In this document: piece by piece, positions 1-64,000 of the stretch | Layout of the letters: each line of letters begins with the position of its first letter | Position numbering within the stretch: the stretch's first letter is position 1 | Source: an uncultured Psychroserpens sp. | GTDB taxonomy: Bacteria; Bacteroidota; Bacteroidia; Flavobacteriales; Flavobacteriaceae | Assembly: GCF_947492715.1 (NCBI RefSeq) | Contig: NZ_CANLNS010000002.1 | Location: 464,040-528,039 of the forward strand | Direction of reading: 5' to 3' | DNA: 64,000 bases | Made by a program: the position numbers and the translations under genes | Notes under the pieces: generated by a model | Seen by the model: the letters and a program-made list of their open reading frames with translations, nothing else | Databases searched by the model: none | Told to the model about the DNA's origin: nothing

Positions 1-435
<435 letters not shown>

Positions 436-487
436 TCATTTTAATGTCGTTATCTATATGACAATGATTATGCCATGACAAAAAATA

Positions 488-500
488 TGACATGATGTCA
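488..500. promoter_or_regulatory. Palindrome TGACATGATGTCA between dnaK and crp-like gene
   Basis: A perfect 13-bp dyad (TGACAT-G-ATGTCA) sits in the divergent intergenic region. Further TGACA/TGTCA half sites are nearby (around 432-450, 461-480 and 543-551). This clustering suggests an operator, possibly for the Crp/Fnr-type regulator encoded immediately downstream or for heat-shock control of dnaK. The binding protein is inference. Confidence 0.35.
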
Positions 501-571
501 CAACCATTAAAATTTCAAACGAACAAAAAAACATATCTTTAAGATGACATAATTAAACCAACCCTTATACT

Positions 572-1153
572 ATGATTGATTATTACGATGTTAATTTCAA
601 TTTCATGAGTTCAATATCGCCTTTATCTAAAGCAACTTATGATAAATTATATGCTATAGCAGAGCTAAAAGAGTTTAAAGCAAAAACTAAGTTAGTAAAC
701 ATTGGAGAAGTAAGTAAAAAGTTATACCTCATAAATAAAGGTGTATTACGCTCTTACCTTATTATGGAAAATGGAAAAGAATTAACCAAATCCTTATTTA
801 CAACTGTTGAGTTTTTTGCTTCATTCACATCCATGCTTACAAAAAAACCTTCGGAGTTCATATACGAAACGCTTACCGATTGCCATATTTATGAAATAAA
901 TTACAAAGCGTTTATGAAATTATGCAACACCAACTCAGAAGTACTAAAGTTTTATTCGCGTTATTTAGAGTTTCTATTTATGGCAGGCGAACGTATGTTT
1001 ATAGAAATTTCTACAATGAACGCCAAAGAGCGGTATTTAAAACTGAAAGAGCGCATACCAAATATTGATCAATTAACGCCGCAATATCAAATTGCATCTT
1101 ACCTTAATATAACCCCTGTCCAACTTAGCAGAATTAGATCAAAGCTCTATTGA
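572..1153 (+). CDS. Crp/Fnr family transcriptional regulator
   Basis: A 193-residue protein of the Crp/Fnr type. Residues about 20-115 form a cyclic-nucleotide-binding-like beta barrel (LVNIGEVSKKLYLINKGVLR is the typical entry). Then come a dimerisation helix and a short C-terminal helix-turn-helix (IASYLNITPVQLSRIRSKLY). No iron-sulfur cysteine cluster is visible, so it is not a classical FNR oxygen sensor. The HTH is at the extreme C terminus, as in many short Bacteroidota members. It is transcribed divergently from dnaK, and a TGACATGATGTCA dyad lies upstream and could be its own operator. Its ligand and regulon are unknown. Confidence 0.88.
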   Translation: MIDYYDVNFNFMSSISPLSKATYDKLYAIAELKEFKAKTKLVNIGEVSKKLYLINKGVLRSYLIMENGKELTKSLFTTVEFFASFTSMLTKKPSEFIYETLTDCHIYEINYKAFMKLCNTNSEVLKFYSRYLEFLFMAGERMFIEISTMNAKERYLKLKERIPNIDQLTPQYQIASYLNITPVQLSRIRSKLY

Positions 1154-1194
1154 AATTATAGTTTTGGAATATAAAAACGTATCCTAATAAAAAC

Positions 1195-1202
1195 TATATT
1201 TG
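1195..1202 (+). promoter_or_regulatory. Bacteroidota -7 element upstream of sdaA
   Basis: TATATTTG matches the Bacteroidota consensus TAnnTTTG and lies 24 bases before the chosen sdaA start at 1227. I see no TTG at the ideal distance upstream, so only the -7 half is supported. Confidence 0.4.
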
Positions 1203-1226
1203 TCACACTAAAATGTGATCAATAAT

Positions 1227-2648
1227 ATGGAGTGTATTTCTGTCTTTGACATGCTCAAAATAGGTATTGGCCCTTCAAGCTCTCATACATTGGGACCATG
1301 GCGAGCTGCCGAACGTTGGATTAAAGAACTTAAGGTCGCTAAAAAGTTTGATAGCGTAGAAAGCATAAATGTTGACCTCTATGGCTCGTTATCCTTAACT
1401 GGAAAAGGACACGCCACAGATTATGCGGTACTTCTCGGATTAAGTGGTGCCGACCCAGAACGTATTCCTGTTGATTCTATTGATACGATTATTGATGCTA
1501 TTAAAAAGACAAATACCATAGTGTTTAATAATGAAACGACTCTGCCTTTTGATGTTAACACAAATATTATTTTTAACAGAAAATTTCTGCCTTATCATGC
1601 CAATGCACTTACCTTTACCGCTGTAATTAATGGAAGAAATTACAAGTCGACTTTTTATTCAATTGGTGGCGGATTTGTTGTAAAAGAAGAACGATCAAAT
1701 CACAAGAAAAATTTTGAAATAAAATGTTCTTTTCCATACCCAATAGAGAAGGGTACCGAGCTTTTAAAATTTTGTACCGATTTAAATAAATCCATTTCAG
1801 AAGTTGTTTTAGAAAATGAGAAATCAATTAGATCTGAGACTGCAATAAATGACGAGCTTAAAAGAATTTGGGATACGATGTTAGAATGTATGTACACAGG
1901 TTGTCATACAGAAGGTAGTCTTCCTGGCGGACTCAATGTTAGGCGTCGTGCCTATGACATGCATCAAAGTTTAAAAGGAGATACGCCATATTCAAATCCT
2001 GTGGAATGGATTTATGCGATTCGAAATACAGAGGTTAAATTTAGACAAATCCTTAAATGGGTAAGTTGTTTTGCTCTTGCTGTAAATGAAGTCAATGCTT
2101 CTCTAGGTCGTGTAGTTACTGCTCCTACTAATGGAAGCGCTGGTGTTATTCCTGCTGTACTTATGTACTACTTAGTTATTGAAAACCACGATGGTAATTT
2201 TGAAGACATCAAACGTTTTTTATTGGTTGCTGGTGAAATTGGAAGCATCTTTAAAAAAGGAGCCACTATAAGTGCTGCCATGGGAGGATGTCAGGCTGAA
2301 ATAGGCGTCTCATCTGCTATGGCTGCTGGTGCACTATGTGAACTCTCTGGAGGTAGTCCAGAACAAGTTTTAGTTGCTGCAGAAATTGCTATGGAACATC
2401 ATTTAGGGCTCACTTGTGATCCTATTGGTGGTTTGGTTCAAATTCCTTGTATAGAGCGAAATGCCATGGGAGCTATTAAAGCTATAAACGCTTGTGAATT
2501 AGCTTTAGATACCGATCCAAATAATGTTAAGGTCCCTTTAGATAAAGTCGTAGATACAATGTGGGAAACCGCTAAAGATATGCATACAAAATATAAAGAA
2601 ACAAGTGAAGGCGGCTTAGCCGTGCGTGTTAATATGGCCGACTGTTAA
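1227..2648 (+). CDS. sdaA: L-serine ammonia-lyase (L-serine dehydratase), iron-sulfur type
   Basis: Deaminates L-serine to pyruvate and ammonia in the cytoplasm using a [4Fe-4S] cluster. The single chain carries the N-terminal beta domain ([20 protein letters not shown], residues about 5-24) and the C-terminal alpha domain with the conserved cysteines in [18 protein letters not shown] and [12 protein letters not shown]. These are the cluster ligands of the family. Length is about 473 residues, normal for fused bacterial enzymes. I chose ATG 1227 over an in-frame GTG at 1215 because MECISVFDM is the usual family start. A perfect palindrome after the stop may terminate it. The gene is monocistronic and convergent with the next gene. 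Confidence 0.96.
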
Positions 2649-2649
2649 T

Positions 2650-2669
2650 TTAATTTGTTAACAAATTAA
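2650..2669. terminator. Palindromic bidirectional terminator candidate
   Basis: TTAATTTGTT-AACAAATTAA is a perfect 20-bp dyad between two convergent genes. It starts just after the sdaA stop and overlaps the stop codon of the minus-strand gene. A short T tract (TCTTTTTG) follows on the plus strand. The stem is AU-rich, so strength is uncertain. Confidence 0.4.
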
Positions 2670-3130
2670 TCTTTTTGACAATTTGACTTTCGTCGTGAAT
2701 CGATTAAATAAATAATTTTCCATTTGCCTTCCGTTTTTACGAGATGAAAAGAATTTACACCACAATGACTAAATTTATCATTGAACCAAAATTCGTAATC
2801 TACCCATGCTACGGCTAAATTAGCGTCAATTTGAATATTAAATTTTGTTAAGCGTTCATCCCATTTTTGATCATCAGGCCTGTTTGCTATTGCATTTAGC
2901 AACTTATCTGGCCCTCCATCATCAACAAAGACGCCTTCACCTTTTTTATTAATAAAAGCTGTTTGCATGGTTACTTTTGGCATCATAACAGATTTCATCA
3001 TGCTTGTATCACCTTTGTGAAACCCTTCAAAAAAACGTTCAACTGTTGCTTTAACTTCATCGCTTTGTGATGTTTGAGAAAATGAAAATGTCGTTACCAA
3101 AAAGGCAATTAGAAAGATAGAGTTTTTCAT
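2666..3130 (-). CDS. Secreted SnoaL/NTF2-like protein
   Basis: A 154-residue protein with an N-terminal signal peptide (MKNSIFLIAFLVTTFSFSQ), so probably periplasmic or exported. The remainder has the cone-like NTF2/SnoaL pattern: VERFFEGFHKGDTSMMKSVM near the start, AVAWVDYEFWFN in the middle, and HLVKTEGKWKIIYLIDSRR at the end. This family often carries a small hydrophobic pocket, but no substrate can be read from the sequence. The gene stands alone, convergent with sdaA and divergent from panB. The family call is fairly secure and the function is unknown. Confidence 0.8.
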   Translation of the reverse strand: MKNSIFLIAFLVTTFSFSQTSQSDEVKATVERFFEGFHKGDTSMMKSVMMPKVTMQTAFINKKGEGVFVDDGGPDKLLNAIANRPDDQKWDERLTKFNIQIDANLAVAWVDYEFWFNDKFSHCGVNSFHLVKTEGKWKIIYLIDSRRKSNCQKD

Positions 3131-3235
3131 GAGTTTAAAATTTCAGTTAAATTATAAAATAAATCGTTTTTAGCACTCAGAATAAATAAAGTTTAACAAA
3201 ACTCTGTATTTTTACGGATAATTAATTTTTACAAT

Positions 3236-4054
3236 ATGTCTGTAGCAAAAAAAGATTACAAAAGAATTACTGTGAAGTCTCTTGTTGACATGAAACAAAA
3301 CAACGAGAAAATATCAATGCTTACGGCTTACGATTACACCATGGCTAAAATTGTTGATGAAGCTGGTGTAGATGTTATTTTAGTTGGTGATTCGGCAAGT
3401 AATGTCATGGCGGGACATGAAACAACTTTACCTATTACTCTAGATCAAATGATTTATCATGCTTCCTCTGTTGTAAGGGCAATTGATAGGGCTTTAGTTG
3501 TAGTTGATTTGCCTTTTGGAAGTTACCAAAGTGATCCAAAAGAAGCGCTCCGTTCGGCCATTAGAATCATGAAAGAATCTGGAGGACATGCTGTTAAAAT
3601 GGAAGGCGGCAAAGAAGTTAAAGAATCTATTAAACGCATTCTAAATGCGGGGATTCCTGTGATGGGACATCTAGGTTTAACGCCACAATCTATTTATAAA
3701 TTTGGAACATATACTGTTAGAGCCAAAGAAGAACAAGAGGCAAAACAATTAAAGGATGATGCTTTAATGTTGGAAAAGGCAGGATGTTTTGGAATTGTTC
3801 TTGAAAAAATCCCTGCAAAGTTAGCTCAAGAAGTTGCAGAAAGTGTCTCTATTCCTGTAATTGGTATTGGTGCTGGCGCTGGTGTTGATGGTCAGGTTCT
3901 TGTATTACATGACATGATTGGTATGACACATGAATTCAATCCGCGTTTTCTACGACGTTATATGAACTTATATGAAGACATGACCAAAGCTATTGGTCTA
4001 TATGTTGATGATGTAAAAGCCGTTAAATTCCCTAATGACAAAGAGCAATATTAA
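3236..4054 (+). CDS. panB: 3-methyl-2-oxobutanoate hydroxymethyltransferase
   Basis: First step of pantothenate (vitamin B5, coenzyme A) synthesis: transfers a hydroxymethyl group from methylenetetrahydrofolate to 2-oxoisovalerate. The 272 residues show the family motifs: metal ligands D52 in [15 protein letters not shown] and D91 in [12 protein letters not shown]123 in VKMEGG, the catalytic glutamate region VLEKIPA, and [14 protein letters not shown]. The length is typical. The next gene starts four bases after its stop, so panB, the cupin and the RluA-type gene probably form one transcript, although their functions are unrelated. Confidence 0.97.
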
Positions 4055-4058
4055 ATTA

Positions 4059-4559
4059 ATGGATTCATTAGATACTATTGTTCAGACATTAGAATTGAAA
4101 CCACATCCTGAAGGTGGTTATTATAAGGAAACCTATCGTAGTGAGGGTGTCATTTCTAAAGATTGCTTACCTCAAGTATTTCAAGACCAACGACATTATT
4201 GTACAGGAATTTATTATCTACTTAAATCTGATGATTTTTCGGCCTTTCACAAGATAAATCAAGATGAAATGTGGCATTTCTATATGGGAGATGCTTTAGA
4301 GTTAACCATGATTTCTGAAGACGGTGCTTTATCTACCGTAATGATTGGCAATGATATTCTTAATGGACAAGTACCTCAATTTGTAGTACCTAAAAATTAT
4401 TGGTTTGCGGCAAAAATTTCAAAGCCTAATAGCTTTTCTTTTTTAGGATGCACAGTTGCTCCTGGTTTTGACTTTAGAGATTTCACTTTAGCATCTTGTA
4501 AAAGCCTTACTGAGCTATTTCCACAGCATGAGACTGTCATAAAATCTTTAACAAGGTAA
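4059..4559 (+). CDS. DUF985 (cupin_5) family protein
   Basis: A 166-residue single-domain cupin of the DUF985 type. It opens with LELKPHPEGGYYKETYRS and contains ALELTMI and FVVPKNYWFAAK, hallmark segments of the family; H and E residues typical of a cupin metal pocket are present (FHKINQDEMWHFYMG). Enzymatic role is unproven for most members. I chose ATG 4059, four bases after the panB stop. An in-frame ATG at 4035 would overlap panB by 20 bases and add eight non-homologous residues. Translational coupling with panB is likely. Confidence 0.86.
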   Translation: MDSLDTIVQTLELKPHPEGGYYKETYRSEGVISKDCLPQVFQDQRHYCTGIYYLLKSDDFSAFHKINQDEMWHFYMGDALELTMISEDGALSTVMIGNDILNGQVPQFVVPKNYWFAAKISKPNSFSFLGCTVAPGFDFRDFTLASCKSLTELFPQHETVIKSLTR

Positions 4560-4565
4560 ATTTAC

Positions 4566-5273
4566 ATGTCTGATTTAAAAAAAATAGTATCAAATAAAAC
4601 TAATCTCCAAGTTTTGTACGAAGACAATCATATTATCATTGTCAATAAGCGTGCTGGTGATATTGTACAAGGCGACAAAACCGGAGACATGCCTTTAAGT
4701 GATGTTGTAAAAGCCTATATCAAAGATAAATACAACAAACCTGGTAATGTGTATTTAGGTGTAGTACATCGCTTGGATAGGCCAACGACTGGCATTGTAT
4801 TGTTTTCAAAAACGAGTAAAGCCTTACCCCGACTCAATAAATTATTTGCCGAAAAAAAAACCTCTAAAACCTACTGGGCTATTGTAAAACAGTTACCTCA
4901 AAAACCAGAAGGCACCTTAATTAATTGGCTCAAAAAAAACCCAAAGAATAACAAATCGACAGCGTATACAAAAGAAGTTGAAGGCAGTAAAAAAGCAATT
5001 TTGCATTTCAAAACATTAAAAACGCTTGACAACTATTACCTACTAGAGATTGCGTTAGAAACGGGAAGACATCACCAAATTAGGAGTCAGTTATCATCCG
5101 TAGGATCACCTATTAAGGGTGATTTAAAATATGGCTTTGGGCGTAGTAATAAAGATGCTAGCATTAGTTTACATGCAAGGCGTTTAGAGTTTATTCACCC
5201 TGTATCAAAAAATATGATTGATGTTGTAGCACCTTTACCAAAAAACCCAATATGGCAAGCCTGTGAGTATTAG
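4566..5273 (+). CDS. RluA-family RNA pseudouridine synthase
   Basis: Converts uridine to pseudouridine in rRNA or tRNA. The catalytic motif HRLDRPTTG is present with the nucleophilic aspartate at residue 71, followed by the KTYWAIV strand and ALETGRHHQIRSQL, another RluA family block. At 235 residues it lacks an N-terminal S4 domain, like RluC/TruC-type short members. The exact target base cannot be read. It follows the cupin gene by six bases, and its stop overlaps by four bases the stop of the convergent sensor kinase gene. Confidence 0.92.
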   Translation: MSDLKKIVSNKTNLQVLYEDNHIIIVNKRAGDIVQGDKTGDMPLSDVVKAYIKDKYNKPGNVYLGVVHRLDRPTTGIVLFSKTSKALPRLNKLFAEKKTSKTYWAIVKQLPQKPEGTLINWLKKNPKNNKSTAYTKEVEGSKKAILHFKTLKTLDNYYLLEIALETGRHHQIRSQLSSVGSPIKGDLKYGFGRSNKDASISLHARRLEFIHPVSKNMIDVVAPLPKNPIWQACEY

Positions 5274-6091
5274 TTATTGAAGGGATAGTTAATAGTGAGT
5301 TCAACGCCTTCATTTGGTTGTGATGTCATCTTAAATGTTGCTCCTATAAGTTCTGCTCTACTTTTCATATTTATAAGTCCTGATCCTTTTTCAGCAGTAT
5401 CGACATCAAAACCTTTACCATCATCGGATGCTATAATATCTACTTGATCTGGTTTGTAATTTAAAGCCACCTTTAAGTTATCGGCTTCAGAATATTTTAC
5501 AGAATTTGAGAAGAATTCTTGAAGAATTCTAAAGATTATAATCTCATGTTTTTTATTCTTAAGTTCTTGGCGCTCTCCTTTAACGTGCAACTCGGCCGAA
5601 GCAAATTTCATGCGTTTTAAACGACTAAGTTCATTGGTGATAGAGTCTTCAAATCCAATATTTAATATAACCTCATTATTAAGTGATTTTGACAATGACC
5701 TTACTTCTTTCAAACTTTCTTTTACAATATCGGAGGTTTCATTAACTTTTGATTTCACATCGTCTGGTACTTTAGTGCCAAGCATATTAAGTTGCATACT
5801 GGCATAAGCTAGTAATTGGCCTACGTTATCGTGCAATTCCCATCCAATATGTTTTAGTGTTTGTTCTTGAATTTCTGTTTGTGTACGCGAGATTTCTTCA
5901 TCAAACTCCTGTTGTTGTTTAACTTTATCTAAAAGAAGCTTGTTCTTTCGTTTCTGAAAGGTCACAAAAAACAAGATTACCATTATTGAAAGCAATAATA
6001 TAGCAAAAATAACATATGCGATTAGAGCTATTTGCTCCTCGTTTATTCCTTGCTCTTCTTGAGTGAGTACCAAAAACCGAATGTATAACAT
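5270..6091 (-). CDS. Membrane-anchored sensor histidine kinase (HisKA_3/NarX-type)
   Basis: One transmembrane helix (residues about 20-45) is followed by a coiled linker, the phospho-acceptor motif WELHDNVGQLL with H87 as the probable phosphorylated histidine, and a C-terminal ATPase domain (N box EFFSNSVKY, G1 DDGKGF, G2 GSGLINM). There is no periplasmic sensor domain, so sensing may come from the membrane protein encoded just upstream. The start overlaps that gene by 49 bases; no better ATG is available. The partner response regulator is not adjacent and may lie elsewhere. It is the last gene of a three-gene minus-strand operon. Confidence 0.88.
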   Translation of the reverse strand: MLYIRFLVLTQEEQGINEEQIALIAYVIFAILLLSIMVILFFVTFQKRKNKLLLDKVKQQQEFDEEISRTQTEIQEQTLKHIGWELHDNVGQLLAYASMQLNMLGTKVPDDVKSKVNETSDIVKESLKEVRSLSKSLNNEVILNIGFEDSITNELSRLKRMKFASAELHVKGERQELKNKKHEIIIFRILQEFFSNSVKYSEADNLKVALNYKPDQVDIIASDDGKGFDVDTAEKGSGLINMKSRAELIGATFKMTSQPNEGVELTINYPFNN

Positions 6092-6753
6092 AGATAGGTA
6101 AATATATTTATAAATAGTAATAACAAGTATCTAAACGATACAAAATCTGTATTTACAGCTAAAAAATAACTGTCAAATATAAATAATGGTGTGGCGCATA
6201 AATACCATAACAACAAGGCAATACTCACATAAAATGATGGGAGTTTATAATAAGTTAAAATTTCGTCGCTGCGCATTAACTCAATAAAATACAAGATAAC
6301 ATATGCACAAACAGCGACCGCTCCAAAAATATAGTTATAGGGTAATGATCTTAGAAAAAATCCGTCAGTAAACGTAAAAAAAACAAAAGCAAATAAGCTG
6401 TATGCTATAAAAATACTTCTAATTATTATTTGAAATAGCTTAGTGGACATTAAATTAGAATAAAACAACCCTATGAGTCCAATCGCCAAAAAAGAATAGA
6501 CATTATACAACCATCTATTATAACAAAAGTAACTATTCTTGATTTTTACAAACCAATCATAACTATAGTTATTTTGCATTATATAAGTATAATGGCCCAC
6601 TAATTCTGTAAAAAAAGTGAGCCATAGATAAATAACAAAAATCTTTAATACTGAATTTTTATTCTTTCTTAAATATAAAGTGCCAGACAACGCTGCAATA
6701 AATTCTACCGCGTTGGTAATTATTGTGCTGTTATCAAATAAAAATTCCTTCAA
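6043..6753 (-). CDS. Seven-helix integral membrane protein, kinase operon
   Basis: A 236-residue protein made almost wholly of hydrophobic helices (I count about seven), with short loops and a lysine-rich C terminus (FWYSLKKSKE). No enzymatic motif is visible. It precedes and overlaps the sensor kinase gene, and the kinase has only one membrane helix. The two may therefore form a sensor complex; this is inference from gene order. The family is not one I can name with confidence. Confidence 0.75.
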   Translation of the reverse strand: MKEFLFDNSTIITNAVEFIAALSGTLYLRKNKNSVLKIFVIYLWLTFFTELVGHYTYIMQNNYSYDWFVKIKNSYFCYNRWLYNVYSFLAIGLIGLFYSNLMSTKLFQIIIRSIFIAYSLFAFVFFTFTDGFFLRSLPYNYIFGAVAVCAYVILYFIELMRSDEILTYYKLPSFYVSIALLLWYLCATPLFIFDSYFLAVNTDFVSFRYLLLLFINIFTYLCYTFGFWYSLKKSKE

Positions 6754-6764
6754 ATATAATCTGG

Positions 6765-7280
6765 TTATTGAGGATAATTAGCACCTGGAGGGCTTCCTTC
6801 TCCTCCCATATCCAATCCATTTCCTCCAGGAATGTCACCATTTCCACCTCCTTGTTTCATATTTGCCATGCCTCCTTCAGATTTGGTTAAATAACCTGTT
6901 GGCACAAACAAAAATGTTGAATAACCGGGGCGCTCAATTCCTGCTGGCAATGCACCAGGATAGATTCTAACACCATCCATTGTGTATCCTAATTCTCCTG
7001 CTTGTTTTTCTGCAAGTGTAAGGAAATTGCGTAAATCTTCCAAGGAATACCATGATGATCGGTTATCTCCGCTTTGTACGCCTCTAAAAACAGTATTATT
7101 AATGCTGTCATACCTAGGGTTGTAGGCTTCGGTTAATACTTTAATCTCTTTTGGCGTAATAATGCCTTTTGGTGTTGGTGTATCACTCATACCGTCTTGA
7201 TTTTTATTATTATGAAAATAAAAATACATGGCAGCAGCGCCAATAATAATCCCTAAAATAATTGGTCCTAGTCTTTTCAT
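6765..7280 (-). CDS. Membrane-anchored protein of unknown function, glycine-rich tail
   Basis: A 171-residue protein with an N-terminal membrane anchor (LGPIILGIIIGAAAMYFYF), a soluble middle of about 110 residues (ITPKEIKVLTEAYNPRYDSI, then FRGVQSG and SSWYSLEDLRNFL), and a Gly/Met/Pro-rich tail. It is the first gene of the operon leading to the membrane protein and the kinase, with an 11-base gap. I do not recognise a named domain. A role in the same signalling unit is inferred from position only. Confidence 0.72.
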   Translation of the reverse strand: MKRLGPIILGIIIGAAAMYFYFHNNKNQDGMSDTPTPKGIITPKEIKVLTEAYNPRYDSINNTVFRGVQSGDNRSSWYSLEDLRNFLTLAEKQAGELGYTMDGVRIYPGALPAGIERPGYSTFLFVPTGYLTKSEGGMANMKQGGGNGDIPGGNGLDMGGEGSPPGANYPQ

Positions 7281-7371
7281 AATTTGGTTAGTTTTGAATT
7301 AATTGCATTGTAATGTATATAAAATCTTAATACAAAACCACTATTTATGTTAAAATTTAGGTTTTTTCTTA

Positions 7372-8220
7372 CTATTTTATACATTTAAACCGAATCTTGT
7401 CACCTAAAGACTTTTGTGCCAGGATATTGATTGCGTCTTTTGATAATTGTAAAATTCTTGGGTATCCACCAGTGGTTTGACCATCTCTCATTAAGGTGAT
7501 TAATTGTCCAGATGGCGTGAGTTGCACAGTTCCTGGCAAAACAAGTGATGTTATGATTTCATCTAAATCATTTACAAACAATTCATTAAACTGATAGGCC
7601 ATTCTATTGCTCTCAGTAGAAATACTAAAAGTTTGATGAAACAGGAGCTTCTGTTGTGCTACACTCAGTTGTTTAAATTCTGGCCCCATAAATACATCTA
7701 CATCAAGAGTTTGAAAGTGTTTTTCATTAACTTTAATAGAAACTAAGCTGTCAGTATTTCTATTATGGAGACTAGAAATAGGTAACTTATCTCCTCTTTC
7801 TATTTTAAATTTGGAGGTAATTCCTTGATACATACTTCTACTTCCCAAAACGATTTCAGTACGAAATCCGCCAAGTACTGAAATGTAACATCTACAACCA
7901 TACTGCAACTTACCAAAACGCAATACGTCATTTTCTTTAACTGAAATAGCCTTGTTATTTCTAACCGTTTGTCCATTTAAATTGGGCTGCATTAGCGCTC
8001 CTGTAATACAAATAAGGGTTGCTGTATTGAACTTAAGTTGCGGACCATTAATTGTACATTCCATAACAGCAGCTCCTTTTTCATTTCCTAATATAGAATT
8101 CCCTAGAGTTGCTGAATAAGTATCCATAACACCCGAATATGGAACACCATAGTCTTGCATTCCAAATCTTCCAAAATCTTGTATGGTATCAAATAAGCCT
8201 GCTTTTAGGACATCAACCAT
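7372..8220 (-). CDS. pxpC: 5-oxoprolinase subunit PxpC (biotin-dependent carboxyltransferase-like)
   Basis: Subunit of the bacterial 5-oxoprolinase PxpABC, which hydrolyses 5-oxo-L-proline to glutamate with ATP. The protein opens with VLKAGLFDTIQDFGRFGMQ and YGVPYSGVMD and ends with a TPSGQLITLMRDGQTTGGYPR block, both diagnostic for the AHS2/YbgK family. I chose ATG 8220, overlapping pxpB by eight bases; an upstream GTG at 8232 adds only four residues. It is the last gene of the minus-strand operon DUF2891-Nramp-pxpA-pxpB-pxpC. Confidence 0.93.
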   Translation of the reverse strand: MVDVLKAGLFDTIQDFGRFGMQDYGVPYSGVMDTYSATLGNSILGNEKGAAVMECTINGPQLKFNTATLICITGALMQPNLNGQTVRNNKAISVKENDVLRFGKLQYGCRCYISVLGGFRTEIVLGSRSMYQGITSKFKIERGDKLPISSLHNRNTDSLVSIKVNEKHFQTLDVDVFMGPEFKQLSVAQQKLLFHQTFSISTESNRMAYQFNELFVNDLDEIITSLVLPGTVQLTPSGQLITLMRDGQTTGGYPRILQLSKDAINILAQKSLGDKIRFKCIK

Positions 8221-8947
8221 CAAACACCTCACTTTCTAATTGGTAAGTTCCGTTTTTTATTTGTTCAACTAATACCTTATACTCTGAATTAGGTATTGGA
8301 ACAAATTGAACTTGATCTCCTGCCTGGGCAAAACATGGATTCTCATTGGCTGACTTAAAAAACTCTATAGGAGAATTACCTATAATATGCCATCCTCCCG
8401 GACTTACATTAGGGTAAATTCCTGTTTGACCTCCTCCAATAGCGACTGCTCCCTTTTTAAGACGTATTCGTGGTTTTGATCTTCTTGGAAAATGAAGCCG
8501 CTTATCCAATCCGCCTAAGTACAAAAAGCCGGGTAAAAACCCAATAAAAAAGATGGTATATATTGGTTCATAATGTAACCGTACAACTTCAGATTTTGAC
8601 AGTTTATTTTGTTTAGAAACAACATCTAAATCTAAGCCAAACTCTTCATCGTAACACACAGGAATTCGCCACAATTTAAACGTTGGTCTATTTATGCATA
8701 CTCGTGTATCGTATAAGGATTTCAACGTTGAAATTTCATCATTGATTTTATCAATAGCGAAATCATAAATAACTAATATCGAGTTGTATGCATTATTTAT
8801 TTGAATTATTCCTTTAATATTATAATTTAAGATCATATTTTTAAAAGACAGCACATCATAGACAATGCTTTTAGTGATTTCAGGAGGCCATTCTACTAAA
8901 ATTGAGTCTTCAGAAAAGCGTCGATATGTAAGTTCAAAATTCGTCAA
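8213..8947 (-). CDS. pxpB: 5-oxoprolinase subunit PxpB (AHS1/KipI family)
   Basis: Second subunit of the 5-oxoprolinase complex. Family blocks are clear: RIPVCYDEEFGLDLDVVS, the YTIFFIGFLPGFLYLGGL region, and RKGAVAIGGGQTGIYP-like residues just after it (here LKKGAVAIGGGQTGIY). The reading frame has no ATG near its beginning, so the start is a TTG at 8947, seven bases downstream of the pxpA stop region. It overlaps pxpC by eight bases, which implies coupled translation of the subunits. Confidence 0.93.
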   Translation of the reverse strand: MTNFELTYRRFSEDSILVEWPPEITKSIVYDVLSFKNMILNYNIKGIIQINNAYNSILVIYDFAIDKINDEISTLKSLYDTRVCINRPTFKLWRIPVCYDEEFGLDLDVVSKQNKLSKSEVVRLHYEPIYTIFFIGFLPGFLYLGGLDKRLHFPRRSKPRIRLKKGAVAIGGGQTGIYPNVSPGGWHIIGNSPIEFFKSANENPCFAQAGDQVQFVPIPNSEYKVLVEQIKNGTYQLESEVFDG

Positions 8948-8953
8948 ATATGC

Positions 8954-9688
8954 TTAAGAAATTTCAATATTATTCTCCTTTAATTTACCAACTAAATGCT
9001 CTAAATTATTTAGCACATTCTTATGATCGCCATGAATACAAAACGTATCTGCTTTTACTTCTATCTCTACTCCAGTCACAGTCATTATTTTTCCGTTTAA
9101 AATCATGTGACACATATGCTCAAACATGTGATCAGCATCATCTATTAAAGCTGTTTTTTGCTGACGTGACACCAAGGTTAAATCCTCATTATAATTTCGG
9201 TCTACAAAAGCCTCATACATCACTTGCAAACCTTCTTGCTTAGCTATTTCGGCACTAAGAGAATGATAAGGCGCGTACAGCACCAAACCACTATCAATAT
9301 CATTCACAGCTTTTATGATAGTGCGCGCAACCGATTTATCAACCACAGCAGCGTTATACAAAGCGCCATGAGGTTTAACATGATGCAAGTTAAGTCCTTT
9401 ATTTCCAAGAATAGTTTTCAATGACATTATCTGCGTATAAACAGTATCATAAAGAGCTTCTGGTGACATATTCAATAACTTTCTACCAAAGTTCTCTTTA
9501 TCAGGAAATGAAGGATGTGCGCCAATTTTTACATTATATTTTTCTGCTAAATCAGCCACTATACTCATAGTCATCTTATTTCCGGCATGACCGCCACAAG
9601 CAATATTACAAGAAGAAATAAAGGGCATCAGGAACGCTTCGTTACCAACACCTTCCCCTAAATCGCAATTAATATCAATTTCTATCAT
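8954..9688 (-). CDS. pxpA: 5-oxoprolinase subunit PxpA (LamB/YcsF family)
   Basis: Third 5-oxoprolinase subunit. The N terminus IDINCDLGEGVGNE, the CNIACGGHAGN block and KPHGALYN are classic LamB/YcsF signatures. At 244 residues the length is normal. Its ATG overlaps the stop of the upstream Nramp-like gene in the arrangement TAATG, so the two are translationally coupled. The complex scavenges 5-oxoproline formed spontaneously from glutamine or glutamate, and coupling to a transporter suggests that uptake of the compound is part of the job here. Confidence 0.95.
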   Translation of the reverse strand: MIEIDINCDLGEGVGNEAFLMPFISSCNIACGGHAGNKMTMSIVADLAEKYNVKIGAHPSFPDKENFGRKLLNMSPEALYDTVYTQIMSLKTILGNKGLNLHHVKPHGALYNAAVVDKSVARTIIKAVNDIDSGLVLYAPYHSLSAEIAKQEGLQVMYEAFVDRNYNEDLTLVSRQQKTALIDDADHMFEHMCHMILNGKIMTVTGVEIEVKADTFCIHGDHKNVLNNLEHLVGKLKENNIEIS

Positions 9689-10902
9689 TACAGTAGATTA
9701 AACACTTTTAATATACTCTTAACTCCTAAAAATAAAGCTATAGCTAAAATAACGAAGCCAAAAACATTCTGAAGTGTAGTGTTTTTATATCTTCCAAGAA
9801 TAGATGATTTATTCATTATCCAAATTAAAAAGCCTGCAATAATGGGCAACAGTAGACCATTAGCTACCTGAGCGAATTTTATAATCTCGATAGACTTAAA
9901 GCCAATTGAAGAAAACAACACTCCTACCCCCAAAATAAACATCCAAACCAAACGAAACTTTGGCGATTTCAGATTAGACCCCCAACCCAAACATCCTGAA
10001 GCGACATAAGCCGCAGCTAAAGGCGCTGTAATAGCACTTGTAATACCTGCTGCAAACAGGCCAATAGATAAGAAATAAGAGGCGAAATCACCAAATAAAG
10101 GTTCCAAACCTTTTGCTAAATCTGCTGCACTATTAACCTCATATGTTTTTATGGCAGCTGCCGAAATAATGATACTCATAGACACTATTCCACCTAAGAC
10201 TATTGCTATAATCGTATCCTTCCTTGCCAGTTTTAAATCTGATTTATCCTTCCACTTCTCTTTAACCAAAGCCGCATGAAGAAATAAGTTATATGGCACA
10301 ACTGTTGTTCCTACTAAAGCAACAATCGTAAGAATGCTATCGCTAGAAAACGTAGGCACAAATAAGCCTTTTAATATTTGACTTATATCAGGTTTTGTTA
10401 AAATTGCAGTAATTAAAAATGCTAGACTCATTAAAATCACTAAAGACACTAACGCTTTTTCAAGCACTTTATAATTTCCGATAAACAATAAAACAAAAGC
10501 AATAACGCCAATAAGAACACTAAATACTGCACTTGAATTTGAAAACGCATCCCCAAACAATACTTCGAGCCCCAAAACACTACCACTAATGTTACCTGCT
10601 TCGTAAGCGGCATTTCCAATAACGATTGCCGATAGAATTAAGATAATGGCTAGTGTTTTTAAAAATGGATTCGAAATTTCTGTTCTTATCACTTCAGAAA
10701 GTCCTTTTTGAGATATAATTCCTAAACGTGCCGACATTTCCTGTAGAACTATTGTTGCAAACACCGACAATAACATCGCCCAAAGCAATGAAAACCCAAA
10801 GTCAACACCAGCCAGCGTACAAACGGTCACAGTTCCGGGACCAATAAATGCCGCCGCTACCAATGGCCCAGGTCCAATATTTTTAAACCAATTTTTAATC
10901 AC
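9688..10902 (-). CDS. Nramp-like transporter without the canonical metal-binding motifs
   Basis: A 404-residue integral membrane protein with the Nramp/APC fold pattern of 11 or so helices. Canonical Nramp proteins coordinate metal with DPGN in helix 1 and a methionine in the MPH motif of helix 6. Here the equivalent sites read GPGT (residues 21-24) and VPY (202-204, in TTVVPYNLFLHA), so the aspartate, asparagine and methionine ligands are all missing. Together with the overlap with pxpA, this argues against Mn/Fe transport. A 5-oxoproline or other organic substrate is more likely, but that is inference. It overlaps the upstream DUF2891 gene by eight bases. Confidence 0.85.
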   Translation of the reverse strand: MIKNWFKNIGPGPLVAAAFIGPGTVTVCTLAGVDFGFSLLWAMLLSVFATIVLQEMSARLGIISQKGLSEVIRTEISNPFLKTLAIILILSAIVIGNAAYEAGNISGSVLGLEVLFGDAFSNSSAVFSVLIGVIAFVLLFIGNYKVLEKALVSLVILMSLAFLITAILTKPDISQILKGLFVPTFSSDSILTIVALVGTTVVPYNLFLHAALVKEKWKDKSDLKLARKDTIIAIVLGGIVSMSIIISAAAIKTYEVNSAADLAKGLEPLFGDFASYFLSIGLFAAGITSAITAPLAAAYVASGCLGWGSNLKSPKFRLVWMFILGVGVLFSSIGFKSIEIIKFAQVANGLLLPIIAGFLIWIMNKSSILGRYKNTTLQNVFGFVILAIALFLGVKSILKVFNLL

Positions 10903-12013
10903 GATCTGTTGAATTTAAGGCATAAATTGCAAAACTCCCTAACCAATGCCCGCCTTCATAGCTGTCGCCCACAATGCTTGGTAAAGAGTAATTTATATGC
11001 TGATTAGCAATAGTTTTCAGGTGACTGTATTGCTGCAACCCTCTAGCGATTTCATTTAAACTCCAAGCACGTGAAAAGTTAACACCATCAAGATGCACGA
11101 GCTTCCCATCTGTTCTATCACTTACTTTTCCTGTTTCAATACTGAAGTTTTCATCTTTTAATTCTGGTAAAAATGTATCAATCCAGCCTTCAAATTCTGG
11201 TTCTGGAAGCACACGTTTCATTAATGCTGCCTCTTCAAAACATGGCGACAAAAAATCAAAACCGCTTGGCTCCCAAGCTAAGGGACAATTAGTATCATTA
11301 CGATAAAAATCTCTGGCACGTTGCTCTATAAGGCGCTTCAAACCTTCATTATTAACTGTTTTCGCATAGTCATAAGCAAAAGAGAGTCCGAATGCAGTAT
11401 TAGGATGCTCGCCAACACGAATAGGGTAATTGAGTTTAGGCAAGAATTCTAAATATTTAGTAACGATTAAATCGGTTAACGGCTGGAGATTAGACTCCAA
11501 GACCCTTGCAACAGGATTATCCCAAGTATGTAATTCTTCTGCTAACTTTAACAACCAAGCCCATCCGTAGGTGCGTTCATAGGTTCTATTGTATTGCCCA
11601 AAAAAATAATTTACTTCTGCTTTAATATTGGCTTCAGATATATTTTCTAGGAGCATCGCTTTAATGTTTTCAGCATCTTCGAGCTCAGGAAACTGCCTCA
11701 ATAAGCTCACCAAACTCCAATGTCCATGAACTGCAGAGTGCCAATCAAAACATCCATAAAACGCAGGATGCAATGCTTTTGGCGATTGTAAATCGGCTGC
11801 ACTACCAATGGTTTGATTGAGCTTATTTGGATACTCAACCTGAACACAATGAATAGGTAATTGCGCTAATATATTTGCTTCTTTTAAATTGATTATAGGG
11901 GTTTTAACTTCATTTACCTCAAGAATACCTTTAGTTTCAGTAATTTTCTTTTCTTCTGGAGAATTGCAGCTACATATGAAGAAAGTTAGCAATAGTAAGT
12001 AATAGTTTTTCAT
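10895..12013 (-). CDS. DUF2891 lipoprotein
   Basis: A 372-residue lipoprotein; the signal peptide ends in the lipobox-like LLTFFICSC, so the mature protein starts at a cysteine and is membrane anchored. The body is DUF2891: HPAFYGCFDWHSAVHGHWSL, RTYGWAWLLKLAEEL and WEPSGFDFLSPCFEEAALM look like an alpha/alpha-toroid with conserved histidines and tryptophans. Function is unproven. It is the first gene of the operon with the Nramp-like transporter and 5-oxoprolinase, which suggests a role in handling a related substrate outside the inner membrane. Confidence 0.85.
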   Translation of the reverse strand: MKNYYLLLLTFFICSCNSPEEKKITETKGILEVNEVKTPIINLKEANILAQLPIHCVQVEYPNKLNQTIGSAADLQSPKALHPAFYGCFDWHSAVHGHWSLVSLLRQFPELEDAENIKAMLLENISEANIKAEVNYFFGQYNRTYERTYGWAWLLKLAEELHTWDNPVARVLESNLQPLTDLIVTKYLEFLPKLNYPIRVGEHPNTAFGLSFAYDYAKTVNNEGLKRLIEQRARDFYRNDTNCPLAWEPSGFDFLSPCFEEAALMKRVLPEPEFEGWIDTFLPELKDENFSIETGKVSDRTDGKLVHLDGVNFSRAWSLNEIARGLQQYSHLKTIANQHINYSLPSIVGDSYEGGHWLGSFAIYALNSTDRD

Positions 12014-12101
12014 GTTATAAATTTAAGATTTTAAAGTATTAAATCGTATATTTAATCTCTCCCTATAAATTTTTGCTTTCTGACGTATAAAATTTATTGC
12101 C

Positions 12102-13139
12102 ATGCATAAACTTTCATTATTTTTTTGCCTAAGTCTTTTTATTCATAGTTATTGCTTTGCTCAAATAGCAAAAGATTCTACAAAGACCAAACAAAACATA
12201 TCTAATAGCGGATTTAAAGAGTACTACCCTATTCATGAGAAGCCAAGCATCATGTGGTCGAGTAATCTAGTGAGCTTCGAGCCTATATTTTTTGAAGCCA
12301 AACCAACTGTGTATTATAGTATTTCTAACAATATGCGCTATGTGATGCAGAACTTTGCACATAAACCTAGTGATGCCTTTTATTTTACGTTTCAACCACA
12401 TATTAGAATGTATGATGAACAATCTGTTCCTGTGAAAATGCCATCGTATAAGGTTTTAGCGGGATGGCAACGTTTGGTTAAAACACCACGAAATAATTTT
12501 TTCTCGTTTGCTGTTGAAAGTGGTCATTTCTCAAACGGACAGTCGGGTTGTACTTTTGATTCTACCTTGGTTGACGAGTCGGACGCCTGTACGGCCTTAC
12601 ACGCCACGATTACTGATAGTGACAACCTGTCTGAGTTACTCAATAGAACCAACGGTAATTTTTCTACCAATCTCACTAAACTCAGCCTAAATTTTAGAGT
12701 GAATCGCTTTGGTCAAAACAATACGCCTTTTATATCTCATTCTTTTTCTGGTGCCTACACCCTATTTCACAATAGATTATTCGGACTTATAGACAAGGGC
12801 GGGTTTTCAGATTTTGATATTGGCATATATGGCAGGCATCGCTTTGAACTCGATTACGAATACATACATACTTACGCCGGAAAATTTAGGTATTCTCTTG
12901 GAATCAATACCGAATTTATAGAGCGACCACATCCTTCGGTTGAACCTTGGCGCGTAGAGCTATTTATAACCGTGTATCCCTTTAAAATTAATGATTTAGC
13001 GTTTTTCGTAAAATACAATCATGGACATGACGATTATAATATTCGTTTCGTGGATTCGGGAAATCAATTTAGCGTTGGCGCTGTTTGGGATTGGTTTAAA
13101 CCTTTTGAGATTAAACGTGCTGAGGTTTTAGAAAATTAA
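12102..13139 (+). CDS. Outer membrane beta-barrel protein, OMPLA-like phospholipase A candidate
   Basis: A 345-residue protein with a signal peptide cut after YCFAQ and many alternating beta strands (for example FRYSLGINTEFIE and VELFITVYPF), as in outer membrane barrels. At residues 140-147 it has SGHFSNGQ, that is H142-x-S144-N-G. This matches the HxSNG catalytic block of outer membrane phospholipase A (E. coli OMPLA: HDSNGR). A downstream asparagine in FSTNLTKLSLNF could complete the His-Ser-Asn triad. Hydrolysis of outer-membrane phospholipids is the inferred role. It lies directly before the first cassette-like segment. Confidence 0.6.
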   Translation: MHKLSLFFCLSLFIHSYCFAQIAKDSTKTKQNISNSGFKEYYPIHEKPSIMWSSNLVSFEPIFFEAKPTVYYSISNNMRYVMQNFAHKPSDAFYFTFQPHIRMYDEQSVPVKMPSYKVLAGWQRLVKTPRNNFFSFAVESGHFSNGQSGCTFDSTLVDESDACTALHATITDSDNLSELLNRTNGNFSTNLTKLSLNFRVNRFGQNNTPFISHSFSGAYTLFHNRLFGLIDKGGFSDFDIGIYGRHRFELDYEYIHTYAGKFRYSLGINTEFIERPHPSVEPWRVELFITVYPFKINDLAFFVKYNHGHDDYNIRFVDSGNQFSVGAVWDWFKPFEIKRAEVLEN

Positions 13140-13156
13140 CAATTTAACGCACACTT

Positions 13157-13180
13157 CCCTATACACGAGTTAATAGCTAC
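13157..13180 (+). repeat. Right-arm remnant of an attC-like site (left limit of the array)
   Basis: CCTATACACGAGTTAATAGC resembles the right arm of the intact sites (CATACACGAACACGTT plus flank). The bases after GTT (GTTAatAGCTA) share GTTAnnnGCTA with the complement of the left flank of the next site at 14164 (GTTAgccGCTA). It is the leftmost trace of the array that I can find. Confidence 0.4.
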
Positions 13181-13217
13181 AATGCAACTGAATTATTAAT
13201 CCTAAAAATAAAATATT

Positions 13218-14153
13218 ATGAGTTCTCTACAAATTGCAAGTTGGAACATTGAACACCTTTCTGGACAATCAAGAGCTACTAAAAAGCAAAGCGCATACGC
13301 TTTAGCAGATCATATAGAGATGGCTGGAATAGATCTCATTGCACTCCAAGAGGTTTATGTGACCCCATCAGACGAAGAGGTTCGTCTATTTGATAATCAA
13401 CCATTAATTGAGAGTAGAGCCGTTACAGAACGAAGAAATTCAGATTTAGACGTTGTCTGTTTTCTACTTGAAGAGCATCTAAATGTAAAATGGAGTTACG
13501 TTATTCTGCCCAACCGAAAATCAGGAGATCGTTCTCAACTCTGTACGGTATTATGGAATACTGAGCGACTCACTGTTGGTGATATATTTCCATTAAATGT
13601 AAAACATAAAGATGGAGATTACAATCTCTGGGACCGCAAACCACATCTTCTCCATTTCACATCTGAAATTGATGCTTGGCGTCGCAATTCTGCTGGAGAA
13701 TGGGAAAAGCAAGCTGAAAAAAGAACGATTTCAATTGTTCCTCTCCATATGAAATCGAATTATGGAGGTGTAACTAAAAATAGAATTGTACGAGGAAAAG
13801 AAGCTCAAACGCTATGTGATGCGTTAGATGAAATCAAGGACACCATAGACCCAAGCCTTATTTTACTTGGAGATACAAACGTTTTACGCAACGATGAACC
13901 TGCAATAGAAGCGTTTGTTACTCGTGGATTTATTGATTTAAACAACAATGATTCGGCAACATATTGGAGTAAACAATATAATGAAGCTCCATTTGACAGA
14001 ATATTTGTCTCGGAGGAAAGACCAGAATTTAAGTACAGTAGGCAGTATGTCTTGCGTTCATCTGATTTAGAACAACATGATCGCTTTTTATCTGACCACT
14101 ATATGATAAAGATTAGCGTGAAAAACTATGTAGATGATGCCGATCCAAGATAG
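13218..14153 (+). CDS. Endonuclease/exonuclease/phosphatase (EEP) family protein
   Basis: A 311-residue soluble EEP-fold protein. It shows the metal and catalytic blocks in order: ASWNIEHL near the start, DLIALQEVY, PLHMKSNYGG, LILLGDTNVL, FDRIFVSE and the final LSDHYMI. These are the residues used for Mg-dependent phosphodiester hydrolysis in DNase I-like enzymes. No signal peptide is seen. The substrate could be nucleic acid or a phospholipid/inositol phosphate. Flanking attC-like remnants at 13157 and 14164 suggest it is the leftmost gene cassette. Confidence 0.85.
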   Translation: MSSLQIASWNIEHLSGQSRATKKQSAYALADHIEMAGIDLIALQEVYVTPSDEEVRLFDNQPLIESRAVTERRNSDLDVVCFLLEEHLNVKWSYVILPNRKSGDRSQLCTVLWNTERLTVGDIFPLNVKHKDGDYNLWDRKPHLLHFTSEIDAWRRNSAGEWEKQAEKRTISIVPLHMKSNYGGVTKNRIVRGKEAQTLCDALDEIKDTIDPSLILLGDTNVLRNDEPAIEAFVTRGFIDLNNNDSATYWSKQYNEAPFDRIFVSEERPEFKYSRQYVLRSSDLEQHDRFLSDHYMIKISVKNYVDDADPR

Positions 14154-14163
14154 GTAAATGATA

Positions 14164-14295
14164 GCGGCTAACAACATGTATGATTAATTGGTTGTTCTTT
14201 ATGTATTCGGGAAATCCTACGGATTTCCCTTAGGTTGGTTTTCTTTTGCTAATTTCGTCCTAGCCAACGCAATCTGTATACAGCATAGAAGCTAA
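14164..14295 (+). repeat. attC-like site, partly decayed
   Basis: Left arm CGGCTAACAACATGTATGA, central hairpin GGAAATCC/GGATTTCC, core TTTTCTTTTGCTAATTTCG and CCAACGCAA are preserved. The right arm (CTGTATACAGCATAG) has drifted. Orientation is the same as the intact sites at 54-64 kb. Confidence 0.7.
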
Positions 14296-14360
14296 TTTTA
14301 AAAATTAGAGATCGTTTACGCATTCATGATGATTGAGCGATAGGTAGATTGAAAACAACA

Positions 14361-14382
14361 AAGCCATAGTGAACTATGGCTT
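14361..14382. terminator. Hairpin terminator candidate
   Basis: AAGCCATAG-TGAA-CTATGGCTT has a perfect 9-bp stem and a tetraloop. It lies 60 bases beyond the stop of the minus-strand T9SS gene. On that strand a U-rich run (TGTTGTTTTC) follows. Confidence 0.5.
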
Positions 14383-14444
14383 GTTTACGACTAACTTGAT
14401 TTTTGACCTTCTAGAGCTGGTTGAAACTTCTTAATTGTTCAGTT

Positions 14445-15419
14445 TTATCTCTTTATTATTTTTTTGCTTAATATCCCTTTCTCAGTTTTTAAACGAACAA
14501 TGTAGATGCCTTGATCAAGTGATTCTGACAATTCAATTTTTTGAATTTTACCAGTGGCTTTAAAAGTATTAGTATTTACTAATTTTCCTAAAATATTATA
14601 TACGTCTAACAAGGTATTGCCTGCTTGTAATCCATCAATCAGTATTGAGTTATTTATGGTATAAATACTGATCTTCTCAAAATTAGAATCGTCTATACTA
14701 AGCGTGTTAGCAAAATTAACTGTAATATCATCAATAGCAAATTCATCTCTAGCGGCACTTCCCGATTCATCGCTCCCTGTCCATCTTAAGTATAAGGTAT
14801 CTCCATTATCAAGTGTTAATCCGGTTATTACAGTACTTCTGTCATTTTTAACCCAAGGCGATGCATTTGGAGCTTCTGGAGAAGTATAGTCTAAAGCTCC
14901 AATATCTGTATAGAATAAGTCGTCAGTACTATACGAAAAATTTAAACTGTTTGCTCTATCTGCATTATTTAAATTCCAAATTTCATAGGCTATCTCTATA
15001 TCAGAAATAGTGATTCCAGTATTGTTAGTTACCTTTAACGTAATGGTTCCTGGTGTAAAATCTGAGCCTGTAGGTTGCATGCCAAATGCAAAATCTGAAG
15101 CCGCTACTTCAAAAGCATATAGACCTCCGCTCGCAACCTCTCCTGTGGAGCTTCCTCTTGCCATATCTCCACTTGTACTCGTTGCATCATAGGCTTGGTT
15201 ACCAAGACTAAAACCCGTTATTTCCCATGCATTTCCGTCTAAGTCACCTGTGCTTGGAGCAGGGTTAAAACCTGTACCATCATAAGCTCCCTCATTAACA
15301 CCACTGATTGAGGTGTCGAAATCGATAGAAAAATCTGTAGAAGTAGCTGTAACACTTAATTGCGCCCAACTATTACTTATAGATAATGCTACGATTATTA
15401 AATATATTTTTGTTTTCAT
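14445..15419 (-). CDS. Secreted protein with type IX secretion (T9SS type A) sorting domain
   Basis: A 324-residue exported protein. The signal peptide MKTKIYLIIVALSISNSWAQ supports the ATG at 15419 rather than one 12 codons upstream. The middle is a beta-sandwich-like region (EGAYDGTGFNPAPSTGDLDG, then ITISDIEIAYEIWNLN and TLYLRWTGSDE) of the kind found in Bacteroidota surface and adhesion proteins. The last 75 or so residues (LDVYNILGKLV, GIYIVRLKTEKG, SKKIIKR) are a T9SS type A sorting domain. It lies 57 bases downstream of the aerolysin-like lipoprotein gene on the same strand and may be co-transcribed. Confidence 0.88.
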   Translation of the reverse strand: MKTKIYLIIVALSISNSWAQLSVTATSTDFSIDFDTSISGVNEGAYDGTGFNPAPSTGDLDGNAWEITGFSLGNQAYDATSTSGDMARGSSTGEVASGGLYAFEVAASDFAFGMQPTGSDFTPGTITLKVTNNTGITISDIEIAYEIWNLNNADRANSLNFSYSTDDLFYTDIGALDYTSPEAPNASPWVKNDRSTVITGLTLDNGDTLYLRWTGSDESGSAARDEFAIDDITVNFANTLSIDDSNFEKISIYTINNSILIDGLQAGNTLLDVYNILGKLVNTNTFKATGKIQKIELSESLDQGIYIVRLKTEKGILSKKIIKR

Positions 15420-15476
15420 TTTTTTAGAATTTAAAATGGGCAATTCTAAATACAATTACTCTTATTATTAGCAATA

Positions 15477-17138
15477 TTAGTTACAGTTAAAATCAGCAGG
15501 TGTAAATACACTTTGAGTTTCAATAATATTATCTAAAATACTTGTTCCCCTTAACGTTACTCTTACAAAATTAGACCCAACTTCAGTAATTAATCCATTA
15601 AAGTTGTTCATCCTTAATTGCGTAACTAAATCAGCACCAGTAAGTGGTCCTAACACATTATTAGCATTAGCAGGATCAATTTGATCAGCAGTAATGATTA
15701 GTTGCTTTACAAATGGTATTCTCACATTTGAATACGATTGATAGGCATCATATACCAAGGAAGCACTTAAAGGCGGAACCGTTACTGTTCGTTCAAACGT
15801 AAATTCAACAGTTTCTTCAACAGTCTCTTCTTCGAACTGCGATTGAGATTCCGTAACTTCCTGCGAAAATCCATAAGAAGTTGTTGTTTCTCCACTAGCT
15901 GTGGCAGAACCACCAAAAAACTTTGCCTCTGCCTCTACACCTACGGTTACAGACACTTCTAAATCTTCTCGAGAGCTAATAGACAATGATTCTTCCCAAC
16001 CTACTGTACTTGACACAGTTTCAACTTCGTTAATCCCAACAACCTGTGACAAGCCTCCTTGAGTACAGTTTACCAAAGTACTATTAAAACCAAAATTTGA
16101 ATCTACCTCTGGAAACAAAGGAGAAAGATAATCTGTAGTTTCAACTTGTTGGGCGTTCCAGAAAAGATTTAATGCTATAATTCTAAAATATTGAATGGTT
16201 CCAGAATTGTTAGTATGCCAGTAGGTTTCACCGGCGTCAGTGTAACTTCTTATTACTTTATTATCTGCCATGCCTCTTATTACATATAGGCCATTATCTT
16301 CTTTAGTTATTTTAAACTTTAAATCTGCTCCAAGTACACTTGGATCTGTTGATGGATAAGAATATACACCTGATTGCGAAAATTGTCTTTGTGTATTACC
16401 AATTCTTAAATAACTATTGGTATGGTTGCTATATATTGCAAAAACATTTTCTTCATTCGGAAATTTATAAAAATAGTATTGGTGATTAGACCAAGATGCG
16501 TTAAATGTAGAAAAATCTCTTTTTAATTTGGTAAAGCTGTTACCTGCAGCGGATGGTTTCTCTACAACTTGATCACCATAATTTCCGTTTGCATCAACAG
16601 TTTGAAGAAAATGGGGCATATTTTCTTTAAAGCTAATTTCTTCTGTTAAAAATTGTAAATCAGAAGTATTAGGGATTATAGAAGTACCGTTTTCTAAAAA
16701 GTTAACGATGCTAAAAGATTCAGAAATAAGTTCTTGATTATTACTGTCTCTAACGATAATACTTAAAGGAATTCCATTTCGAAGTTCATTTTCTGCATCT
16801 TCCGATAAATCTTCGATGGCAATAGAGAGTTGCGCTACTTGTGTGAAGGGATCAACAGTTAATTCTTGATCATAATTACCGTGAACTGCATCTGTTTCAA
16901 GTGTAACCGTTGCAGGCGTATATCCTTTTTTTGCAATCGGTCTTGTATTAATTTTAAGGCCAATATCCCCAAGATAACTTTCGAGGTCATTAACAGAAAT
17001 TCCTGCTGTTTCTTGTAGTTCTCCATCTCCTGGTCCTGGTCCTTCGATAACATCTTCATCTTTGCTACATCCAATGATTAATAATAAAAAGGCTAAATAA
17101 ACTAATTTTCGAAACCCAATGTTAAATGTTGTTTTCAT
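15477..17138 (-). CDS. Lipoprotein with probable aerolysin-like pore-forming domain
   Basis: A 553-residue lipoprotein (lipobox LLLIIGCSKDED). Residues about 60-180 look like Ig-like beta domains. About 215-325 resembles a beta-trefoil or lectin-type region (SYLRIGNTQRQF, LKFKITKEDNGLYVIRG). About 360-520 has the aerolysin/ETX-MTX2 look: long Ser/Thr/Val/Glu-alternating strands (SVTVGVEAEAKFF, SATASGETTTSYGF), an EEETVEETVEF segment and then RTVTVPPLSASLVYDAYQ. This pattern typically marks the membrane-inserting hairpin and the strands around it. A lipid anchor on such a protein is unusual. The call rests on sequence pattern, not on a search. A role in predation or defence is inference. Confidence 0.55.
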   Translation of the reverse strand: MKTTFNIGFRKLVYLAFLLLIIGCSKDEDVIEGPGPGDGELQETAGISVNDLESYLGDIGLKINTRPIAKKGYTPATVTLETDAVHGNYDQELTVDPFTQVAQLSIAIEDLSEDAENELRNGIPLSIIVRDSNNQELISESFSIVNFLENGTSIIPNTSDLQFLTEEISFKENMPHFLQTVDANGNYGDQVVEKPSAAGNSFTKLKRDFSTFNASWSNHQYYFYKFPNEENVFAIYSNHTNSYLRIGNTQRQFSQSGVYSYPSTDPSVLGADLKFKITKEDNGLYVIRGMADNKVIRSYTDAGETYWHTNNSGTIQYFRIIALNLFWNAQQVETTDYLSPLFPEVDSNFGFNSTLVNCTQGGLSQVVGINEVETVSSTVGWEESLSISSREDLEVSVTVGVEAEAKFFGGSATASGETTTSYGFSQEVTESQSQFEEETVEETVEFTFERTVTVPPLSASLVYDAYQSYSNVRIPFVKQLIITADQIDPANANNVLGPLTGADLVTQLRMNNFNGLITEVGSNFVRVTLRGTSILDNIIETQSVFTPADFNCN

Positions 17139-17501
17139 AATATTTGTTTTTGTGGTTATTGAATTTGTAGTAATCTTAGTTTGGTAAGTCTGCAGCCTTA
17201 TCCAAAATAAGACACCACAAAAATGATTATATCGATTGTTCTATACTCCAAAACTAGATATGAAAGCATCTAAAATCTAATTTTCGGCATGGACAAAGTA
17301 TGGACACATGTTATGAAACATGTATAGACGAGACATTATTTAACTTACACAAGTAATTGACAATCAATATATTAACAACCTTAACATTCGATTTTTTATG
17401 GACACGACATGGATCACCTTCTTTTTGACATAGATAGACAACGGAATTGAAGTAAAATAACTAGTTATAATGTTTAACTTAGTTATCTAGAAATTATCAT
17501 T
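17139..17501. other. Divergent intergenic region, no gene seen
   Basis: A 363-bp AT-rich gap between the minus-strand lipoprotein gene and the plus-strand TPR regulator gene. I see no ORF, RNA gene or attC-like core in it. It must hold the two divergent promoters; no clean TTG-N19-TAnnTTTG pair stands out. Confidence 0.5.
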
Positions 17502-19319
17502 ATGCAAAGACCTCTTTTTATTTTCTCTTTTATCACCTTCGGGTTACTAAACTTATATGCTCAAAATGTAATTTATGAATTACCAGAAAAACAAATGACA
17601 TTTATTAATCAAGGTAAAGATTGTGTCAAAGAACAAAAATCAAATTGTAATACCTTTTTTGAAAATGCATTAAAAGAATCTATTAGAGTAGATAATGATT
17701 CTATATTGGCGCAAACGTATTTTGAAATATGCAATGTGCTAGATTTTGTTGGTAATAGTGAAGATCATATTGCTTATGCAAAACGCGGCTTAGAGCTTGA
17801 TGGTAAGAATCATCCATTAGTAACAAATAGATTGTTACGAGAGCTTGGTTACGCATATTCTAGAAATGGAACAATTGATAGTCTTATCCCAACTTATGAA
17901 AAGGCCATTTACTGGGCAGAATATGCAAATGACAGTAGTACAATAGCTATGAGTAGAATTCGATTGGCCAGTTCGTATAGACGAATTGGTAATATTAAAA
18001 AATCCATTGAATTATTGTTAGATACTAGAGTATTTGTAGAAGCTAGTAATGACATTCACAGGGAAAGTGGATTGTCTTTTACACTAGCAAATGCATATGC
18101 TTCAAATGGTGATTATGATTTGGCCATTTCGAATTACCGGGAAGCTGCTAATGGTTTTTTAGAAGAAAATGATAAAGGAATGTATGGTGCTGCAATTATA
18201 AGTCTAGGTATGGTTTCACTCGATAATGGCAACCATAAGTTAGCTTTAGAAGAATTACCAAAGGGTATTCAAATCTTTGAAGCTATAGACGATCAGAATG
18301 GTATATTAACTGGGAAATCGCATTTAGGGCATGCCTACTATTTAGATGGCGACTTCGATAAAGCCATTACAACCCTTAAAGAGACAATTAAGAAATCTCA
18401 AGAAATAGGCAATAAGATTTTAGAAAATATGAGTAGACGTTATCTCGCACAAGTATATATAGATAAGAATGATAAAGATTTGGCTTTAAAAGAAACGACT
18501 ATTATTTACAATGAAGAAAAGGCAAGAGGAATTTCTGATGCTTATTTAGTATGTGTTAGGTTACATGCTGAAGCATTAGCCATAAATAATAAAAGCTCTG
18601 AAGCTGTGGAGGTTTATGAAGAATATATTACAAAAAAGGACTCTATTTTTACTAAAGACAAGGAGAAGGAAATTGCAAATATGAGAGAATTATATGAAGC
18701 TGAAAAACGAGAAAATCAGATTGAGTTATTAGAAAAAAATGTGTCATTAAGTAATCTTCAAAAAACCTTATATGGTGTTGGCATGTTTTCTTTTATTGCC
18801 ATTGCTGCACTTCTTTATTTTGGGTTTAAGCAACGTATTAAAAAAAATAAGATTGAGCGTGAAAAGCAAGAAGCTATCTATAAACAGGAAATTGAATTCA
18901 AAAAGAAAGAACTGACTTCTCAAACACTGCATCTAGTTCAAAAAAATACATTCATTCAAGAGCTTAAAGAAAACTTAGAAAAGATCAAGAAATCACCAGA
19001 ACTTTTTAAAGTAGAGTTTAGACGTTTGGTAATGCTCCTTAAAAAGGAAAGTGCTGAAGACAAGGATTGGGAAGTGTTTAAATCTTATTTCTCCGAAGTG
19101 CATAATAACTTCGACAATAAAATTAAAGCCATATCAGAAGATATTACAGAAAAAGAAATGCGCTTAGCTTCTTTTCTTAGAATGAGTCTTTCTACAAAAG
19201 AAATTGCATCGATGCTTAATGTTTTGCCAGATAGCGTGCTGAAATCAAAATATAGATTAAAGAAAAAATTGCAACTGGAAAAAGATCAAGATCTTAATGG
19301 ATTCTTGAATACTCTTTAA
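17502..19319 (+). CDS. TPR-containing membrane regulator with LuxR-type HTH
   Basis: A 605-residue protein of a layout common in Flavobacteria. It has a signal peptide (FITFGLLNLYAQ) and about six tetratricopeptide repeats (residues 60-400). A transmembrane helix follows (MFSFIAIAALLYFGF, near 425), then a long coiled coil (KKELTSQTLHLVQKN). The C-terminal helix-turn-helix (MRLASFLRMSLSTKEIASML and SVLKSKYRLKKKL) should bind DNA from the cytoplasmic side. The TPR part would be periplasmic. Target genes are unknown; the divergent aerolysin-like gene is an obvious candidate. Confidence 0.85.
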   Translation: MQRPLFIFSFITFGLLNLYAQNVIYELPEKQMTFINQGKDCVKEQKSNCNTFFENALKESIRVDNDSILAQTYFEICNVLDFVGNSEDHIAYAKRGLELDGKNHPLVTNRLLRELGYAYSRNGTIDSLIPTYEKAIYWAEYANDSSTIAMSRIRLASSYRRIGNIKKSIELLLDTRVFVEASNDIHRESGLSFTLANAYASNGDYDLAISNYREAANGFLEENDKGMYGAAIISLGMVSLDNGNHKLALEELPKGIQIFEAIDDQNGILTGKSHLGHAYYLDGDFDKAITTLKETIKKSQEIGNKILENMSRRYLAQVYIDKNDKDLALKETTIIYNEEKARGISDAYLVCVRLHAEALAINNKSSEAVEVYEEYITKKDSIFTKDKEKEIANMRELYEAEKRENQIELLEKNVSLSNLQKTLYGVGMFSFIAIAALLYFGFKQRIKKNKIEREKQEAIYKQEIEFKKKELTSQTLHLVQKNTFIQELKENLEKIKKSPELFKVEFRRLVMLLKKESAEDKDWEVFKSYFSEVHNNFDNKIKAISEDITEKEMRLASFLRMSLSTKEIASMLNVLPDSVLKSKYRLKKKLQLEKDQDLNGFLNTL

Positions 19320-19364
19320 ATAAGTCATATTTTTATAATATAATAAAGGACACGCCAATAATAG

Positions 19365-19487
19365 CTATAACACATTGTGGTTTTGTTCCATACTAAAATA
19401 TTAAGTATAAATCAAAACGGCTGAATTTAGGCGGAATAATCCAGCGGGCGATTCCGCACAAATCATACACGAACTCGTAAGTTATTA
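19365..19487 (+). repeat. attC-like site, decayed variant
   Basis: Left arm CTATAACACATTGTGG, a central hairpin GCGGAAT/ATTCCGC (19430-19457) in place of the usual GGAAAATCC stem, and right arm AATCATACACGAACTCGTAAG close to CATACACGAACACGTT. It sits just before the phosphatase gene. Confidence 0.6.
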
Positions 19488-19490
19488 TTT

Positions 19491-20687
19491 ATGAAAAACT
19501 GGAAAAAAATCAGCCTTCTAACAACAGTAATACTACTTGGACTTCTCTTTAGTATAATGTACATCTTCAATATTTCAGTTTCAAAACCTTCATTTGACAT
19601 TGAGTTTTCGCCTGAACGCGTTGAGAGAGAAGTGAATTTTGAATACAAAGAAAACAAGCCAAAAAACATTATAATCTTTATCGCAGATGGTATGGGTTTT
19701 AGTCATTTATCTCTTGCCTTACAAACTCAGCAGTTAGAAAACACGGTTTCCGTATGGCACCAATTTGACGTTAAAGGATGGCACGATACAAGATCCTACT
19801 ATGGACCACTTACAGATTCGGAAGCATCTGCAACGGCTATGGCAACAGGAACATCAACAAATTTTGGTCATATTGGTATCGATAAAGACCAAAAGCCCTT
19901 ACAAAATGTACTTGAATTAGCATCACATTGGCAATATAATACAGGTATAGTAACAGATTCCTATGTATGGGACGGCACACCTGCAGCATTTTCGGCACAT
20001 ATTAGAAATGAGGATGATGCTAGAAGTATCCTTAAACAAATTGCAGCAAGTGAAATAGATTTAATTTTTGGCGAACTCGAAGATGTGGGTGAAGATGACG
20101 TGCCTGAAGAAAGTGAAAGTCTTGATATTTTAAGAAAGCGATTTCTAATTCTTGATAAGTCGTTAGAGATTCCTGCTAACGATAGTTTCTTAAAACCTAT
20201 AGCCGCAATTTTCAAGGAAGATGAAATTCAGGACATGAACTCTTCTCCTAATCTCTTAACCTTAACTGAAACGGCATTAACTTATATGTCATCTCAAGAT
20301 AAGCCATTTGTGCTGCTCCTAGAAAGTGAAGAAATGGATGCAGCTTCGCACGAAAATGATTCTAAAAGGGTTTTAAATGGCTTGAAATCTATTCAAGAAA
20401 CACTTGCCCTTGTTTTAAATTTTTCAAAAACAAATGGAGAAACTTTAGTTCTTTTTACAGCAGATCACGAAACAGGTGGTATTGCGGCCGTAGCTGATTT
20501 TGACACTTATCCGAATCTGCAAATAAAATGGTCAACAAAAGATCATACAGCTGCTGTTGTACCTCTATTTGCCAAAGGTCCTGGATCGGGATATTTCAGC
20601 AATGTACATCGCAATTGGGAAATTGGATATTATCTTAAAAAACTCATATCTCAAGATGCTTTTTTAACAGATGAAGTGGAAAATTAA
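19491..20687 (+). CDS. Alkaline phosphatase family protein
   Basis: A 398-residue phosphomonoesterase of the PhoA superfamily, membrane anchored by one N-terminal helix (LLTTVILLGLLFSIMYIF). Metal-binding and catalytic blocks are IIIFIADGMGFSHLS, the nucleophile region DSEASATAMATG, LLLESEEMDAASHEND and LFTADHETGG. These are the family ligands for two Zn and one Mg, with serine as nucleophile in DSEAS. It would release phosphate from organic esters in the periplasm. attC-like sites lie on both sides, so it is a likely cassette gene. No Pho box can be recognised. Confidence 0.9.
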   Translation: MKNWKKISLLTTVILLGLLFSIMYIFNISVSKPSFDIEFSPERVEREVNFEYKENKPKNIIIFIADGMGFSHLSLALQTQQLENTVSVWHQFDVKGWHDTRSYYGPLTDSEASATAMATGTSTNFGHIGIDKDQKPLQNVLELASHWQYNTGIVTDSYVWDGTPAAFSAHIRNEDDARSILKQIAASEIDLIFGELEDVGEDDVPEESESLDILRKRFLILDKSLEIPANDSFLKPIAAIFKEDEIQDMNSSPNLLTLTETALTYMSSQDKPFVLLLESEEMDAASHENDSKRVLNGLKSIQETLALVLNFSKTNGETLVLFTADHETGGIAAVADFDTYPNLQIKWSTKDHTAAVVPLFAKGPGSGYFSNVHRNWEIGYYLKKLISQDAFLTDEVEN

Positions 20688-20700
20688 GAAAGCAAACAAC

Positions 20701-20735
20701 CGCTAACAGCGCATACAACCAATTTATAATTCGAA
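20701..20735 (+). repeat. attC-like left arm remnant
   Basis: CGCTAACAGCGCATACAACC recalls the left arm (nnCTAACAACGTGTATAG) and lies right after the phosphatase stop, where a cassette's attC would be. The rest of the site is not recognisable. Confidence 0.35.
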
Positions 20736-20897
20736 TAGATAAAAGCGATCTTCGATCAATATCATTCCAAATATCTAATTAAGTTATCACTTAACATAGA
20801 ATTAAGAACTAGTGTTAAAGTAGTTATAATTTGAAGAATTTCTAATTAATTTTCAATCTAATGGTGATACTTTCGAGCAAAATCTAAACGAATCAAA

Positions 20898-21695
20898 ATG
20901 GTAAAATTCTACTCTCTATTAATAACATTATTCCTTGTTTTTTCAATTCAAGCACAACAAAATCTCAATGTTGAATCTATTAATTTTCAAATTGGTGATA
21001 AATATAGCTTTCAATCAGATGTCTTAAACGAAAAACGCGATATTTTAATTCATTTACCTTCCAATTATGATAGTTCCGAAAAAGAATACCCTGTCATTTA
21101 TCTTCTAGATGGAAATAACCATTTCTATCATGCCACTATTGCAGTAACTATCCTAGAAGAGAACGAAAAAATTCCCGAGAGTATTATCGTTGGAATCCCT
21201 AATAATAGAGGAACAAGAGGTAGGGATTTAGCTCGCGAAAGAGGTAAGTTTATGCAATTTATAAAGAACGAAGTGATAGATTTTGTTGAAAACAAATATA
21301 GAACTAATGACCAAAAAACTATTTTTGGTCACTCTATGGCTGGGGCATTTGTTTTAAACTATTTAGCCACACAGCCCTCATTGTTTGACAATTATATCGT
21401 AGCGAGTCCAGTTATACAGATTTTGAATTCCGAATTACTAGATAAATATGAAAATTTGTTTAAGCAAAACACAACCTTAGACACGTCTATATATCTAACT
21501 ATGACTAAGCTAGAAGCAGAGGGAGAAAGAGCTACTGAAGCTCTTGGTAAGTTTGTTGAAATTTTAAAAAACAAAGCTCCTAAATCACTTTCATGGAAAT
21601 ATGATTATATCGAGAATCAAATTCACATGACCACTCCATATATAACCTTTTATCAAGGTTTAGCTGAATTTTATAAAAACTATAATGTACAGTAA
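20898..21695 (+). CDS. Secreted alpha/beta-hydrolase, esterase D/Fes type
   Basis: A 265-residue exported esterase. It has a signal peptide (LLITLFLVFSIQAQ), then the oxyanion region YPVIYLLDGNNHF, the nucleophile elbow FGHSMAGAF (GxSxxG) and a C-terminal IENQIHMTTPY block holding the catalytic histidine. The family includes IroE/Fes-like siderophore esterases and many general esterases; the exact substrate is not readable. A long attC-like site follows the stop within 20 bases, so it is a cassette gene. Confidence 0.85.
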   Translation: MVKFYSLLITLFLVFSIQAQQNLNVESINFQIGDKYSFQSDVLNEKRDILIHLPSNYDSSEKEYPVIYLLDGNNHFYHATIAVTILEENEKIPESIIVGIPNNRGTRGRDLARERGKFMQFIKNEVIDFVENKYRTNDQKTIFGHSMAGAFVLNYLATQPSLFDNYIVASPVIQILNSELLDKYENLFKQNTTLDTSIYLTMTKLEAEGERATEALGKFVEILKNKAPKSLSWKYDYIENQIHMTTPYITFYQGLAEFYKNYNVQ

Positions 21696-21706
21696 ATAAA
21701 ACAGTA

Positions 21707-21874
21707 TACAGCAACATATACAGCCTCATATTCTTATTCTGTGCGTACTCCAAAAATCCTTGAGATTTCCCTATGGTTCGTTTTCTTTTGTTAACTTAGT
21801 TTTAGCCAACGCAACGTATGAGCATAACGACTTAGTAAAGTGAAGTAAACCATACACGAACACGTTGACAATAA
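21707..21874 (+). repeat. attC-like site, long form
   Basis: AAC at 21713-21715 and GTT at 21864-21866 (154 bp). The core TGGTTCGTTTTCTTTTG-TTAACTTAGTTTTAGCC, CCAACGCAACG and right arm CCATACACGAACACGTTG are intact. About 30 extra bases (around 21820-21850) separate the core from the right arm. Confidence 0.85.
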
Positions 21875-21886
21875 GCGAAAAGAATA

Positions 21887-22420
21887 ATGCAAGATTACAT
21901 CGATTTAGCTAAAAAAAATGGAATAGTACTTTTAGACAATGGCAAGTGTCAATTTTGTGGAGCAAAGACACAAAGAGGAATTCATGAGTGCCTAGAAATT
22001 TTTAATTTTGGATTTCAATATATTGATTTTGCTAATGCTGAAAACCATATATATAAGTTTCTGATTGTTGATGCTCACACGTTACAACATCCTGAAATTC
22101 ATGGTAGATGGAGTAATCATTTTCATCTTACAAGACTTCATTTAATTTTTAAGTATAATATAAAATGGACTTACAAGCTATCACCTAAATTAAGTGATTA
22201 TCTGAATAAGTATAAACGTCATAAACAAACTGAACGTCTATCTCCACCAGAAACTAATAAACGAGGGAAAATCACAAGCTCTTATATAAAAGAGAAGTCC
22301 ACTAATGAATTAATATCTAAAGACTTAATACGAAAATGGGCAGCTGAAGTTTATAATAAGTGGAATGCTCATCATAAAGTCGTTGATATTATTGCAAAGG
22401 ATTTTTTAGACACAAACTAA
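21887..22420 (+). CDS. DUF5946 family protein with putative zinc site
   Basis: A 177-residue cytoplasmic protein. The N terminus has CQFCGAKTQRGIHEC, a probable Zn-binding C-x2-C...H-x-C knuckle. The block LIVDAHTLQHPEIHGRWSNH with several histidines follows and is characteristic of DUF5946. The C-terminal half is basic and helical. The function of the family is unknown. It starts 20 bases after an attC-like site and is followed by a decayed one, so it is a single-gene cassette. Confidence 0.78.
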   Translation: MQDYIDLAKKNGIVLLDNGKCQFCGAKTQRGIHECLEIFNFGFQYIDFANAENHIYKFLIVDAHTLQHPEIHGRWSNHFHLTRLHLIFKYNIKWTYKLSPKLSDYLNKYKRHKQTERLSPPETNKRGKITSSYIKEKSTNELISKDLIRKWAAEVYNKWNAHHKVVDIIAKDFLDTN

Positions 22421-22429
22421 AAACTCTAG

Positions 22430-22480
22430 TTGCTAATAATGTATATAGTAATTTACTTATTTTGTGTACTCAAAAACCCT
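22430..22480 (+). repeat. attC-like left half remnant
   Basis: TTGCTAATAATGTATATAG and TTTTGTGTACTC correspond to the left arm and the TGTGTACTCGG segment of intact sites. The core and right arm are lost. Confidence 0.5.
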
Positions 22481-22655
22481 AAAATATCACAAAAGTGATA
22501 TAGATTATTTGATGAAATAAATTATGATTCTACATTCTATCAAGAATTTTCAACAGTTCAGAAATTAATAATTTCAATTGTTAAGATATGATTGCTACTT
22601 TGCACATGTTAATGTTAATCTTAAACTAACAGACACATTAAAAGTTCGTATCGTA

Positions 22656-23687
22656 ATGAATAAACGAAAAAAAACAATAATAATTCGAATAGTTCTATTT
22701 GTTGGAACAATAACCTCATTGTTTTTTGTGCCATGGCTACTAGTAAAGGCATGGATTCTTCCTCTACCAAATACGATTCAAGAACAGTTAGATGAGGCCA
22801 TTAATCATGGGTTTGATGGAATAATCGTTTATGTTGACCAAGCAAACAAAGCTCCTCAATATTTTGCTTCTGGTTGGCATAATCGAGAATCTAAAATACC
22901 TGCCAAACCAGACGCACTATTTAAAATTGCAAGTATTAGTAAACTATATGATGCTGTGGCAGTTACCAAATTGGTAAATTCTGGCAAACTGTCATTAGAT
23001 AAATCAATTGCTGATTATCTTCCCGATTTGGTTGGAAGGATTCAAAATGCCGAAAACATCACTTTGAGATTACTGATACAGCATAGAAGCGGTATTCCTA
23101 ATTTTACTGATGCTCCAAATTTTTGGGCGACTCCATCCCAAACCTTTGAAGAAAGTCTTGAGCTAATTTTGGATAAACCAGCCAATTTCGAGCCCAATGA
23201 AGACTATGAGTACTGCAACACCAATTACCTTTTAATTAATAAGATAATGGATGACGCTCTCGGCTACGATAACTTTCAATTCATTGAAAAAGAAATTCTA
23301 ATACCACTAAACCTGAACAACACTTACAGCTCTTTAAATAATGTAAACTTAGACCATGTTATGAGCGGCTATCATGTAGGGCACCCTTTTGATTTAAAAG
23401 AAGATGAGCATGGCATGCTCGCCACTGCAGAGAATGTAGGGACATTCCTAAGAGCATTAAATGACGGGTCCATATTTAAGCCAGACGAAAAGGACATATA
23501 CACGTCCATTTATGAGTATGAACATGCAGGTTGGGTACCAGGATACCAGAGTTTTGCAAAATATTATAAAGACATTGATGCCGTTGTTATAGCATTTTAC
23601 AGCACAACAGATTCTAAACTTTACAATTGGAACTTATCCGAAATCATAAATAATAGAATTAGAAAAATAATTAAAACTAAAAACTAA
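22656..23687 (+). CDS. Serine hydrolase, beta-lactamase (class C/PBP) fold
   Basis: A 343-residue membrane-anchored or exported serine hydrolase. The first 40 residues hold a hydrophobic anchor. The catalytic motifs of the class C beta-lactamase/DD-peptidase fold follow: SxxK as SISK in FKIASISKLY, YxN as YCN in YEYCNTNYLL, and HxG as HAG in YEHAGWVPGY. ATG 22656 was preferred because the upstream 26 codons lack similarity to a signal peptide. Substrate may be a peptide, ester or cell-wall fragment; true beta-lactamase activity cannot be assumed. It precedes a marR-peptidase pair with its own promoter. Confidence 0.87.
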   Translation: MNKRKKTIIIRIVLFVGTITSLFFVPWLLVKAWILPLPNTIQEQLDEAINHGFDGIIVYVDQANKAPQYFASGWHNRESKIPAKPDALFKIASISKLYDAVAVTKLVNSGKLSLDKSIADYLPDLVGRIQNAENITLRLLIQHRSGIPNFTDAPNFWATPSQTFEESLELILDKPANFEPNEDYEYCNTNYLLINKIMDDALGYDNFQFIEKEILIPLNLNNTYSSLNNVNLDHVMSGYHVGHPFDLKEDEHGMLATAENVGTFLRALNDGSIFKPDEKDIYTSIYEYEHAGWVPGYQSFAKYYKDIDAVVIAFYSTTDSKLYNWNLSEIINNRIRKIIKTKN

Positions 23688-23726
23688 AGAGACTATAAAC
23701 TTAAAAAAAACTTAAATCGTTTTTAT

Positions 23727-23761
23727 ATAATTGATATATCAATTATATTTGTATCAAATAT
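23727..23761. promoter_or_regulatory. Overlapping palindromes and -7 element upstream of marR
   Basis: A perfect 20-bp dyad (ATAATTGATA-TATCAATTAT, 23727-23746) abuts a second dyad ATATTTG-TAT-CAAATAT (23745-23761). The -7 element TATATTTG (23744-23751) lies across their junction. This is the usual layout of a MarR autorepression site; the marR start codon follows at 23769. Confidence 0.6.
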
Positions 23762-23768
23762 ATAATAT

Positions 23769-24209
23769 ATGGACTTACCCCTTCCGTCAGAGACAATATT
23801 TCATGTCATAGAAAGTAGCATTAAGGAATATCGAAAATTTGCACAGAGGAACATTTCCAACAAAATAAAAGACATGACCATTGACCAGGGCATGTTACTC
23901 CTCTTTCTAAATAAATATCCAGACCTAACTCAAAACGAAATTGCCGAACTGGTATTTAAAGACAACGCATCAATGACACGAATGATCAATACAATGGTTC
24001 AGAAAAAATACCTGAAACGCTCAATGAATCCTGAAGACAGAAGGCGTTACAAAATAGAAATCACAAACAAAGGAAAGGACGTATTGGAAACGCTTCCTCC
24101 CATAATTCACCACAACAGAAAATCATCATTAAAAGGAATATCAAAAAACGAACTTAATCAATTGGAAATCATTTTGAGTAAAATCAGAACCAATTGCATA
24201 AAAATATAA
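23769..24209 (+). CDS. MarR family transcriptional regulator
   Basis: A 146-residue winged-helix regulator. The recognition region LTQNEIAELVFKDNASMTRM and wing NPEDRRRYKIEITNKG are typical of MarR, with DRR at the wing tip. It probably binds as a dimer to the AT-rich palindromes directly upstream and represses its own two-gene transcript. The S41 peptidase gene begins five bases after its stop. The inducing ligand is unknown. Confidence 0.92.
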   Translation: MDLPLPSETIFHVIESSIKEYRKFAQRNISNKIKDMTIDQGMLLLFLNKYPDLTQNEIAELVFKDNASMTRMINTMVQKKYLKRSMNPEDRRRYKIEITNKGKDVLETLPPIIHHNRKSSLKGISKNELNQLEIILSKIRTNCIKI

Positions 24210-24213
24210 CACT

Positions 24214-25551
24214 ATGAAAGCTATAATCAAATTTGCTGCAATCACAGTTACATTTTCAATACTACTCACCTCTCCGCTAAATGCCCAGCAAAATGCTGAA
24301 CCATTAACACCCAAAGAGCATCAAACTGTTGTTGACTCTATATCTAGTAAACTAAACGCAAACTATGTTTTCCCCGAGGTTGCCAAGAAAATGGCCTCAA
24401 GTATTGAATTGAAACTTAAGGATGGCGATTATAAATCCATCCTAGATCCTCAGGAATTTGCCAACACTTTAACTACAGATCTTCGGGCAATCAGTAAGGA
24501 TAAACATATAAGAGTCACTTTTGCTCCAGGGAGAATAGCCGAGCAACAACAGACCGTTACTGCCGAAGATAGTATTGCTTATTTGAATCGCTATATCAAC
24601 AATATGAAACGCAACAACTTTGGCTTTAAGGAAGTGAAAATTATGGCTGGCAATATTGGTTATTTGGATCTTCGAAGTTTTTCTGATGTAGAATATGCTG
24701 GAGAAACGGCAGTATCTGCCATGAACTTTTTGAGTAATACAGATGCGATTATTATCGACCTTCGGAATAACGGAGGAGGAAGTCCTGCAATGATCCAGCT
24801 TATAACGAGTTACCTCTTTGGAAGTAACCCAGTTCATTTGAATAATTTCTATTGGCGTCCATCAGATCGAAATTCTCAAACCTGGACCCTACCACATGTG
24901 AGCGGTACGCGCAGTCCAGATACTCCCGTTTACGTATTAACTAGTGGCGGAACTTTTTCGGCAGCGGAAGAGTTTAGCTATAATTTAAAGCATCTAGAGC
25001 GTGCTACTCTGGTAGGCGAAACTACTGGTGGTGGAGCACATCCTGGTGGTTCTGTTGTCGCTACGGACAGATTTATGGTTTGGGTTCCAACAGGAAGAGC
25101 AATTAACCCCATTACTAATACCAATTGGGAAGGTACTGGCGTGAGCCCACATATTGAGACACCCGCTATTGACGCATTAGATGTAGCCTATATGGAAGCT
25201 CTAGAATTACTTAGTAAAAATAACAAGGACGAAGGCCTAAAGGCGTTTTACGAATGGCCACTCGCCGAACTAAGGTTAAAAACGAATCCAGTGACCTTAG
25301 ATGCTAAGACATTAGAAAAATTCGCTGGAATTTATGGGCCACGTGTTGTGACTTTCGAGAAAGGTAAATTATTCTATCAACGCGGTCGAGGGACGAAATA
25401 TGAATTAATTCCTTATAGTAACAATGAATTTATGTTAAATGGCCTGGACAGCTTTAGAATACGATTTTTGAACGAAGGGAACGCCATAACTGCCCTGCAA
25501 GGCTTGTATGATAATGGAGGCACCGATAGAAATGCAAAAGTGAAGGACTAA
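24214..25551 (+). CDS. S41 family peptidase (C-terminal processing protease-like)
   Basis: A 445-residue exported protease with signal peptide (FSILLTSPLNAQ). After an N-terminal helical region (residues 40-150), the S41 core shows AIIIDLRNNGGGSPAMI and VYVLTSGGTFSAAEEFSY. The serine in GGTFSAAEE is the expected nucleophile, and LVGETTGGGAHPG completes the substrate pocket. No PDZ domain is evident, as in the short interphotoreceptor-retinoid-binding-like members. The last 100 residues are a DUF3471-like beta region (YGPRVVTFEKGKLFY). It is co-transcribed with marR and likely controlled by it. Confidence 0.9.
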   Translation: MKAIIKFAAITVTFSILLTSPLNAQQNAEPLTPKEHQTVVDSISSKLNANYVFPEVAKKMASSIELKLKDGDYKSILDPQEFANTLTTDLRAISKDKHIRVTFAPGRIAEQQQTVTAEDSIAYLNRYINNMKRNNFGFKEVKIMAGNIGYLDLRSFSDVEYAGETAVSAMNFLSNTDAIIIDLRNNGGGSPAMIQLITSYLFGSNPVHLNNFYWRPSDRNSQTWTLPHVSGTRSPDTPVYVLTSGGTFSAAEEFSYNLKHLERATLVGETTGGGAHPGGSVVATDRFMVWVPTGRAINPITNTNWEGTGVSPHIETPAIDALDVAYMEALELLSKNNKDEGLKAFYEWPLAELRLKTNPVTLDAKTLEKFAGIYGPRVVTFEKGKLFYQRGRGTKYELIPYSNNEFMLNGLDSFRIRFLNEGNAITALQGLYDNGGTDRNAKVKD

Positions 25552-25689
25552 ATACTCTTTATTGGTTTATCAATAGTTCGGAATTAAAAATGACCATATT
25601 AGATTCCTCTTTACATATTAGAAAATGCTGACATAACAGATTGTTCTTTTTATGCAGCAGAGGCATTACTCGAATAAACTGATTGCTAA

Positions 25690-25745
25690 AATCTGGGGAG
25701 TGTCCTTAGATTCGTCCCCTTTTGTTATCTTAGTTGCTCATTGAA
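25690..25745 (+). repeat. attC-like core remnant
   Basis: GGGGA-rich stem then TTCGTCCCCTTTTGTTATCTTAGTTGC corresponds in order to the central hairpin and the conserved core (TTCGTTTTCTTTTG, TAACTTAGTT). Arms are not recognisable. It directly precedes the next gene. Confidence 0.5.
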
Positions 25746-25755
25746 ACAAACGATA

Positions 25756-26724
25756 ATGAAAACACCTTCTCAGCTATTCCTCTTAATCATTCTGGCCCTT
25801 TTCAGTATAAAATCCTTTTCACAGAAACAGATTGAACATTACGAGCCAATAAAAACGGATAGTCTGAGAGTTGGACCAGGAGATGCAGATTTCGTACCAT
25901 TAATCCAAAGCGGTTATACACTGATGCTTCCAGAACATAAGACGATTAAAGGCACACTCATTTTTCTAGAGGATTCAGGATACGACAAAAAAAACATGAA
26001 CGCAAAGCTAATTTATGATCAGGCTTCTGAAAAAGGTTTTGCTGTGCTATCTGTGTCTACCGAAATTCCATTCGACTTTTACTTTTCTAAGGCATCAATG
26101 CAGTCTACACATCATCACATTCGTGAAGTCTTTGTCAAGCATAAGTTGCCAAATAAAAATGTTTTCTTTTTAGGGGCAAGTTTAGTAGGTCATAGAGCTA
26201 TGAGATATATTAAATTTATGAAGGAAGGCAACCATGAATTTAAGGTCAATATTGAAGGCATTGTCCTTTGTAACTTCACGCTAGATTGGACAAGAAAATG
26301 GTATCAACATAAACGCGATATAAGAATCAACAAGATTAGTCTCTGGGAACCAAAGTTTATAAACTATATGTTGGAAACTCATTTAAAAGGCACACCCAAA
26401 ACTGCGCCAGAACAGTATCACAATTTCTCTTCATATAGCTATTTTGACGAAAAAAATCAAAATATCAAGTTATACAAAACCTATGCTATAAGAGCTTATA
26501 TAGAACCTGCTATAAAATATAGATTAACGAAATACCTCAGAACATTATATGAAAACAATGCTACCGATATTGTTGGGTTTTTAGCCGAACTAGAACTTGC
26601 TGGAAACAAAAATACTGAGTTAATTGTTTTGAATCCGCCACAAAAGAAGTTTGTCCAATCAACTTGGTATACATTAGATAAAGATGACCTCATAGATTGG
26701 ATTCAAAAGCAAACGAAAAAGTAA
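25756..26724 (+). CDS. Exported protein, possible alpha/beta-hydrolase fold
   Basis: A 322-residue protein with a clear signal peptide (LFLLIILALFSIKSFSQ), which favours ATG 25756 over a TTG 15 bases upstream. KTIKGTLIFLEDSGYD and VFFLGASLVGHRAM look like the first strands and the nucleophile elbow (GxSxxG) of an alpha/beta hydrolase. The C-terminal acid and histidine cannot be assigned with confidence. It could be an inactive relative or a binding protein. It is flanked by an attC-like core upstream, so it is a probable cassette gene. Confidence 0.6.
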   Translation: MKTPSQLFLLIILALFSIKSFSQKQIEHYEPIKTDSLRVGPGDADFVPLIQSGYTLMLPEHKTIKGTLIFLEDSGYDKKNMNAKLIYDQASEKGFAVLSVSTEIPFDFYFSKASMQSTHHHIREVFVKHKLPNKNVFFLGASLVGHRAMRYIKFMKEGNHEFKVNIEGIVLCNFTLDWTRKWYQHKRDIRINKISLWEPKFINYMLETHLKGTPKTAPEQYHNFSSYSYFDEKNQNIKLYKTYAIRAYIEPAIKYRLTKYLRTLYENNATDIVGFLAELELAGNKNTELIVLNPPQKKFVQSTWYTLDKDDLIDWIQKQTKK

Positions 26725-26856
26725 AAATTATCTGGAAAGAAAATTAGGAACAGAACTTCCAGAGAAGACCGCTGCCTAATTGAAAATTACCATTCACTCA
26801 TTTAGAGTTTCTAAACAATTAAACAAGGAATAGATTTGAAAATAAATCTAAACAAA

Positions 26857-27381
26857 ATGAAACAACTTGGATTAATACTATTGACTTTACTTCTGAATCA
26901 TAATTTGACTTTTTCGCAAACCAAATCTGAAATTGATTCATTACTCAACGCAATTACCAAAACAGAGACCTCAAAAGACATAATAAAAACAGTGCAAGCC
27001 AAAAGAATAATTAATTTTGGAGAAAAATCTTTGCTTACACTTTCAGGTTTTTTTACCGATTCTACACGAACTCAAGTTAAATCAGAATGTCATAATCGCA
27101 ATATAACAAAAGGGGAAATCGCTATTATTTTGGCCGATAGAATTGAAGTAATGCCATACTATACTGTTACCCAAATTCAGAATTGCTTGTTGACTTATTG
27201 CGCAAATAATCCAAATAAAATTGAATATTATTTAGGTATAAATAACTATCTAAATAACAACGAATTTAAGGAAAGGTACATTTCATGGTTATTTAGTAAA
27301 GACAGATTGAAACGTGTAAGAGGAAAAAAACGAAAGAAACGAAAACGTATACTATCTGAATGGAAAAATTCTAGCAAATAA
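26857..27381 (+). CDS. Small exported protein of unknown function
   Basis: A 174-residue protein with signal peptide (LILLTLLLNHNLTFSQ), which places the start at ATG 26857. The body is helical (SLLNAITKTETSKDIIKTVQ) with a short Lys/Arg-rich tail (RVRGKKRKKRKR). The single segment ITKGEIAIILADRIEVMPYY recalls HEAT/ARM-like helices, but I cannot name a family. Probably periplasmic. Confidence 0.65.
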   Translation: MKQLGLILLTLLLNHNLTFSQTKSEIDSLLNAITKTETSKDIIKTVQAKRIINFGEKSLLTLSGFFTDSTRTQVKSECHNRNITKGEIAIILADRIEVMPYYTVTQIQNCLLTYCANNPNKIEYYLGINNYLNNNEFKERYISWLFSKDRLKRVRGKKRKKRKRILSEWKNSSK

Positions 27382-27624
27382 TAGCGTCTAGCCCAATTAT
27401 GACGGCTTTAACTTCGTCTAGCTCTATACGAAATTGCTAATCCTAGTGTTAATCCGAAAAACATTAACTTTAATCTCATAACTCATGGTCATACGAGACC
27501 ATTAGCGTCACTCTGAGAAATGAAATATTTACAATATATAATGCTAATGATTTTTGCGACAAGTAAATAATGCAACTTTAAGTCATAAAAATCATATTTT
27601 TAACAAAAATATAAATACACAAAA
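27382..27624. other. Intergenic region with faint attC-like trace
   Basis: 243 bp without a gene. GGTCATACGAGACCATTAGCG (27487-27507) is loosely like the right arm CATACACGAACACGTTAGC, and TTGCTAATCC is seen upstream, but no core is preserved. I regard this as a possible but unproven site. Confidence 0.25.
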
Positions 27625-28083
27625 ATGGGGCTATTTGATCAATTCATAAAAAAGACACAAGACGTTATTTACAAACCGCATTCAGATTTAGAGGCTTGGA
27701 TTGGAATTCTATATGCTTGTATGTCCTCGGATAATGTTGTAAGCGATGTGGAAATCGATGCACTGTCTAGAATGATAGTTCATAAGCAAAAATTCTCGGG
27801 TGTAGATATTTCACCACTTTATAACTCTGTTGTAGAAGCAAAACTAAAAATTGGTGGTATTGGTTTAGTTGAAGCGTGCTCTGAATTTATAAACGAAAGC
27901 GATAAAGACACATTATTTTCTATGGCTATTGAAATCGTCTTAGCCGATGGTATTATTAAAAAAGATGAAGAAAAAGTAATAGAACTTATAGCCGACCGCA
28001 TGAAAATTAATCCAGAATTGGTTGGGAAAATAATACAGGTGATGTTGATTAGGAATCGTGGCAATGTCGTCATTGTTGATTAG
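27625..28083 (+). CDS. TerB-like protein
   Basis: A 152-residue cytoplasmic all-helical protein of the TerB/DjlA-N type. The repeated acidic helix-turn-helix DNVVSDVEIDALSRMI and VLADGIIKKDEEKVIELIAD is the family's metal-binding-like signature. TerB proteins are linked to tellurite resistance and membrane stress, but stand-alone copies are of unknown role. No ter operon is nearby. Confidence 0.8.
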   Translation: MGLFDQFIKKTQDVIYKPHSDLEAWIGILYACMSSDNVVSDVEIDALSRMIVHKQKFSGVDISPLYNSVVEAKLKIGGIGLVEACSEFINESDKDTLFSMAIEIVLADGIIKKDEEKVIELIADRMKINPELVGKIIQVMLIRNRGNVVIVD

Positions 28084-28242
28084 AACAATAACCTATCTTA
28101 ATTTTAAAAGAAACCGTTCAGAAAATATTATTATATTTGCCCTAGGAGAATTTTAGACACTGTATTTAGTGTTGAGCTTATTTTTATCATTAGAGAAGAT
28201 TTTGGAAAATAAGTTTCATTCTTGCACAACTATAGTGCTACT

Positions 28243-28266
28243 CTAATAAAATTAATATTTTATTAG
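28243..28266. promoter_or_regulatory. Inverted repeat immediately before the start codon
   Basis: CTAATAAAAT-TAAT-ATTTTATTAG has perfect 10-bp arms and ends two bases before the ATG at 28268. It would either be an operator or fold in the mRNA over the ribosome landing site. No purine-rich RBS is visible. Confidence 0.4.
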
Positions 28267-28267
28267 A

Positions 28268-29230
28268 ATGACTACAAAAGTACCATTAGTTTTATCCTTA
28301 TCTCAAATTACAAGTACATTAGAGACCTTAGATTTAATTCCTTTAATAGAGGAAGGATTTATCGCACTGTCCTCTAATAAAGCTATTGTCCCACCAGTAG
28401 GTGAACTACTATTTGAAAATCCTAAAGGCGAGTCTCATATTAAATATGGTTATATCCTCAATCAGCCCTATTTTGTCATAAAAATAGCATCTGGTTTTTA
28501 TGAGAATCCAAGACTTGGATTAAAATCTAGTCAAGGTGTCATGTTAGTCTTTAGCCAACACACAGGAGTTCTTGAGGCAATTTTGTTAGACGAAGGACAT
28601 CTTACAGACATTCGTACGGCTATCGCAAGCATGATAACCTTAAAACACTTAGCACCTAAACACCATACTAAAATCGGAGTTATTGGCACAGGCATACAGG
28701 CTAAACTTCAATTAAAATACCTTAATACAGTAAGTGCTTGCAAAGAGATAGTTGTTTGGGGTAGAACAACAGAAAATGTAAATGCATTCAAAAATTATTT
28801 TAAAGATTCAGGTTATAACATTACAATAGCGTCTTCCATACAAGAATTGGCAGACAGCTGCAACATTATTATTACCACAACACCAACAACGCAACCATTA
28901 TTACTGGCGTCACAGATAAAAAAAGGCACACATATAACGGCAATAGGTGCTGACACTCCAGAAAAAATAGAACTGGAATCTGCTATCATAAAAAAAGCAG
29001 ACATTATCGTTTCAGATAGCATTGCACAATCTAAAACTAGAGGCGAAATTTTTAAAGCAAGACAAGACAATTGCTTACCAAAAGATAAACTTATTGAATT
29101 AGGACATCTTATAAAAAATCCAGAATTAGGTAGACAAAATAACGACCAAATAACAATAGCCGATTTAACTGGTGTTGCAGTGCAAGACATTATGATTGCC
29201 ACAGCCATAATTAACAACAACAAAATTTAA
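28268..29230 (+). CDS. Ornithine cyclodeaminase/mu-crystallin family dehydrogenase
   Basis: A 320-residue NAD(P)-dependent enzyme. Family blocks: GYILNQPYFVIKIASGF with substrate lysine, LLDEGHLTDIRTAIASM, and the Rossmann loop IGVIGTGIQAKLQLKYL. Members include ornithine cyclodeaminase, delta-1-pyrroline-2-carboxylate reductase and opine/amino-acid dehydrogenases; residues here do not decide which. The aminotransferase gene starts five bases after its stop, so the pair probably works in one amino-acid pathway. Confidence 0.88.
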   Translation: MTTKVPLVLSLSQITSTLETLDLIPLIEEGFIALSSNKAIVPPVGELLFENPKGESHIKYGYILNQPYFVIKIASGFYENPRLGLKSSQGVMLVFSQHTGVLEAILLDEGHLTDIRTAIASMITLKHLAPKHHTKIGVIGTGIQAKLQLKYLNTVSACKEIVVWGRTTENVNAFKNYFKDSGYNITIASSIQELADSCNIIITTTPTTQPLLLASQIKKGTHITAIGADTPEKIELESAIIKKADIIVSDSIAQSKTRGEIFKARQDNCLPKDKLIELGHLIKNPELGRQNNDQITIADLTGVAVQDIMIATAIINNNKI

Positions 29231-29234
29231 CATC

Positions 29235-30353
29235 ATGAATATTAGAACTTTTGACCTCGAACGCATTCAATCTTTATATGAAAATACGGTTCCAATTAAT
29301 TTAACCGAAAGTGGGTTTCATCCATATACGCTTGAAGAACTATTAACTCCAGACCAAATAAAAATGATCACTTCTACAGTTTTAGGGTATGGACAAACCA
29401 ATGGTTCTATTCCGCTAAGACAAATCATTTCTCAGCTATACCCAAATTGTAATGAGGATAATATTTTAGTAACCAATGGTTCTGCCGAAGCTAATTTTAT
29501 TGCCTGTCATACCATTTTAAAACCAGGAGACGAAGTCGTAATGATGGTGCCAAACTACATGCAAATATGGGGTATTGTTGAAGAAATGGGATGCACACCT
29601 AAAAAATTTCATTTAAAAGAAGAACATAACTGGAAACCCGATTTAGAAGAATTAGAATCTAAAATGAATTCTAAAACTAATATGATCGCTTTATGCAACC
29701 CTAACAATCCAACTGGATACGTACTAAGATTAGAAGAAATGAAAGCCATCGTTAACATTGCAAAAAAGTATGACGTATGGATTTATTGTGATGAAGTTTA
29801 TAAAGGAGCCGATCTAGACAACGTCGAAAAACCGAGCTTTTATGGCATGTATGATAAAGTTATGGTGAATGGCGGACTTTCCAAGGCTTATGCACTTCCA
29901 GGTTTACGTTTAGGTTGGCTTGTTGGACCAGAAAAGTTAATAGCAAACACATGGGCATACCACGATTACACATCAATAACTGCAGGCATATTAAGCCATA
30001 AAATTGGTGAAATCGTATTGCAACCAGAAAAAAGAAAAGAGGTTCTAAGAAGAAATATTTCCATGCTTAACGAAAATCTTAAAATAACTCAAGAATGGAC
30101 TGAAAAACATGGTGATTCATTAGAGTTTGTCCCGCCTAAAGCAGGTGGTATGGTTTTTATAAAATATAAATATCCCATTAATTCTACCGAATTATCAGAT
30201 TGGTTACGTTTGGAAAAAGGAGTCTTTATTTTAGCTGGAGATGTGTATGGTATGGATAAGCATTTTAGAATAGGTATAGGCGCTGAAAAGAAAGAACTCA
30301 TCAAAGGTTATGAGATCCTTAGTAATGCACTAAACGAACGATTTAATGTTTAA
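29235..30353 (+). CDS. Class I/II pyridoxal-phosphate aminotransferase
   Basis: A 372-residue fold-type I aminotransferase. LVTNGSAEANFIACHTILKP holds the cofactor phosphate contact, ALCNPNNPTGYVL the PLP ring asparagine, YCDEVYKGAD the aspartate, and the Schiff-base lysine lies in GGLSKAYALPGLRLGW. It is coupled to the upstream ornithine-cyclodeaminase-type gene, suggesting a shared substrate such as an imino or keto acid. The stop codon overlaps the AAC of an attC-like site. Confidence 0.93.
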   Translation: MNIRTFDLERIQSLYENTVPINLTESGFHPYTLEELLTPDQIKMITSTVLGYGQTNGSIPLRQIISQLYPNCNEDNILVTNGSAEANFIACHTILKPGDEVVMMVPNYMQIWGIVEEMGCTPKKFHLKEEHNWKPDLEELESKMNSKTNMIALCNPNNPTGYVLRLEEMKAIVNIAKKYDVWIYCDEVYKGADLDNVEKPSFYGMYDKVMVNGGLSKAYALPGLRLGWLVGPEKLIANTWAYHDYTSITAGILSHKIGEIVLQPEKRKEVLRRNISMLNENLKITQEWTEKHGDSLEFVPPKAGGMVFIKYKYPINSTELSDWLRLEKGVFILAGDVYGMDKHFRIGIGAEKKELIKGYEILSNALNERFNV

Positions 30354-30450
30354 CAGTGTTACATCTAATTCATTGGTACCACTCGCCTACTTATGAAAAC
30401 GCTCGAAGGCTTTCTATGTGGTTTGTATTTGCTAAATTAGTTGTCCAAAC
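30349..30450 (+). repeat. attC-like site, decayed
   Basis: AAC at 30352-30354 overlaps the upstream stop codon; TTCATTGG and the core GTTTGTATTTGCTAAATTAGTTG (30420-30442) are recognisable. The right arm is not. Confidence 0.5.
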
Positions 30451-30483
30451 CTATGGACAACATAGATCAGGTAATTTAAACAA

Positions 30484-30825
30484 ATGGAACTTCAAGAATG
30501 TAACTTAAACATCAGATATGATTTACCCAAAGAGATTTGGGACAAAGTTCCTTTAGTTTATGAAAAAATGGAAGGCTGGATTGGATTCGGAAAAGATGGA
30601 AAAGGAGAAAACGGAATCCCTTATTGGTTTAGTTACAACGACAACGAAAAGTCAATTTTTGCTTCGGTTGAACCAAGCGGACTCCATTTTGTTGCTAGAA
30701 TGGAATTAAATGAATGGTTGAAATGGAAGTCTGATGTAAAAAAGGTGGTTACTCAAATTTTGAAATTTAAAGTTGGAGAAATTGAAGAAGGTGATGTTGG
30801 GCATGACATTGAATGGATTAAATAA
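30484..30825 (+). CDS. Small acidic protein of unknown function
   Basis: A 113-residue cytoplasmic protein rich in Trp, Glu and Lys (DLPKEIWDKVPLVYEKMEGW, then SIFASVEPSGLHFVARMEL). It looks like a compact alpha/beta domain of the size and acidity of polymorphic-toxin immunity proteins, but I do not recognise a named family. It is a lone gene between attC-like remnants. Confidence 0.65.
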   Translation: MELQECNLNIRYDLPKEIWDKVPLVYEKMEGWIGFGKDGKGENGIPYWFSYNDNEKSIFASVEPSGLHFVARMELNEWLKWKSDVKKVVTQILKFKVGEIEEGDVGHDIEWIK

Positions 30826-30952
30826 AACATAAATATGGGTGCTAGCGAAGTACCTGATTAACTACTTACCTCATAATATCATAATACACAAAACGGCCAG
30901 TCATATCAGACCATAAACGCGTACATTAAAGTCAGTTTACAAAAAACCATCC

Positions 30953-30993
30953 TCTACATTTGTAGAATGTATATTTTATTCTACATTTGTAGA
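30953..30993. promoter_or_regulatory. Two BlaI/MecI-type operators on the -33 and -7 promoter elements
   Basis: TCTACATTTGTAGA occurs twice, at 30953-30966 and 30980-30993. Each contains TACA-N2-TGTA, the core recognised by BlaI/MecI/CopY-family repressors. The second copy contains TACATTTG (30982-30989), a perfect Bacteroidota -7 element. The first copy supplies TTG at 30960-30962, exactly 19 bases upstream, the spacing of the -33 element. Repressor binding would cover both promoter halves. Confidence 0.7.
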
Positions 30994-31064
30994 GTAATGA
31001 AATTGATGACCTTTCGGCAACTTTTCATTTCAGTACCTAAGATCACTCTTATACCAATTAAATA

Positions 31065-32183
31065 ATGAAAAGAACGTTATTATTCGCAGCCACACTAACA
31101 CTATTTACTTGCAATGCACCTATCACTAAAAATGAGGAGCTAAAGCCAACTAAAGCCGAAATCATATCACAGTTTACAGCATTGGTAGAAAACGACCTGA
31201 AAGACGATAATATTGAGGGAAGCATTTCACTTGCAATCATTCATAATGATTCAATTTTGGCATTGGAATCTTATGGACCCTCAAATTTGAATACACTTTT
31301 TAGGATAGGTTCAATTTCGAAGTCATTCGCTGGGTTTTTAATGCTTCAGCTCCAGCAAGATGGTGTCATCGATATAAATGACCCTGTTGAAAACTATTTA
31401 CCAGAAATTAAATCTTTAGTTGACTATGATAAATACGAGCCTATTACTATAAAACAATTGGCAGCGCATACTTCCGGAATAGATAGAGAATCTAGAAGTC
31501 GGGATGAAAACGTACGCTTTGGAACTATTAATGATTGGGAAAACAACCTTATTAAAGCATTACCAGAAACTTCCTTTCGCTCAAAACCTGGAGAAAGATT
31601 TGGATATTCAAACATTGGATTTGCTATTTTAGGTTTGACACTTTCAAAAGCTGCCAATAGGCCTTATATCGAATTGGTCCGAGACAAGATTTTCAAATCT
31701 TTAGAAATGAACAATACATATTTTAATATTCCTGAAAATCAAAAGAACAACTTAGCAAAAGGCATGGCTGGCGGACCAACTGCCGAACTAAATTACGAAA
31801 GACCTAAACGCGAACAGACTGAGGTTGGATACAGAATACCAAATGGTGGTATCTACTCTACTCCTGGCGACATGGTTAAGTTTATGCTAGCGTGCATGGG
31901 CTATTCAAAACTTTTAAATGAACAAAGTATTGAAATACTACAAACAACACAAACCCCTACAACCAGATTAAGATCTAACTATAGTTTTGGCTTTGACTTA
32001 TATTCAGACCAAGGTATACATACAGTTGGACATGGAGGATCGAATGCTGGATATTCTGCCCATTTCGAATATGAAAAAAATAGCAATTATGGCATAATAT
32101 TAATGAGAAACTACAATTTCGGAAATACAAATTTAGATTTGAGGTCGAATGCTCTACTTCGGAAATTAAGCCTTATAGAATAA
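31065..32183 (+). CDS. Serine hydrolase lipoprotein, beta-lactamase fold
   Basis: A 372-residue lipoprotein (LFAATLTLFTCNAP) of the class C beta-lactamase/PBP fold. The motifs are SISK in FRIGSISKSF, YSN in FGYSNIGFAIL and HGG in VGHGGSNAGY. Its promoter carries two BlaI/MecI-type operators, and in other bacteria such sites control beta-lactam-responsive genes, so a role in antibiotic or cell-wall stress is plausible. No blaI or blaR1 gene lies in the window. The downstream TlpA-like gene follows after 73 bases on the same strand. Confidence 0.9.
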   Translation: MKRTLLFAATLTLFTCNAPITKNEELKPTKAEIISQFTALVENDLKDDNIEGSISLAIIHNDSILALESYGPSNLNTLFRIGSISKSFAGFLMLQLQQDGVIDINDPVENYLPEIKSLVDYDKYEPITIKQLAAHTSGIDRESRSRDENVRFGTINDWENNLIKALPETSFRSKPGERFGYSNIGFAILGLTLSKAANRPYIELVRDKIFKSLEMNNTYFNIPENQKNNLAKGMAGGPTAELNYERPKREQTEVGYRIPNGGIYSTPGDMVKFMLACMGYSKLLNEQSIEILQTTQTPTTRLRSNYSFGFDLYSDQGIHTVGHGGSNAGYSAHFEYEKNSNYGIILMRNYNFGNTNLDLRSNALLRKLSLIE

Positions 32184-32256
32184 ATTGCTTTTAATGTTCG
32201 TACCTTATTACCAACAAACCCAAAAAACTAAAAACAAACGAATTACATACAAACTG

Positions 32257-33708
32257 ATGAAAAATATACTACTATTATTTTTACTGCTGTCCCTTTTAGC
32301 TTGTCAAGAAGAACAGAAAAACAGCATTACAGAGATTTCAATTGCTAAAAATGAAACCATTGAAAAAAGAAATGAAGTTGTTATTAGTGTAAATGATACG
32401 ATAAGCTCATTTTTTATAAATCTTTTTGTTGATGACCTGCAAGACAAACCTGATATGTTGTATCTAGGAAAAAAAGAGCAGAAAACATCGGTTGTTATTC
32501 CAACTCAAAATGCAATCAGGATAATAGGTGGTGATCCATTTATTTCACTTTTTTATGAACTAAAACTTCAAAAAGGAGATAGCCTGCTCATTGATGTGCT
32601 AGATATATCCATTAACAAGTCCACAAAAGCAAAGTACCCTGTTTTCAGTATATCGAATAGTGATAAAACATGGAGCGAAATCAATTTTGATTATTTATTA
32701 TACACTTACAACATTGAGAAGAGTGCAATAGTAGTAGATGATGGGCAAAACTTTCGAAACAATAGTTATGATTACGATAAAATTTATCAAAATGCAATCA
32801 AACTATTAGATAGCTTAAAGGCAAGTAATAGTATTTCGAATGCGTTTCACTCAACAAATAAAATCAATCAAAAATTGAAATTTGCCACCTCAAAACTAAG
32901 AGAAGCGAGGTATCATAAAACAGAAATCGATATTGATGACTTAGGTGTTGAACTCAACAATGAAGCCTTATTTACTAACATAAATTACATCGGGTTTTTA
33001 AGAGCGTTAATTCTCTATAAATATTTCAATAAAAACAAAAGAGTTTTAAATTCTGTTCTATTCGACTTCATTGCCAACAATGAAACCTTTTTAAGGAACG
33101 ACACTAAGAACGTTATGTTGGATGCTTACCTCAAGAGTATTTTTTTCATTGAGAAATCAAAATTTAAAAAGTATCTAAAAACGTTCAATACTATAAACAC
33201 AAATGAAGAACTAAAAAACAAATGGAAGGATGTACTACATAAACAAGAACTAAACACCGATAAGCTCAACAAAACAGATAGAAATATTGGTGTTTTAACC
33301 AATCTTGTGAATGAAAATGAATTAACTTTTGAAGAGGTTCTTTTAAATTATAAAGGCAAGGTAGTTCTTGTTGATTTCTGGGCAAGTTGGTGTTCGCCCT
33401 GCCGAAAAGAAATGCCTTATTTAAAAGATTTAAAATCAAAGTTTGATGAAGATAAACTTAAAATCATTGAGATTTCAATTGACAAAGATTATGCGGCTTG
33501 GGTAAGAGCATCCGAATTAGAAAATCTTTCAAAAGAAAAAGATAATTATATCATTTCAAATTGGGAAAAATCGAGTCTATACAAGACCTATAAAATTAAG
33601 ACCATTCCAAGGTACTTGCTTTTTGGAAAAGATGGAAAAATAATTAATGACAATGCACCAAGGCCAAGCGAAACAGAACTTATAAAATTAATAAAGACCA
33701 GCTTATAA
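32257..33708 (+). CDS. TlpA-like thioredoxin lipoprotein
   Basis: A 483-residue lipoprotein. The signal LLLFLLLSLLACQEEQ fixes ATG 32257 rather than the one 24 codons upstream. Residues 30-360 are a large Asn/Lys-rich region of unknown fold. The last 130 residues are a TlpA/ResA-type thioredoxin domain with VDFWASWCSPCRKEMPYL, where CSPC is the redox site, and the cis-proline region KTIPRYLLFGKDG. It would exchange disulfides in the periplasm. It follows the operator-controlled serine hydrolase, an arrangement repeated at 59-62 kb. Confidence 0.9.
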   Translation: MKNILLLFLLLSLLACQEEQKNSITEISIAKNETIEKRNEVVISVNDTISSFFINLFVDDLQDKPDMLYLGKKEQKTSVVIPTQNAIRIIGGDPFISLFYELKLQKGDSLLIDVLDISINKSTKAKYPVFSISNSDKTWSEINFDYLLYTYNIEKSAIVVDDGQNFRNNSYDYDKIYQNAIKLLDSLKASNSISNAFHSTNKINQKLKFATSKLREARYHKTEIDIDDLGVELNNEALFTNINYIGFLRALILYKYFNKNKRVLNSVLFDFIANNETFLRNDTKNVMLDAYLKSIFFIEKSKFKKYLKTFNTINTNEELKNKWKDVLHKQELNTDKLNKTDRNIGVLTNLVNENELTFEEVLLNYKGKVVLVDFWASWCSPCRKEMPYLKDLKSKFDEDKLKIIEISIDKDYAAWVRASELENLSKEKDNYIISNWEKSSLYKTYKIKTIPRYLLFGKDGKIINDNAPRPSETELIKLIKTSL

Positions 33709-33862
33709 GACAATATCCCGTATTAATACCTGAAATACAATCGAGTAATTCTGCGCTAAAATGATATAAGACAATTTCATTTATTGAAGTTAATTAATAA
33801 ACAACGGCAGATTCTGAAAAGCCAATTCAACAGAGTAAGAACATTATTTAATTCAAGTCAAA

Positions 33863-34459
33863 ATGAAAACAGTTCAGATTAAAATTTCTTCAGAAGAGCT
33901 TGCTAGTCTAAAAGGAAATGGCTACAAGCTATGTTTTGCTAAGAAAGTAGGAGATAATTCATACAATGTAGTATGGCATGCCTTTGATAATTATCTTTCT
34001 CAAAATACATTTAGTTGGACGCCTCAATATCAATTATTTGGAACACATACGTTCCAAGCTAACATTAGAGTTCAGGCACAAACAAATATTGTTTCTATTG
34101 GTTTAGGGCAATCATCTACATTAAACTCAAGCGGAATGCTAGAAAGCCCAATATCTGGAGGTCCTAGCAATGCGATAACAATAGAAAATAATTATGGTCC
34201 TATTCATCCTGGACTTAATCAAACAGCAACAGGTATAGATGGAAGAATCTCATCCGATCCAATTTATGTAGCTCAAAAAGAAGCCACGCCAGGAGCAACA
34301 CCTATGATTCCAGTAGAAAATATACTAGTTTGGTTTCAAAAACATATAGAAACTTCAACAATGATTTCTTCAATTATTGGAACTCCTACTGAAATAGATC
34401 TTACAGGGACCAATTCGGCAACTAGACTTTATTCCAATGGTAAATGGACAACTGAGTAA
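33863..34459 (+). CDS. Protein of unknown function, paralogue of the next gene
   Basis: A 198-residue soluble protein without signal peptide, rich in beta-type sequence (VGDNSYNVVWHAFDNYL, THTFQANIRVQAQTNI, TIENNYGPIHPGL). The C terminus PTEIDLTGTNSATRLYSNGK matches in pattern the end of the protein at 34626. A beta-sandwich of a pore-forming or lectin kind is possible, but I do not recognise it. It leads a three-gene group ending with an EEP-family enzyme. Confidence 0.65.
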   Translation: MKTVQIKISSEELASLKGNGYKLCFAKKVGDNSYNVVWHAFDNYLSQNTFSWTPQYQLFGTHTFQANIRVQAQTNIVSIGLGQSSTLNSSGMLESPISGGPSNAITIENNYGPIHPGLNQTATGIDGRISSDPIYVAQKEATPGATPMIPVENILVWFQKHIETSTMISSIIGTPTEIDLTGTNSATRLYSNGKWTTE

Positions 34460-34625
34460 TAACTGCACAAGGTCATCCTAGACAAGACCTACACAACTAT
34501 ACGCACACCAATATATTGAGTGTAATTTAGAAAAATCAATACTAACCTTTAGGATTTCTCAAAAATTGAGGATTCTATTGATACAAATACAATAAAATCT
34601 TACTTCATTAAAATTATAAGGTTGT

Positions 34626-35279
34626 ATGTTTCAATTAGACATCATTTTCGAACTTAAAGACTTAGAGATATTTAAGTCAAAGTATGCTACGATTGTAGTT
34701 GCGAAACCTACCTTAGTGGTAGAAAATACTGGAAGAAAAACTTCAACGGTTGTATGGCAACTCATCACACCATTTGAAGCAAATTTAATCGAATTTGACG
34801 AAGTTCTTGGCGTTTATGCCGCAAAAGAAACCACAAGATATGATGTTGTAGACATCCTCACCAAAACTAAAACCCCTTCACTTCCTAACCAGCTCTATAC
34901 ACTTACAAATAACGGAGAGATAACGATAAACAATCCAACTGAAAGTGAAGCAGCATCTTACTCTGGATATGCGTTTAAAAATAACTATTCGCATGAGCCT
35001 AGTATGACTATGGGTTTGTATCAAAGTGCAATTGTTAATGGGTCAACCATAAAAAACAATATTATATCTGCTAACACAGCAGTATTTAAAAGCGTAATGC
35101 TCATGATACCATCTACTAACTTAACAATTTGGACAAATGTGGAATCATTAAAAACTAATGAAATTATAGATATAAAGGAAATATCTGCCATTCCCACTGT
35201 AATCGAATTTGATAAAAATTCTAGTCGAAGAGTTTGCAAATACAATGCGCAACTAAATACATTTGTCTTAGTCACATAA
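34626..35279 (+). CDS. Protein of unknown function, paralogue of the preceding gene
   Basis: A 217-residue soluble protein. Shared pattern with the product of 33863: a TVVWQLITPF strand near the start, a central FKNNYSHEPSM block like IENNYGPIHP, and a C-terminal IPTVIEFDKNSSRRVCKYNA. No signal peptide and no catalytic motif are seen. The two may form a complex. Role unknown. Confidence 0.65.
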   Translation: MFQLDIIFELKDLEIFKSKYATIVVAKPTLVVENTGRKTSTVVWQLITPFEANLIEFDEVLGVYAAKETTRYDVVDILTKTKTPSLPNQLYTLTNNGEITINNPTESEAASYSGYAFKNNYSHEPSMTMGLYQSAIVNGSTIKNNIISANTAVFKSVMLMIPSTNLTIWTNVESLKTNEIIDIKEISAIPTVIEFDKNSSRRVCKYNAQLNTFVLVT

Positions 35280-35438
35280 ATATTAGCTTTGAAAGTAAAA
35301 ACGTAAACAAACCAGCAAATACATTACAACAAAAATCCTAATAATCAGATAATTGTGTCTAAAATATATCGTAACTTTATACATATCCCTATTAGAATAA
35401 TTAATAGCATAATATAAACAACTTAAATCATTGTAATT

Positions 35439-36818
35439 ATGCCGTTCTATCCTGCACTCAAAATTAGTGCTTCAAACTCTAGTCAACAAAAAGCTAAGAA
35501 AAAGCGCACTGCTCAACGTATTAAAAATCTCAAAAAAGCGCTCATAGATCATTTTAAGGAGTCTTCCGTTGGAGATAATCCATCAGAATCTGTTAGAATA
35601 GCGACTTGGAATTTAAGGGAGTATGGTGGTTCTAAATATAACGGGCGCGATTATGAATGTGTCTATTTCATTGCTGAAATAATATCTCATTTCGATTTAG
35701 TGGCCCTACAGGAAATTAGAATTGATACCGACGACTATGATGATTTTGATAACCTTTTGAGAATTCTCGGTCCGAGTTGGTCATTCATAGCAACAGATGT
35801 CACCGATGGTAGCGCAGGAAACAAAGAACGAATGGTCTTTTTGTACAACCGCAAAAAAGTATTTTTCAAGAATATAGCTGGCGAACTTACATTGAAAGAA
35901 GGCGGCAAAATTAAGGCTCACTTTGGAGAACGTATAAAACTAGAACAAGGGTTAAAATTAAAACTACCAACGGGTAGCGATCTTTCGGGGATCTATGGAG
36001 CAAGATTGAAAACGTTAGGCGGACAAAAGAAACTCGATGCAGATTTAGAAATCCCTTTGCCAAACAAAACACTATTAGAACTTCCTGAAGGCACACATTT
36101 AACACTAGTCAAAAACACAGTAGTCACCAGCCCAGGAAGAGGAAAAGCCAACGTAACCATACCAAATACTATTTCAGGAGATGATTATAGACTGCGCTTT
36201 ATGAACAATATTTTTGATGACTCGCTTAGGCAATTTGCTAGAACACCATTTCTAATATCCTTTCAAGCAGGATGGCTTAAATTAAACCTCTGTACAGTAC
36301 ACATTTATTATGGAGATGACGGCAAAAGAAAATTAGAACAGCGTAGAAGTGAAATAGAAATGCTTACCAAAGCTCTAGCTAACAAGGCCAAAACAGAATT
36401 TAAACAAGATAAAGAAGCGTTTATGGGTGTTTTAGGTGATTTCAATATTGTTGGTAAAGGACATCCTACTATGGAGGCTTTAGAGTCAAACGGTTTTGTA
36501 ATTCCCGAGGCCTTAAAATCAATTCCTGGTAGCAATGTAAAAAAGGACAGAGCCTATGACCAAATAGCCTTCTGGAATCCAAAAAGAAACACAGAATACG
36601 CCAAATTAGACGTTATGGGTGCTAATGTATTTGACTTTTTTGAGCATGTATTTAAGAAAGAGGATGAAGCAACTTATAGAGCCGAAAATAATAATGGGCT
36701 AAAAGACAAGACCTCTTTTAATGATTGGCGTACTTATAAAATGTCTGACCATTTACCAATGTGGATCGAATTGCGAACCGATTTCGGGAAGGAATACCTC
36801 GATAATGTTACAGACTAA
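35439..36818 (+). CDS. EEP-family nuclease/phosphodiesterase with large insertion
   Basis: A 459-residue protein with a basic N terminus (KKKRTAQRIKNLKKAL) and an EEP core: RIATWNLREYGGSKYNG, FDLVALQEIR, GVLGDFNIVG, YDQIAFWN and MSDHLPMWIEL. Between the second and third blocks an insertion of about 120 residues (KEGGKIKAHFGERIKLEQGL onward, then LPNKTLLELPEGTHLTLV) is beta-rich and lysine-rich. The basic tail and insertion favour a nucleic-acid substrate. It follows two paralogous unknown proteins and may act with them. Confidence 0.82.
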   Translation: MPFYPALKISASNSSQQKAKKKRTAQRIKNLKKALIDHFKESSVGDNPSESVRIATWNLREYGGSKYNGRDYECVYFIAEIISHFDLVALQEIRIDTDDYDDFDNLLRILGPSWSFIATDVTDGSAGNKERMVFLYNRKKVFFKNIAGELTLKEGGKIKAHFGERIKLEQGLKLKLPTGSDLSGIYGARLKTLGGQKKLDADLEIPLPNKTLLELPEGTHLTLVKNTVVTSPGRGKANVTIPNTISGDDYRLRFMNNIFDDSLRQFARTPFLISFQAGWLKLNLCTVHIYYGDDGKRKLEQRRSEIEMLTKALANKAKTEFKQDKEAFMGVLGDFNIVGKGHPTMEALESNGFVIPEALKSIPGSNVKKDRAYDQIAFWNPKRNTEYAKLDVMGANVFDFFEHVFKKEDEATYRAENNNGLKDKTSFNDWRTYKMSDHLPMWIELRTDFGKEYLDNVTD

Positions 36819-36925
36819 AAATTAGAACATCTCATCTCTTAGTCAACGATAAATTTTATTCATTGTTTCGGAATTTGCTATCTTGTTTCTGCAATCGGAA
36901 CATTATACTATTGTTTTCGAAATAA
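36819..36925 (+). repeat. attC-like core remnant
   Basis: GTTTCGGAATTTGCTATC then TTGTTTCTGC (36865-36892) follows the order of the core of better sites such as that at 56864 (TATTTGCTATCTTAGTGC). Arms are lost. Confidence 0.4.
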
Positions 36926-36961
36926 ACCTTGAACCAAAACATTGCAACTATTTAAGAATAG

Positions 36962-37375
36962 ATGAATAAAAAAATCATTTGTGTTTGGATTGGAACTTTT
37001 GAATCCGAAGATAAACTCTACAAAGACTATCTGAGTTTTAACTATGAAAATGACGACGAACCCGAATCTAAATTTGCGAAAGATTCTGGGTTGGGCTATT
37101 ACGACGAGGATTTTATGGAAAGCTGGTGGTTTAACACGCTCGAATTAAATGAATTAGTGCAATACAGAGATGACTTACCCGATACCGAATACTTTTTTGA
37201 TGAACTTATTATGGAATTAGAAAAACACGATTTATCAAATCGGAATTCTATTTCATTTTTATTTGGAGAATATGGAGAACATATAACCAATGAAATGCTA
37301 TTTGAATACAACGGAATGCACATAAATAGTAAGCAAATTGAATTCGTTTTTAAGAAAGAATATGAACCAAAATAA
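36962..37375 (+). CDS. Imm22 (DUF4284) family immunity protein
   Basis: A 137-residue acidic protein. VWIGTFESEDKLYKDYLSF near the start and GLGYYDEDFMESWWF are the conserved features of immunity protein 22. Such proteins neutralise polymorphic (contact-dependent or T6SS/T9SS-delivered) toxins. No toxin gene is adjacent, so it is an orphan immunity gene, a common kind of cassette cargo. A VOC gene begins 24 bases after it. Confidence 0.78.
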   Translation: MNKKIICVWIGTFESEDKLYKDYLSFNYENDDEPESKFAKDSGLGYYDEDFMESWWFNTLELNELVQYRDDLPDTEYFFDELIMELEKHDLSNRNSISFLFGEYGEHITNEMLFEYNGMHINSKQIEFVFKKEYEPK

Positions 37376-37398
37376 GACCAACCAAAACAGAAATTGAG

Positions 37399-37869
37399 AT
37401 GATAAAAGGACTTTATGAAACACATTTATTTGTTGAGAATCTTGAACGCTCGGTTGAATTTTATTCGAAAACGCTCGGATTAAAACTTTGTCGTTTTGGT
37501 ACAGAATGTAGAACAGCCTTTTTTTGGATTGGAAAAGACAAACAGTTTATGCTTGGCTTATGGGAAAAGCCAAAAGAGGAAATTGACATTCGGCATTTCG
37601 CCTTCGAATGCGAGCCTGAGTGGGTTTTAAATGAATCTGTTGATTTCCTTAAATCCCGAAATTTAAAATGTTGGAATTTTTTGGATAATGAAAAAGAACA
37701 ACCAATGGTATTTTGTTGGATGCCTGCAATATCTATATATTTTAATGATCCAGATGGACACGACCTTGAGTTTATTGGGATATTACCTGGAAAAACCAAA
37801 TCTGACAAAGAAAAACGCGTAGTTACATATAAAGAATGGCTCAAAATAAAAGAGGACCAAGAGTTTTAA
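37399..37869 (+). CDS. VOC family (glyoxalase/bleomycin-resistance-like) protein
   Basis: A 156-residue protein of the vicinal oxygen chelate superfamily. THLFVENLERSVEFYSKTLG is the first beta-alpha-beta-beta-beta module; IRHFAFECEP and IYFNDPDGHDLEFIG carry the metal-ligand His and Glu positions. It could be a dioxygenase, glutathione transferase or drug-binding protein. It is close behind the Imm22 gene, perhaps in one cassette. Confidence 0.85.
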   Translation: MIKGLYETHLFVENLERSVEFYSKTLGLKLCRFGTECRTAFFWIGKDKQFMLGLWEKPKEEIDIRHFAFECEPEWVLNESVDFLKSRNLKCWNFLDNEKEQPMVFCWMPAISIYFNDPDGHDLEFIGILPGKTKSDKEKRVVTYKEWLKIKEDQEF

Positions 37870-37935
37870 AGCCAAATATTAATGTGCTTTATTCTTTTTT
37901 GCTAACTTACCTCACATACAACCAGATGCCAATCA
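37868..37935 (+). repeat. attC-like core remnant
   Basis: TTTATTCTTTTTTGCTAACTTACCTC (read in two parts, 37888-37901 and 37902-37913) matches the core with few changes. Flanks have decayed. Confidence 0.45.
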
Positions 37936-37969
37936 TTGTTGAACACATAGACTATTTTAAAATTTATTA

Positions 37970-38146
37970 ATGAGGTATTTAAAAATGACTTTCGTTAGAA
38001 TTGTTTTAAGTTTTTTTGCTGCTGGTGCCGCAAAGGAATTAATAATTGCAAACACAAATCGTGAATCTATACCAGTAATCTTTACTATTTTGTTTATGGG
38101 GCTTTTTTATTATGGCTTAACACTTTATGTAAACAATAGAAGATAA
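37970..38146 (+). CDS. Small two-helix membrane protein (58 aa)
   Basis: A short reading frame beginning ATGAGG and ending AGATAA encodes 58 residues: MRYLKMTFVRIVLSFFAAGA, a short polar loop with RES, then a second hydrophobic helix (IPVIFTILFMGLFYYGLTLY). It ends in NNRR, consistent with cytoplasmic termini by the positive-inside rule. It lies between two attC-like remnants, where a cassette gene is expected. No family is recognised. Confidence 0.6.
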   Translation: MRYLKMTFVRIVLSFFAAGAAKELIIANTNRESIPVIFTILFMGLFYYGLTLYVNNRR

Positions 38147-38169
38147 CACTTAGGCTTAATTTAAAAACT

Positions 38170-38300
38170 GAATATAACACCTTAGTACATAGTACTAACC
38201 ACAACCACACGTCCTCACTCCTATCCTATTCTGAAAATTTGTCAAATTTTACTTGAGTTCGTTTTCTTTTATTAACTTAGTTCCTCGACAATATAAATGC
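38170..38300 (+). repeat. attC-like site, partly decayed
   Basis: AAC at 38176-38178 (GAATATAACACC), central hairpin AAAATTT-GTC-AAATTTT (38234-38250) and core GAGTTCGTTTTCTTTT-ATTAACTTAGTTCC (38254-38284) are intact. The stem sequence differs from the usual GGAAAATCC but the loop and position are the same. Confidence 0.7.
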
Positions 38301-38319
38301 CTTGTGTGTCATTGATAAA

Positions 38320-38847
38320 ATGAGTTTTATAACGGGATATCAAACTAAATTTGTTTCTAATTCAATTAATTTGAACTTTGATCCTTCAGAGATTTGGGAC
38401 GAAATAACGGACGTTATGGTGGCCAAATTTAAATTTCCTTTTCTTTTCAAACTCTTTGGAATACCAAAACCATTGTCTGCTGAAGTTATTAAAAAAGGAA
38501 TAGGCGGTTATCGTATAGCTGTTTTTTCAAACAATGAGCAATTTCAGCAAGAGATTTTAGAATGGGATGTTAATAAGGCGTACAGATTTAAATTTAATCC
38601 AACCCAAAACTTTAAAGTGGGTCATTTTATGAATTTATCAAATGGACCTTTTCAAATTCAAACTGGCGGATATCAACTTTTAAAAACCGAAAACGGTATT
38701 GATTTAATATTGTCAAGCAATTACAAACTGAAGGGCTATTTTGGGAGTTTTATGCATGTTCCATTTCGTTTGGTGGTTTACGCTTTTCAACGTTATTTAT
38801 TAAAAGGTATAAAAGAAAATCTTAGAAATAACATAACACATCATTAA
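38320..38847 (+). CDS. SRPBCC (START-like) domain protein
   Basis: A 175-residue cytoplasmic protein with the helix-grip pattern of SRPBCC proteins: SINLNFDPSEIWDEITDV at the start, GGYQLLKTENGIDLIL in the middle, and a long C-terminal helix (HVPFRLVVYAFQRYLLKGIK). It would bind a hydrophobic ligand. ATG 38320 was preferred over a TTG at 38302. It heads a five-gene run (SRPBCC, AraC, VOC, TfoX-like, SRPBCC) between two attC-like sites. Confidence 0.7.
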   Translation: MSFITGYQTKFVSNSINLNFDPSEIWDEITDVMVAKFKFPFLFKLFGIPKPLSAEVIKKGIGGYRIAVFSNNEQFQQEILEWDVNKAYRFKFNPTQNFKVGHFMNLSNGPFQIQTGGYQLLKTENGIDLILSSNYKLKGYFGSFMHVPFRLVVYAFQRYLLKGIKENLRNNITHH

Positions 38848-38861
38848 AAAACATAAGCAAC

Positions 38862-39278
38862 ATGTCTATTCCAAGAATTTATGTTTACAAACAAATTATA
38901 GAAGCTAAGCTATTTATAGACGCCAACTTTCGAGAAAAAATTGACCTCGAGTTAATTGCAAATCAAGCCTGTTTTTCAAAGTTTCATTTTCATAGACTCT
39001 TTAAAACGTGTTATCATAAAACACCACTTGAATATCTAACTTATCTGAGGCTCAATGAAGCAAAAACTCTCTTATCTAAAGGGGTATCAACGCAAGAAGT
39101 CTGCTGCTCTATTGGTTTCGAAAGTACAAGTTCATTTATTAAATTATTTAAAAAAAAGGAACTTATGACACCCTTAGAGTTTTCAGAAATGAAAAAAAAC
39201 AATAGCAAAAAAATAGAGCAAAATCCCTTAAATTATATCCCAACAGATTTTGCTCAATATTTGGGTTGGAAAACCTAA
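38862..39278 (+). CDS. AraC-type DNA-binding protein (HTH only)
   Basis: A 138-residue protein consisting of the two helix-turn-helix motifs of AraC regulators (IANQACFSKFHFHRLFKTCY and VCCSIGFESTSSFIKLFKKK) without a ligand-binding domain. It probably regulates the neighbouring small enzyme genes, with which it appears co-transcribed, in the manner of SoxS/MarA-like short activators. Confidence 0.9.
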   Translation: MSIPRIYVYKQIIEAKLFIDANFREKIDLELIANQACFSKFHFHRLFKTCYHKTPLEYLTYLRLNEAKTLLSKGVSTQEVCCSIGFESTSSFIKLFKKKELMTPLEFSEMKKNNSKKIEQNPLNYIPTDFAQYLGWKT

Positions 39279-39339
39279 ATAGCAAGAATCAACAATTCAA
39301 AAACAAATAAAGTACATTACTTTGTTTATATAAACAGAT

Positions 39340-39756
39340 ATGATTAGCAAACTTTCACATAGCAGTATTTTTGTCCTTGATCAAGAAAGCGCTCGCGATT
39401 TTTATGTTAACAAATTAGGTTTCAACGTCGTAATGGACGTTCCCGTTGGCGACAAAGGAAGTTGGCTAACCGTTAGACCACAAAACCAAACGGAGTTAGA
39501 AATAACGTTAATTCCCATTAATACAGGTTTAATGTTTGTTGGTAAAATTGCTTCTCAACTCTCTCAATTGGTTGAAAAAGGAGCATTCGGATTTGGGATT
39601 TTCGAGTGTACGGATATTTATGCAACCTATGAAGAATTAAAAAAGAAAGGTGTAGAATTTATAAAAGCACCTAAGCCTGGTGTATCTGGTATAGAAGCCA
39701 TGTTTAAAGATGACTCTGGAAATTGGTTTTCGTTAGTTCAAAAAATTAAAGAATGA
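39340..39756 (+). CDS. VOC family protein
   Basis: A 138-residue VOC protein: SHSSIFVLDQESARDFYVNK at the start, GDKGSWLTVRPQNQTELEI, and GIEAMFKDDSGNWFSLVQKI at the end. Its stop overlaps the start of the next gene by four bases (ATGA), so they are translationally coupled. TACTTTG with TTG upstream near 39318 may be a promoter. Substrate unknown. Confidence 0.87.
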   Translation: MISKLSHSSIFVLDQESARDFYVNKLGFNVVMDVPVGDKGSWLTVRPQNQTELEITLIPINTGLMFVGKIASQLSQLVEKGAFGFGIFECTDIYATYEELKKKGVEFIKAPKPGVSGIEAMFKDDSGNWFSLVQKIKE

Positions 39757-40088
39757 AAGACACTCAAAAACAATACGATCTATTAATTGAATCTCATCCT
39801 AAAATTGAAAGAAAAGGAAAAACTATGCCTTATACTTCTGTAAACGGACATATGTTCTCTTTTTTATCTAAAGACGGAACAATGGGATTAAGGCTTTCTG
39901 CCGATGACAGAGCGGATTTTATCCAAACATTCAACACCAAATTAATGGAACAACATGGACGAATAATGAAGGAATATGTGTCTGTTCCCGACACTTTACT
40001 TACAGATCTTGAAACATTGTCAAAATACTTAGACAAAAGTTTTAGCTACACTTCTGGGCTAAAACCAAAACCAACCAAAAAGAAATAA
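39753..40088 (+). CDS. TfoX N-terminal-like protein
   Basis: A 111-residue protein resembling the TfoX/Sxy N-terminal fold: SVNGHMFSFLSKDGTMGLRL, then EYVSVPDTLLTDLETLSKYL and a C-terminal SGLKPKPTKKK tail. Full TfoX controls competence, but isolated N domains of this kind are common beside AraC and VOC genes and are of unknown function. It overlaps the VOC gene by four bases and is followed after five bases by an SRPBCC gene. Confidence 0.7.
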   Translation: MKDTQKQYDLLIESHPKIERKGKTMPYTSVNGHMFSFLSKDGTMGLRLSADDRADFIQTFNTKLMEQHGRIMKEYVSVPDTLLTDLETLSKYLDKSFSYTSGLKPKPTKKK

Positions 40089-40093
40089 ACATC

Positions 40094-40543
40094 ATGAAAT
40101 ATACCTGTAGTGTTGAGATAGACTTACCTATTGACGAAGTTGTTACTCTCTGGAACAATGAAAACCACTTTAAAAAATGGCAAGATGGTTTTGAGAGCAT
40201 TGAACATTTGGAGGGCACACCACATACCGCTGGAGCAAAATCTAAAATTACTCTTAGTGGAAAACAAAAAATAGAACTCATTGAAACGATTATTTCATCC
40301 AATTTGCCCAAGGAAAAACTTGCATTGTACGAGCATATTCACATGACAAATACCCAGTCTTCTCGTTTTGAAGACCTTGGGAATTCTAAAACTCTATATA
40401 CTTCAATTGTAGAGTATACAAAGTTTAACGGGTTTATGATTAAGCTAATGGCTAAGCTATTTCCGAGTAAATTTAAAGCACAAAGTCAGAAATGGATGAA
40501 CCAATTCAAGGCATTCGCAGAAGGAACTAAAACAAATAGCTAG
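40094..40543 (+). CDS. SRPBCC family protein
   Basis: A 149-residue helix-grip protein: CSVEIDLPIDEVVTLWNNEN, then HLEGTPHTAGAKSKITL and a C-terminal amphipathic helix (QSQKWMNQFKAFAEG). It is related in pattern to the protein encoded at 51076 (EHISGTPGTVGAVSDIYF). Last gene of the five-gene run. Confidence 0.82.
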   Translation: MKYTCSVEIDLPIDEVVTLWNNENHFKKWQDGFESIEHLEGTPHTAGAKSKITLSGKQKIELIETIISSNLPKEKLALYEHIHMTNTQSSRFEDLGNSKTLYTSIVEYTKFNGFMIKLMAKLFPSKFKAQSQKWMNQFKAFAEGTKTNS

Positions 40544-40585
40544 ATAAAAACGGGCCTAAAGAGTTACTTCTAAACCCCTTATCAC

Positions 40586-40645
40586 GAACTTCTAGCATTT
40601 CTTAGCAAGAAGTTTCTCTTTATTTTCTAACTTAGTTCTAAGTAA
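40586..40645 (+). repeat. attC-like site remnant
   Basis: Hairpin AACTTCT/AGAAGTT (40588-40614) stands where the central stem should be and is followed by the core TTTCTCTTTATTTTCTAAC and TTAGTTC. The arms are not recognisable. Confidence 0.5.
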
Positions 40646-40693
40646 CACATCTAAAATTATAGAGATGTAATAGAATGTTTTGAACAAAATACT

Positions 40694-41575
40694 ATGCTAA
40701 GACTAACTCTACCTATTCTAATTTTTGCCATACTCTTTTTACCAAAAAATAGCAATGCCCAAGACAAAACAATAACTACTGGAAACAAAAATGGAACACT
40801 TATAGCTATTGGCGGCGGAAAAATTGCCGATACTAATATTATGAAAGAATTCCGCAATCTAGCGGGAGGCGATTCGGCTAAAATAGTGGTCATACCTACC
40901 GCATTTGTTAGGAATAATAAGATAGATACAACTTTACTAAAAACTAATTTCAAAAAATACGGTATTAGCAATTTCACCGTTTTACACACAAGTGATCCTG
41001 CTATGGCCAATACAGACGATTTTGTTAAACCCATCAAAGAAGCAACTGGTATCTATTTTACTGGCGGGAGACATTGGCGTCTCGCAGACAGTTATTTAAA
41101 TACTAAAGCGCACGAAGAAATGTTAAAGTTATTAGACAGAGGTGGCGTTATTGCAGGTTCCTCCGCTGGTGCAACCATTCAGGGCTCATATCTAGCAAGA
41201 GGAGACACAAAAAGCAATCAGATTATGATGGGAGACCATGAAGTTGGATTCGGATTTATTTCAAATGTCACCATTGATCAGCACGTCTTAACCAGAAACA
41301 GACAATTTGATATGTTCACAATTCTTAAGCATAAACCTGAACTTTTAGGTATTGGAATTGATGAGAGCACTGCTGTTATTATTAAAGGCGATATTCTTGA
41401 AGTTATAGGAAAAAGCTATGTCCTCATCTATGACCAATCATTTTGGTCTGTTGAGGGTTCTGATTTATATGAGGAATGGCCTCAAAAGGAACTACCTGGC
41501 AAAGATCAGTTGTTCTATTTTCTTAAAAGTGGAGATAAATATAACTTAAGGGAAAGAAAGGTAATCTGGAAATAG
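40694..41575 (+). CDS. Cyanophycinase-like peptidase, S51 family
   Basis: A 293-residue exported serine peptidase with signal peptide (PILIFAILFLPKNSNAQ). LIAIGGGKIADTNI, IYFTGGRHWRLADSYL and GGVIAGSSAGATIQG are the S51/cyanophycinase blocks, with S157 as nucleophile. VGFGFISNVTIDQH and GIGIDESTAVII follow. Cyanophycinases cleave the Asp-Arg polymer cyanophycin into dipeptides; secreted forms let bacteria use the polymer as a food source. No cyanophycin synthetase is nearby. Confidence 0.9.
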   Translation: MLRLTLPILIFAILFLPKNSNAQDKTITTGNKNGTLIAIGGGKIADTNIMKEFRNLAGGDSAKIVVIPTAFVRNNKIDTTLLKTNFKKYGISNFTVLHTSDPAMANTDDFVKPIKEATGIYFTGGRHWRLADSYLNTKAHEEMLKLLDRGGVIAGSSAGATIQGSYLARGDTKSNQIMMGDHEVGFGFISNVTIDQHVLTRNRQFDMFTILKHKPELLGIGIDESTAVIIKGDILEVIGKSYVLIYDQSFWSVEGSDLYEEWPQKELPGKDQLFYFLKSGDKYNLRERKVIWK

Positions 41576-41641
41576 AGTATTCATAACGCTTGCATATCAC
41601 ATGTGAGCAGGTTCGTAATATCTTTAGAAAATTATAAACTC

Positions 41642-42379
41642 ATGCTATTTAGACTATTCAAAAGTTTAGACGATAAAGTAAAGGAAGATAGAGACCAACT
41701 CATTGCTAGATTAAAATCTTCAGACATCCGCACTTTAATAAGAGAAATGGGAAACAATGATCCAATTTCAAATAACATCGTAAAAAAACAAAAACGAGAT
41801 ATGTCTTTTGGAAGTGAAGACTCTCCCAGTTGGTTCGCCTATAGAGTTTCCGACGAATTAAAAGACCCAAATTTGAAACCTCAACTGATGCAATTATTAA
41901 ATGATTCTGAATTTATTGACAATAAACAATATGTTTACCGCTGCCTTAGTAGTTTATGTGTTAATACCAACGATTTTGAGTTGTTCGATTTTCTGCTTTC
42001 AGAATTAAAACTAATAGATCACGAGGAAGTTGTTACAACTATTTTGAGTAGGTTTCGTGAATTAAAAAAACCGCAACATTTAAATATCGATTATCTAAAG
42101 TATTTAGTCGTTAATGGTACCTACCAGAATAGAATTGATGCCTTAGGTGCTTTGCAGAATTCTGAGCATACAGACATAGAAGATGTGTTAATAAAAGGAT
42201 TTAAGCTAAGCGACAAGCATACTAAAGGGATGATTTGTGCTACGCTTAGAACGACCGGAACCGAAAAATGCTTCGACGTTTTAAAAGCAGAGCTTAAGAG
42301 AACACGAAGCAATAGTCTAAAGTATTATATCGAAAGTGCTATTGAACACATAAATTCTAGAAAAAAAGGCAACGGCTAA
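41642..42379 (+). CDS. HEAT-repeat-like protein
   Basis: A 245-residue all-helical cytoplasmic protein. The repeated pattern LKPQLMQLLNDSEFIDNKQY, YVYRCLSSL, IDALGALQNSEHTDIEDVL and GMICATLRTTGTEKCFDVL resembles HEAT or PBS-lyase repeats. Such proteins mediate protein contacts. I chose ATG 41642 over a GTG at 41603. The stop codon overlaps the AAC of an attC-like site, so this is the end of a cassette. Confidence 0.7.
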   Translation: MLFRLFKSLDDKVKEDRDQLIARLKSSDIRTLIREMGNNDPISNNIVKKQKRDMSFGSEDSPSWFAYRVSDELKDPNLKPQLMQLLNDSEFIDNKQYVYRCLSSLCVNTNDFELFDFLLSELKLIDHEEVVTTILSRFRELKKPQHLNIDYLKYLVVNGTYQNRIDALGALQNSEHTDIEDVLIKGFKLSDKHTKGMICATLRTTGTEKCFDVLKAELKRTRSNSLKYYIESAIEHINSRKKGNG

Positions 42380-42540
42380 CCTCTATATCATCAATTGCGT
42401 AGTTTGTATTCGTGTGAGCTTACCAAAGCAACCCAATAGCATCAAAACGCTACAGCTACTCTCTGGGTTCATTTTCTTTTGTTAACTTAGTTCTTGCCAA
42501 GGTAAGACATGAGCCAAATGAACGCGCACAATTGCTATAA
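42374..42540 (+). repeat. attC-like site, partly decayed
   Basis: ACGGCTAAC (AAC 42378-42380) with CTCTATATCATCAATTGC, TTTGTATTCG, and the core GGGTTCATTTTCTTTTG-TTAACTTAGTTCTTGCC are clear. The right arm (ATGAACGCGCACAATTGC) is drifted. About 40 extra bases interrupt the centre. Confidence 0.7.
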
Positions 42541-42565
42541 ACAAACACTTTCAACTAAACATTAA

Positions 42566-43093
42566 ATGGAAATTCAAATTCGAAAACTGAGTCCTAACGA
42601 ATCTAATTCCTATAGGCATATTCGTTTAGAGTGTTTAAAGAACTATCCCGAGTATTTCACAACAGATTATCAATATGAAATCCTAAAGGAAAGGTTATTT
42701 TTTCAGCCATTCATAGAACAATCCGATGCGAATAATTTTGTTATTGGTGCATTTAGTAATAACAACTTAATTGGCATTTCAGGATTTAAGAGGAATGAAA
42801 GAAGAAAAGCAAGCCATGGAGGTATAATTATTCAAGTCTATGTAAATCCTGAATATCAAGGAAAAAGCATTGGCTCAAATATGATAAAAGCAACCCTAAA
42901 CGAAGCCTTTACATTAGATGGTATCGAACAGATAGAAATTGGTGTCATAGCAATCAATGAAAATGCTGAAAACATTTATAAGAAAATTGGATTTCAGGAA
43001 TTTGGATTACAAAAGAATTTTTTGAAAATTAACGACAAGTACTACGATCATAGAATGTTGATGATTTTTAAAAACGAATATCTGAATCAATAA
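42566..43093 (+). CDS. GNAT family N-acetyltransferase
   Basis: A 175-residue acetyltransferase. IRKLSPNESNSYRHIRLECL is the first strand and helices; IIQVYVNPEYQGKSIGSNMI contains the acetyl-CoA pyrophosphate loop (Q-x-x-G-x-G-S variant); NENAENIYKKIGFQEFGL is the C-terminal block. Substrate unknown. Single-gene cassette after an attC-like site. Confidence 0.9.
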   Translation: MEIQIRKLSPNESNSYRHIRLECLKNYPEYFTTDYQYEILKERLFFQPFIEQSDANNFVIGAFSNNNLIGISGFKRNERRKASHGGIIIQVYVNPEYQGKSIGSNMIKATLNEAFTLDGIEQIEIGVIAINENAENIYKKIGFQEFGLQKNFLKINDKYYDHRMLMIFKNEYLNQ

Positions 43094-43185
43094 AGCGATT
43101 TAAAAGGCTTATACTAGAATATATTGTATACAACGCATAATGAGTTATTGAAATTAACTTGCTATCATGGAATCTCACTATAAAC

Positions 43186-43212
43186 AAAAAACCATCTTAG
43201 CAGATGGTTTTT
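43186..43212. terminator. Rho-independent terminator of cspA (usable from both sides)
   Basis: AAAAACCATCT-TAGC-AGATGGTTTTT forms an 11-bp stem with T/A tails on both ends. It lies 20 bases beyond the cspA stop on the minus strand and can also stop transcription from the GNAT side. Confidence 0.8.
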
Positions 43213-43233
43213 ATTACTTTTTAGTGGTGCGTA

Positions 43234-43425
43234 TTAAACCACACTTACCTTAACAGCGTTCATTCCTTTATCGCCTTGTTCTACATCGAACATTACACTA
43301 TCGTTCTCTTTTATTTGATCAATAAGGTTTGATTTATGGACAAATATTTCTTCTTCAGTATCGTTAATTGTTATAAAACCAAATCCTTTAGAATTGTTAA
43401 AAAATTTTACTTTACCTTCTTTCAT
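43234..43425 (-). CDS. Cold shock protein, CspA family
   Basis: A 63-residue single-stranded nucleic-acid-binding protein. RNP1 KGFGFI and RNP2-like EIFVHKS are both present in GKVKFFNNSKGFGFITINDT. ATG 43425 gives the standard length; 17 codons of open frame upstream are not homologous. It acts as an RNA chaperone at low temperature. It lies directly downstream of a sigma factor gene on the minus strand (82-base gap) and has a strong terminator. Confidence 0.95.
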   Translation of the reverse strand: MKEGKVKFFNNSKGFGFITINDTEEEIFVHKSNLIDQIKENDSVMFDVEQGDKGMNAVKVSVV

Positions 43426-43506
43426 AATATTTACTTTATTAGTATTCATTAATTTATTTATAAATGCTTTAATCATCTTTTTGTGTTTTAATTAATAATT
43501 ATTTTT

Positions 43507-44370
43507 TTATCCCAAATACTTTATTAATAGTTGAGACTTGTTTGAATTTTTAATTCTGAAAATTGCAGACTCTTTAATTTGTCTAACGCGCTCTCGTGAA
43601 ATTCCAAATAAATCACCTATTTCCAACAAGCTCATCGAAGACTGAAAGCCAATGCCATAGTGGAGTTTAATGATATCTGCATCCCTTTCTGAAAGTGAGT
43701 TAAGCACAGCTTCTATGTCTGTTTGGAGTGAGTCTAATAATAAAACTCCATCAGGCTGTGGAAACACATCTTTAATAATAATATTGTGCATATTAAGGTC
43801 TGTTTCTGGAGATAAAGGAGCATCCATAGAAACCTTATGCGTCGAACTTTTCATACAAATTTCCACCTCTTCAACAGGTACATTAATAATATCAGAAATT
43901 TCATATGATGTTGGTTTACGACCATGCGTTTGCTCAAAAAATGCTATTGATTTTGTTATTTTAGTTACAACACCAATCTTGTTTAAAGGCAACCTAATTA
44001 GTCTTGATTTTTCCGATAAAGATTGCACTATGCCTTGCCTAATCCACCAAACTGCGTATGATATAAATTTGAACCCACGGGTTTCATCAAATCGCTTGCC
44101 CGCTTTTAATAAACCTAAATTACCTTCATTAATTAAATCTGGAAGCGATAAGCCTCTATTTTGATACTGCTTCGCAACTGAAACAACGAATCTTAAATTC
44201 GCATTTGTGAGTTCATTTAACGCCTGTGTATTACCAGCTTTAATTTGCACCGCCAGCTCAACTTCCCTTTCTAATGATATTAAACTAATTTTACTAATGT
44301 CACTTAAGTACTTATTAAGCGACTCCTCATTTCTAATAGTAATTTGCTCAATTATTTTAAGTGATTTCAT
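43507..44370 (-). CDS. RpoD-like (group 2) RNA polymerase sigma-70 factor
   Basis: A 287-residue sigma-70 with region 1.2 (LNKYLSDISKISLISLEREV), region 2 (ANLRFVVSVAKQYQNRGLSL, FDETRGFKFISYAVWWIRQG), region 3 and region 4.2 (LEIGDLFGISRERVRQIKES). Bacteroidota housekeeping RpoD has the same size, but this copy shows replacements at normally fixed positions (KAGKRFDETRG, QGIVQSLSEKS, RLIRLPLNKIGVV), so I take it for a second, alternative RpoD-like factor. Its closeness to cspA suggests stress or cold control. Confidence 0.85.
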   Translation of the reverse strand: MKSLKIIEQITIRNEESLNKYLSDISKISLISLEREVELAVQIKAGNTQALNELTNANLRFVVSVAKQYQNRGLSLPDLINEGNLGLLKAGKRFDETRGFKFISYAVWWIRQGIVQSLSEKSRLIRLPLNKIGVVTKITKSIAFFEQTHGRKPTSYEISDIINVPVEEVEICMKSSTHKVSMDAPLSPETDLNMHNIIIKDVFPQPDGVLLLDSLQTDIEAVLNSLSERDADIIKLHYGIGFQSSMSLLEIGDLFGISRERVRQIKESAIFRIKNSNKSQLLIKYLG

Positions 44371-44919
44371 TTAAAAAACAAAGTTTTATTCAATCGTCAA
44401 AATAATAATGAGACATCATTCTTTCTAAGGATCTATGGGTTAAAAAAGTAGCAGTTGACTACAAAAATAGCCTAGTAAGGAAGTAGGTCATGAAGAGACA
44501 TCATTACTAAATAATTTAGTATACAAACTGTGTAAAGAAACACTTTATAATTGGGATAACACGAGTTTATCTCTTTTATTTTCAGAAAACAACAAAGTAG
44601 TTTAAACTTCATTGAGCAATCTTATCTGTTTTAAAATCAAAATGATAAAGATTTTTAGAACAGTTTGGGGAGCAAGATAAAGTATGTTACAGTACAAATT
44701 ATAAATTGACCCATTTAGAAACCGAAGCAAACACAAAGTAGAACATTGAGTAATCACGTAGACTTCAATAATAGAGTCTAACAGTTGTAACACGAACCCA
44801 GTAAATGATGTTAGCTAAGTCAAATAGATACCTTCTGCCTCGTTTTCTTTTACTAACTTAGTTTCTGGAGAGCGTAAATATCCGTAAACGGATACGTTAG
44901 TCGGAAAAACCTAACTGAT
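44371..44919. other. Long intergenic region with attC-like site at its end
   Basis: 549 bp. The first 400 bases hold the promoter region of the minus-strand sigma factor gene and no convincing gene. The last 130 bases contain an attC-like site described separately. Confidence 0.5.
44785..44905 (+). repeat. attC-like site, partly decayed
   Basis: Core GCCTCGTTTTCTTTTAC-TAACTTAGTTTCTGG (44837-44868) is intact. The right end ATCCGTAAACGGATACGTTAG keeps the invariant ACGTTAG with GTT at 44896-44898. The central stem is lost. Confidence 0.6.
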
Positions 44920-45228
44920 ATGATAGCACGAATCTGGAAAGGAAAAACTCAGCTTAAACATTTAGAAGCATATACAGCGTTTATGAAATCTAGAGCAATA
45001 CCTGATTACAAAAAAACTAATGGTTTTATTAAACTCATATTTCTTAAACGAACAGATAATGACTTTGCTTATTTCGAATTATTGACATTTTGGAAAAATA
45101 TGGAAGCGATAAAAAATTTCGCTGGAGACGATTTCGAAAGAGCAAAATACTATCCAGAAGACAAAAATTACCTTATTGATTTTCCAGAAAAAGTCACGCA
45201 TTATCAGGTGTTTGCGCAAGAGCACTAA
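44920..45228 (+). CDS. Antibiotic biosynthesis monooxygenase (ABM)-like protein
   Basis: A 102-residue dimeric alpha+beta barrel-type protein: MIARIWKGKTQLKHLEAYTA, then IKLIFLKRTDNDFAYFELLT and a C-terminal ITHYQVFA-like strand (here VTHYQVFAQEH). Small ABM proteins are either heme/quinone monooxygenases or of unknown role. It follows an attC-like site by about 20 bases. Confidence 0.78.
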   Translation: MIARIWKGKTQLKHLEAYTAFMKSRAIPDYKKTNGFIKLIFLKRTDNDFAYFELLTFWKNMEAIKNFAGDDFERAKYYPEDKNYLIDFPEKVTHYQVFAQEH

Positions 45229-45255
45229 TTTTTAATTAACGAATTGAAACACAAA

Positions 45256-46017
45256 ATGAATAACGATTATAAAGTTGGAGATTTAATTTATGATGCAAAT
45301 ATTTATGATGGGATGAATACCAATCTGTCAGATTTGCAATTTTACAAACGATGGATATCCAAAAAAACAAATGGTCGAATCCTTGAGCTTTGTTGTGGCA
45401 CTGGTAGGCTCACACTGCCTATTGCAAAGGCAGGACATCATATTACTGGAGTAGATTACACGGCTTCTATGCTTAATAAAGCAAAGACAAAGGCCTCTAA
45501 AGAAGGGTTAGAAATTGAATTTATTGAAGCCGATATTAGAACCTTAGATCTATCAGAAACATACGATCTCATTTTTATTCCGTTTAATTCAATTCATCAT
45601 CTCTATGAAAATGATGATCTATTTAAAGCGCTTAATGTTGTTAAAAAGCATCTCAAAGCAGACGGTTTATTTCTATTAGATTGTTTTAATCCGAACATCC
45701 AGTTTATTGTTGAAGCTGAAAAGGAACAAAAAGAAATTTCTAAATACACCGCCAAAGACGGAAGGAACATTCTGATAAAACAAACTATGCGCTATGAGAG
45801 TGCTACTCAAATTAATCGTATAGAATGGCATTATTTTATAAATGGCAAGTTTGATTCGATTCAAAACTTAGATATGAGATTGTTTTTCCCGCAAGAATTA
45901 GATTCATACCTAGAACATCAAGGGTTTGAGGTTATTAATAAATTTGGGAGTTTTGAAGAAGACTCATTCAATGATCATTCTGACAAGCAGATATTGGTTT
46001 GTAAAAATGCGTTATAA
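45256..46017 (+). CDS. Class I SAM-dependent methyltransferase
   Basis: A 253-residue methyltransferase. Motif I ILELCCGTGRLTLPIAKAGH, the acidic loop GVDYTASML, motif II EADIRTLDL and YDLIFIPFNSIHHL are clear. The C-terminal part (YLEHQGFEVINKFGSFEED) is the usual final sheet. ATG 45256 is preferred over a TTG at 45244. Small-molecule substrate unknown. Confidence 0.9.
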   Translation: MNNDYKVGDLIYDANIYDGMNTNLSDLQFYKRWISKKTNGRILELCCGTGRLTLPIAKAGHHITGVDYTASMLNKAKTKASKEGLEIEFIEADIRTLDLSETYDLIFIPFNSIHHLYENDDLFKALNVVKKHLKADGLFLLDCFNPNIQFIVEAEKEQKEISKYTAKDGRNILIKQTMRYESATQINRIEWHYFINGKFDSIQNLDMRLFFPQELDSYLEHQGFEVINKFGSFEEDSFNDHSDKQILVCKNAL

Positions 46018-46104
46018 CGACTGTCCTAATAAAAATGAGGGAAATGAAAACAATAACAGGATTTCCCATAGATAATTATAAAAAAACTAAATAAACGAAA
46101 CGTC

Positions 46105-46395
46105 ATGATTCTACAGATTATCAAATTAAAGTCTAAACTTTCAGAAGACGAATTATTAAATAGAGCGAAAAAACGAGAACCTCAATTCGAGGTTATTCCT
46201 GGTCTTGTCCAAAAGTATTACGTAAAAACGGGTCAACCTCAAGAATATGGTGGCATCTACGTATGGGAATCACAAGAATCGCTCAATGCTTATCTAAAGT
46301 CAGATTTAGCAAAAAGTATTCCTGGGGCTTATGAAATTATTGAAGCCCCAAATATCGAGATTATGGATATTCTTTTTCGATTAAGAACTAAATAG
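46105..46395 (+). CDS. YdhR-like putative monooxygenase
   Basis: A 96-residue ferredoxin-fold protein: ILQIIKLKSKLSEDELLNRA, IPGLVQKYYVKTGQPQEYGG and IYVWESQESLNAYLKSDLAK are the YdhR family blocks. These proteins resemble ABM monooxygenases; activity is unproven. Near the ABM and methyltransferase genes, so possibly one multi-gene segment. Confidence 0.82.
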   Translation: MILQIIKLKSKLSEDELLNRAKKREPQFEVIPGLVQKYYVKTGQPQEYGGIYVWESQESLNAYLKSDLAKSIPGAYEIIEAPNIEIMDILFRLRTK

Positions 46396-46446
46396 TACTA
46401 GACATTGCGAATATAAATAGTTCAAATCTGAATCAAAAAACGAAGA

Positions 46447-46857
46447 ATGAAATTCTATAAACCTCTTTTTTCTATAATTTTAATCAGTATTCAATTACTG
46501 CTATCTCTAAAAGAACATTATAAACTTGAGGAATGGCGAAAAGAAAATCCAGTCCTCGATGGTATTGTCCATATAGTGATAACCTATGACTCCTTATTTT
46601 TATTTGTTTTGATTATAGGAATTTATGAAATCACCATCAAACCAAGTTGGTTTAAAACAGTAATTAGATGTTTTTTAGCAAGCATTATTTTAGGAACCGC
46701 ATTTTCAGATTTTATTCCAATCGATGATTTTTATTCTGGCGTTTATAATACAGCCTGGTTCTCTTCTGTAGTAGCTATTCTGCTTATTTTAATCCGTATC
46801 GTAAAGTTTGCTTTTGAAAAAAGAATTACTAAAAAATCACATACAGCAAATAACTAG
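46447..46857 (+). CDS. Small four-helix membrane protein
   Basis: A 136-residue protein with about four hydrophobic segments (LFSIILISIQLLLSL, YDSLFLFVLIIGIYEI, CFLASIILGTAFSDF, FSSVVAILLILIRIVKFAF) and a basic tail. No family motif is seen. The stop codon lies against the AAC of an attC-like site, so it is the last gene of its segment. Confidence 0.7.
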   Translation: MKFYKPLFSIILISIQLLLSLKEHYKLEEWRKENPVLDGIVHIVITYDSLFLFVLIIGIYEITIKPSWFKTVIRCFLASIILGTAFSDFIPIDDFYSGVYNTAWFSSVVAILLILIRIVKFAFEKRITKKSHTANN

Positions 46858-46965
46858 CAAGAACTAGTTTCGGCATACCCAAAACCCAGATACAGGATTC
46901 CTGTGGTTCATTTTCTTTTTACTAACTTAGTTCTAGGCAATTCACAAAGACACAAACCCTAATAC
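46846..46965 (+). repeat. attC-like site, partly decayed
   Basis: AAC at 46852-46854, TTTCGG, a short stem CAGGATTCCTG (46893-46903), and core GTGGTTCATTTTCTTTTT-ACTAACTTAGTTCTAGGC are present. The right arm is replaced by CACAAAGACACAAACCC. Confidence 0.65.
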
Positions 46966-46971
46966 TTAGTC

Positions 46972-47832
46972 ATGCAAGAAACCATTCAAATTAAGATTAA
47001 TGATTTAATATTCGATTGTCGAACCGATGGTAATAAAGACAATGAACTCGTGATATTATTACATGGCTTTCCTGAAACGTCATACATGTGGAAGCAACTC
47101 ATGTCGAGATTTTCTGAAAAAGGATTTTATTGTGTTGCACCCAATTTAAGAGGATATAGTAAAAATGCATGCCCTAAAGGAAAAAAGCACTACAGTTTAG
47201 ACCAATTATCTAAAGACGTTTTGAACATTTCTAGATATCTAAACACATCGAAGTTTCATCTTGTTGGCCATGATTGGGGAGCGGCTATTGGCTGGAAACT
47301 GGTACATGACTATCAAGACAACATTTTAAGTTGGACAGGAATCTCTGTACCTCACCTTCAAGCATTCGGTAAGGCAATTGTTGTAGATCCAGAACAAATT
47401 AAAATGAGCCAATATATAAAGAACTTCCAGTTGCCATTTCTTCCTGAAATACAAATTAGAAAACATGACTTTAAAGTATTTAAAAAACTCTGGAAACATA
47501 GCAAATCAGACGAAATAGACGATTATTTGAGCGTATTCCGGAATCCAAAACAACTTACCGCTGCGTTAAATTATTATCGTGGTAATTATAAATTATTAAA
47601 GACAGCAGCAAAAAAGCAAATACTTGGAGATATTGAGGTTCCAACCTTATTTATTTGGGGAAATAAAGACCTTGCGATAGGCTCCTTTTCTGTCGATGAA
47701 AGCCATCAATATATGAGAAGTGATTACGAGTTTATCGAATTAGATGCTGGACATTGGTTAATACAAACAAATTATCAGGAATTAAATGAGGCCATTACTA
47801 AACACCTAAATAGAAATAGACGCCAACAATAA
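46972..47832 (+). CDS. Alpha/beta hydrolase, epoxide-hydrolase type
   Basis: A 286-residue cytoplasmic hydrolase. VILLHGFPETSYMWKQL is the oxyanion motif HGFPE, and HLVGHDWGAAIGW is the nucleophile elbow with aspartate (GHDWG), typical for epoxide hydrolases and haloalkane dehalogenases. The catalytic histidine lies in LDAGHWLIQTNYQEL. An epoxide or halo-compound substrate is likely. Single-gene cassette between attC-like sites. Confidence 0.88.
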   Translation: MQETIQIKINDLIFDCRTDGNKDNELVILLHGFPETSYMWKQLMSRFSEKGFYCVAPNLRGYSKNACPKGKKHYSLDQLSKDVLNISRYLNTSKFHLVGHDWGAAIGWKLVHDYQDNILSWTGISVPHLQAFGKAIVVDPEQIKMSQYIKNFQLPFLPEIQIRKHDFKVFKKLWKHSKSDEIDDYLSVFRNPKQLTAALNYYRGNYKLLKTAAKKQILGDIEVPTLFIWGNKDLAIGSFSVDESHQYMRSDYEFIELDAGHWLIQTNYQELNEAITKHLNRNRRQQ

Positions 47833-47834
47833 TA

Positions 47835-47935
47835 CGGTCACATGCTTGTTTTTGATTAACCTTAGCTGGAAAATCTTCTAAATTCACTTAAGAGATTCGT
47901 GTCTTTTTACTACCTTACTCCTTTACCGTTTTAAA
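47835..47935 (+). repeat. attC-like core remnant
   Basis: GAAAATCTTCTAAATTC (old stem) and the core GATTCGTGTCTTTTTAC-TACCTTACTCC (47893-47921) keep the order of the intact sites; about one third of the core bases have changed. Confidence 0.45.
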
Positions 47936-47967
47936 TAACATACCAACCCAACATAAACACAATTAAA

Positions 47968-48353
47968 ATGAAGATACACATACTGATTGTTTTTCTCTAA
48001 AATGTCTTTTTGGAGCTTCAGTACCAACTGAATGTAAAGATTTTAAAACAGGGAAATTTAAAATGGAAGATGACCAAACTGGCACGAATTACATTACCCG
48101 AAACGATTCAACACAAATAGAATACCTTCCAAAGTTAGGCATCAAAGTAGAATTAAATGCAGTATGGACTAGTGATTGTACGTTAGAACTTAGTCTAAAA
48201 GACATTTTAGAGAACACCAATAATTATCCTATTTCCGATTTTATTTTAGTTTCGAAGATTATAAAAACTACAGACTCCTCGTACGTTATGAGTTCTGAGA
48301 TTAAAGGCGTTGATGATACGCCTATGGTTAAAGAATTTATTAGGATAGACTAG
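47968..48353 (+). pseudogene. Frameshifted small exported protein
   Basis: From ATG 47968 a signal-peptide-like start MKIHILIVFL runs into a stop at 47998. One frame over, the sequence continues LKCLFGASVPTECKDFKTGK and then an open frame from 48063 to 48353 (NYITRNDSTQIEYLPKLGIK, TLELSLKDILENTNNY). Restoring one T in the T run at 47990-47994 joins them into one protein of about 128 residues. The ECKDFKTGKF motif is found in small Flavobacteria proteins often labelled DNA topoisomerase IV, a label I do not trust. Either a real inactivating deletion or a sequencing error. Confidence 0.7.
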
Positions 48354-48354
48354 A

Positions 48355-48500
48355 ACTATAACAACACTTTTCAACTTCTTATTTGGCATGCACTTGAGCA
48401 TGAAATAAGCAAACTTCGATAATACAAAATCTAATCGATTGCCCTTTAGCTCATTTTCTTTTGTTAACTTGTTTCGAGATTAAATCTCAATACGAAACTT
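48355..48500 (+). repeat. attC-like site, decayed
   Basis: ACTATAACAACACTTTTC (AAC 48360-48362) follows the stop of the upstream gene, and core GCTCATTTTCTTTTG-TTAACTTGTTTCG (48449-48475) is clear. The central stem and right arm have decayed. Confidence 0.6.
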
Positions 48501-48522
48501 TAACATATTGTATACCATTAAA

Positions 48523-49005
48523 ATGAAAAACATAATTATTCTAACCCTATTCTCTATAGGCCTTTTTTCATGCTCGCAATCTAAAAAACATAGGGAATAT
48601 CAAGGGACAGCCAAACTTAAAGATGATAGAATAAGAGCAGAATTGGTAAAGATGATGGAAAAAAAAGGCCCTTATACTTTTGTGATTTTTGAAGAGCCAA
48701 ATTCTGGGAAATTTGTTCAGTTTGCAGGAAATAAAAACGAAGAGTTATTATTCGATTTACCATCAGATCAACTCAGTAAAACGCAACTAGAAAACGCAAA
48801 GAACATATTAAAAACGTATGACATCATTCATGAAACGTCGCCTACATATACAGACGAAACAGAAACGGCTGAGAATGGTTCCTTAAGTACGTTTAGCAAA
48901 CGCATAAATAATGACATCGATTTAGCTATAGAGCTAACCTCTAGAGTTATGATTGATGTTTTTGGTTTCGATGAACATGTAAAACTTAGCATAGAAACCG
49001 ATTAA
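48523..49005 (+). CDS. Small lipoprotein of unknown function
   Basis: A 160-residue lipoprotein; LTLFSIGLFSCSQSKKHREY contains the lipobox and fixes ATG 48523. The mature part has two alpha/beta stretches (AELVKMMEKKGPYTFVIFEE, then LDLAIELTSRVMIDVFGFDE-like sequence at the end). No known domain is recognised. Confidence 0.7.
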   Translation: MKNIIILTLFSIGLFSCSQSKKHREYQGTAKLKDDRIRAELVKMMEKKGPYTFVIFEEPNSGKFVQFAGNKNEELLFDLPSDQLSKTQLENAKNILKTYDIIHETSPTYTDETETAENGSLSTFSKRINNDIDLAIELTSRVMIDVFGFDEHVKLSIETD

Positions 49006-49042
49006 AAAACGACAACAAGCAATCTTTATAATACTTAATATT

Positions 49043-50449
49043 ATGAAAACATATTTTCTTTTTTTGGTTTTACTATGTAGTGCTTTAGTTGGGTATTCAG
49101 ATAATCTTAAACTTTCAACTCCTGTTCTTTATCTTGAAAACGGAAAAGCAACTGCTGTTTTTAACCTCAGTTGGGACAATTCTTGGCATACTAACAAAAA
49201 TCATGATGCGGTTTGGTTATTTTTCAAATCGATACCTGCAAATGGTCAGGCGTATCATATAAATGTATTAGGAGATGGACATTCAAAAGTTGCCGACTTC
49301 TCAGATGTTCCTGTAGATTTAGGTTTTGAGACAGCTCCAGATTCGGTTGGTCTTTTTGTTTTTCCTAAGTCGGCATTTAGAGGCAATATTAATGTCACAA
49401 TAAAAATTACTTTAAATCATCAAAACTTCGAATCTATAAATAATCGTAATGCTGCTTTCCGAGTATTTGGAATTGAAATGGTTAACATTCCGAAACAGGA
49501 CTTTGTGCTAGGCGATCCTGATCCATCTGCCCAAAATTATGGTAGTTTATACCAACCTACAAGCCATAAAAACACGGTTTCATTATGTCGTTTAAAATCG
49601 GAAACATCCGAGTTAAAAATAGGAATGGATGCCGATCTTTTTTATCAAAAAAAAGAAGGTTATGAGGGTGACCAAACAGGTGTTGTACCCGCAGGGTTCC
49701 CTAAAGGGGTTGACGCCTTTTATCTTATGAAATATGAAATCACGGAAGGACTATATGCTACATTTTTAAATACACTCCCTAATGATTGGCAAGACCTAAG
49801 AAATATTACAAAAGAAGAAAATTATGAACGCGATGGAGGATCCATAACATTCATTGAACAGAAATTTCAAACACCTTATGAAAATAAGCCTTGTAAGTTT
49901 TTGGGTTGGGAAGATGCCATGACACTTGCCGATTGGTCTGGTCTACGTCCAATGACAGAATTCGAATTTACTAAAGCCTCCAGAGGAAATAGAAAACCAA
50001 TAGCAGGTGAGTTTCCTTGGGGGACAAATAACAAATATTTAATGCAAAGAATGCCCGATGCCAACGGTGTTTTACAAATGAACAACGGTTGGGAAGAAGA
50101 TATGCTATCTGATGATAATCTCGCCTATTTTGGTGCGTCTCATTATTGGGTAATGGATTTATCAGGAAGTATGTGGGAAAGAGTTGTAAGTATAGGACAT
50201 CCTGTTGGAAGACTGTATACAGGGTCGTATGGCGACGGAAAACTAGGAAGTAACGGGCTTGCAACAAATACCGATTGGCCTACAGGAGATGCTGATGCTG
50301 GTGGCGTTGGTTTCCGTGGTGGCGGTTTTTATGGATATAATAGAGCATATCATGAATTTAATCCTTTTAGCCCAATCGCCTATAGACCTTATGGAGGATG
50401 GCATGGTGTAAACAGAAATAAAGCCTATGGCTGTAGATTGGCTAGATAG
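49043..50449 (+). CDS. Exported SUMF1/FGE-sulfatase-modifying-factor domain protein
   Basis: A 468-residue exported protein (signal FLVLLCSALVGYS). Residues 25-150 are a beta-rich N domain. The rest is a formylglycine-generating-enzyme-like (C-type lectin) domain: DAFYLMKYEITEGLYATFLN, WEDAMTLADWSGLRPMTEFE, WVMDLSGSMWERVVSIGHP and a final GWHGVNRNKAYGCRLAR. The typical EVTxGxY and RLPTEAEWE blocks are replaced by EITEGLY and RPMTEFEFTKA. No FGE active-site cysteine pair is evident, so a binding or structural role is more likely than sulfatase activation. Confidence 0.82.
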   Translation: MKTYFLFLVLLCSALVGYSDNLKLSTPVLYLENGKATAVFNLSWDNSWHTNKNHDAVWLFFKSIPANGQAYHINVLGDGHSKVADFSDVPVDLGFETAPDSVGLFVFPKSAFRGNINVTIKITLNHQNFESINNRNAAFRVFGIEMVNIPKQDFVLGDPDPSAQNYGSLYQPTSHKNTVSLCRLKSETSELKIGMDADLFYQKKEGYEGDQTGVVPAGFPKGVDAFYLMKYEITEGLYATFLNTLPNDWQDLRNITKEENYERDGGSITFIEQKFQTPYENKPCKFLGWEDAMTLADWSGLRPMTEFEFTKASRGNRKPIAGEFPWGTNNKYLMQRMPDANGVLQMNNGWEEDMLSDDNLAYFGASHYWVMDLSGSMWERVVSIGHPVGRLYTGSYGDGKLGSNGLATNTDWPTGDADAGGVGFRGGGFYGYNRAYHEFNPFSPIAYRPYGGWHGVNRNKAYGCRLAR

Positions 50450-50472
50450 GTTAAAACAAAACCTTCATAAAA

Positions 50473-51000
50473 GTGAATGACATCAACATTAGAAAAATTA
50501 CTCTAAGTGATATTGACCAATTACAAAATATTGGAAAACAGACTTTTGCCGAGACCTTTTCCTCTGGTAACAGTGAAGCCAATATGAACGATTATTTGAA
50601 GCATAAGTTCTCAAAAGAGGTACTTGAAACTGAGCTCAACGATAAAAATTCTGAATTTTATTTTGCTGAACTCGAACAGCAAAACATAGGTTATTTAAAA
50701 ATTAATTTTGGTAAGTCGCAAACAGAAATTAGTGGTGAGAATGCACTTGAAATCGAGCGGATTTATGTTTTAAAAGAATTTCATGGCAAAAAGGTAGGGC
50801 AACTACTCTACCAAAAAGCCATAGAACTCGCAAAGCAACAAAAAGTTGATTATATTTGGTTAGGCGTTTGGGAAGACAACCCAAGGGCTATTCGGTTTTA
50901 TGAGAAAAATGGATTTGTAAAATTTGACAAACATATTTTCAAATTAGGTAATGACGAGCAAACCGATATTATGATGAGATTGCTGCTGAAGAACAACTAG
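50473..51000 (+). CDS. GNAT family N-acetyltransferase
   Basis: A 175-residue acetyltransferase starting with GTG; no ATG is available upstream in frame. IRKITLSDIDQLQNIGKQTF, IERIYVLKEFHGKKVGQLLY (acetyl-CoA loop) and WEDNPRAIRFYEKNGFVKF are diagnostic. The pattern is near the polyamine/PaiA-like group. Follows the SUMF1 gene by 23 bases. Confidence 0.9.
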   Translation: MNDINIRKITLSDIDQLQNIGKQTFAETFSSGNSEANMNDYLKHKFSKEVLETELNDKNSEFYFAELEQQNIGYLKINFGKSQTEISGENALEIERIYVLKEFHGKKVGQLLYQKAIELAKQQKVDYIWLGVWEDNPRAIRFYEKNGFVKFDKHIFKLGNDEQTDIMMRLLLKNN

Positions 51001-51075
51001 TGACATAGATCGTGTTCTATTTTAAAACTGAGACACGACATAAATAGATATCAATTAACTTAATATATCAAAACC

Positions 51076-51591
51076 ATGAAGTATTTAAAGTACATCCTCG
51101 GAATTTTAGCCATTCTAGTCATCGGATTTTTTCTTTTAGGTCTAGTCAAATCAGAAGTAACCTATGAATGTGAAGTCATAGCAGATAAACCATTAGCCGA
51201 ATCTTGGGCTGTTAGCCAAGATGATAAGAACATGGCAAAGTGGTTAATGGGATTTCAAAAAACAGAACACATAAGCGGTACTCCTGGAACAGTTGGAGCC
51301 GTATCTGATATTTATTTTATTAGTGACGGACAAGAAATGACGATTAGAGAAACCATTACAGAAATTGTTCCTAACGAATCTATATCGATGTTATTTACTT
51401 CAGATTTTATGGATATGGATTATAATCTTACAATGACCTCTGTAGATGGCAAAACAAAAATTAAGTCGAATACAACATGTAGAGGAAACGGAATAATTTC
51501 AAAATCTATGGTCGCCTTAATGGGCAGTTCTATGAAAACACAGGAAGAAACCAACCTTTCTAATCTAAAAAAAACGATAGAAGACAATTAG
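51076..51591 (+). CDS. Membrane-anchored SRPBCC protein
   Basis: A 171-residue protein with an N-terminal helix (ILGILAILVIGFFLLGLV) and a helix-grip domain (YECEVIADKPLAESWAVSQD, EHISGTPGTVGAVSDIYFIS, IRETITEIVPNESISML). It resembles the SRPBCC protein at 40094 but carries a membrane anchor. Ligand unknown. Confidence 0.82.
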   Translation: MKYLKYILGILAILVIGFFLLGLVKSEVTYECEVIADKPLAESWAVSQDDKNMAKWLMGFQKTEHISGTPGTVGAVSDIYFISDGQEMTIRETITEIVPNESISMLFTSDFMDMDYNLTMTSVDGKTKIKSNTTCRGNGIISKSMVALMGSSMKTQEETNLSNLKKTIEDN

Positions 51592-51634
51592 AGACATTCA
51601 ATATTAAAACCTAAATAACCAAGCCCTTAACGTA

Positions 51635-53176
51635 TTGGATACCATCAAAACAAAACTTACAGTAGTCTTTATCCCTTTTCTATTGGCCGCTATAGGCACT
51701 GTACTTTTTTATAACATTTTTCGCTGGACTCTAGACCTTAAACTTGGTGTTTTACCACTAAAAGACGATGTACTAAATCTTTGGATTCCTATTACACTTC
51801 CTTGGGTTTCTGTTCTTATTTGGCTTCGAAGACGACTACGAGTTTTAAATATTCAAGGTAAAAATGGTAGCGGTCATTTTATATATCAACTTGTCATGGT
51901 AATGGCTATGGTTGTTCCAATGGTAATGAGTCAAAACTATCTTGAAAAAAACACGTTCGACTTAATCGAAGTCGGCTCCGTTTCAGAAGTAAAAGCATTA
52001 AAAAAAGAAAAATACTTCAAAATAGAAACCTTCAAAGTTGATTTTAATTCTAGCCTTCCATATATAACATCACGCAGTTCTGGTCGAAATAACGAAGACT
52101 TAAACTTTTACCTGTACCTCGCCTGCCCGTTTGAAAGTACGACGACGGTTTGGTATGGCGTTGAGTACAATAAAAAAGTAAACAATAGAATAAGTGACCA
52201 GAAAAAAGATTCGGAATACAGAAACTTCTTAACGCTATCTGAGGACGCATTTAATACTTATAATTTTCAGGAGGTTACATACTTTGAAAAGCTAGGATAT
52301 TCAGATGATAGAGATGGTTATTTGGAGGCTATTGAGCAGAAAAATCCCGATTTTGAAAAAAGCGAACACATTGTCCTTGTGCCCAAAAAAGACCGCTTTG
52401 AAGACAGGCTTGGACAGCATGCATTCCTTTGGATTTTTGGTTCTTTTGGCATTGGCGCTTTCATTGTATTGATTCTAGTTCTATTTCCAAAAATTGACGA
52501 CAAGGAATTAAGCAATTTTAAGAAAAAGAAACCACTGCAAGAAGACGATGTAAAAGACATTCTAAACTTTTTAAACCCTTTAGGAGAATATAAAACTACT
52601 GCTATTCTTTTACTCATTAATATTGTGGTCTTTTTAATTATGGTAGGTTACGGACTTAATATAATGTCTCCAACACCAAAGGAGCTTCTTGAGATTGGAG
52701 GACATAGGCGATTTGAAGTTTTAAATGGAGACTATTGGAGGTTATTCACATCAATGTTTATCCATGGCGGAATCATGCATTTATTTATGAACTTGCTTGG
52801 CCTTGGTCTTGCCAGTCATTTGTTAGAAAAAGTGCTAGGCGCTGTAAAATTGATGGTCATTTATATGATTTGCGGATTACTAGCAAGTCTTGCCAGTATC
52901 TATTGGCACGAACATACGATTAGTGTTGGAGCGTCTGGAGCAATTTTCGGGCTGTATGGTCTTATCCTGGCGTTTACGCTATTTAAAATTTATCCGAAGT
53001 ATATCCTTAGTTTCAATTGGATCTTATTAGGGCTTTATGCAGGTATAAGTTTAGTGTTTGGCTTTTTTGGTGGTATCGATAATGCGGCACATTTTGGTGG
53101 CTTAATAAGTGGATTTATTGTTGGTGGTATTTTAATTCTATCAAACAAAACACAGCTTCAAGAAAAGGCAAAATAG
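51635..53176 (+). CDS. Rhomboid family intramembrane serine protease
   Basis: A 513-residue membrane protein starting with TTG (no ATG nearby). Three helices lie at the N terminus, then a soluble region (about residues 105-270: SVSEVKALKKEKYFKIETFK, FYLYLACPFESTTTVWYGVE), one helix, and the rhomboid core. Catalytic serine S434 lies in VGASGAIFGLYG and histidine H486 in NAAHFGGLISG; the loop YWRLFTSMFIHGGIMHLFMN is also typical. It would cut membrane proteins within the lipid layer. The large extra domain in front of the rhomboid core is unusual. Confidence 0.92.
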   Translation: MDTIKTKLTVVFIPFLLAAIGTVLFYNIFRWTLDLKLGVLPLKDDVLNLWIPITLPWVSVLIWLRRRLRVLNIQGKNGSGHFIYQLVMVMAMVVPMVMSQNYLEKNTFDLIEVGSVSEVKALKKEKYFKIETFKVDFNSSLPYITSRSSGRNNEDLNFYLYLACPFESTTTVWYGVEYNKKVNNRISDQKKDSEYRNFLTLSEDAFNTYNFQEVTYFEKLGYSDDRDGYLEAIEQKNPDFEKSEHIVLVPKKDRFEDRLGQHAFLWIFGSFGIGAFIVLILVLFPKIDDKELSNFKKKKPLQEDDVKDILNFLNPLGEYKTTAILLLINIVVFLIMVGYGLNIMSPTPKELLEIGGHRRFEVLNGDYWRLFTSMFIHGGIMHLFMNLLGLGLASHLLEKVLGAVKLMVIYMICGLLASLASIYWHEHTISVGASGAIFGLYGLILAFTLFKIYPKYILSFNWILLGLYAGISLVFGFFGGIDNAAHFGGLISGFIVGGILILSNKTQLQEKAK

Positions 53177-53277
53177 CAATAGCTATAGTACATCATTTGT
53201 TTTAAAAAACTATGATTTAATTCGCACGATCACAACCTGCAAACAGGAACAAAACTTCCCGATTATGGGAAAATAAC

Positions 53278-53321
53278 ACCCAAAAACGTGTATATTTATC
53301 CTCATATAACACGTTGTAAGC
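53278..53321 (+). repeat. Short attC-like site (arms only)
   Basis: AAAACGTGTATA (53283-53294) and TATAACACGTTGTAAGC (53305-53321) face each other across about 12 bases, so the centre of the site is missing. GTT is at 53313-53315, and the following GTTGTAAGC is the perfect complement of GCTTACAAC that opens the next site at 54234. Confidence 0.7.
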
Positions 53322-53336
53322 AAGCTAAAAAAAACT

Positions 53337-54227
53337 ATGATAAACGAATTAATTACGGATATAGCATACGATAAAATAACAGTATCACAAGGTCTAACAA
53401 GAGCTAAATTAATTGCACGTCAGATAAAGAACGATACGTTTAAAAGTTGGTTAAACAAAGAATTAAATGGATATGACTATGAAGACCCATTAATGCCTGA
53501 ATACAGAAAAATATGGGCTGAAATTCATCTGACAGCGGAATTTCCTTTTGGTAGAACCCAATCTTTTCCTGTTGTCTTATCAGATGAGCAAAGAGATTTA
53601 GGAGAGTTATTAAATCACCATAGAGTTGTTGAACCAATTGCAATTGTTGAACAAAATATTGGACAAATGACAGAAGCAAAAGCCTATATTCATTTGAATG
53701 GAGGTATGGTTCAAACTGTTAGTGAACTCTACAAAGACCAAATGCAACAATATCAAGGAGTGATAAGAAGTGGACAAAGAACAATTGGTAAAGCTCAATT
53801 AACTAACATAGTGGAATTAACAAAGCAGAAGTTAATTGACACTTTACAAGATTTAGAAGAACAATTTCCTGATTTAGATAACAAATACGTTATGAACGAA
53901 GAAAACGATAAAAAAGCTCAAAACATTATAACTAATAATATTTATGGAAATAATAATCCATTAAATGTAGCCGCTGGAGAAAATATAACCCAAGGAGATA
54001 TAAATTTGACTATAAACGCTCAAGAGGTCGAAAAACTAAAAGAATTGGGTGTTGATGACGTAGCTTTAGAAGAACTACAAACAATAGACAAAGAAAATCC
54101 AAAAGGTTCAGAAGGCAGAAAAGGAAAAGTTGCGAGTTGGTTAGGTAGAGTCACAGCATCAATGACAGCAAAAGGATTATATGAGAATATACCTGAATTA
54201 GTCGAGTTTGTAGGTAACTTAATGTAA
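53337..54227 (+). CDS. AbiTii-domain abortive infection protein
   Basis: A 296-residue protein. Residues 1-185 match the AbiTii pattern: LITDIAYDKITVSQGLTRAK, WLNKELNGYDYEDPLMPEYR and then the paired helices around VELTKQKLIDTLQDLEEQFP. AbiTii was described in phage-resistance systems of lactococci. The middle (NNIYGNNNPLNVAAGENITQ) is a low-complexity linker often seen in such proteins, and the C-terminal part is a helical domain with a hydrophobic end, perhaps membrane-active. It is a complete cassette: its flanking core sites pair perfectly over nine bases. Confidence 0.78.
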   Translation: MINELITDIAYDKITVSQGLTRAKLIARQIKNDTFKSWLNKELNGYDYEDPLMPEYRKIWAEIHLTAEFPFGRTQSFPVVLSDEQRDLGELLNHHRVVEPIAIVEQNIGQMTEAKAYIHLNGGMVQTVSELYKDQMQQYQGVIRSGQRTIGKAQLTNIVELTKQKLIDTLQDLEEQFPDLDNKYVMNEENDKKAQNIITNNIYGNNNPLNVAAGENITQGDINLTINAQEVEKLKELGVDDVALEELQTIDKENPKGSEGRKGKVASWLGRVTASMTAKGLYENIPELVEFVGNLM

Positions 54228-54233
54228 AAGCCA

Positions 54234-54369
54234 GCTTACAACAACGTGTATAGTTAATTACTCGTTCTGTGTGTACTCGGAAAATCCTACGGATTTTCCT
54301 CTGGTTCGTTTTCTTTTGCTAACTTAGTTCTTGCCAACGCAACTAACCATACACAAACACGTTAGGTAC
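54234..54369 (+). repeat. attC-like site 1 (intact)
   Basis: AAC 54240-54242, GTT 54361-54363, 124 bp between. Arms CAACGTGTATAGTTAATTAC and CCATACACAAACACGTTAGG; stem GGAAAATCC/GGATTTTCC with loop TAC; core TGGTTCGTTTTCTTTTG-CTAACTTAGTTC; CCAACGCAAC before the right arm. Left flank GCTTAC pairs with GTAAGC after the previous GTT. Confidence 0.9.
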
Positions 54370-54554
54370 AATTGCAACTTCTCGCTCTTGTAACTTACTC
54401 ATACTCTCTTTACGTTTGCTTATTTCGGCGAAAACTGATTACTCAAAATTCCTTGCGTTAGCTCGTTTACTGCTTTATGTGCTTACTCTTGCTCACTTTA
54501 CCTTAGATTGGTTGTGGTAACACGTTCTTACTCTATTGTGTTGCAACAGTACAT
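54364..54554. other. Gene-less cassette, copy 1, with about 44-bp internal period
   Basis: No ORF of useful size. TTACTC recurs at 54395, 54439, 54483 and 54528, spacings 44, 44 and 45. Each unit continues with TC-rich bases and CTTTACGTTnGCTnnTT-like sequence in the first two. Period 44 is not a multiple of three, so coding is unlikely. Could be a promoter, structured RNA or protein-binding array. Confidence 0.7.
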
Positions 54555-54685
54555 AACAACGTGTATAGTTCATTGCTGGTTGTGTGTGTACTCGGAAAAT
54601 CCTACGGATTTTCCTCTGGTTCGTTTTCTTTTACTAATTTAGTTGCTAGCCAACGCAACTAACCATACACAAACACGTTAGGTAC
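54549..54685 (+). repeat. attC-like site 2 (intact)
   Basis: AAC 54555-54557, GTT 54677-54679. Left flank GTACAT pairs with AGGTAC after the previous GTT (5 of 6). Same stem and core as site 1, with ACTAATTTAGTTGC at the end of the core. Confidence 0.9.
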
Positions 54686-54870
54686 AATTGCAACTTCTCA
54701 CTCTTGTAACTTACTCATACTCTCTTTACGTTAGCTTATTTCGGCGAAAACTGATTACTCAAAATTCCTTGCGTTAGCTCGTTTACTACTTTATGTGCTT
54801 ACTCTTGCTCACTTTACCTTAGATTGGTTGTGGTAACACGTTCTTACTCTATTGTGTTGCAACAGTACAT
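54680..54870. other. Gene-less cassette, copy 2
   Basis: Nearly identical to the cassette at 54364-54554, 316 bases downstream, with the same four TTACTC motifs. No gene seen. Confidence 0.7.
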
Positions 54871-55000
54871 AACAACGTGTATAGTTCATTGCTGGTTGTG
54901 TGTGTACTCGGAAAATCCTACGGATTTTCCTCTGGTTCGTTTTCTTTTACTAATTTAGACCTAGCCAACGCAACTAACCATACACGAACACGTTAGCAAC
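54865..55000 (+). repeat. attC-like site 3 (intact)
   Basis: AAC 54871-54873, GTT 54992-54994. Right arm CCATACACGAACACGTTAGC. Flank after GTT is AGCAAC, pairing 5 of 6 with GTAGCT before the next AAC at 55737. Confidence 0.9.
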
Positions 55001-55003
55001 AAT

Positions 55004-55315
55004 TTGAGAAAAACTTTTGTCATACTAATAATATTAAGCATTTTGTCTTGTAAACAAAAAGACGAATGTTATCCTGAATTTAAAGAAAGTCTGAATTACA
55101 TTAAAGAATCTGTTGACCCAAATGTTAATGAATCACGATTGAGTATCGAAATACAACGAAATATCAAAGTTTTAGAATCAATCTCTGGCATTTTAAATAA
55201 AGATAGAGGACATAATTTTCTCAATATAATGAATATTTCTCAAAGTGATATTACTAAATGGGAAACGTGGATTTCAAAGAAATGTGATTCAATAAATCAA
55301 AAGAACTTAAAATAA
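55004..55315 (+). CDS. Small lipoprotein of unknown function
   Basis: A 103-residue lipoprotein starting with TTG ten bases after the attC-like site; the signal FVILIILSILSCKQKDECYP holds the lipobox. The remainder is helical (SRLSIEIQRNIKVLESISGI). No family recognised. It shares one cassette with the DUF4288 gene, which begins two bases after its stop. Confidence 0.7.
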   Translation: MRKTFVILIILSILSCKQKDECYPEFKESLNYIKESVDPNVNESRLSIEIQRNIKVLESISGILNKDRGHNFLNIMNISQSDITKWETWISKKCDSINQKNLK

Positions 55316-55317
55316 AA

Positions 55318-55734
55318 ATGAAATCCCAAGAAAGAATATCGAACGAAAACGGAAATTGGTATATCGTTGAGATTGTAGAAAAATGCGAGCCTGTAGAACG
55401 AAATGAAAAACAAGATTTACGTAAAGTTACTACATGGGGAAATCATCATCTGATTAAAGCCAGTTCACCGGAAAAGGCATTTGATAAAGCTGTGAAACTT
55501 GGAAAAGAAGGTGAATATATATTTACGAATTCTGACAAAGTTGAAATGGAATGGATATTCGTTGGAATTGGAGAGCTATTACCAATCTATGAAGAAAATA
55601 TAGAGGATGGAGCTGAAATAATGTGGAAAGATTACGGATTTATATCTGATAGACGAGCCAAACGGTTCGTTTTTGAAAAGAAAGAACTTTTAAGGGATAT
55701 TAAACCGAAACCTAAACTGAATAAAAAACTGTAG
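55318..55734 (+). CDS. DUF4288 domain protein
   Basis: A 138-residue cytoplasmic protein: NGNWYIVEIVEKCEP at the start, TTWGNHHLIKASSPEKAFDK, and EWIFVGIGELLPIYEENIED, the family blocks of DUF4288. The function is unknown; members are often found in immunity or mobile-gene settings. Its stop codon TAG (55732-55734) lies inside the left core site GTAGCTAAC of the following attC-like site. Confidence 0.8.
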   Translation: MKSQERISNENGNWYIVEIVEKCEPVERNEKQDLRKVTTWGNHHLIKASSPEKAFDKAVKLGKEGEYIFTNSDKVEMEWIFVGIGELLPIYEENIEDGAEIMWKDYGFISDRRAKRFVFEKKELLRDIKPKPKLNKKL

Positions 55735-55864
55735 CTAACAACGTGTATAATTAATGCTTGCTTTGTTTATTGCCAAAGTTTTCGCATCTTTATTCAACTG
55801 ATTTTCCTGCGGAAAATCAGCCGTGTGTTTGATCGCACTAACCATACACAAACACGTTAGGCAC
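55731..55864 (+). repeat. attC-like site 4 (variant centre)
   Basis: AAC 55737-55739, GTT 55856-55858. Arms are standard, but the centre is different: TTTGTTTATTGCCAAAG, TTTTCGCATC, and stem CTGATTTTCC-TGC-GGAAAATCAG. The usual GTTCGTTTTC core is missing. After GTT comes AGGCAC, perfectly complementary to GTGCCT before the next AAC. Confidence 0.88.
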
Positions 55865-55876
55865 AATTAAATAACC

Positions 55877-56545
55877 GTGAAAAAAGTACCAACATTTATT
55901 GAATTTATAGAATATATATGCAATAGACCAAGTATGTATAGTTTGCAAGGTTCTTTTAATGAAACATCTGCGTTTATAACTGGATATTCTTATGCTAAAA
56001 AAACACCAATTAGCAGAGGAACTGTATTCAATAGATTTGTTTGTCTGAAAAACTCTTTCCCAACAAATTATGATTGGACTTACGTCATTAAAATTTGCTC
56101 TGAAAATGATGATGAAGGAATTACGAATATGAAAAATACAATTCTTGAATTTATAGAATTGTCAAACCGATTGAACGAAGAAGAATTAATACAATTTGCT
56201 ATCAATAATGCTGATCTAAAAGAAGGTGAACCTGAAAAAGTATTTCGTGAATTCGATAATGCTTTATTATTTGGCAATAAAAAAATTATTCAATCCTTAA
56301 TTTTGGAAAACGACAATGCTGATTTATTATGGAATGGAAAGTATCCAGATTCTGTTGCAGAGAAATTAAATGAATTATCGAATAATCAACCTATAAAAAG
56401 AATTAAGGAATCTGAAGATGGAAAATCGGTTGAAATAATTGCATCTGGTTGGCCATTTTCTATTGAACTGCTTTTAAAAAATGACAAGTGGAAAGTAAAT
56501 GCTGATAAAATAATTGAATTAAGAACTGAAAATAACAGTGCCTAA
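55877..56545 (+). CDS. Protein of unknown function in a perfectly bounded cassette
   Basis: A 222-residue soluble protein starting with GTG (GTGAAAAAAGTACC). FIEFIEYICNRPSMYSLQGS is an N-terminal helix region, TFNRFVCLKNSF-like residues follow, and the C-terminal part SVEIIASGWPFSIELLLKND is beta-rich. The N-terminal block resembles uncharacterised proteins of immunity type, but I cannot name the family. Its TAA stop overlaps the AAC of the next site; the cassette ends match over all nine compared bases. Confidence 0.7.
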   Translation: MKKVPTFIEFIEYICNRPSMYSLQGSFNETSAFITGYSYAKKTPISRGTVFNRFVCLKNSFPTNYDWTYVIKICSENDDEGITNMKNTILEFIELSNRLNEEELIQFAINNADLKEGEPEKVFREFDNALLFGNKKIIQSLILENDNADLLWNGKYPDSVAEKLNELSNNQPIKRIKESEDGKSVEIIASGWPFSIELLLKNDKWKVNADKIIELRTENNSA

Positions 56546-56674
56546 CAACGTGTATAATTAATAGCTCTTCTGTGCGTACTCGGAAAATCCTGCGGATTTT
56601 CCTCTGGTTCGTTTTCTTTTGCTAACTTAGTTCCTAACCAACGCAACGAAATCATACACAAACACGTTACAAGC
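56538..56674 (+). repeat. attC-like site 5 (intact)
   Basis: AAC 56544-56546, GTT 56666-56668, stem GGAAAATCC-TGC-GGATTTTCC, core TGGTTCGTTTTCTTTTG-CTAACTTAGTTCC, CCAACGCAACG. Left flank GTGCCT is the exact complement of AGGCAC at 55859. Confidence 0.92.
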
Positions 56675-56869
56675 AATTGCTCATTCTCACTCAAACTCAA
56701 TTTATCTACTTACTTATACTCTCTGTACGTTAGCTAGTGTCTGGCAATACGCACTTACTCAAATAGCAAAACGTGAGCTACTTACAACTAAATGTGATTA
56801 CTCTTGCTCGTTTATTCCTAGCGTCCTTGAGGCAATACGTGTTTACTCTTCTGTTTCGCAACAGCATAT
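56669..56869. other. Gene-less cassette, diverged copy
   Basis: No gene. TTACTT/TTACTC motifs at 56710, 56755, 56798 and 56843, spacings 45, 43 and 45, match the period of the cassettes at 54.4-54.9 kb although much of the sequence differs. Shared segments include TATACTCTCTGTACGTTAGC and ATTACTCTTGCTCG. The beginning is identical to the sequence at 63944-64000. Confidence 0.7.
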
Positions 56870-56997
56870 AACAACGCGTATAGTTCATTGCTCGGAAATT
56901 CCTATCGGAATTTCTGTCGCTTCTGAACAATGGGTTCGCTCCTATTTGCTATCTTAGTGCAGACGCAACGAAACCATACACGAACACGTTGTACAAC
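56864..56997 (+). repeat. attC-like site 6 (variant centre)
   Basis: AAC 56870-56872, GTT 56988-56990, left arm AACGCGTATAG. Stem CGGAAATTCC-TAT-CGGAATTTC, core GGGTTCGCTCCTATTTGCTA followed by TCTTAGTGC. After GTT the flank GTACAAC pairs completely with the next left flank. Confidence 0.88.
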
Positions 56998-57003
56998 ATT
57001 TGA

Positions 57004-57549
57004 ATGAAACGAATATTAACAATCATATTTTTACTTCTAATTTTCAATTTATCAAATTCTCAACAGTCAGATAGAGTTAAAGAAATAGTAAAAGAACTCA
57101 AAGAGGTCGAATCTAAACCTGATACTATTTTTTATGGAAACGGAAAAATTTGGTGGAAAAGCACTTTAACAACTTATAATTACAATTCAGAAACTTTCTC
57201 TCTTTATACTGGAGAGCAAATACAATATTATAAAAATGGTAAAATTGCTAACGAATCAATATATGATAAATATGGTAATCTACTATCTTGGAACGGATAT
57301 GATAGAGATGGAAATAAAACAATTGAATCTGTGACTACCGAAATTGACTCAAATGCTAAAAATCTGATTGAATTTTTTGAATCTGAAAAACATATTACTT
57401 TTAAAAGAGATGTTAAGTACTATAAATGCTCAAACAAACTCGGGATTTGCTATTTGTATAAAGAAGGGCAAACCATAAACGGAAAGAAAAGTGGGATTTG
57501 GAAATTTTATAAAGAAAACGGAGATCTAAAAAAGGAAAAAAGGTATTGA
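57004..57549 (+). CDS. Exported YwqK/MORN-variant repeat protein
   Basis: A 181-residue exported protein (signal LTIIFLLLIFNLSNSQ). Repeated YYKNGKI- and WKFYKENGDLK-type units (YGNGKIWWKSTL, TGEQIQYYKNGKIANE, GKKSGIWKFYKENGDL) are the YwqK-like MORN-variant repeats. Such proteins have been called antitoxin components in Firmicutes, but those of Flavobacteria are usually of unknown role. Single-gene cassette. Confidence 0.82.
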   Translation: MKRILTIIFLLLIFNLSNSQQSDRVKEIVKELKEVESKPDTIFYGNGKIWWKSTLTTYNYNSETFSLYTGEQIQYYKNGKIANESIYDKYGNLLSWNGYDRDGNKTIESVTTEIDSNAKNLIEFFESEKHITFKRDVKYYKCSNKLGICYLYKEGQTINGKKSGIWKFYKENGDLKKEKRY

Positions 57550-57559
57550 ATATAAAAAC

Positions 57560-57697
57560 GTTGTACAACAACGTGTATAATCAATTGCTTGATTATCGCT
57601 TACTCGGAAAATCCTACGGATTTTCCTCAGGTTCGTTTTCTTTTACTAATTTAGTTACTTACACACGCAACTAACCATACACGAACACGTTGTATGC
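57560..57697 (+). repeat. attC-like site 7 (intact)
   Basis: AAC 57567-57569, GTT 57689-57691. Left flank GTTGTAC and the flank after GTT at 56988 form a perfect pair over 10 bases. Stem and core standard, with TTTTACTAATTTAGTTAC. Confidence 0.92.
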
Positions 57698-57724
57698 AAT
57701 TTGAGAAAAATCTGAATTTGAAAA

Positions 57725-58255
57725 ATGGAATATAGAATTGGTGATTTTTATGATGGAAAAATAGGTAACTATAAACTGAAAAAGGAATATATCTTTTCAT
57801 ATTCTTTTTCACCTGGACTTTATAACAAATTGTGTAAAATAAATCTTTTTGTAAAGAGCAATTTGACTTATGAATTATTTCTGTTTTTCTATGACCAAAA
57901 CCAACAGAGTTTGGAATCATTAAAAGAAAATCCTAGAGAGGCTAGAATTCATTTTTATCAAGAAAGCAAATTACCTTTTGCCATAAAGCAAACTTTATTG
58001 GAAATTGTAAATCCTGAATTCCATTTAAATGATTCGTATTATAATTCAAAAAATACTTTTGGAATGTTAGACAGGACTTCCATTAATGCTGAGATAAATC
58101 AGGAGAAAAAATACTTTTCAATTGATTTGAGTCTAGACACATTAGATAAGAATTTATTTAAGACAGAATCTGAATTAAACTTTTTAAAGCTAATAGAACG
58201 AACAGAAGATTTTTTAGAAAAAATAAGAGACTTCCACATGGGAACTTATGAATAA
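57725..58255 (+). CDS. Protein of unknown function
   Basis: A 176-residue soluble protein. It opens with YRIGDFYDGKIGNYKLKKEY, and the middle (LTYELFLFFYDQNQQSLESL) and C terminus (ESELNFLKLIERTEDFLEKI) are helical. It may bind another protein; no motif is recognised. Single-gene cassette between attC-like sites 7 and 8. Confidence 0.68.
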   Translation: MEYRIGDFYDGKIGNYKLKKEYIFSYSFSPGLYNKLCKINLFVKSNLTYELFLFFYDQNQQSLESLKENPREARIHFYQESKLPFAIKQTLLEIVNPEFHLNDSYYNSKNTFGMLDRTSINAEINQEKKYFSIDLSLDTLDKNLFKTESELNFLKLIERTEDFLEKIRDFHMGTYE

Positions 58256-58260
58256 AAACT

Positions 58261-58397
58261 GCACACAACAACGTGTATAGTAAATTGCTAGTTTTGTGTG
58301 TACTCGGAAAATCCTACGGATTTTCCTCTGGTTCGTTTTCTTTTGCTAACTTAGTTCTTGCCAACGCAACTAACCATACACGAACACGTTGTGCCTA
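58261..58397 (+). repeat. attC-like site 8 (intact)
   Basis: AAC 58267-58269, GTT 58388-58390, 124 bp. Left flank GCACAC pairs 5 of 6 with GTATGC after the previous GTT; the flank after its GTT, GTGCCTA, is fully complementary to TAGGCAC before the AAC at 61904, across three genes. Confidence 0.92.
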
Positions 58398-58424
58398 ATT
58401 ATAACAAATATTTTCACATAATTA

Positions 58425-59165
58425 ATGAATAGAATAAAAACATCCTTTAAACCTAACTTTCTTATTTCTCTAATGATTAGTAGTTGGTTATTTCTTTTCA
58501 CAGTTCTTATCAAACCTTTTCAGCTTGAACCTTTAATAAATTCAAGATGGATAACTATGGCATTAGGATATAGTATAATTGCTTTGTTTGGTTATCTAAC
58601 ACTTATTCCGCTACAGAATAAAATTTTCACGAAGGCTAATAAATGGAATTTAAAATATGAATTTATAATTTTTCTTCTCTTCTTTCTATTAACACTAATT
58701 CCTAGTTATTTATACCATAAGAGTGATTTTACAAACGGAATCTATAATTTCTTTGAGTTTAGTATCAATATTTTTCTTCCAACTATTATTATTTTAACAC
58801 CTATAATAATAGTTGCAAGAATACATCTAATAAAGTTAGTTGATAAAACAGAAGACTTTATTATAATAAATGGAACTTATAAATTAGACTATTTAAAAAT
58901 TAAGCCTGCAAATTTAGTTTGTGTTTCAAGTTCAAAAAACTACGTTGACATTTATTATTTGAATAATGGAATTTTAACAAAAAAAGTGATTCGAGCTTCA
59001 CTTAAAAAAATTGAAAAAGAAGTACCATTACTAACAAGAGTTCATCGTTCTCATCTAATAAACCCTAATCATTTTCTATCTTGGAAAAACAACAATACAC
59101 TTTCATTAACTCAAATTGAAATCCCGATAACTAAAACTTTTAAAGAAGGCATAAAGCCTTTTTGA
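58425..59165 (+). CDS. Membrane-bound LytTR regulator
   Basis: A 246-residue protein. Four hydrophobic helices (residues 15-135: FLISLMISSWLFLFTVLIKP, ALGYSIIALFGYLTLIP, FIIFLLFFLLTLIPSYLY, LPTIIILTPIIIVARI) are followed by a LytTR DNA-binding domain (ANLVCVSSSKNYVDIYYLNN, then RASLKKIEKEVPLLTRVHRS and INPNHFLSWKNN). It has no receiver domain, so signal input is through the membrane part. It probably controls the serine hydrolase and TlpA-like genes downstream, all within one cassette. Confidence 0.9.
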   Translation: MNRIKTSFKPNFLISLMISSWLFLFTVLIKPFQLEPLINSRWITMALGYSIIALFGYLTLIPLQNKIFTKANKWNLKYEFIIFLLFFLLTLIPSYLYHKSDFTNGIYNFFEFSINIFLPTIIILTPIIIVARIHLIKLVDKTEDFIIINGTYKLDYLKIKPANLVCVSSSKNYVDIYYLNNGILTKKVIRASLKKIEKEVPLLTRVHRSHLINPNHFLSWKNNNTLSLTQIEIPITKTFKEGIKPF

Positions 59166-59258
59166 TTTCGTACCTAAAACACCATAATTAGTAACTATAG
59201 AAATAATTTAAAGTTATTAATTGATTAGCATTGGTAAATTGCCTCCAAAAATTTATCA

Positions 59259-60725
59259 ATGCAAAAACAGAAATTATTTAAAGTTATATTTTATCCTATA
59301 CTTTTTCTAACTGTATACGGATGCAATAAAAAAGAAACCAATATTAGAACTCTTTTAGGAACAAATATTTCTCAAAAAACAACAGATAATTTCATTGATA
59401 ACCAAATGAAAATACTGAATATGCCAGCTTTATCTATTGCAATTATCAATAACGGAGAAGTCGTTTATCAAAGCATAAAAGGGTATGCAGATAAAGATAA
59501 AAAAATATTAGCTAATAATAAATCAATATTTGAAGGAGCATCTGTCTCAAAATCAGTTTTTGGTTTTTTTGTAATGACTTTAGTTGAAGACGGCATACTT
59601 GATTTAGACAAACCTCTTTACAAATACCTGTCAAATCCTGATATTGAAAACGATGAGCGCTATAAAAAAATAACGGCAAGAATGGTGCTTTCGCATCGTT
59701 CTGGGTTCCCAAATTGGCGTGATGATTACTCTAAAAAGAAACTTTTCATTCAATTTGAACCTGGAACCGATTATCATTATTCTGGAGAAGGTTACCAATA
59801 TTTGGCAGAAGTTCTAAAACATCTTTTAAACACTAATTGGGCAGGTTTGGAAAAAGAATTTCAAAAAAGAGTGGCAATACCATTTGAAATGGAACATACC
59901 AAATTCATAAAGGATGATTACATAAGAGAATATAAAGTTCGACCTTATGACAAAAATGGTAACTTGATTGATAAAGATAAAGATGAATGGTGGAAAAGTA
60001 GAGATTCTGTTTTTGTCGCACCAACGACTATACATTCAGAAGCAATTGACTTTTCTAAATGGATGATTGCAATGATGAATAAAGAAGGATTATCCGAAAA
60101 TGGATTTGATGAACTTTACAAATCACATTCAGAAATTAGTGACGGACTTTTAAAGGAAGATTATACTTTAGGGTTTAGCAAACTATCAATTCTTAACCTC
60201 AGTGAGTTGTTTTCTCACAGCGGAAATAATACTGGATTTTCTTCTTACTTTACGTTTGATAAAGACAAAAAATGGGGTTTCGTTTTCTTTACGAATTCCA
60301 AAGCTGGAGACCAATTTGCCTTAAACCTTACGTATAATTTATTATTATCTGGAACAATTGGAAAACAAATTGCTATTGGACTTACATTATTTTTTTCTAC
60401 AATACTATTAATTACAAACCTAATTCTTGTCTTTTTAAAAAAATCAAAAATGCTAAAAATACGACAATCTAATCTTGGAATTGGACTAATAGTCTGTATG
60501 TTTATAGTAATATCTTTGATTTTTATGCTTACTGTAAACTATGGGGTCATAATTTATTTGTATCCTTTAACAGTTTTACTTGCTCTATTTTTAAGTTTCA
60601 GAATATTTAATTCGATTATCAAACATTGGAGAGAAAATAAAGGCAGAAAGACTGAATTAGTCTTTCAAACAATATTTCTTATAAGTGTTCTGATTTCAGG
60701 AATTACAGTAGGAATTTTACAATAA
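59259..60725 (+). CDS. Serine hydrolase lipoprotein with C-terminal membrane helices
   Basis: A 488-residue protein with a lipobox-like start (FLTVYGCNKKE). The class C beta-lactamase-type core has SVSK in FEGASVSKSVFGFF, YSG in YHYSGEGYQYL (instead of YxN), and HSG in LFSHSGNNTGFSS. Residues about 365-488 form four membrane helices (QIAIGLTLFFSTILLITNLI, LIVCMFIVISLIFMLTVNYG and others). The layout resembles hydrolases fused to transport-like helices. Substrate unknown. A TlpA-like gene follows. Confidence 0.88.
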   Translation: MQKQKLFKVIFYPILFLTVYGCNKKETNIRTLLGTNISQKTTDNFIDNQMKILNMPALSIAIINNGEVVYQSIKGYADKDKKILANNKSIFEGASVSKSVFGFFVMTLVEDGILDLDKPLYKYLSNPDIENDERYKKITARMVLSHRSGFPNWRDDYSKKKLFIQFEPGTDYHYSGEGYQYLAEVLKHLLNTNWAGLEKEFQKRVAIPFEMEHTKFIKDDYIREYKVRPYDKNGNLIDKDKDEWWKSRDSVFVAPTTIHSEAIDFSKWMIAMMNKEGLSENGFDELYKSHSEISDGLLKEDYTLGFSKLSILNLSELFSHSGNNTGFSSYFTFDKDKKWGFVFFTNSKAGDQFALNLTYNLLLSGTIGKQIAIGLTLFFSTILLITNLILVFLKKSKMLKIRQSNLGIGLIVCMFIVISLIFMLTVNYGVIIYLYPLTVLLALFLSFRIFNSIIKHWRENKGRKTELVFQTIFLISVLISGITVGILQ

Positions 60726-60764
60726 ATAACTTGCCACAACATTATGAAAAACAAATTAAATATC

Positions 60765-61895
60765 ATGAAAAACAAATTACTATTATTAATCTTTTTAGGA
60801 ATTTCAATTCTTTTCAACTCTTGTAAACAAAAGCAGGAAGAATTTAATATTTCTGCAGAAATAACTGGTTTTGAAGATAACTCAAAAGTCATTGTTTCCG
60901 ATAGAATTACAGGTAAAATTTTAGATTCAACTACTATTATTAAAAACAATTTTACATTAAAGGGCATTCTTGATAATGCGCCTACTGATTTAAGTTTAGT
61001 AATAACTTCAAGTGCTGACAAAGATAACTTATATTCATCATTCTTTATTGGTAATGAAAACGTAAAAATTTCTGGTGATAAAAGTAACTTTAAAGATAAC
61101 TTAAAAATTACTGGCTCTAAACACAATAAGTTTAAAGTTGAACTAGATAATCTATTGAATCATTTGTCTAAAGAGAGAAGCAAGAAAGTACAAAAAATGT
61201 TTTCGTTAAGGAATGAAGGGAAATGGAATGATAGCTTACATCAAGCATATTGGGGAAAAAATGGAACTATAAGACAAATTGATGCTCAAATTTTCGAAAA
61301 GCGAAAGACATTTATTTCCAAAAACATCAATTCTGATTATGCTCTTTCACAACTTGTAACCTATAAGAATGATTTTTCTAAAGAGTTTGTAAATGAACAA
61401 ATTAGTAAACTAAACTCTACTTTTAAAAACACAGAATATGTAAATGTAATTAATACAGCAATAAATACGCAACAGCTAAAAATAAATGATAAATTTTACA
61501 ATTTTAGTGCTGAAAACATTAACGGAAATAGAGTGTCATTTGCTGATTTTTTTGATAAAAAGTATGTTCTTCTTGAGTTTTTCTCTCCTTATTGTGGTAT
61601 TTGTTTAGGAGCCTTACCCGAAATTAAGAAAATTGCTCACAATAATAAATTAGATGTTATAAGTTTATATGTAGATAAAAGTAAAGAAGACTGGATTGAA
61701 CATATTGAAAAGGAAAATATAGATTGGGTTAGTTTATGGATTGACAAGGGAAGGTATAGTGATGCTTATTCGAAGTATCATATAACAGGAACACCAACAT
61801 ATTACTTATTTGATAAAAATGGGGTTTTAGTCAAGAAATGGGTTGGGTGGTACGGAAAAGAGTTTAGAACTCAATTAAATGAGCTTATGAAATAA
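60765..61895 (+). CDS. TlpA-like thioredoxin lipoprotein with DUF4369-type N domain
   Basis: A 376-residue lipoprotein (LLLIFLGISILFNSCKQKQE). I prefer ATG 60765; another ATG seven codons upstream gives a duplicated MKNKL. Residues 25-130 look like DUF4369 (ISAEITGFEDNSKVIVSDRI, then DNLYSSFFIGNENVKISGDK). The C-terminal domain is a thioredoxin with YVLLEFFSPYCGICLGALPE, redox site CGIC, and TGTPTYYLFDKNGVLVKKW. It would handle disulfides in the periplasm, and it forms a pair with the serine hydrolase gene upstream. The stop is nine bases from AAC. Confidence 0.9.
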   Translation: MKNKLLLLIFLGISILFNSCKQKQEEFNISAEITGFEDNSKVIVSDRITGKILDSTTIIKNNFTLKGILDNAPTDLSLVITSSADKDNLYSSFFIGNENVKISGDKSNFKDNLKITGSKHNKFKVELDNLLNHLSKERSKKVQKMFSLRNEGKWNDSLHQAYWGKNGTIRQIDAQIFEKRKTFISKNINSDYALSQLVTYKNDFSKEFVNEQISKLNSTFKNTEYVNVINTAINTQQLKINDKFYNFSAENINGNRVSFADFFDKKYVLLEFFSPYCGICLGALPEIKKIAHNNKLDVISLYVDKSKEDWIEHIEKENIDWVSLWIDKGRYSDAYSKYHITGTPTYYLFDKNGVLVKKWVGWYGKEFRTQLNELMK

Positions 61896-61896
61896 C

Positions 61897-62035
61897 TAGG
61901 CACAACAACGTGTATAGTTCATTGCTTCCGACTTTCCTTTCGGAAAGTCCTCGCGGACTTTCTATCTGTGATTTATTTGCTAAATTAGTTGCTTAAACAC
62001 GCAACGAAATCATACACAAACACGTTGTAAAACAT
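61897..62035 (+). repeat. attC-like site 9 (variant centre)
   Basis: AAC 61904-61906, GTT 62024-62026. Centre: stem GACTTTCC-TTT-CGGAAAGTC followed by a third arm CTCGCGGACTTTC; core GATTTATTTGCTAAATTAG. The flank after GTT, GTAAAACAT, is the perfect complement of ATGTTTTAC before AAC at 63418 (12 of 12 with GTT/AAC). Confidence 0.9.
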
Positions 62036-62053
62036 TAGAACGAAATTCTAGAA

Positions 62054-62986
62054 ATGAAAAAAAATCCGAAAATATTTTCAATTTTAATCACACTAATCAT
62101 ATCTGTGATTTTAGGATATATAGAAATTGGAATTTTTAAAGAATATGGTTGGACTGTATTTCTTGTAATTCCATTAATAACTGGATTTCTTCCACCTTTT
62201 ATTAATGGAAAATTATCGAAAATAAGTAAAAAAGAAAGTTATAAATTAAGTTTTCTAACACTCGGAATTGTTTTAATTGGACTTTTGATTTTTGCAATTG
62301 AAGGAATGATTTGTATTGCAATGTCTTTACCTTTAATCGCTTTATTAGTTTGGCTTGGTTCTTATTTAGGATTTAAAGCAAACTCAGGAAAGTGGATAAA
62401 TCCGACAAATACAACAATTGGACTTCTTATTATTTGCGCAAGTTCAATGAGTTTCGACTATATAAATGAACCTGAAAACTTAATTCCTGTTAGAACGAAA
62501 ATTATTGTTAACTCTAATATAGAGAATGTTTGGAAAAACGTTGTGACTTTTGACAAAATAGACGAACCAGCTGACTGGATTTTTAAAACGGGAATATCAT
62601 ATCCAACAGACGCAACTATTAAAGGAACTGGAGTTGGAGCAATAAGATATTGTAATTTTACAACTGGTAGTTTTGTAGAACCAATCACAACTTGGAACGA
62701 ACCAAATTTATTACAATTTGACGTAAAAGAACAACCAATTCCTATGAATGAATTCAATCCATTTTGGGAAATTCATCCTCCACATTTAGATGGTTATTTC
62801 AAGTCTTATAAAGGTCAATTTAAATTAATCAAACTTGGAGAAAATCAAACTGAATTAGAAGGAACAACTTGGTATAAAGTAGATATTACACCAGAAATTT
62901 ACTGGAAAACTTGGTCTGATTTTATAATTCACAGAATACATAAACGAGTATTGAATCATATCAAAATAGAAACTGAAAATAAATAA
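62054..62986 (+). CDS. Membrane protein with C-terminal SRPBCC domain
   Basis: A 310-residue protein. Four to five hydrophobic helices (residues 8-135: FSILITLIISVILGYIEIGI, FLTLGIVLIGLLIFAIEGMI) are followed by a helix-grip domain (KIIVNSNIENVWKNVVTFDK, then LLQFDVKEQPIPMNEFNPFW and YKGQFKLIKLGENQTELEGT). The soluble part would bind a lipid-like ligand near the membrane. It and the next gene share one cassette. Confidence 0.82.
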   Translation: MKKNPKIFSILITLIISVILGYIEIGIFKEYGWTVFLVIPLITGFLPPFINGKLSKISKKESYKLSFLTLGIVLIGLLIFAIEGMICIAMSLPLIALLVWLGSYLGFKANSGKWINPTNTTIGLLIICASSMSFDYINEPENLIPVRTKIIVNSNIENVWKNVVTFDKIDEPADWIFKTGISYPTDATIKGTGVGAIRYCNFTTGSFVEPITTWNEPNLLQFDVKEQPIPMNEFNPFWEIHPPHLDGYFKSYKGQFKLIKLGENQTELEGTTWYKVDITPEIYWKTWSDFIIHRIHKRVLNHIKIETENK

Positions 62987-63017
62987 CGTTTAACAACAAC
63001 TCTAAAATAGAATATAA

Positions 63018-63431
63018 ATGAGAATTAAAAACGGAGTTTTTCCATACTTTTTTATAGGACTTTGGTCCATTATTTTTGGTATTGGGTTGATAACCATGTA
63101 TTCAAGAAACGGGTTAATAAGAATTTTTGGAAACTTGAACGAAAGAAACACAATTAATTCTTTACCTTTTTTGATAATAGGAATTCTCGTTCTAATATTA
63201 TTTTTATCAAACTTGATTTTTACATATTGGATAAAAGATTATAGAGACAAAATAATAATTAGAAATGTATTTAAGCAAAAAGAAATCAATTGGAATGAGA
63301 TATCTAAAATTGAAACTTTGAAGTGGATAAACTTATCTCAAATCTCTATTATTAAAACCAAATCAAACAAAAAGTATTTTGTTCACTGTCAATATAAAAA
63401 CCTAAAAGATGTTTTACAACAACGTCGCTAA
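63018..63431 (+). CDS. Small membrane protein, PH-like tail
   Basis: A 137-residue protein with two helices (FFIGLWSIIFGIGLITM, FLIIGILVLILFLSNLIF) and a C-terminal soluble part (IIIRNVFKQKEINWNEISKI, then ISIIKTKSNKKYFVHCQYKN) that looks like a small bacterial PH-type barrel. The last codons (VLQQRR) are encoded by the left half of the following short attC-like site. Function unknown. Confidence 0.68.
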   Translation: MRIKNGVFPYFFIGLWSIIFGIGLITMYSRNGLIRIFGNLNERNTINSLPFLIIGILVLILFLSNLIFTYWIKDYRDKIIIRNVFKQKEINWNEISKIETLKWINLSQISIIKTKSNKKYFVHCQYKNLKDVLQQRR

Positions 63432-63456
63432 CTAATATTTTAAAATATAGTTAAGC
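63409..63456 (+). repeat. Truncated attC-like site (left arm)
   Basis: ATGTTTTACAACAACGTCGC with AAC 63418-63420, overlapping the 3' end of the upstream gene. GTTAAGC at 63450-63456 is a consensus-like right core site (GTTRRRY), but its flank does not match the next left flank (TTTCAC). The centre is missing. Confidence 0.6.
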
Positions 63457-63474
63457 AATTAATAAAATGAAATA

Positions 63475-63843
63475 TTGAAAAAGATCCAAAAAAAATACGT
63501 TAGAAATTATTATGCAATTGCAATCTTAATAAATGTAGTTCTACCTGTTTTATCAATGATTTATGTAATAGGAAATCGGAAAGGAGAAGCCCAAATGGGA
63601 TACTTCATAATTGGGATTTGGGGATTGATTTGTATTTTTGTTTATTCTATTTACTTTGCAATACCAGATTTTAATAAAAATTGGGAAAAAGTAGCGGGTC
63701 TTTTATTTCCCACAATTCTATTGAGCTTAGCGCTCATAAAATATTGGAATTTTGCTCTTGTAATTTTATTAAATTTAATTATGAACGGTTTTTTTATCTG
63801 GCATCTGACAAAGAAAACGTTTCACAACAACGTGTATAATTAA
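63475..63843 (+). CDS. Small four-helix membrane protein
   Basis: A 122-residue protein starting with TTG. Four hydrophobic segments: AIAILINVVLPVLSMIYVI, YFIIGIWGLICIFVYSIYFA, VAGLLFPTILLSLALI, FALVILLNLIMNGFFIWHL. The last six codons (HNNVYN) are formed by the attC-like site CACAACAACGTGTATAATTAA, so the stop codon is provided by the repeat. Function unknown. Confidence 0.68.
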   Translation: MKKIQKKYVRNYYAIAILINVVLPVLSMIYVIGNRKGEAQMGYFIIGIWGLICIFVYSIYFAIPDFNKNWEKVAGLLFPTILLSLALIKYWNFALVILLNLIMNGFFIWHLTKKTFHNNVYN

Positions 63844-63952
63844 TTGCTGGTTTGTGTACTCGGAAAATCCTACGGATTTTCCTCTGGTTCGTTTTCTTTT
63901 GCTAACTTAGTTCCAGCCAACGCAACTAACCATACACGAACACGTTACAAGC
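63819..63952 (+). repeat. attC-like site 10 (intact)
   Basis: AAC 63826-63828, GTT 63944-63946. Stem GGAAAATCC/GGATTTTCC, core TGGTTCGTTTTCTTTTG-CTAACTTAGTTCC, CCAACGCAACTAACC and right arm CATACACGAACACGTTAC. Confidence 0.92.
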
Positions 63953-64000
63953 AATTGCTCATTCTCACTCAAACTCAATTTATCTACTTACTTATACTCT
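63947..64000. other. Start of another gene-less cassette (cut by window end)
   Basis: From the GTT on, the sequence is identical to that at 56666-56722 (ACAAGCAATTGCTCATTC onward, to TACTTACTTATACTCT), so a fourth copy of the non-coding cassette begins here and continues beyond the window. Confidence 0.75.

What the first reader, a model, noticed from the sequence alone, without database searches (positions are those of the whole stretch)
53278..64000. Integron-type cassette array in a Bacteroidota genome: flanks pair across each cassette, not across each repeat
Seen directly: repeats of about 125 bp with invariant left AAC and right CACGTT separate the genes. The bases before AAC complement the bases after the GTT at the other end of the same gene segment: GTTGTAAGC/GCTTACAAC (53313, 54234), GTTAGGCAC/GTGCCTAAC (55856, 56538), GTTGTACAAC/GTTGTACAAC (56988, 57560), GTTGTGCCTA/TAGGCACAAC (58388, 61897), GTTGTAAAACAT/ATGTTTTACAAC (62024, 63409), with 7 or 8 of 9 in the others. 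Known: integron cassettes are excised and inserted at G^TT of attC, which puts TTRRRY at the cassette start and its RYYYAAC complement at the cassette end. No other element I know gives this pattern. The single-direction run of unrelated small genes also fits. Integrons are mostly described from Proteobacteria and a few other phyla, so a large one in Flavobacteriaceae would be notable. The flanks often deviate from strict GTTRRRY (for example GTTGTAC).
Basis: partly seen in the sequence, partly recalled or inferred. Interest (0 to 1): 0.94.

Follow-up and report, generated by a model that had tools for sequence, protein, structure and literature searches.

The report
Integron-like gene cassettes without classical integrase
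This Flavobacteriaceae genome carries long arrays of gene cassettes built like an integron's, next to a recombinase that lacks the domain held essential in integron integrases and that likely moves the cassettes by recognising a folded single DNA strand; sites of the same kind occur in most Flavobacteriaceae genomes sampled.

Summary
The window holds 10 full repeats (121-125 bp); the two ends of each cassette pair, not the two flanks of each repeat. The fetched stretches hold 54 such sites on five contigs. A PF00589 search finds three tyrosine recombinases in the genome; one sits at an array head, in the same orientation, with an attI-like sequence behind its stop codon. A 71-bp copy of that sequence heads the window array.

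The recombinase is not an IntI: it lacks the I2 insertion (57 residues where IntI has 99-100) and scores 203 bits against a cut-off of 265. It belongs to a Bacteroidota group placed beside IntI in trees. Mispairs of the L stem are mostly of the kind that pairs on the bottom strand only (48 against 8, one fixed column left out), and its first 10 bp show no extrahelical base.

A single-contig congener carries 283 sites over 266 kb; copies of one cassette place the exchange point within CGTT. Sites occur in 130 of 149 sampled Flavobacteriaceae.

Best reading: a working integron analogue, likely single-strand based, run by an I2-less enzyme. No recombination was tested. Ten searches of the held open library found no description of it.

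The parts
53245..53315 (+). attI-like site without its recombinase (copy of the 3' end of the recombinase gene plus the insertion point); head of the window array
   Evidence: 71 bp, 2 mismatches to the sequence behind the recombinase on contig C11; related core ATATAa..GTT-N7-A behind the recombinase in 49 of 75 loci against 2 of 790 control segments
53316..54239 (+). cassette 1: AbiTii-family gene (53337-54227)
   Evidence: PF18864 81 bits, PADLOC AbiTii 90.8 bits; ends match 6 of 7
54240..54363 (+). attC-like site 1
54364..54554 (+). cassette 2, no ORF found of 60 aa or more; copies in C2 (two), C5 and C11
54555..54679 (+). attC-like site 2
54680..54870 (+). cassette 3, near-identical copy of cassette 2
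   Evidence: 99% identity over 300 nt
54871..54994 (+). attC-like site 3
54995..55736 (+). cassette 4: two ORFs (55004-55315; 55318-55734, DUF4288)
55737..55858 (+). attC-like site 4
55859..56543 (+). cassette 5: ORF 55877-56545, no Pfam match
56544..56668 (+). attC-like site 5
56669..56869 (+). cassette 6, no ORF found of 60 aa or more; near-identical copy on contig C5
56870..56990 (+). attC-like site 6
56991..57566 (+). cassette 7: ORF 57004-57549, MORN-like (below Pfam's cut-off)
57567..57691 (+). attC-like site 7
57692..58266 (+). cassette 8: ORF 57725-58255, no Pfam match
58267..58390 (+). attC-like site 8
58391..61903 (+). cassette 9, three genes: LytTR regulator (58425-59165), PF00144 serine-hydrolase family (59259-60725), thioredoxin-like (60744-61895)
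61904..62026 (+). attC-like site 9
62027..63825 (+). cassette 10, a fusion: ORFs 62054-62986, 63018-63431 and 63475-63843, with a decayed site remnant at 63418
   Evidence: 7 of 7 end match to the decayed site; ORFs
63826..63946 (+). attC-like site 10
63947..64000 (+). start of cassette 11, cut by the contig end; same as the start of cassette 6
   Evidence: 100% identity over 54 bases

Best explanation
[quoted passage not shown] Shown from sequence: cassettes in one direction; ~125-bp sites; cassette ends complementary over GTT plus 11 bases; better pairing on the bottom strand; an attI-like sequence behind the recombinase; copies of the same cassette with exact ends in different places, which confines the exchange point to CGTT. 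Inferred: that this recombinase does the exchange; that the substrate is single-stranded; that a circular cassette re-forms a full R stem from its own two ends; that new cassettes enter at the attI-like site. The enzyme lacks the I2 helix that docks extrahelical bases in IntI, and the sites show no such base in the first 10 bp of the L stem, so enzyme and site seem to differ from integrons together.
For: Recombinase: three PF00589 matches in the genome; two fit XerD and XerC best, the third (C11:2556-3470 minus) heads an array in the same orientation. In 80 related loci the sites lie behind the recombinase and on its strand: cassette-end pairs 77 downstream same-strand, 1 downstream opposite, 5 and 5 upstream in 592 kb; structural grammar without a fixed L sequence 107 downstream, 4 downstream opposite, 12 upstream; of 129 covariance-model hits at E<=0.1, 128 downstream. 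Contigs end within 8 kb downstream only in 46 loci, upstream only in 2. Bottom strand: L-stem mispairs that pair only on the bottom against only on the top strand, one fixed column left out, are 48 and 8 (53 distinct own sites), 261 and 4 (222 G007 sites, both arms picked by motif), 120 and 8 (105 G007 sites, right arm picked without L letters); 96.9% of stem cells paired on the bottom, 86.1% on the top; double-sided changes in 5 pairs, 0 of 500 shuffles as high. Exchange point. Array scale: 283 sites over 266 kb; 265 ORFs forward, 14 reverse in the 280 kb fetched. Missing I2. Co-occurrence in 149 genomes: 92 both, 5 recombinase only, 38 sites only, 14 neither (Fisher p 0.0004).
Against: No excision, insertion or circular cassette was observed. 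38 of 149 genomes have sites without a recombinase at E<=1e-50, and 5 the reverse. 12 of 40 family loci with over 1.5 kb of downstream sequence gave no cassette-end pair. The L-stem grammar finds no sites in the Flavobacterium terrisoli locus that plainly holds repeats, so the bottom-strand polarity is shown only for the own genome and G007. Minimum-energy folds often take another register than the R/L one used here, and 14 of 54 sites fold as well or better on the top strand. In the array the R arms of one site do not pair with each other, so excision would have to use a partly unpaired R box or pairing across the cassette. The shuffles do not allow for relatedness of the sites. The promoter expected in attI is weak evidence (17 of 55 exact).
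Confidence: 0.8

Rival explanations
1. The same recombinase moves the cassettes, but by ordinary double-strand exchange between duplex sites, as Xer proteins do at dif; the hairpin potential is a by-product of two inverted binding sites.
For: The enzyme has no I2 helix and lies near archaeal Xer proteins in fold and profile; the attI-like core ATATAAC..GTT could serve as a duplex site.
Against: Mispairs of the L stem are mostly of the kind that pairs on one strand only (48 against 8, 261 against 4, 120 against 8); cassette ends stay complementary for 11 bases, with a bottom-only wobble at base 8; duplex recombination would need matching overlaps between neighbouring sites, but the bases after GTT differ from cassette to cassette.
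Confidence: 0.2
2. A true integron served by a classical IntI that is missing from the assembly or was lost, the nearby recombinase being incidental.
For: Contigs break at the arrays, so a gene could be missing; arrays without integrase are known in integrons.
Against: 0 of 149 Flavobacteriaceae genomes reach the IntI cut-off (the tool warned that its controls did not ring either, but a real IntI1 scores 506 against 265 and three further family members 202-209). The single-contig genome G007 has the family recombinase directly before 283 sites. The sites also miss GTTRRRY.
Confidence: 0.04
3. Dispersed intergenic repeats (palindromic or MITE-like elements) between unrelated genes, with no cassette movement.
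For: About 125-bp imperfect palindromes recur between genes.
Against: Repeat elements do not make the ends of the enclosed gene segment complementary; units of gene plus repeat are copied with exact ends; single orientation and a head with a recombinase.
Confidence: 0.02

Closest known systems
Integrons (IntI / attI / attC), including sedentary chromosomal integrons such as that of Vibrio cholerae
   Same: Cassettes of gene plus site in one direction, R and L boxes, pairing across the cassette, exchange at GTT, bottom-strand polarity, attI next to the recombinase, arrays of hundreds of sites (V. cholerae about 180 cassettes: PMC8191803, passage read).
   Different: No I2 insertion in the recombinase, no extrahelical base in the first 10 bp of the L stem, no GTTRRRY consensus, 11 rather than 4 paired bases beyond GTT (R boxes are heptamers: PMC2727003, passages). 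Recombinase and cassettes point the same way (in class 1 integrons they point apart; recalled).
CTXphi-type integration by host XerC/XerD (single-strand hairpin that mimics dif; PMC4792948 and PMC7790495, passages read)
   Same: An I2-less, Xer-type enzyme acting on a folded single strand whose stem has no extrahelical bases would be mechanistically alike.
   Different: Here a recombinase heads its own array of cassettes; CTXphi encodes none and borrows XerC/D.
Integron-like subgroup of simple tyrosine recombinases (Smyshlyaev et al. 2021, PMC8138268, passages read) and NCBIfam NF040815 'site-specific tyrosine recombinase/integron integrase'
   Same: The recombinase scores 216.6 bits to NF040815 (cut-off 220; five relatives 199 to 231), and NCBI already gives that name to some relatives. 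The paper says that the insertion is not fully conserved in its integron-like subgroup, so members without it are known as proteins.
   Different: The passages read and the model do not link such members with cassette arrays in Bacteroidota; the paper calls the insertion essential for integron function. Whether the present protein falls in that subgroup was not tested.

Membership tests
Integron | Array of cassettes, each a gene plus one recombination site, in one orientation | tested here: met
   Window and own genome; 265 forward against 14 reverse ORFs in 280 kb of G007. Some cassettes have no ORF of 60 aa or more
Integron | Tyrosine recombinase adjacent to the array head | tested here: met
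   Own C11, G007, many of 80 loci; the window's own array has only an attI copy
Integron | IntI-specific I2 domain near patch III | tested here: not met
   57-58 residues between patch II and HxLRH in 42 of 42 family rows, 99-100 in 10 of 10 IntI, 59-65 in 5 of 5 Xer
Integron | Integrase above the curated IntI profile cut-off (TIGR02249, 265 bits) | tested here: not met
   203.4 bits; IntI1 control 506.3
Integron | attI next to the integrase gene | tested here: met
   Conserved core within 260 bp of the stop in 49 of 75 loci (strict pattern) against 2 of 790 control segments; insertion there is inferred
Integron | R boxes RYYYAAC / GTTRRRY | tested here: not met
   AAC and GTT kept by the way the sites were picked; RRRY after GTT in 6 of 54 and 20 of 249 sites
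Integron | Bottom-strand hairpin with R and L stems | tested here: met
   In silico only: 96.9% of stem cells paired, covariation above all 500 shuffles, mispair polarity
Integron | Extrahelical bases in the L stem | tested here: not met
   First 10 bp only, ungapped: 514 of 530 cells (53 own sites) and 994 of 1050 (105 G007 sites picked without L letters) pairable on the bottom strand; the inner part of the stem was not examined
Integron | Exchange within GTT | tested here: met
   Unit boundaries of repeated cassettes lie within CGTT
Integron | Pc promoter reading into the first cassette | tested here: inconclusive
   Exact TAnnTTTG (Bacteroidota -7 box, recalled) before the core in 17 of 55 loci
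Integron | Integrase-mediated excision and insertion of circular cassettes | not testable with these tools
   Needs an experiment
Integron | SOS control of the integrase | not tested
   No LexA-box search was made
Xer/dif or pdif modules | Action of the host XerC/XerD pair on 28-bp dif-like sites | not tested
   XerC- and XerD-like proteins are present, but no dif search was made; the sites are 121-272 nt with a recombinase at the array head
NF040815 site-specific tyrosine recombinase/integron integrase | Score above 220 bits | tested here: inconclusive
   Own protein 216.6, just under; relatives P0063 231.3, L097 227.8, L126 221.5 above; P0113 208.2, L047 199.2 below

The most novel reading that the evidence does not exclude
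Integrons as known are one branch of an older class of cassette systems: folded single-strand cassette recombination existed before the I2 domain, survives in an I2-less lineage beside IntI that dominates Flavobacteriaceae (with an array larger than the Vibrio cholerae superintegron), and I2 with its extrahelical bases was a later refinement and not the origin of single-strand recombination.
Probability: 0.4. Interest if true: 0.96.

Novelty: new variant of a known kind. Interest (0 to 1): 0.9.

Why it matters
Published work holds that integron integrases became able to recombine single strands by gaining I2, and says that a direct proof is not available because deleting I2 destroys IntI1 (PMC7790495, also PMC4792948; passages read). 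An I2-less relative that heads cassette arrays makes the question directly testable. IntegronFinder, as PMC9668308 describes it (passage), asks for the I2 profile to call an integrase, so by that method this recombinase would not count; whether its attC model would find the sites was not tested. IntegronFinder 2.0 names one complete integron in Bacteroidetes proper, in Salinibacter ruber M1 (PMC9024848, passage), while sites of the kind seen here occur in 130 of 149 sampled Flavobacteriaceae genomes of 148 genera. If the arrays are active, most of a large bacterial family has a gene-capture system that the searches made here found nowhere described, with a large stock of unknown genes and at least one defence-family gene (AbiTii).

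Tried and rejected
Rfam at gathering thresholds: no match in the window. Viral contigs with the recombinase alone: no relative. Alternative register AACGTGT/ACACGTT for the stem: it fits the own genome nearly as well (346 of 371 cells pairable on the bottom strand, against 514 of 530 for the chosen one); in G007 it is worse (267 of 1554 cells unpairable, 15 more pairing on the top strand only), but those sites were picked by motifs of the chosen register. The choice rests on sites with changed L boxes, such as GGCTAT/ATAGCC and GTATAT/ATATAC. My first count of mispairs (99 against 8 and 483 against 4) held a column that is A-C in nearly every site and that the G007 pattern itself demanded; one search leaves it out and adds a pick without L letters. 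A strict sister relation of the family to IntI, seen with 57 rows, did not hold in this form with 67 rows: phage and alphaproteobacterial recombinases fall among the family (92/79, not starred), while these plus the family and IntI plus phage IntI still form one group (99/99), and the insertion (97-100 residues) is confined to the IntI side; in that tree the three XerC/D rows do not form one side of a branch, so its root is unsure. Eight relatives of that side (seven viral, one alphaproteobacterial) showed no cassette-end pairs downstream; one further, partial one (L184) showed two. A Chryseobacterium plasmid with a family member has four 282-nt repeats, but their left ends did not fit the cassette rule. 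Exact promoter boxes in attI: weak. In-frame TAG flagged in weaker relatives: in the two flagged ones that I read (L145, L147) it is the normal end of the gene; two other loci printed there (L135, L146) were read on the wrong strand and say nothing. Similarity to 50,697 phage records: relatives of about 31 to 35% identity among the 20 listed; not followed.
Full report
WHAT IS THERE. The window is the end of contig C2 (464040-528039) of a 4.2-Mb, 41-contig genome. From 53245 to the contig end it holds an attI-like sequence, ten repeats of 121-125 bp and eleven cassettes (the last cut); the longest ORFs of the coding cassettes are all on the + strand, with shorter ORFs on the other strand inside some of them. 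The same repeats lie on contigs C5 (294-333 kb), C7 (1 to about 33 kb), C11 (first kb) and C3; C2, C5, C7 and C11 each end inside or close to an array. In the stretches fetched I count 54 sites with both arms and 47 cassettes between neighbouring sites; single right-arm matches elsewhere were not counted. There are two array heads: the window, and C11. How the pieces join is not known.

CASSETTE ENDS PAIR. In the own genome the two ends of a cassette match 6.21 of 9 bases against 3.34 (s.d. 0.21) by permutation; the two flanks of one repeat match 3.33. Base by base over 43 distinct cassettes, bases 1-7 after GTT pair in 230 of 301 cells against about 111 expected; base 8 is A opposite C in 41 of 43, a fixed pair that forms (T-G) only on the bottom strand; at bases 9, 10 and 11 Watson-Crick pairs stand in 39, 37 and 36 of 43; from base 12 on the counts are near expectation. 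In G007, a single-contig genome of the same genus, 189 distinct cassettes repeat this: 164 to 182 of 189 at bases 1-6, 113 at base 7, A-C in 165 at base 8 (again fixed letters, so no covariation), 132 to 167 at bases 9-11. That a cassette's ends are complementary is a known property of integrons (recalled; the R boxes are described in PMC2727003, passages); the length is not.

THE SITE. The paired elements are AAC/GTT and a 10-bp L stem GTGTATARTT/AAYCATACAC, with spacers of 3 and 6 bases. In 38 sites (37 distinct) 96.9% of the stem cells are paired on the bottom strand, with double-sided changes in 5 pairs (15 cells), reached by none of 500 shuffles, a control that does not allow for relatedness; on the top strand 86.1%. 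Mispairs have one polarity. One column is A-C in 51 of 53 own sites. Leaving it out, mispairs that pair only on the bottom or only on the top strand number 48 and 8 in 53 own sites, 261 and 4 in 222 G007 sites picked by motifs of both arms, and 120 and 8 in 105 G007 sites whose right arm was picked by cassette-end pairing without using L letters. Minimum-energy DNA folds favour the bottom strand in 40 of 54 sites (mean -19.4 against -17.8 kcal/mol; mean z of the bottom strand -2.6); these folds often choose another register, so the register rests on the changed L boxes. The L stem pairs without a gap over its first 10 bp (514 of 530 own cells; 994 of 1050 in the G007 pick without L letters), so it shows no extrahelical base there; integron attC sites have two or three (PMC2727003).

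PHYLOGENY. With 57 rows, 42 Bacteroidota proteins form one group (99/92) next to IntI (joint group 97/87), XerA and XerC/D outside. With 67 rows, including phage and alphaproteobacterial enzymes, the joint group holds (99/99); on one side all six IntI rows plus nine phage proteins, all with the insertion (97-100 residues); on the other (92/79, not starred) the 25 family rows plus nine others, without it (50-58 residues, one of 78). XerC/D do not form one side of a branch in this tree, so the root is unsure. The simplest reading is one gain of I2 on the IntI branch; whether cassettes are older than that or arose twice is open.

SAME ARCHITECTURE ELSEWHERE. Exact 7-base complementary ends: 77 pairs downstream on the recombinase's strand, 1 on the other strand, 5 and 5 upstream in 592 kb; 28 of the 40 loci with more than 1.5 kb downstream have at least one. 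A structural grammar without a fixed L sequence, set after seeing the own sites: 107 downstream, 4 downstream on the other strand, 12 upstream. A covariance model of 38 own sites: 129 hits at E<=0.1 in 36 of 80 loci, 128 of them downstream; all have the same orientation. The contig ends within 8 kb downstream only in 46 loci and upstream only in 2, as arrays that break assemblies would do. Flavobacterium terrisoli (L097), from the more distant clade, has ten repeats of another sequence with the same end rule.

PREVALENCE. In 23 genomes of the genus, own included, 21 have the recombinase (E<=1e-60). In 149 Flavobacteriaceae genomes of 148 genera, own included: sites in 130 (E<=1e-4; at most 23 candidates per genome were scored), recombinase in 97 (E<=1e-50), both in 92, recombinase only in 5, sites only in 38, neither in 14 (Fisher p 0.0004). 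In 247 genomes of the phylum 47 have sites by this model (at most 14 candidates scored), which is tuned to the window's clade. IntI over its cut-off: 0 of 149 (with the tool's warning that no control rang; IntI1 itself scores 506).

A LARGE ARRAY. G007 (one contig, 4.03 Mb) has the recombinase at 1836588-1837484 and then 283 model hits (E<=0.01), all in one orientation, from 1838279 to 2104529; I fetched 1826001-2106000 only. ORFs of 80 aa or more in that stretch: 265 forward, 14 reverse. The V. cholerae superintegron has about 180 cassettes (PMC8191803).

PAST MOVEMENT AND THE EXCHANGE POINT. Among 285 units of G007 and the own genome, 428 near-identical full-length pairs fall into 19 clusters; a cluster of 27 copies supplies most of the pairs. 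Identity is at or near 1.00 inside, except at bases 5 to 7 before the right end (0.64 to 0.88), and falls to 0.51 and 0.30 at the first two bases after the unit's own GTT. In G007, 242 units are 187 distinct cassettes; 17 of these are multi-copy, with 72 copies. Clusters of 9 and 6 copies keep their own right tail (9 of 9, 6 of 6) while the following bases change, and keep their own first bases while the preceding tail changes. The boundary therefore lies in CGTT. In the 27-copy cluster the bases 5 to 7 before the boundary vary among copies, which I do not explain. The window's 316-bp cassette-plus-site occurs twice there, on C11 and on C5.

ATTI. Behind the recombinase stop, ATATAa..GTT-N7-A occurs in 49 of 75 loci against 2 of 790 control segments; a looser pattern, not run on controls, gives 55, and exact TAnnTTTG precedes it in 17 of the 55. 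The window array starts with a 71-bp copy of the own sequence, two mismatches, including the last codons of the recombinase: an attI-like site without integrase.

HOW IT LIKELY WORKS (inferred). A cassette's bottom strand folds; its two ends form a 14-bp R stem and its site an L stem. The recombinase binds these as a pseudo-duplex and exchanges the strand at GTT with attI or another site. Without I2 it cannot dock extrahelical bases as IntI does; polarity may come from the wobbles and the 3:6 spacer. How the second strand exchange is avoided is open.

LITERATURE. Ten full-text searches of the held PMC library gave no report, in the listings, of cassette arrays with an I2-less recombinase in Bacteroidota. 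Preprints and most subscription papers were not searchable. I read passages only, of the papers named; PMC4889954 was not held.

Noticed in passing
window 53245-53315: An attI-like sequence with the last codons of the recombinase gene but no recombinase heads a second array; how it was copied is unknown.
   Followed up: partly
window 54364-54554, 54680-54870 and 56669-56869: Cassettes of about 200 bp with no ORF of 60 aa or more, repeated in several arrays; role unknown.
   Followed up: partly
window 63418-63436: Remnant of a decayed site inside cassette 10, which fuses two former units.
   Followed up: yes
window 53337-54227: The first cassette behind the attI copy encodes an AbiTii-family (abortive infection) protein.
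   Followed up: partly
G007:C1:1838279-2104529 (L152-L165): One cassette is present in 27 near-identical copies, others in 9, 6 and 4; bases 5-7 before the exchange point vary among the 27 copies.
   Followed up: partly
L126 (Chryseobacterium sp. SNU WT5 plasmid): A plasmid carries a family recombinase followed by mostly same-direction genes and four 282-nt repeats; a mobile form is possible, but the ends did not fit the cassette rule.
   Followed up: partly
P0013, P0022 and other relatives: Many relatives carry an extra N-terminal stretch of about 80-90 residues (length about 390) that the own protein lacks.
   Followed up: no
L097 (Flavobacterium terrisoli), 8700-16813: Repeats of a different sequence (AACAGCGGTTTGGCG..CACGTT) with the same cassette-end rule; strand polarity there was not measured.
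   Followed up: partly
L184 (viral contig): A recombinase fragment 61% identical to the Flavobacterium-type query, with two cassette-end pairs downstream; may be a phage-borne or host-contaminant array.
   Followed up: no
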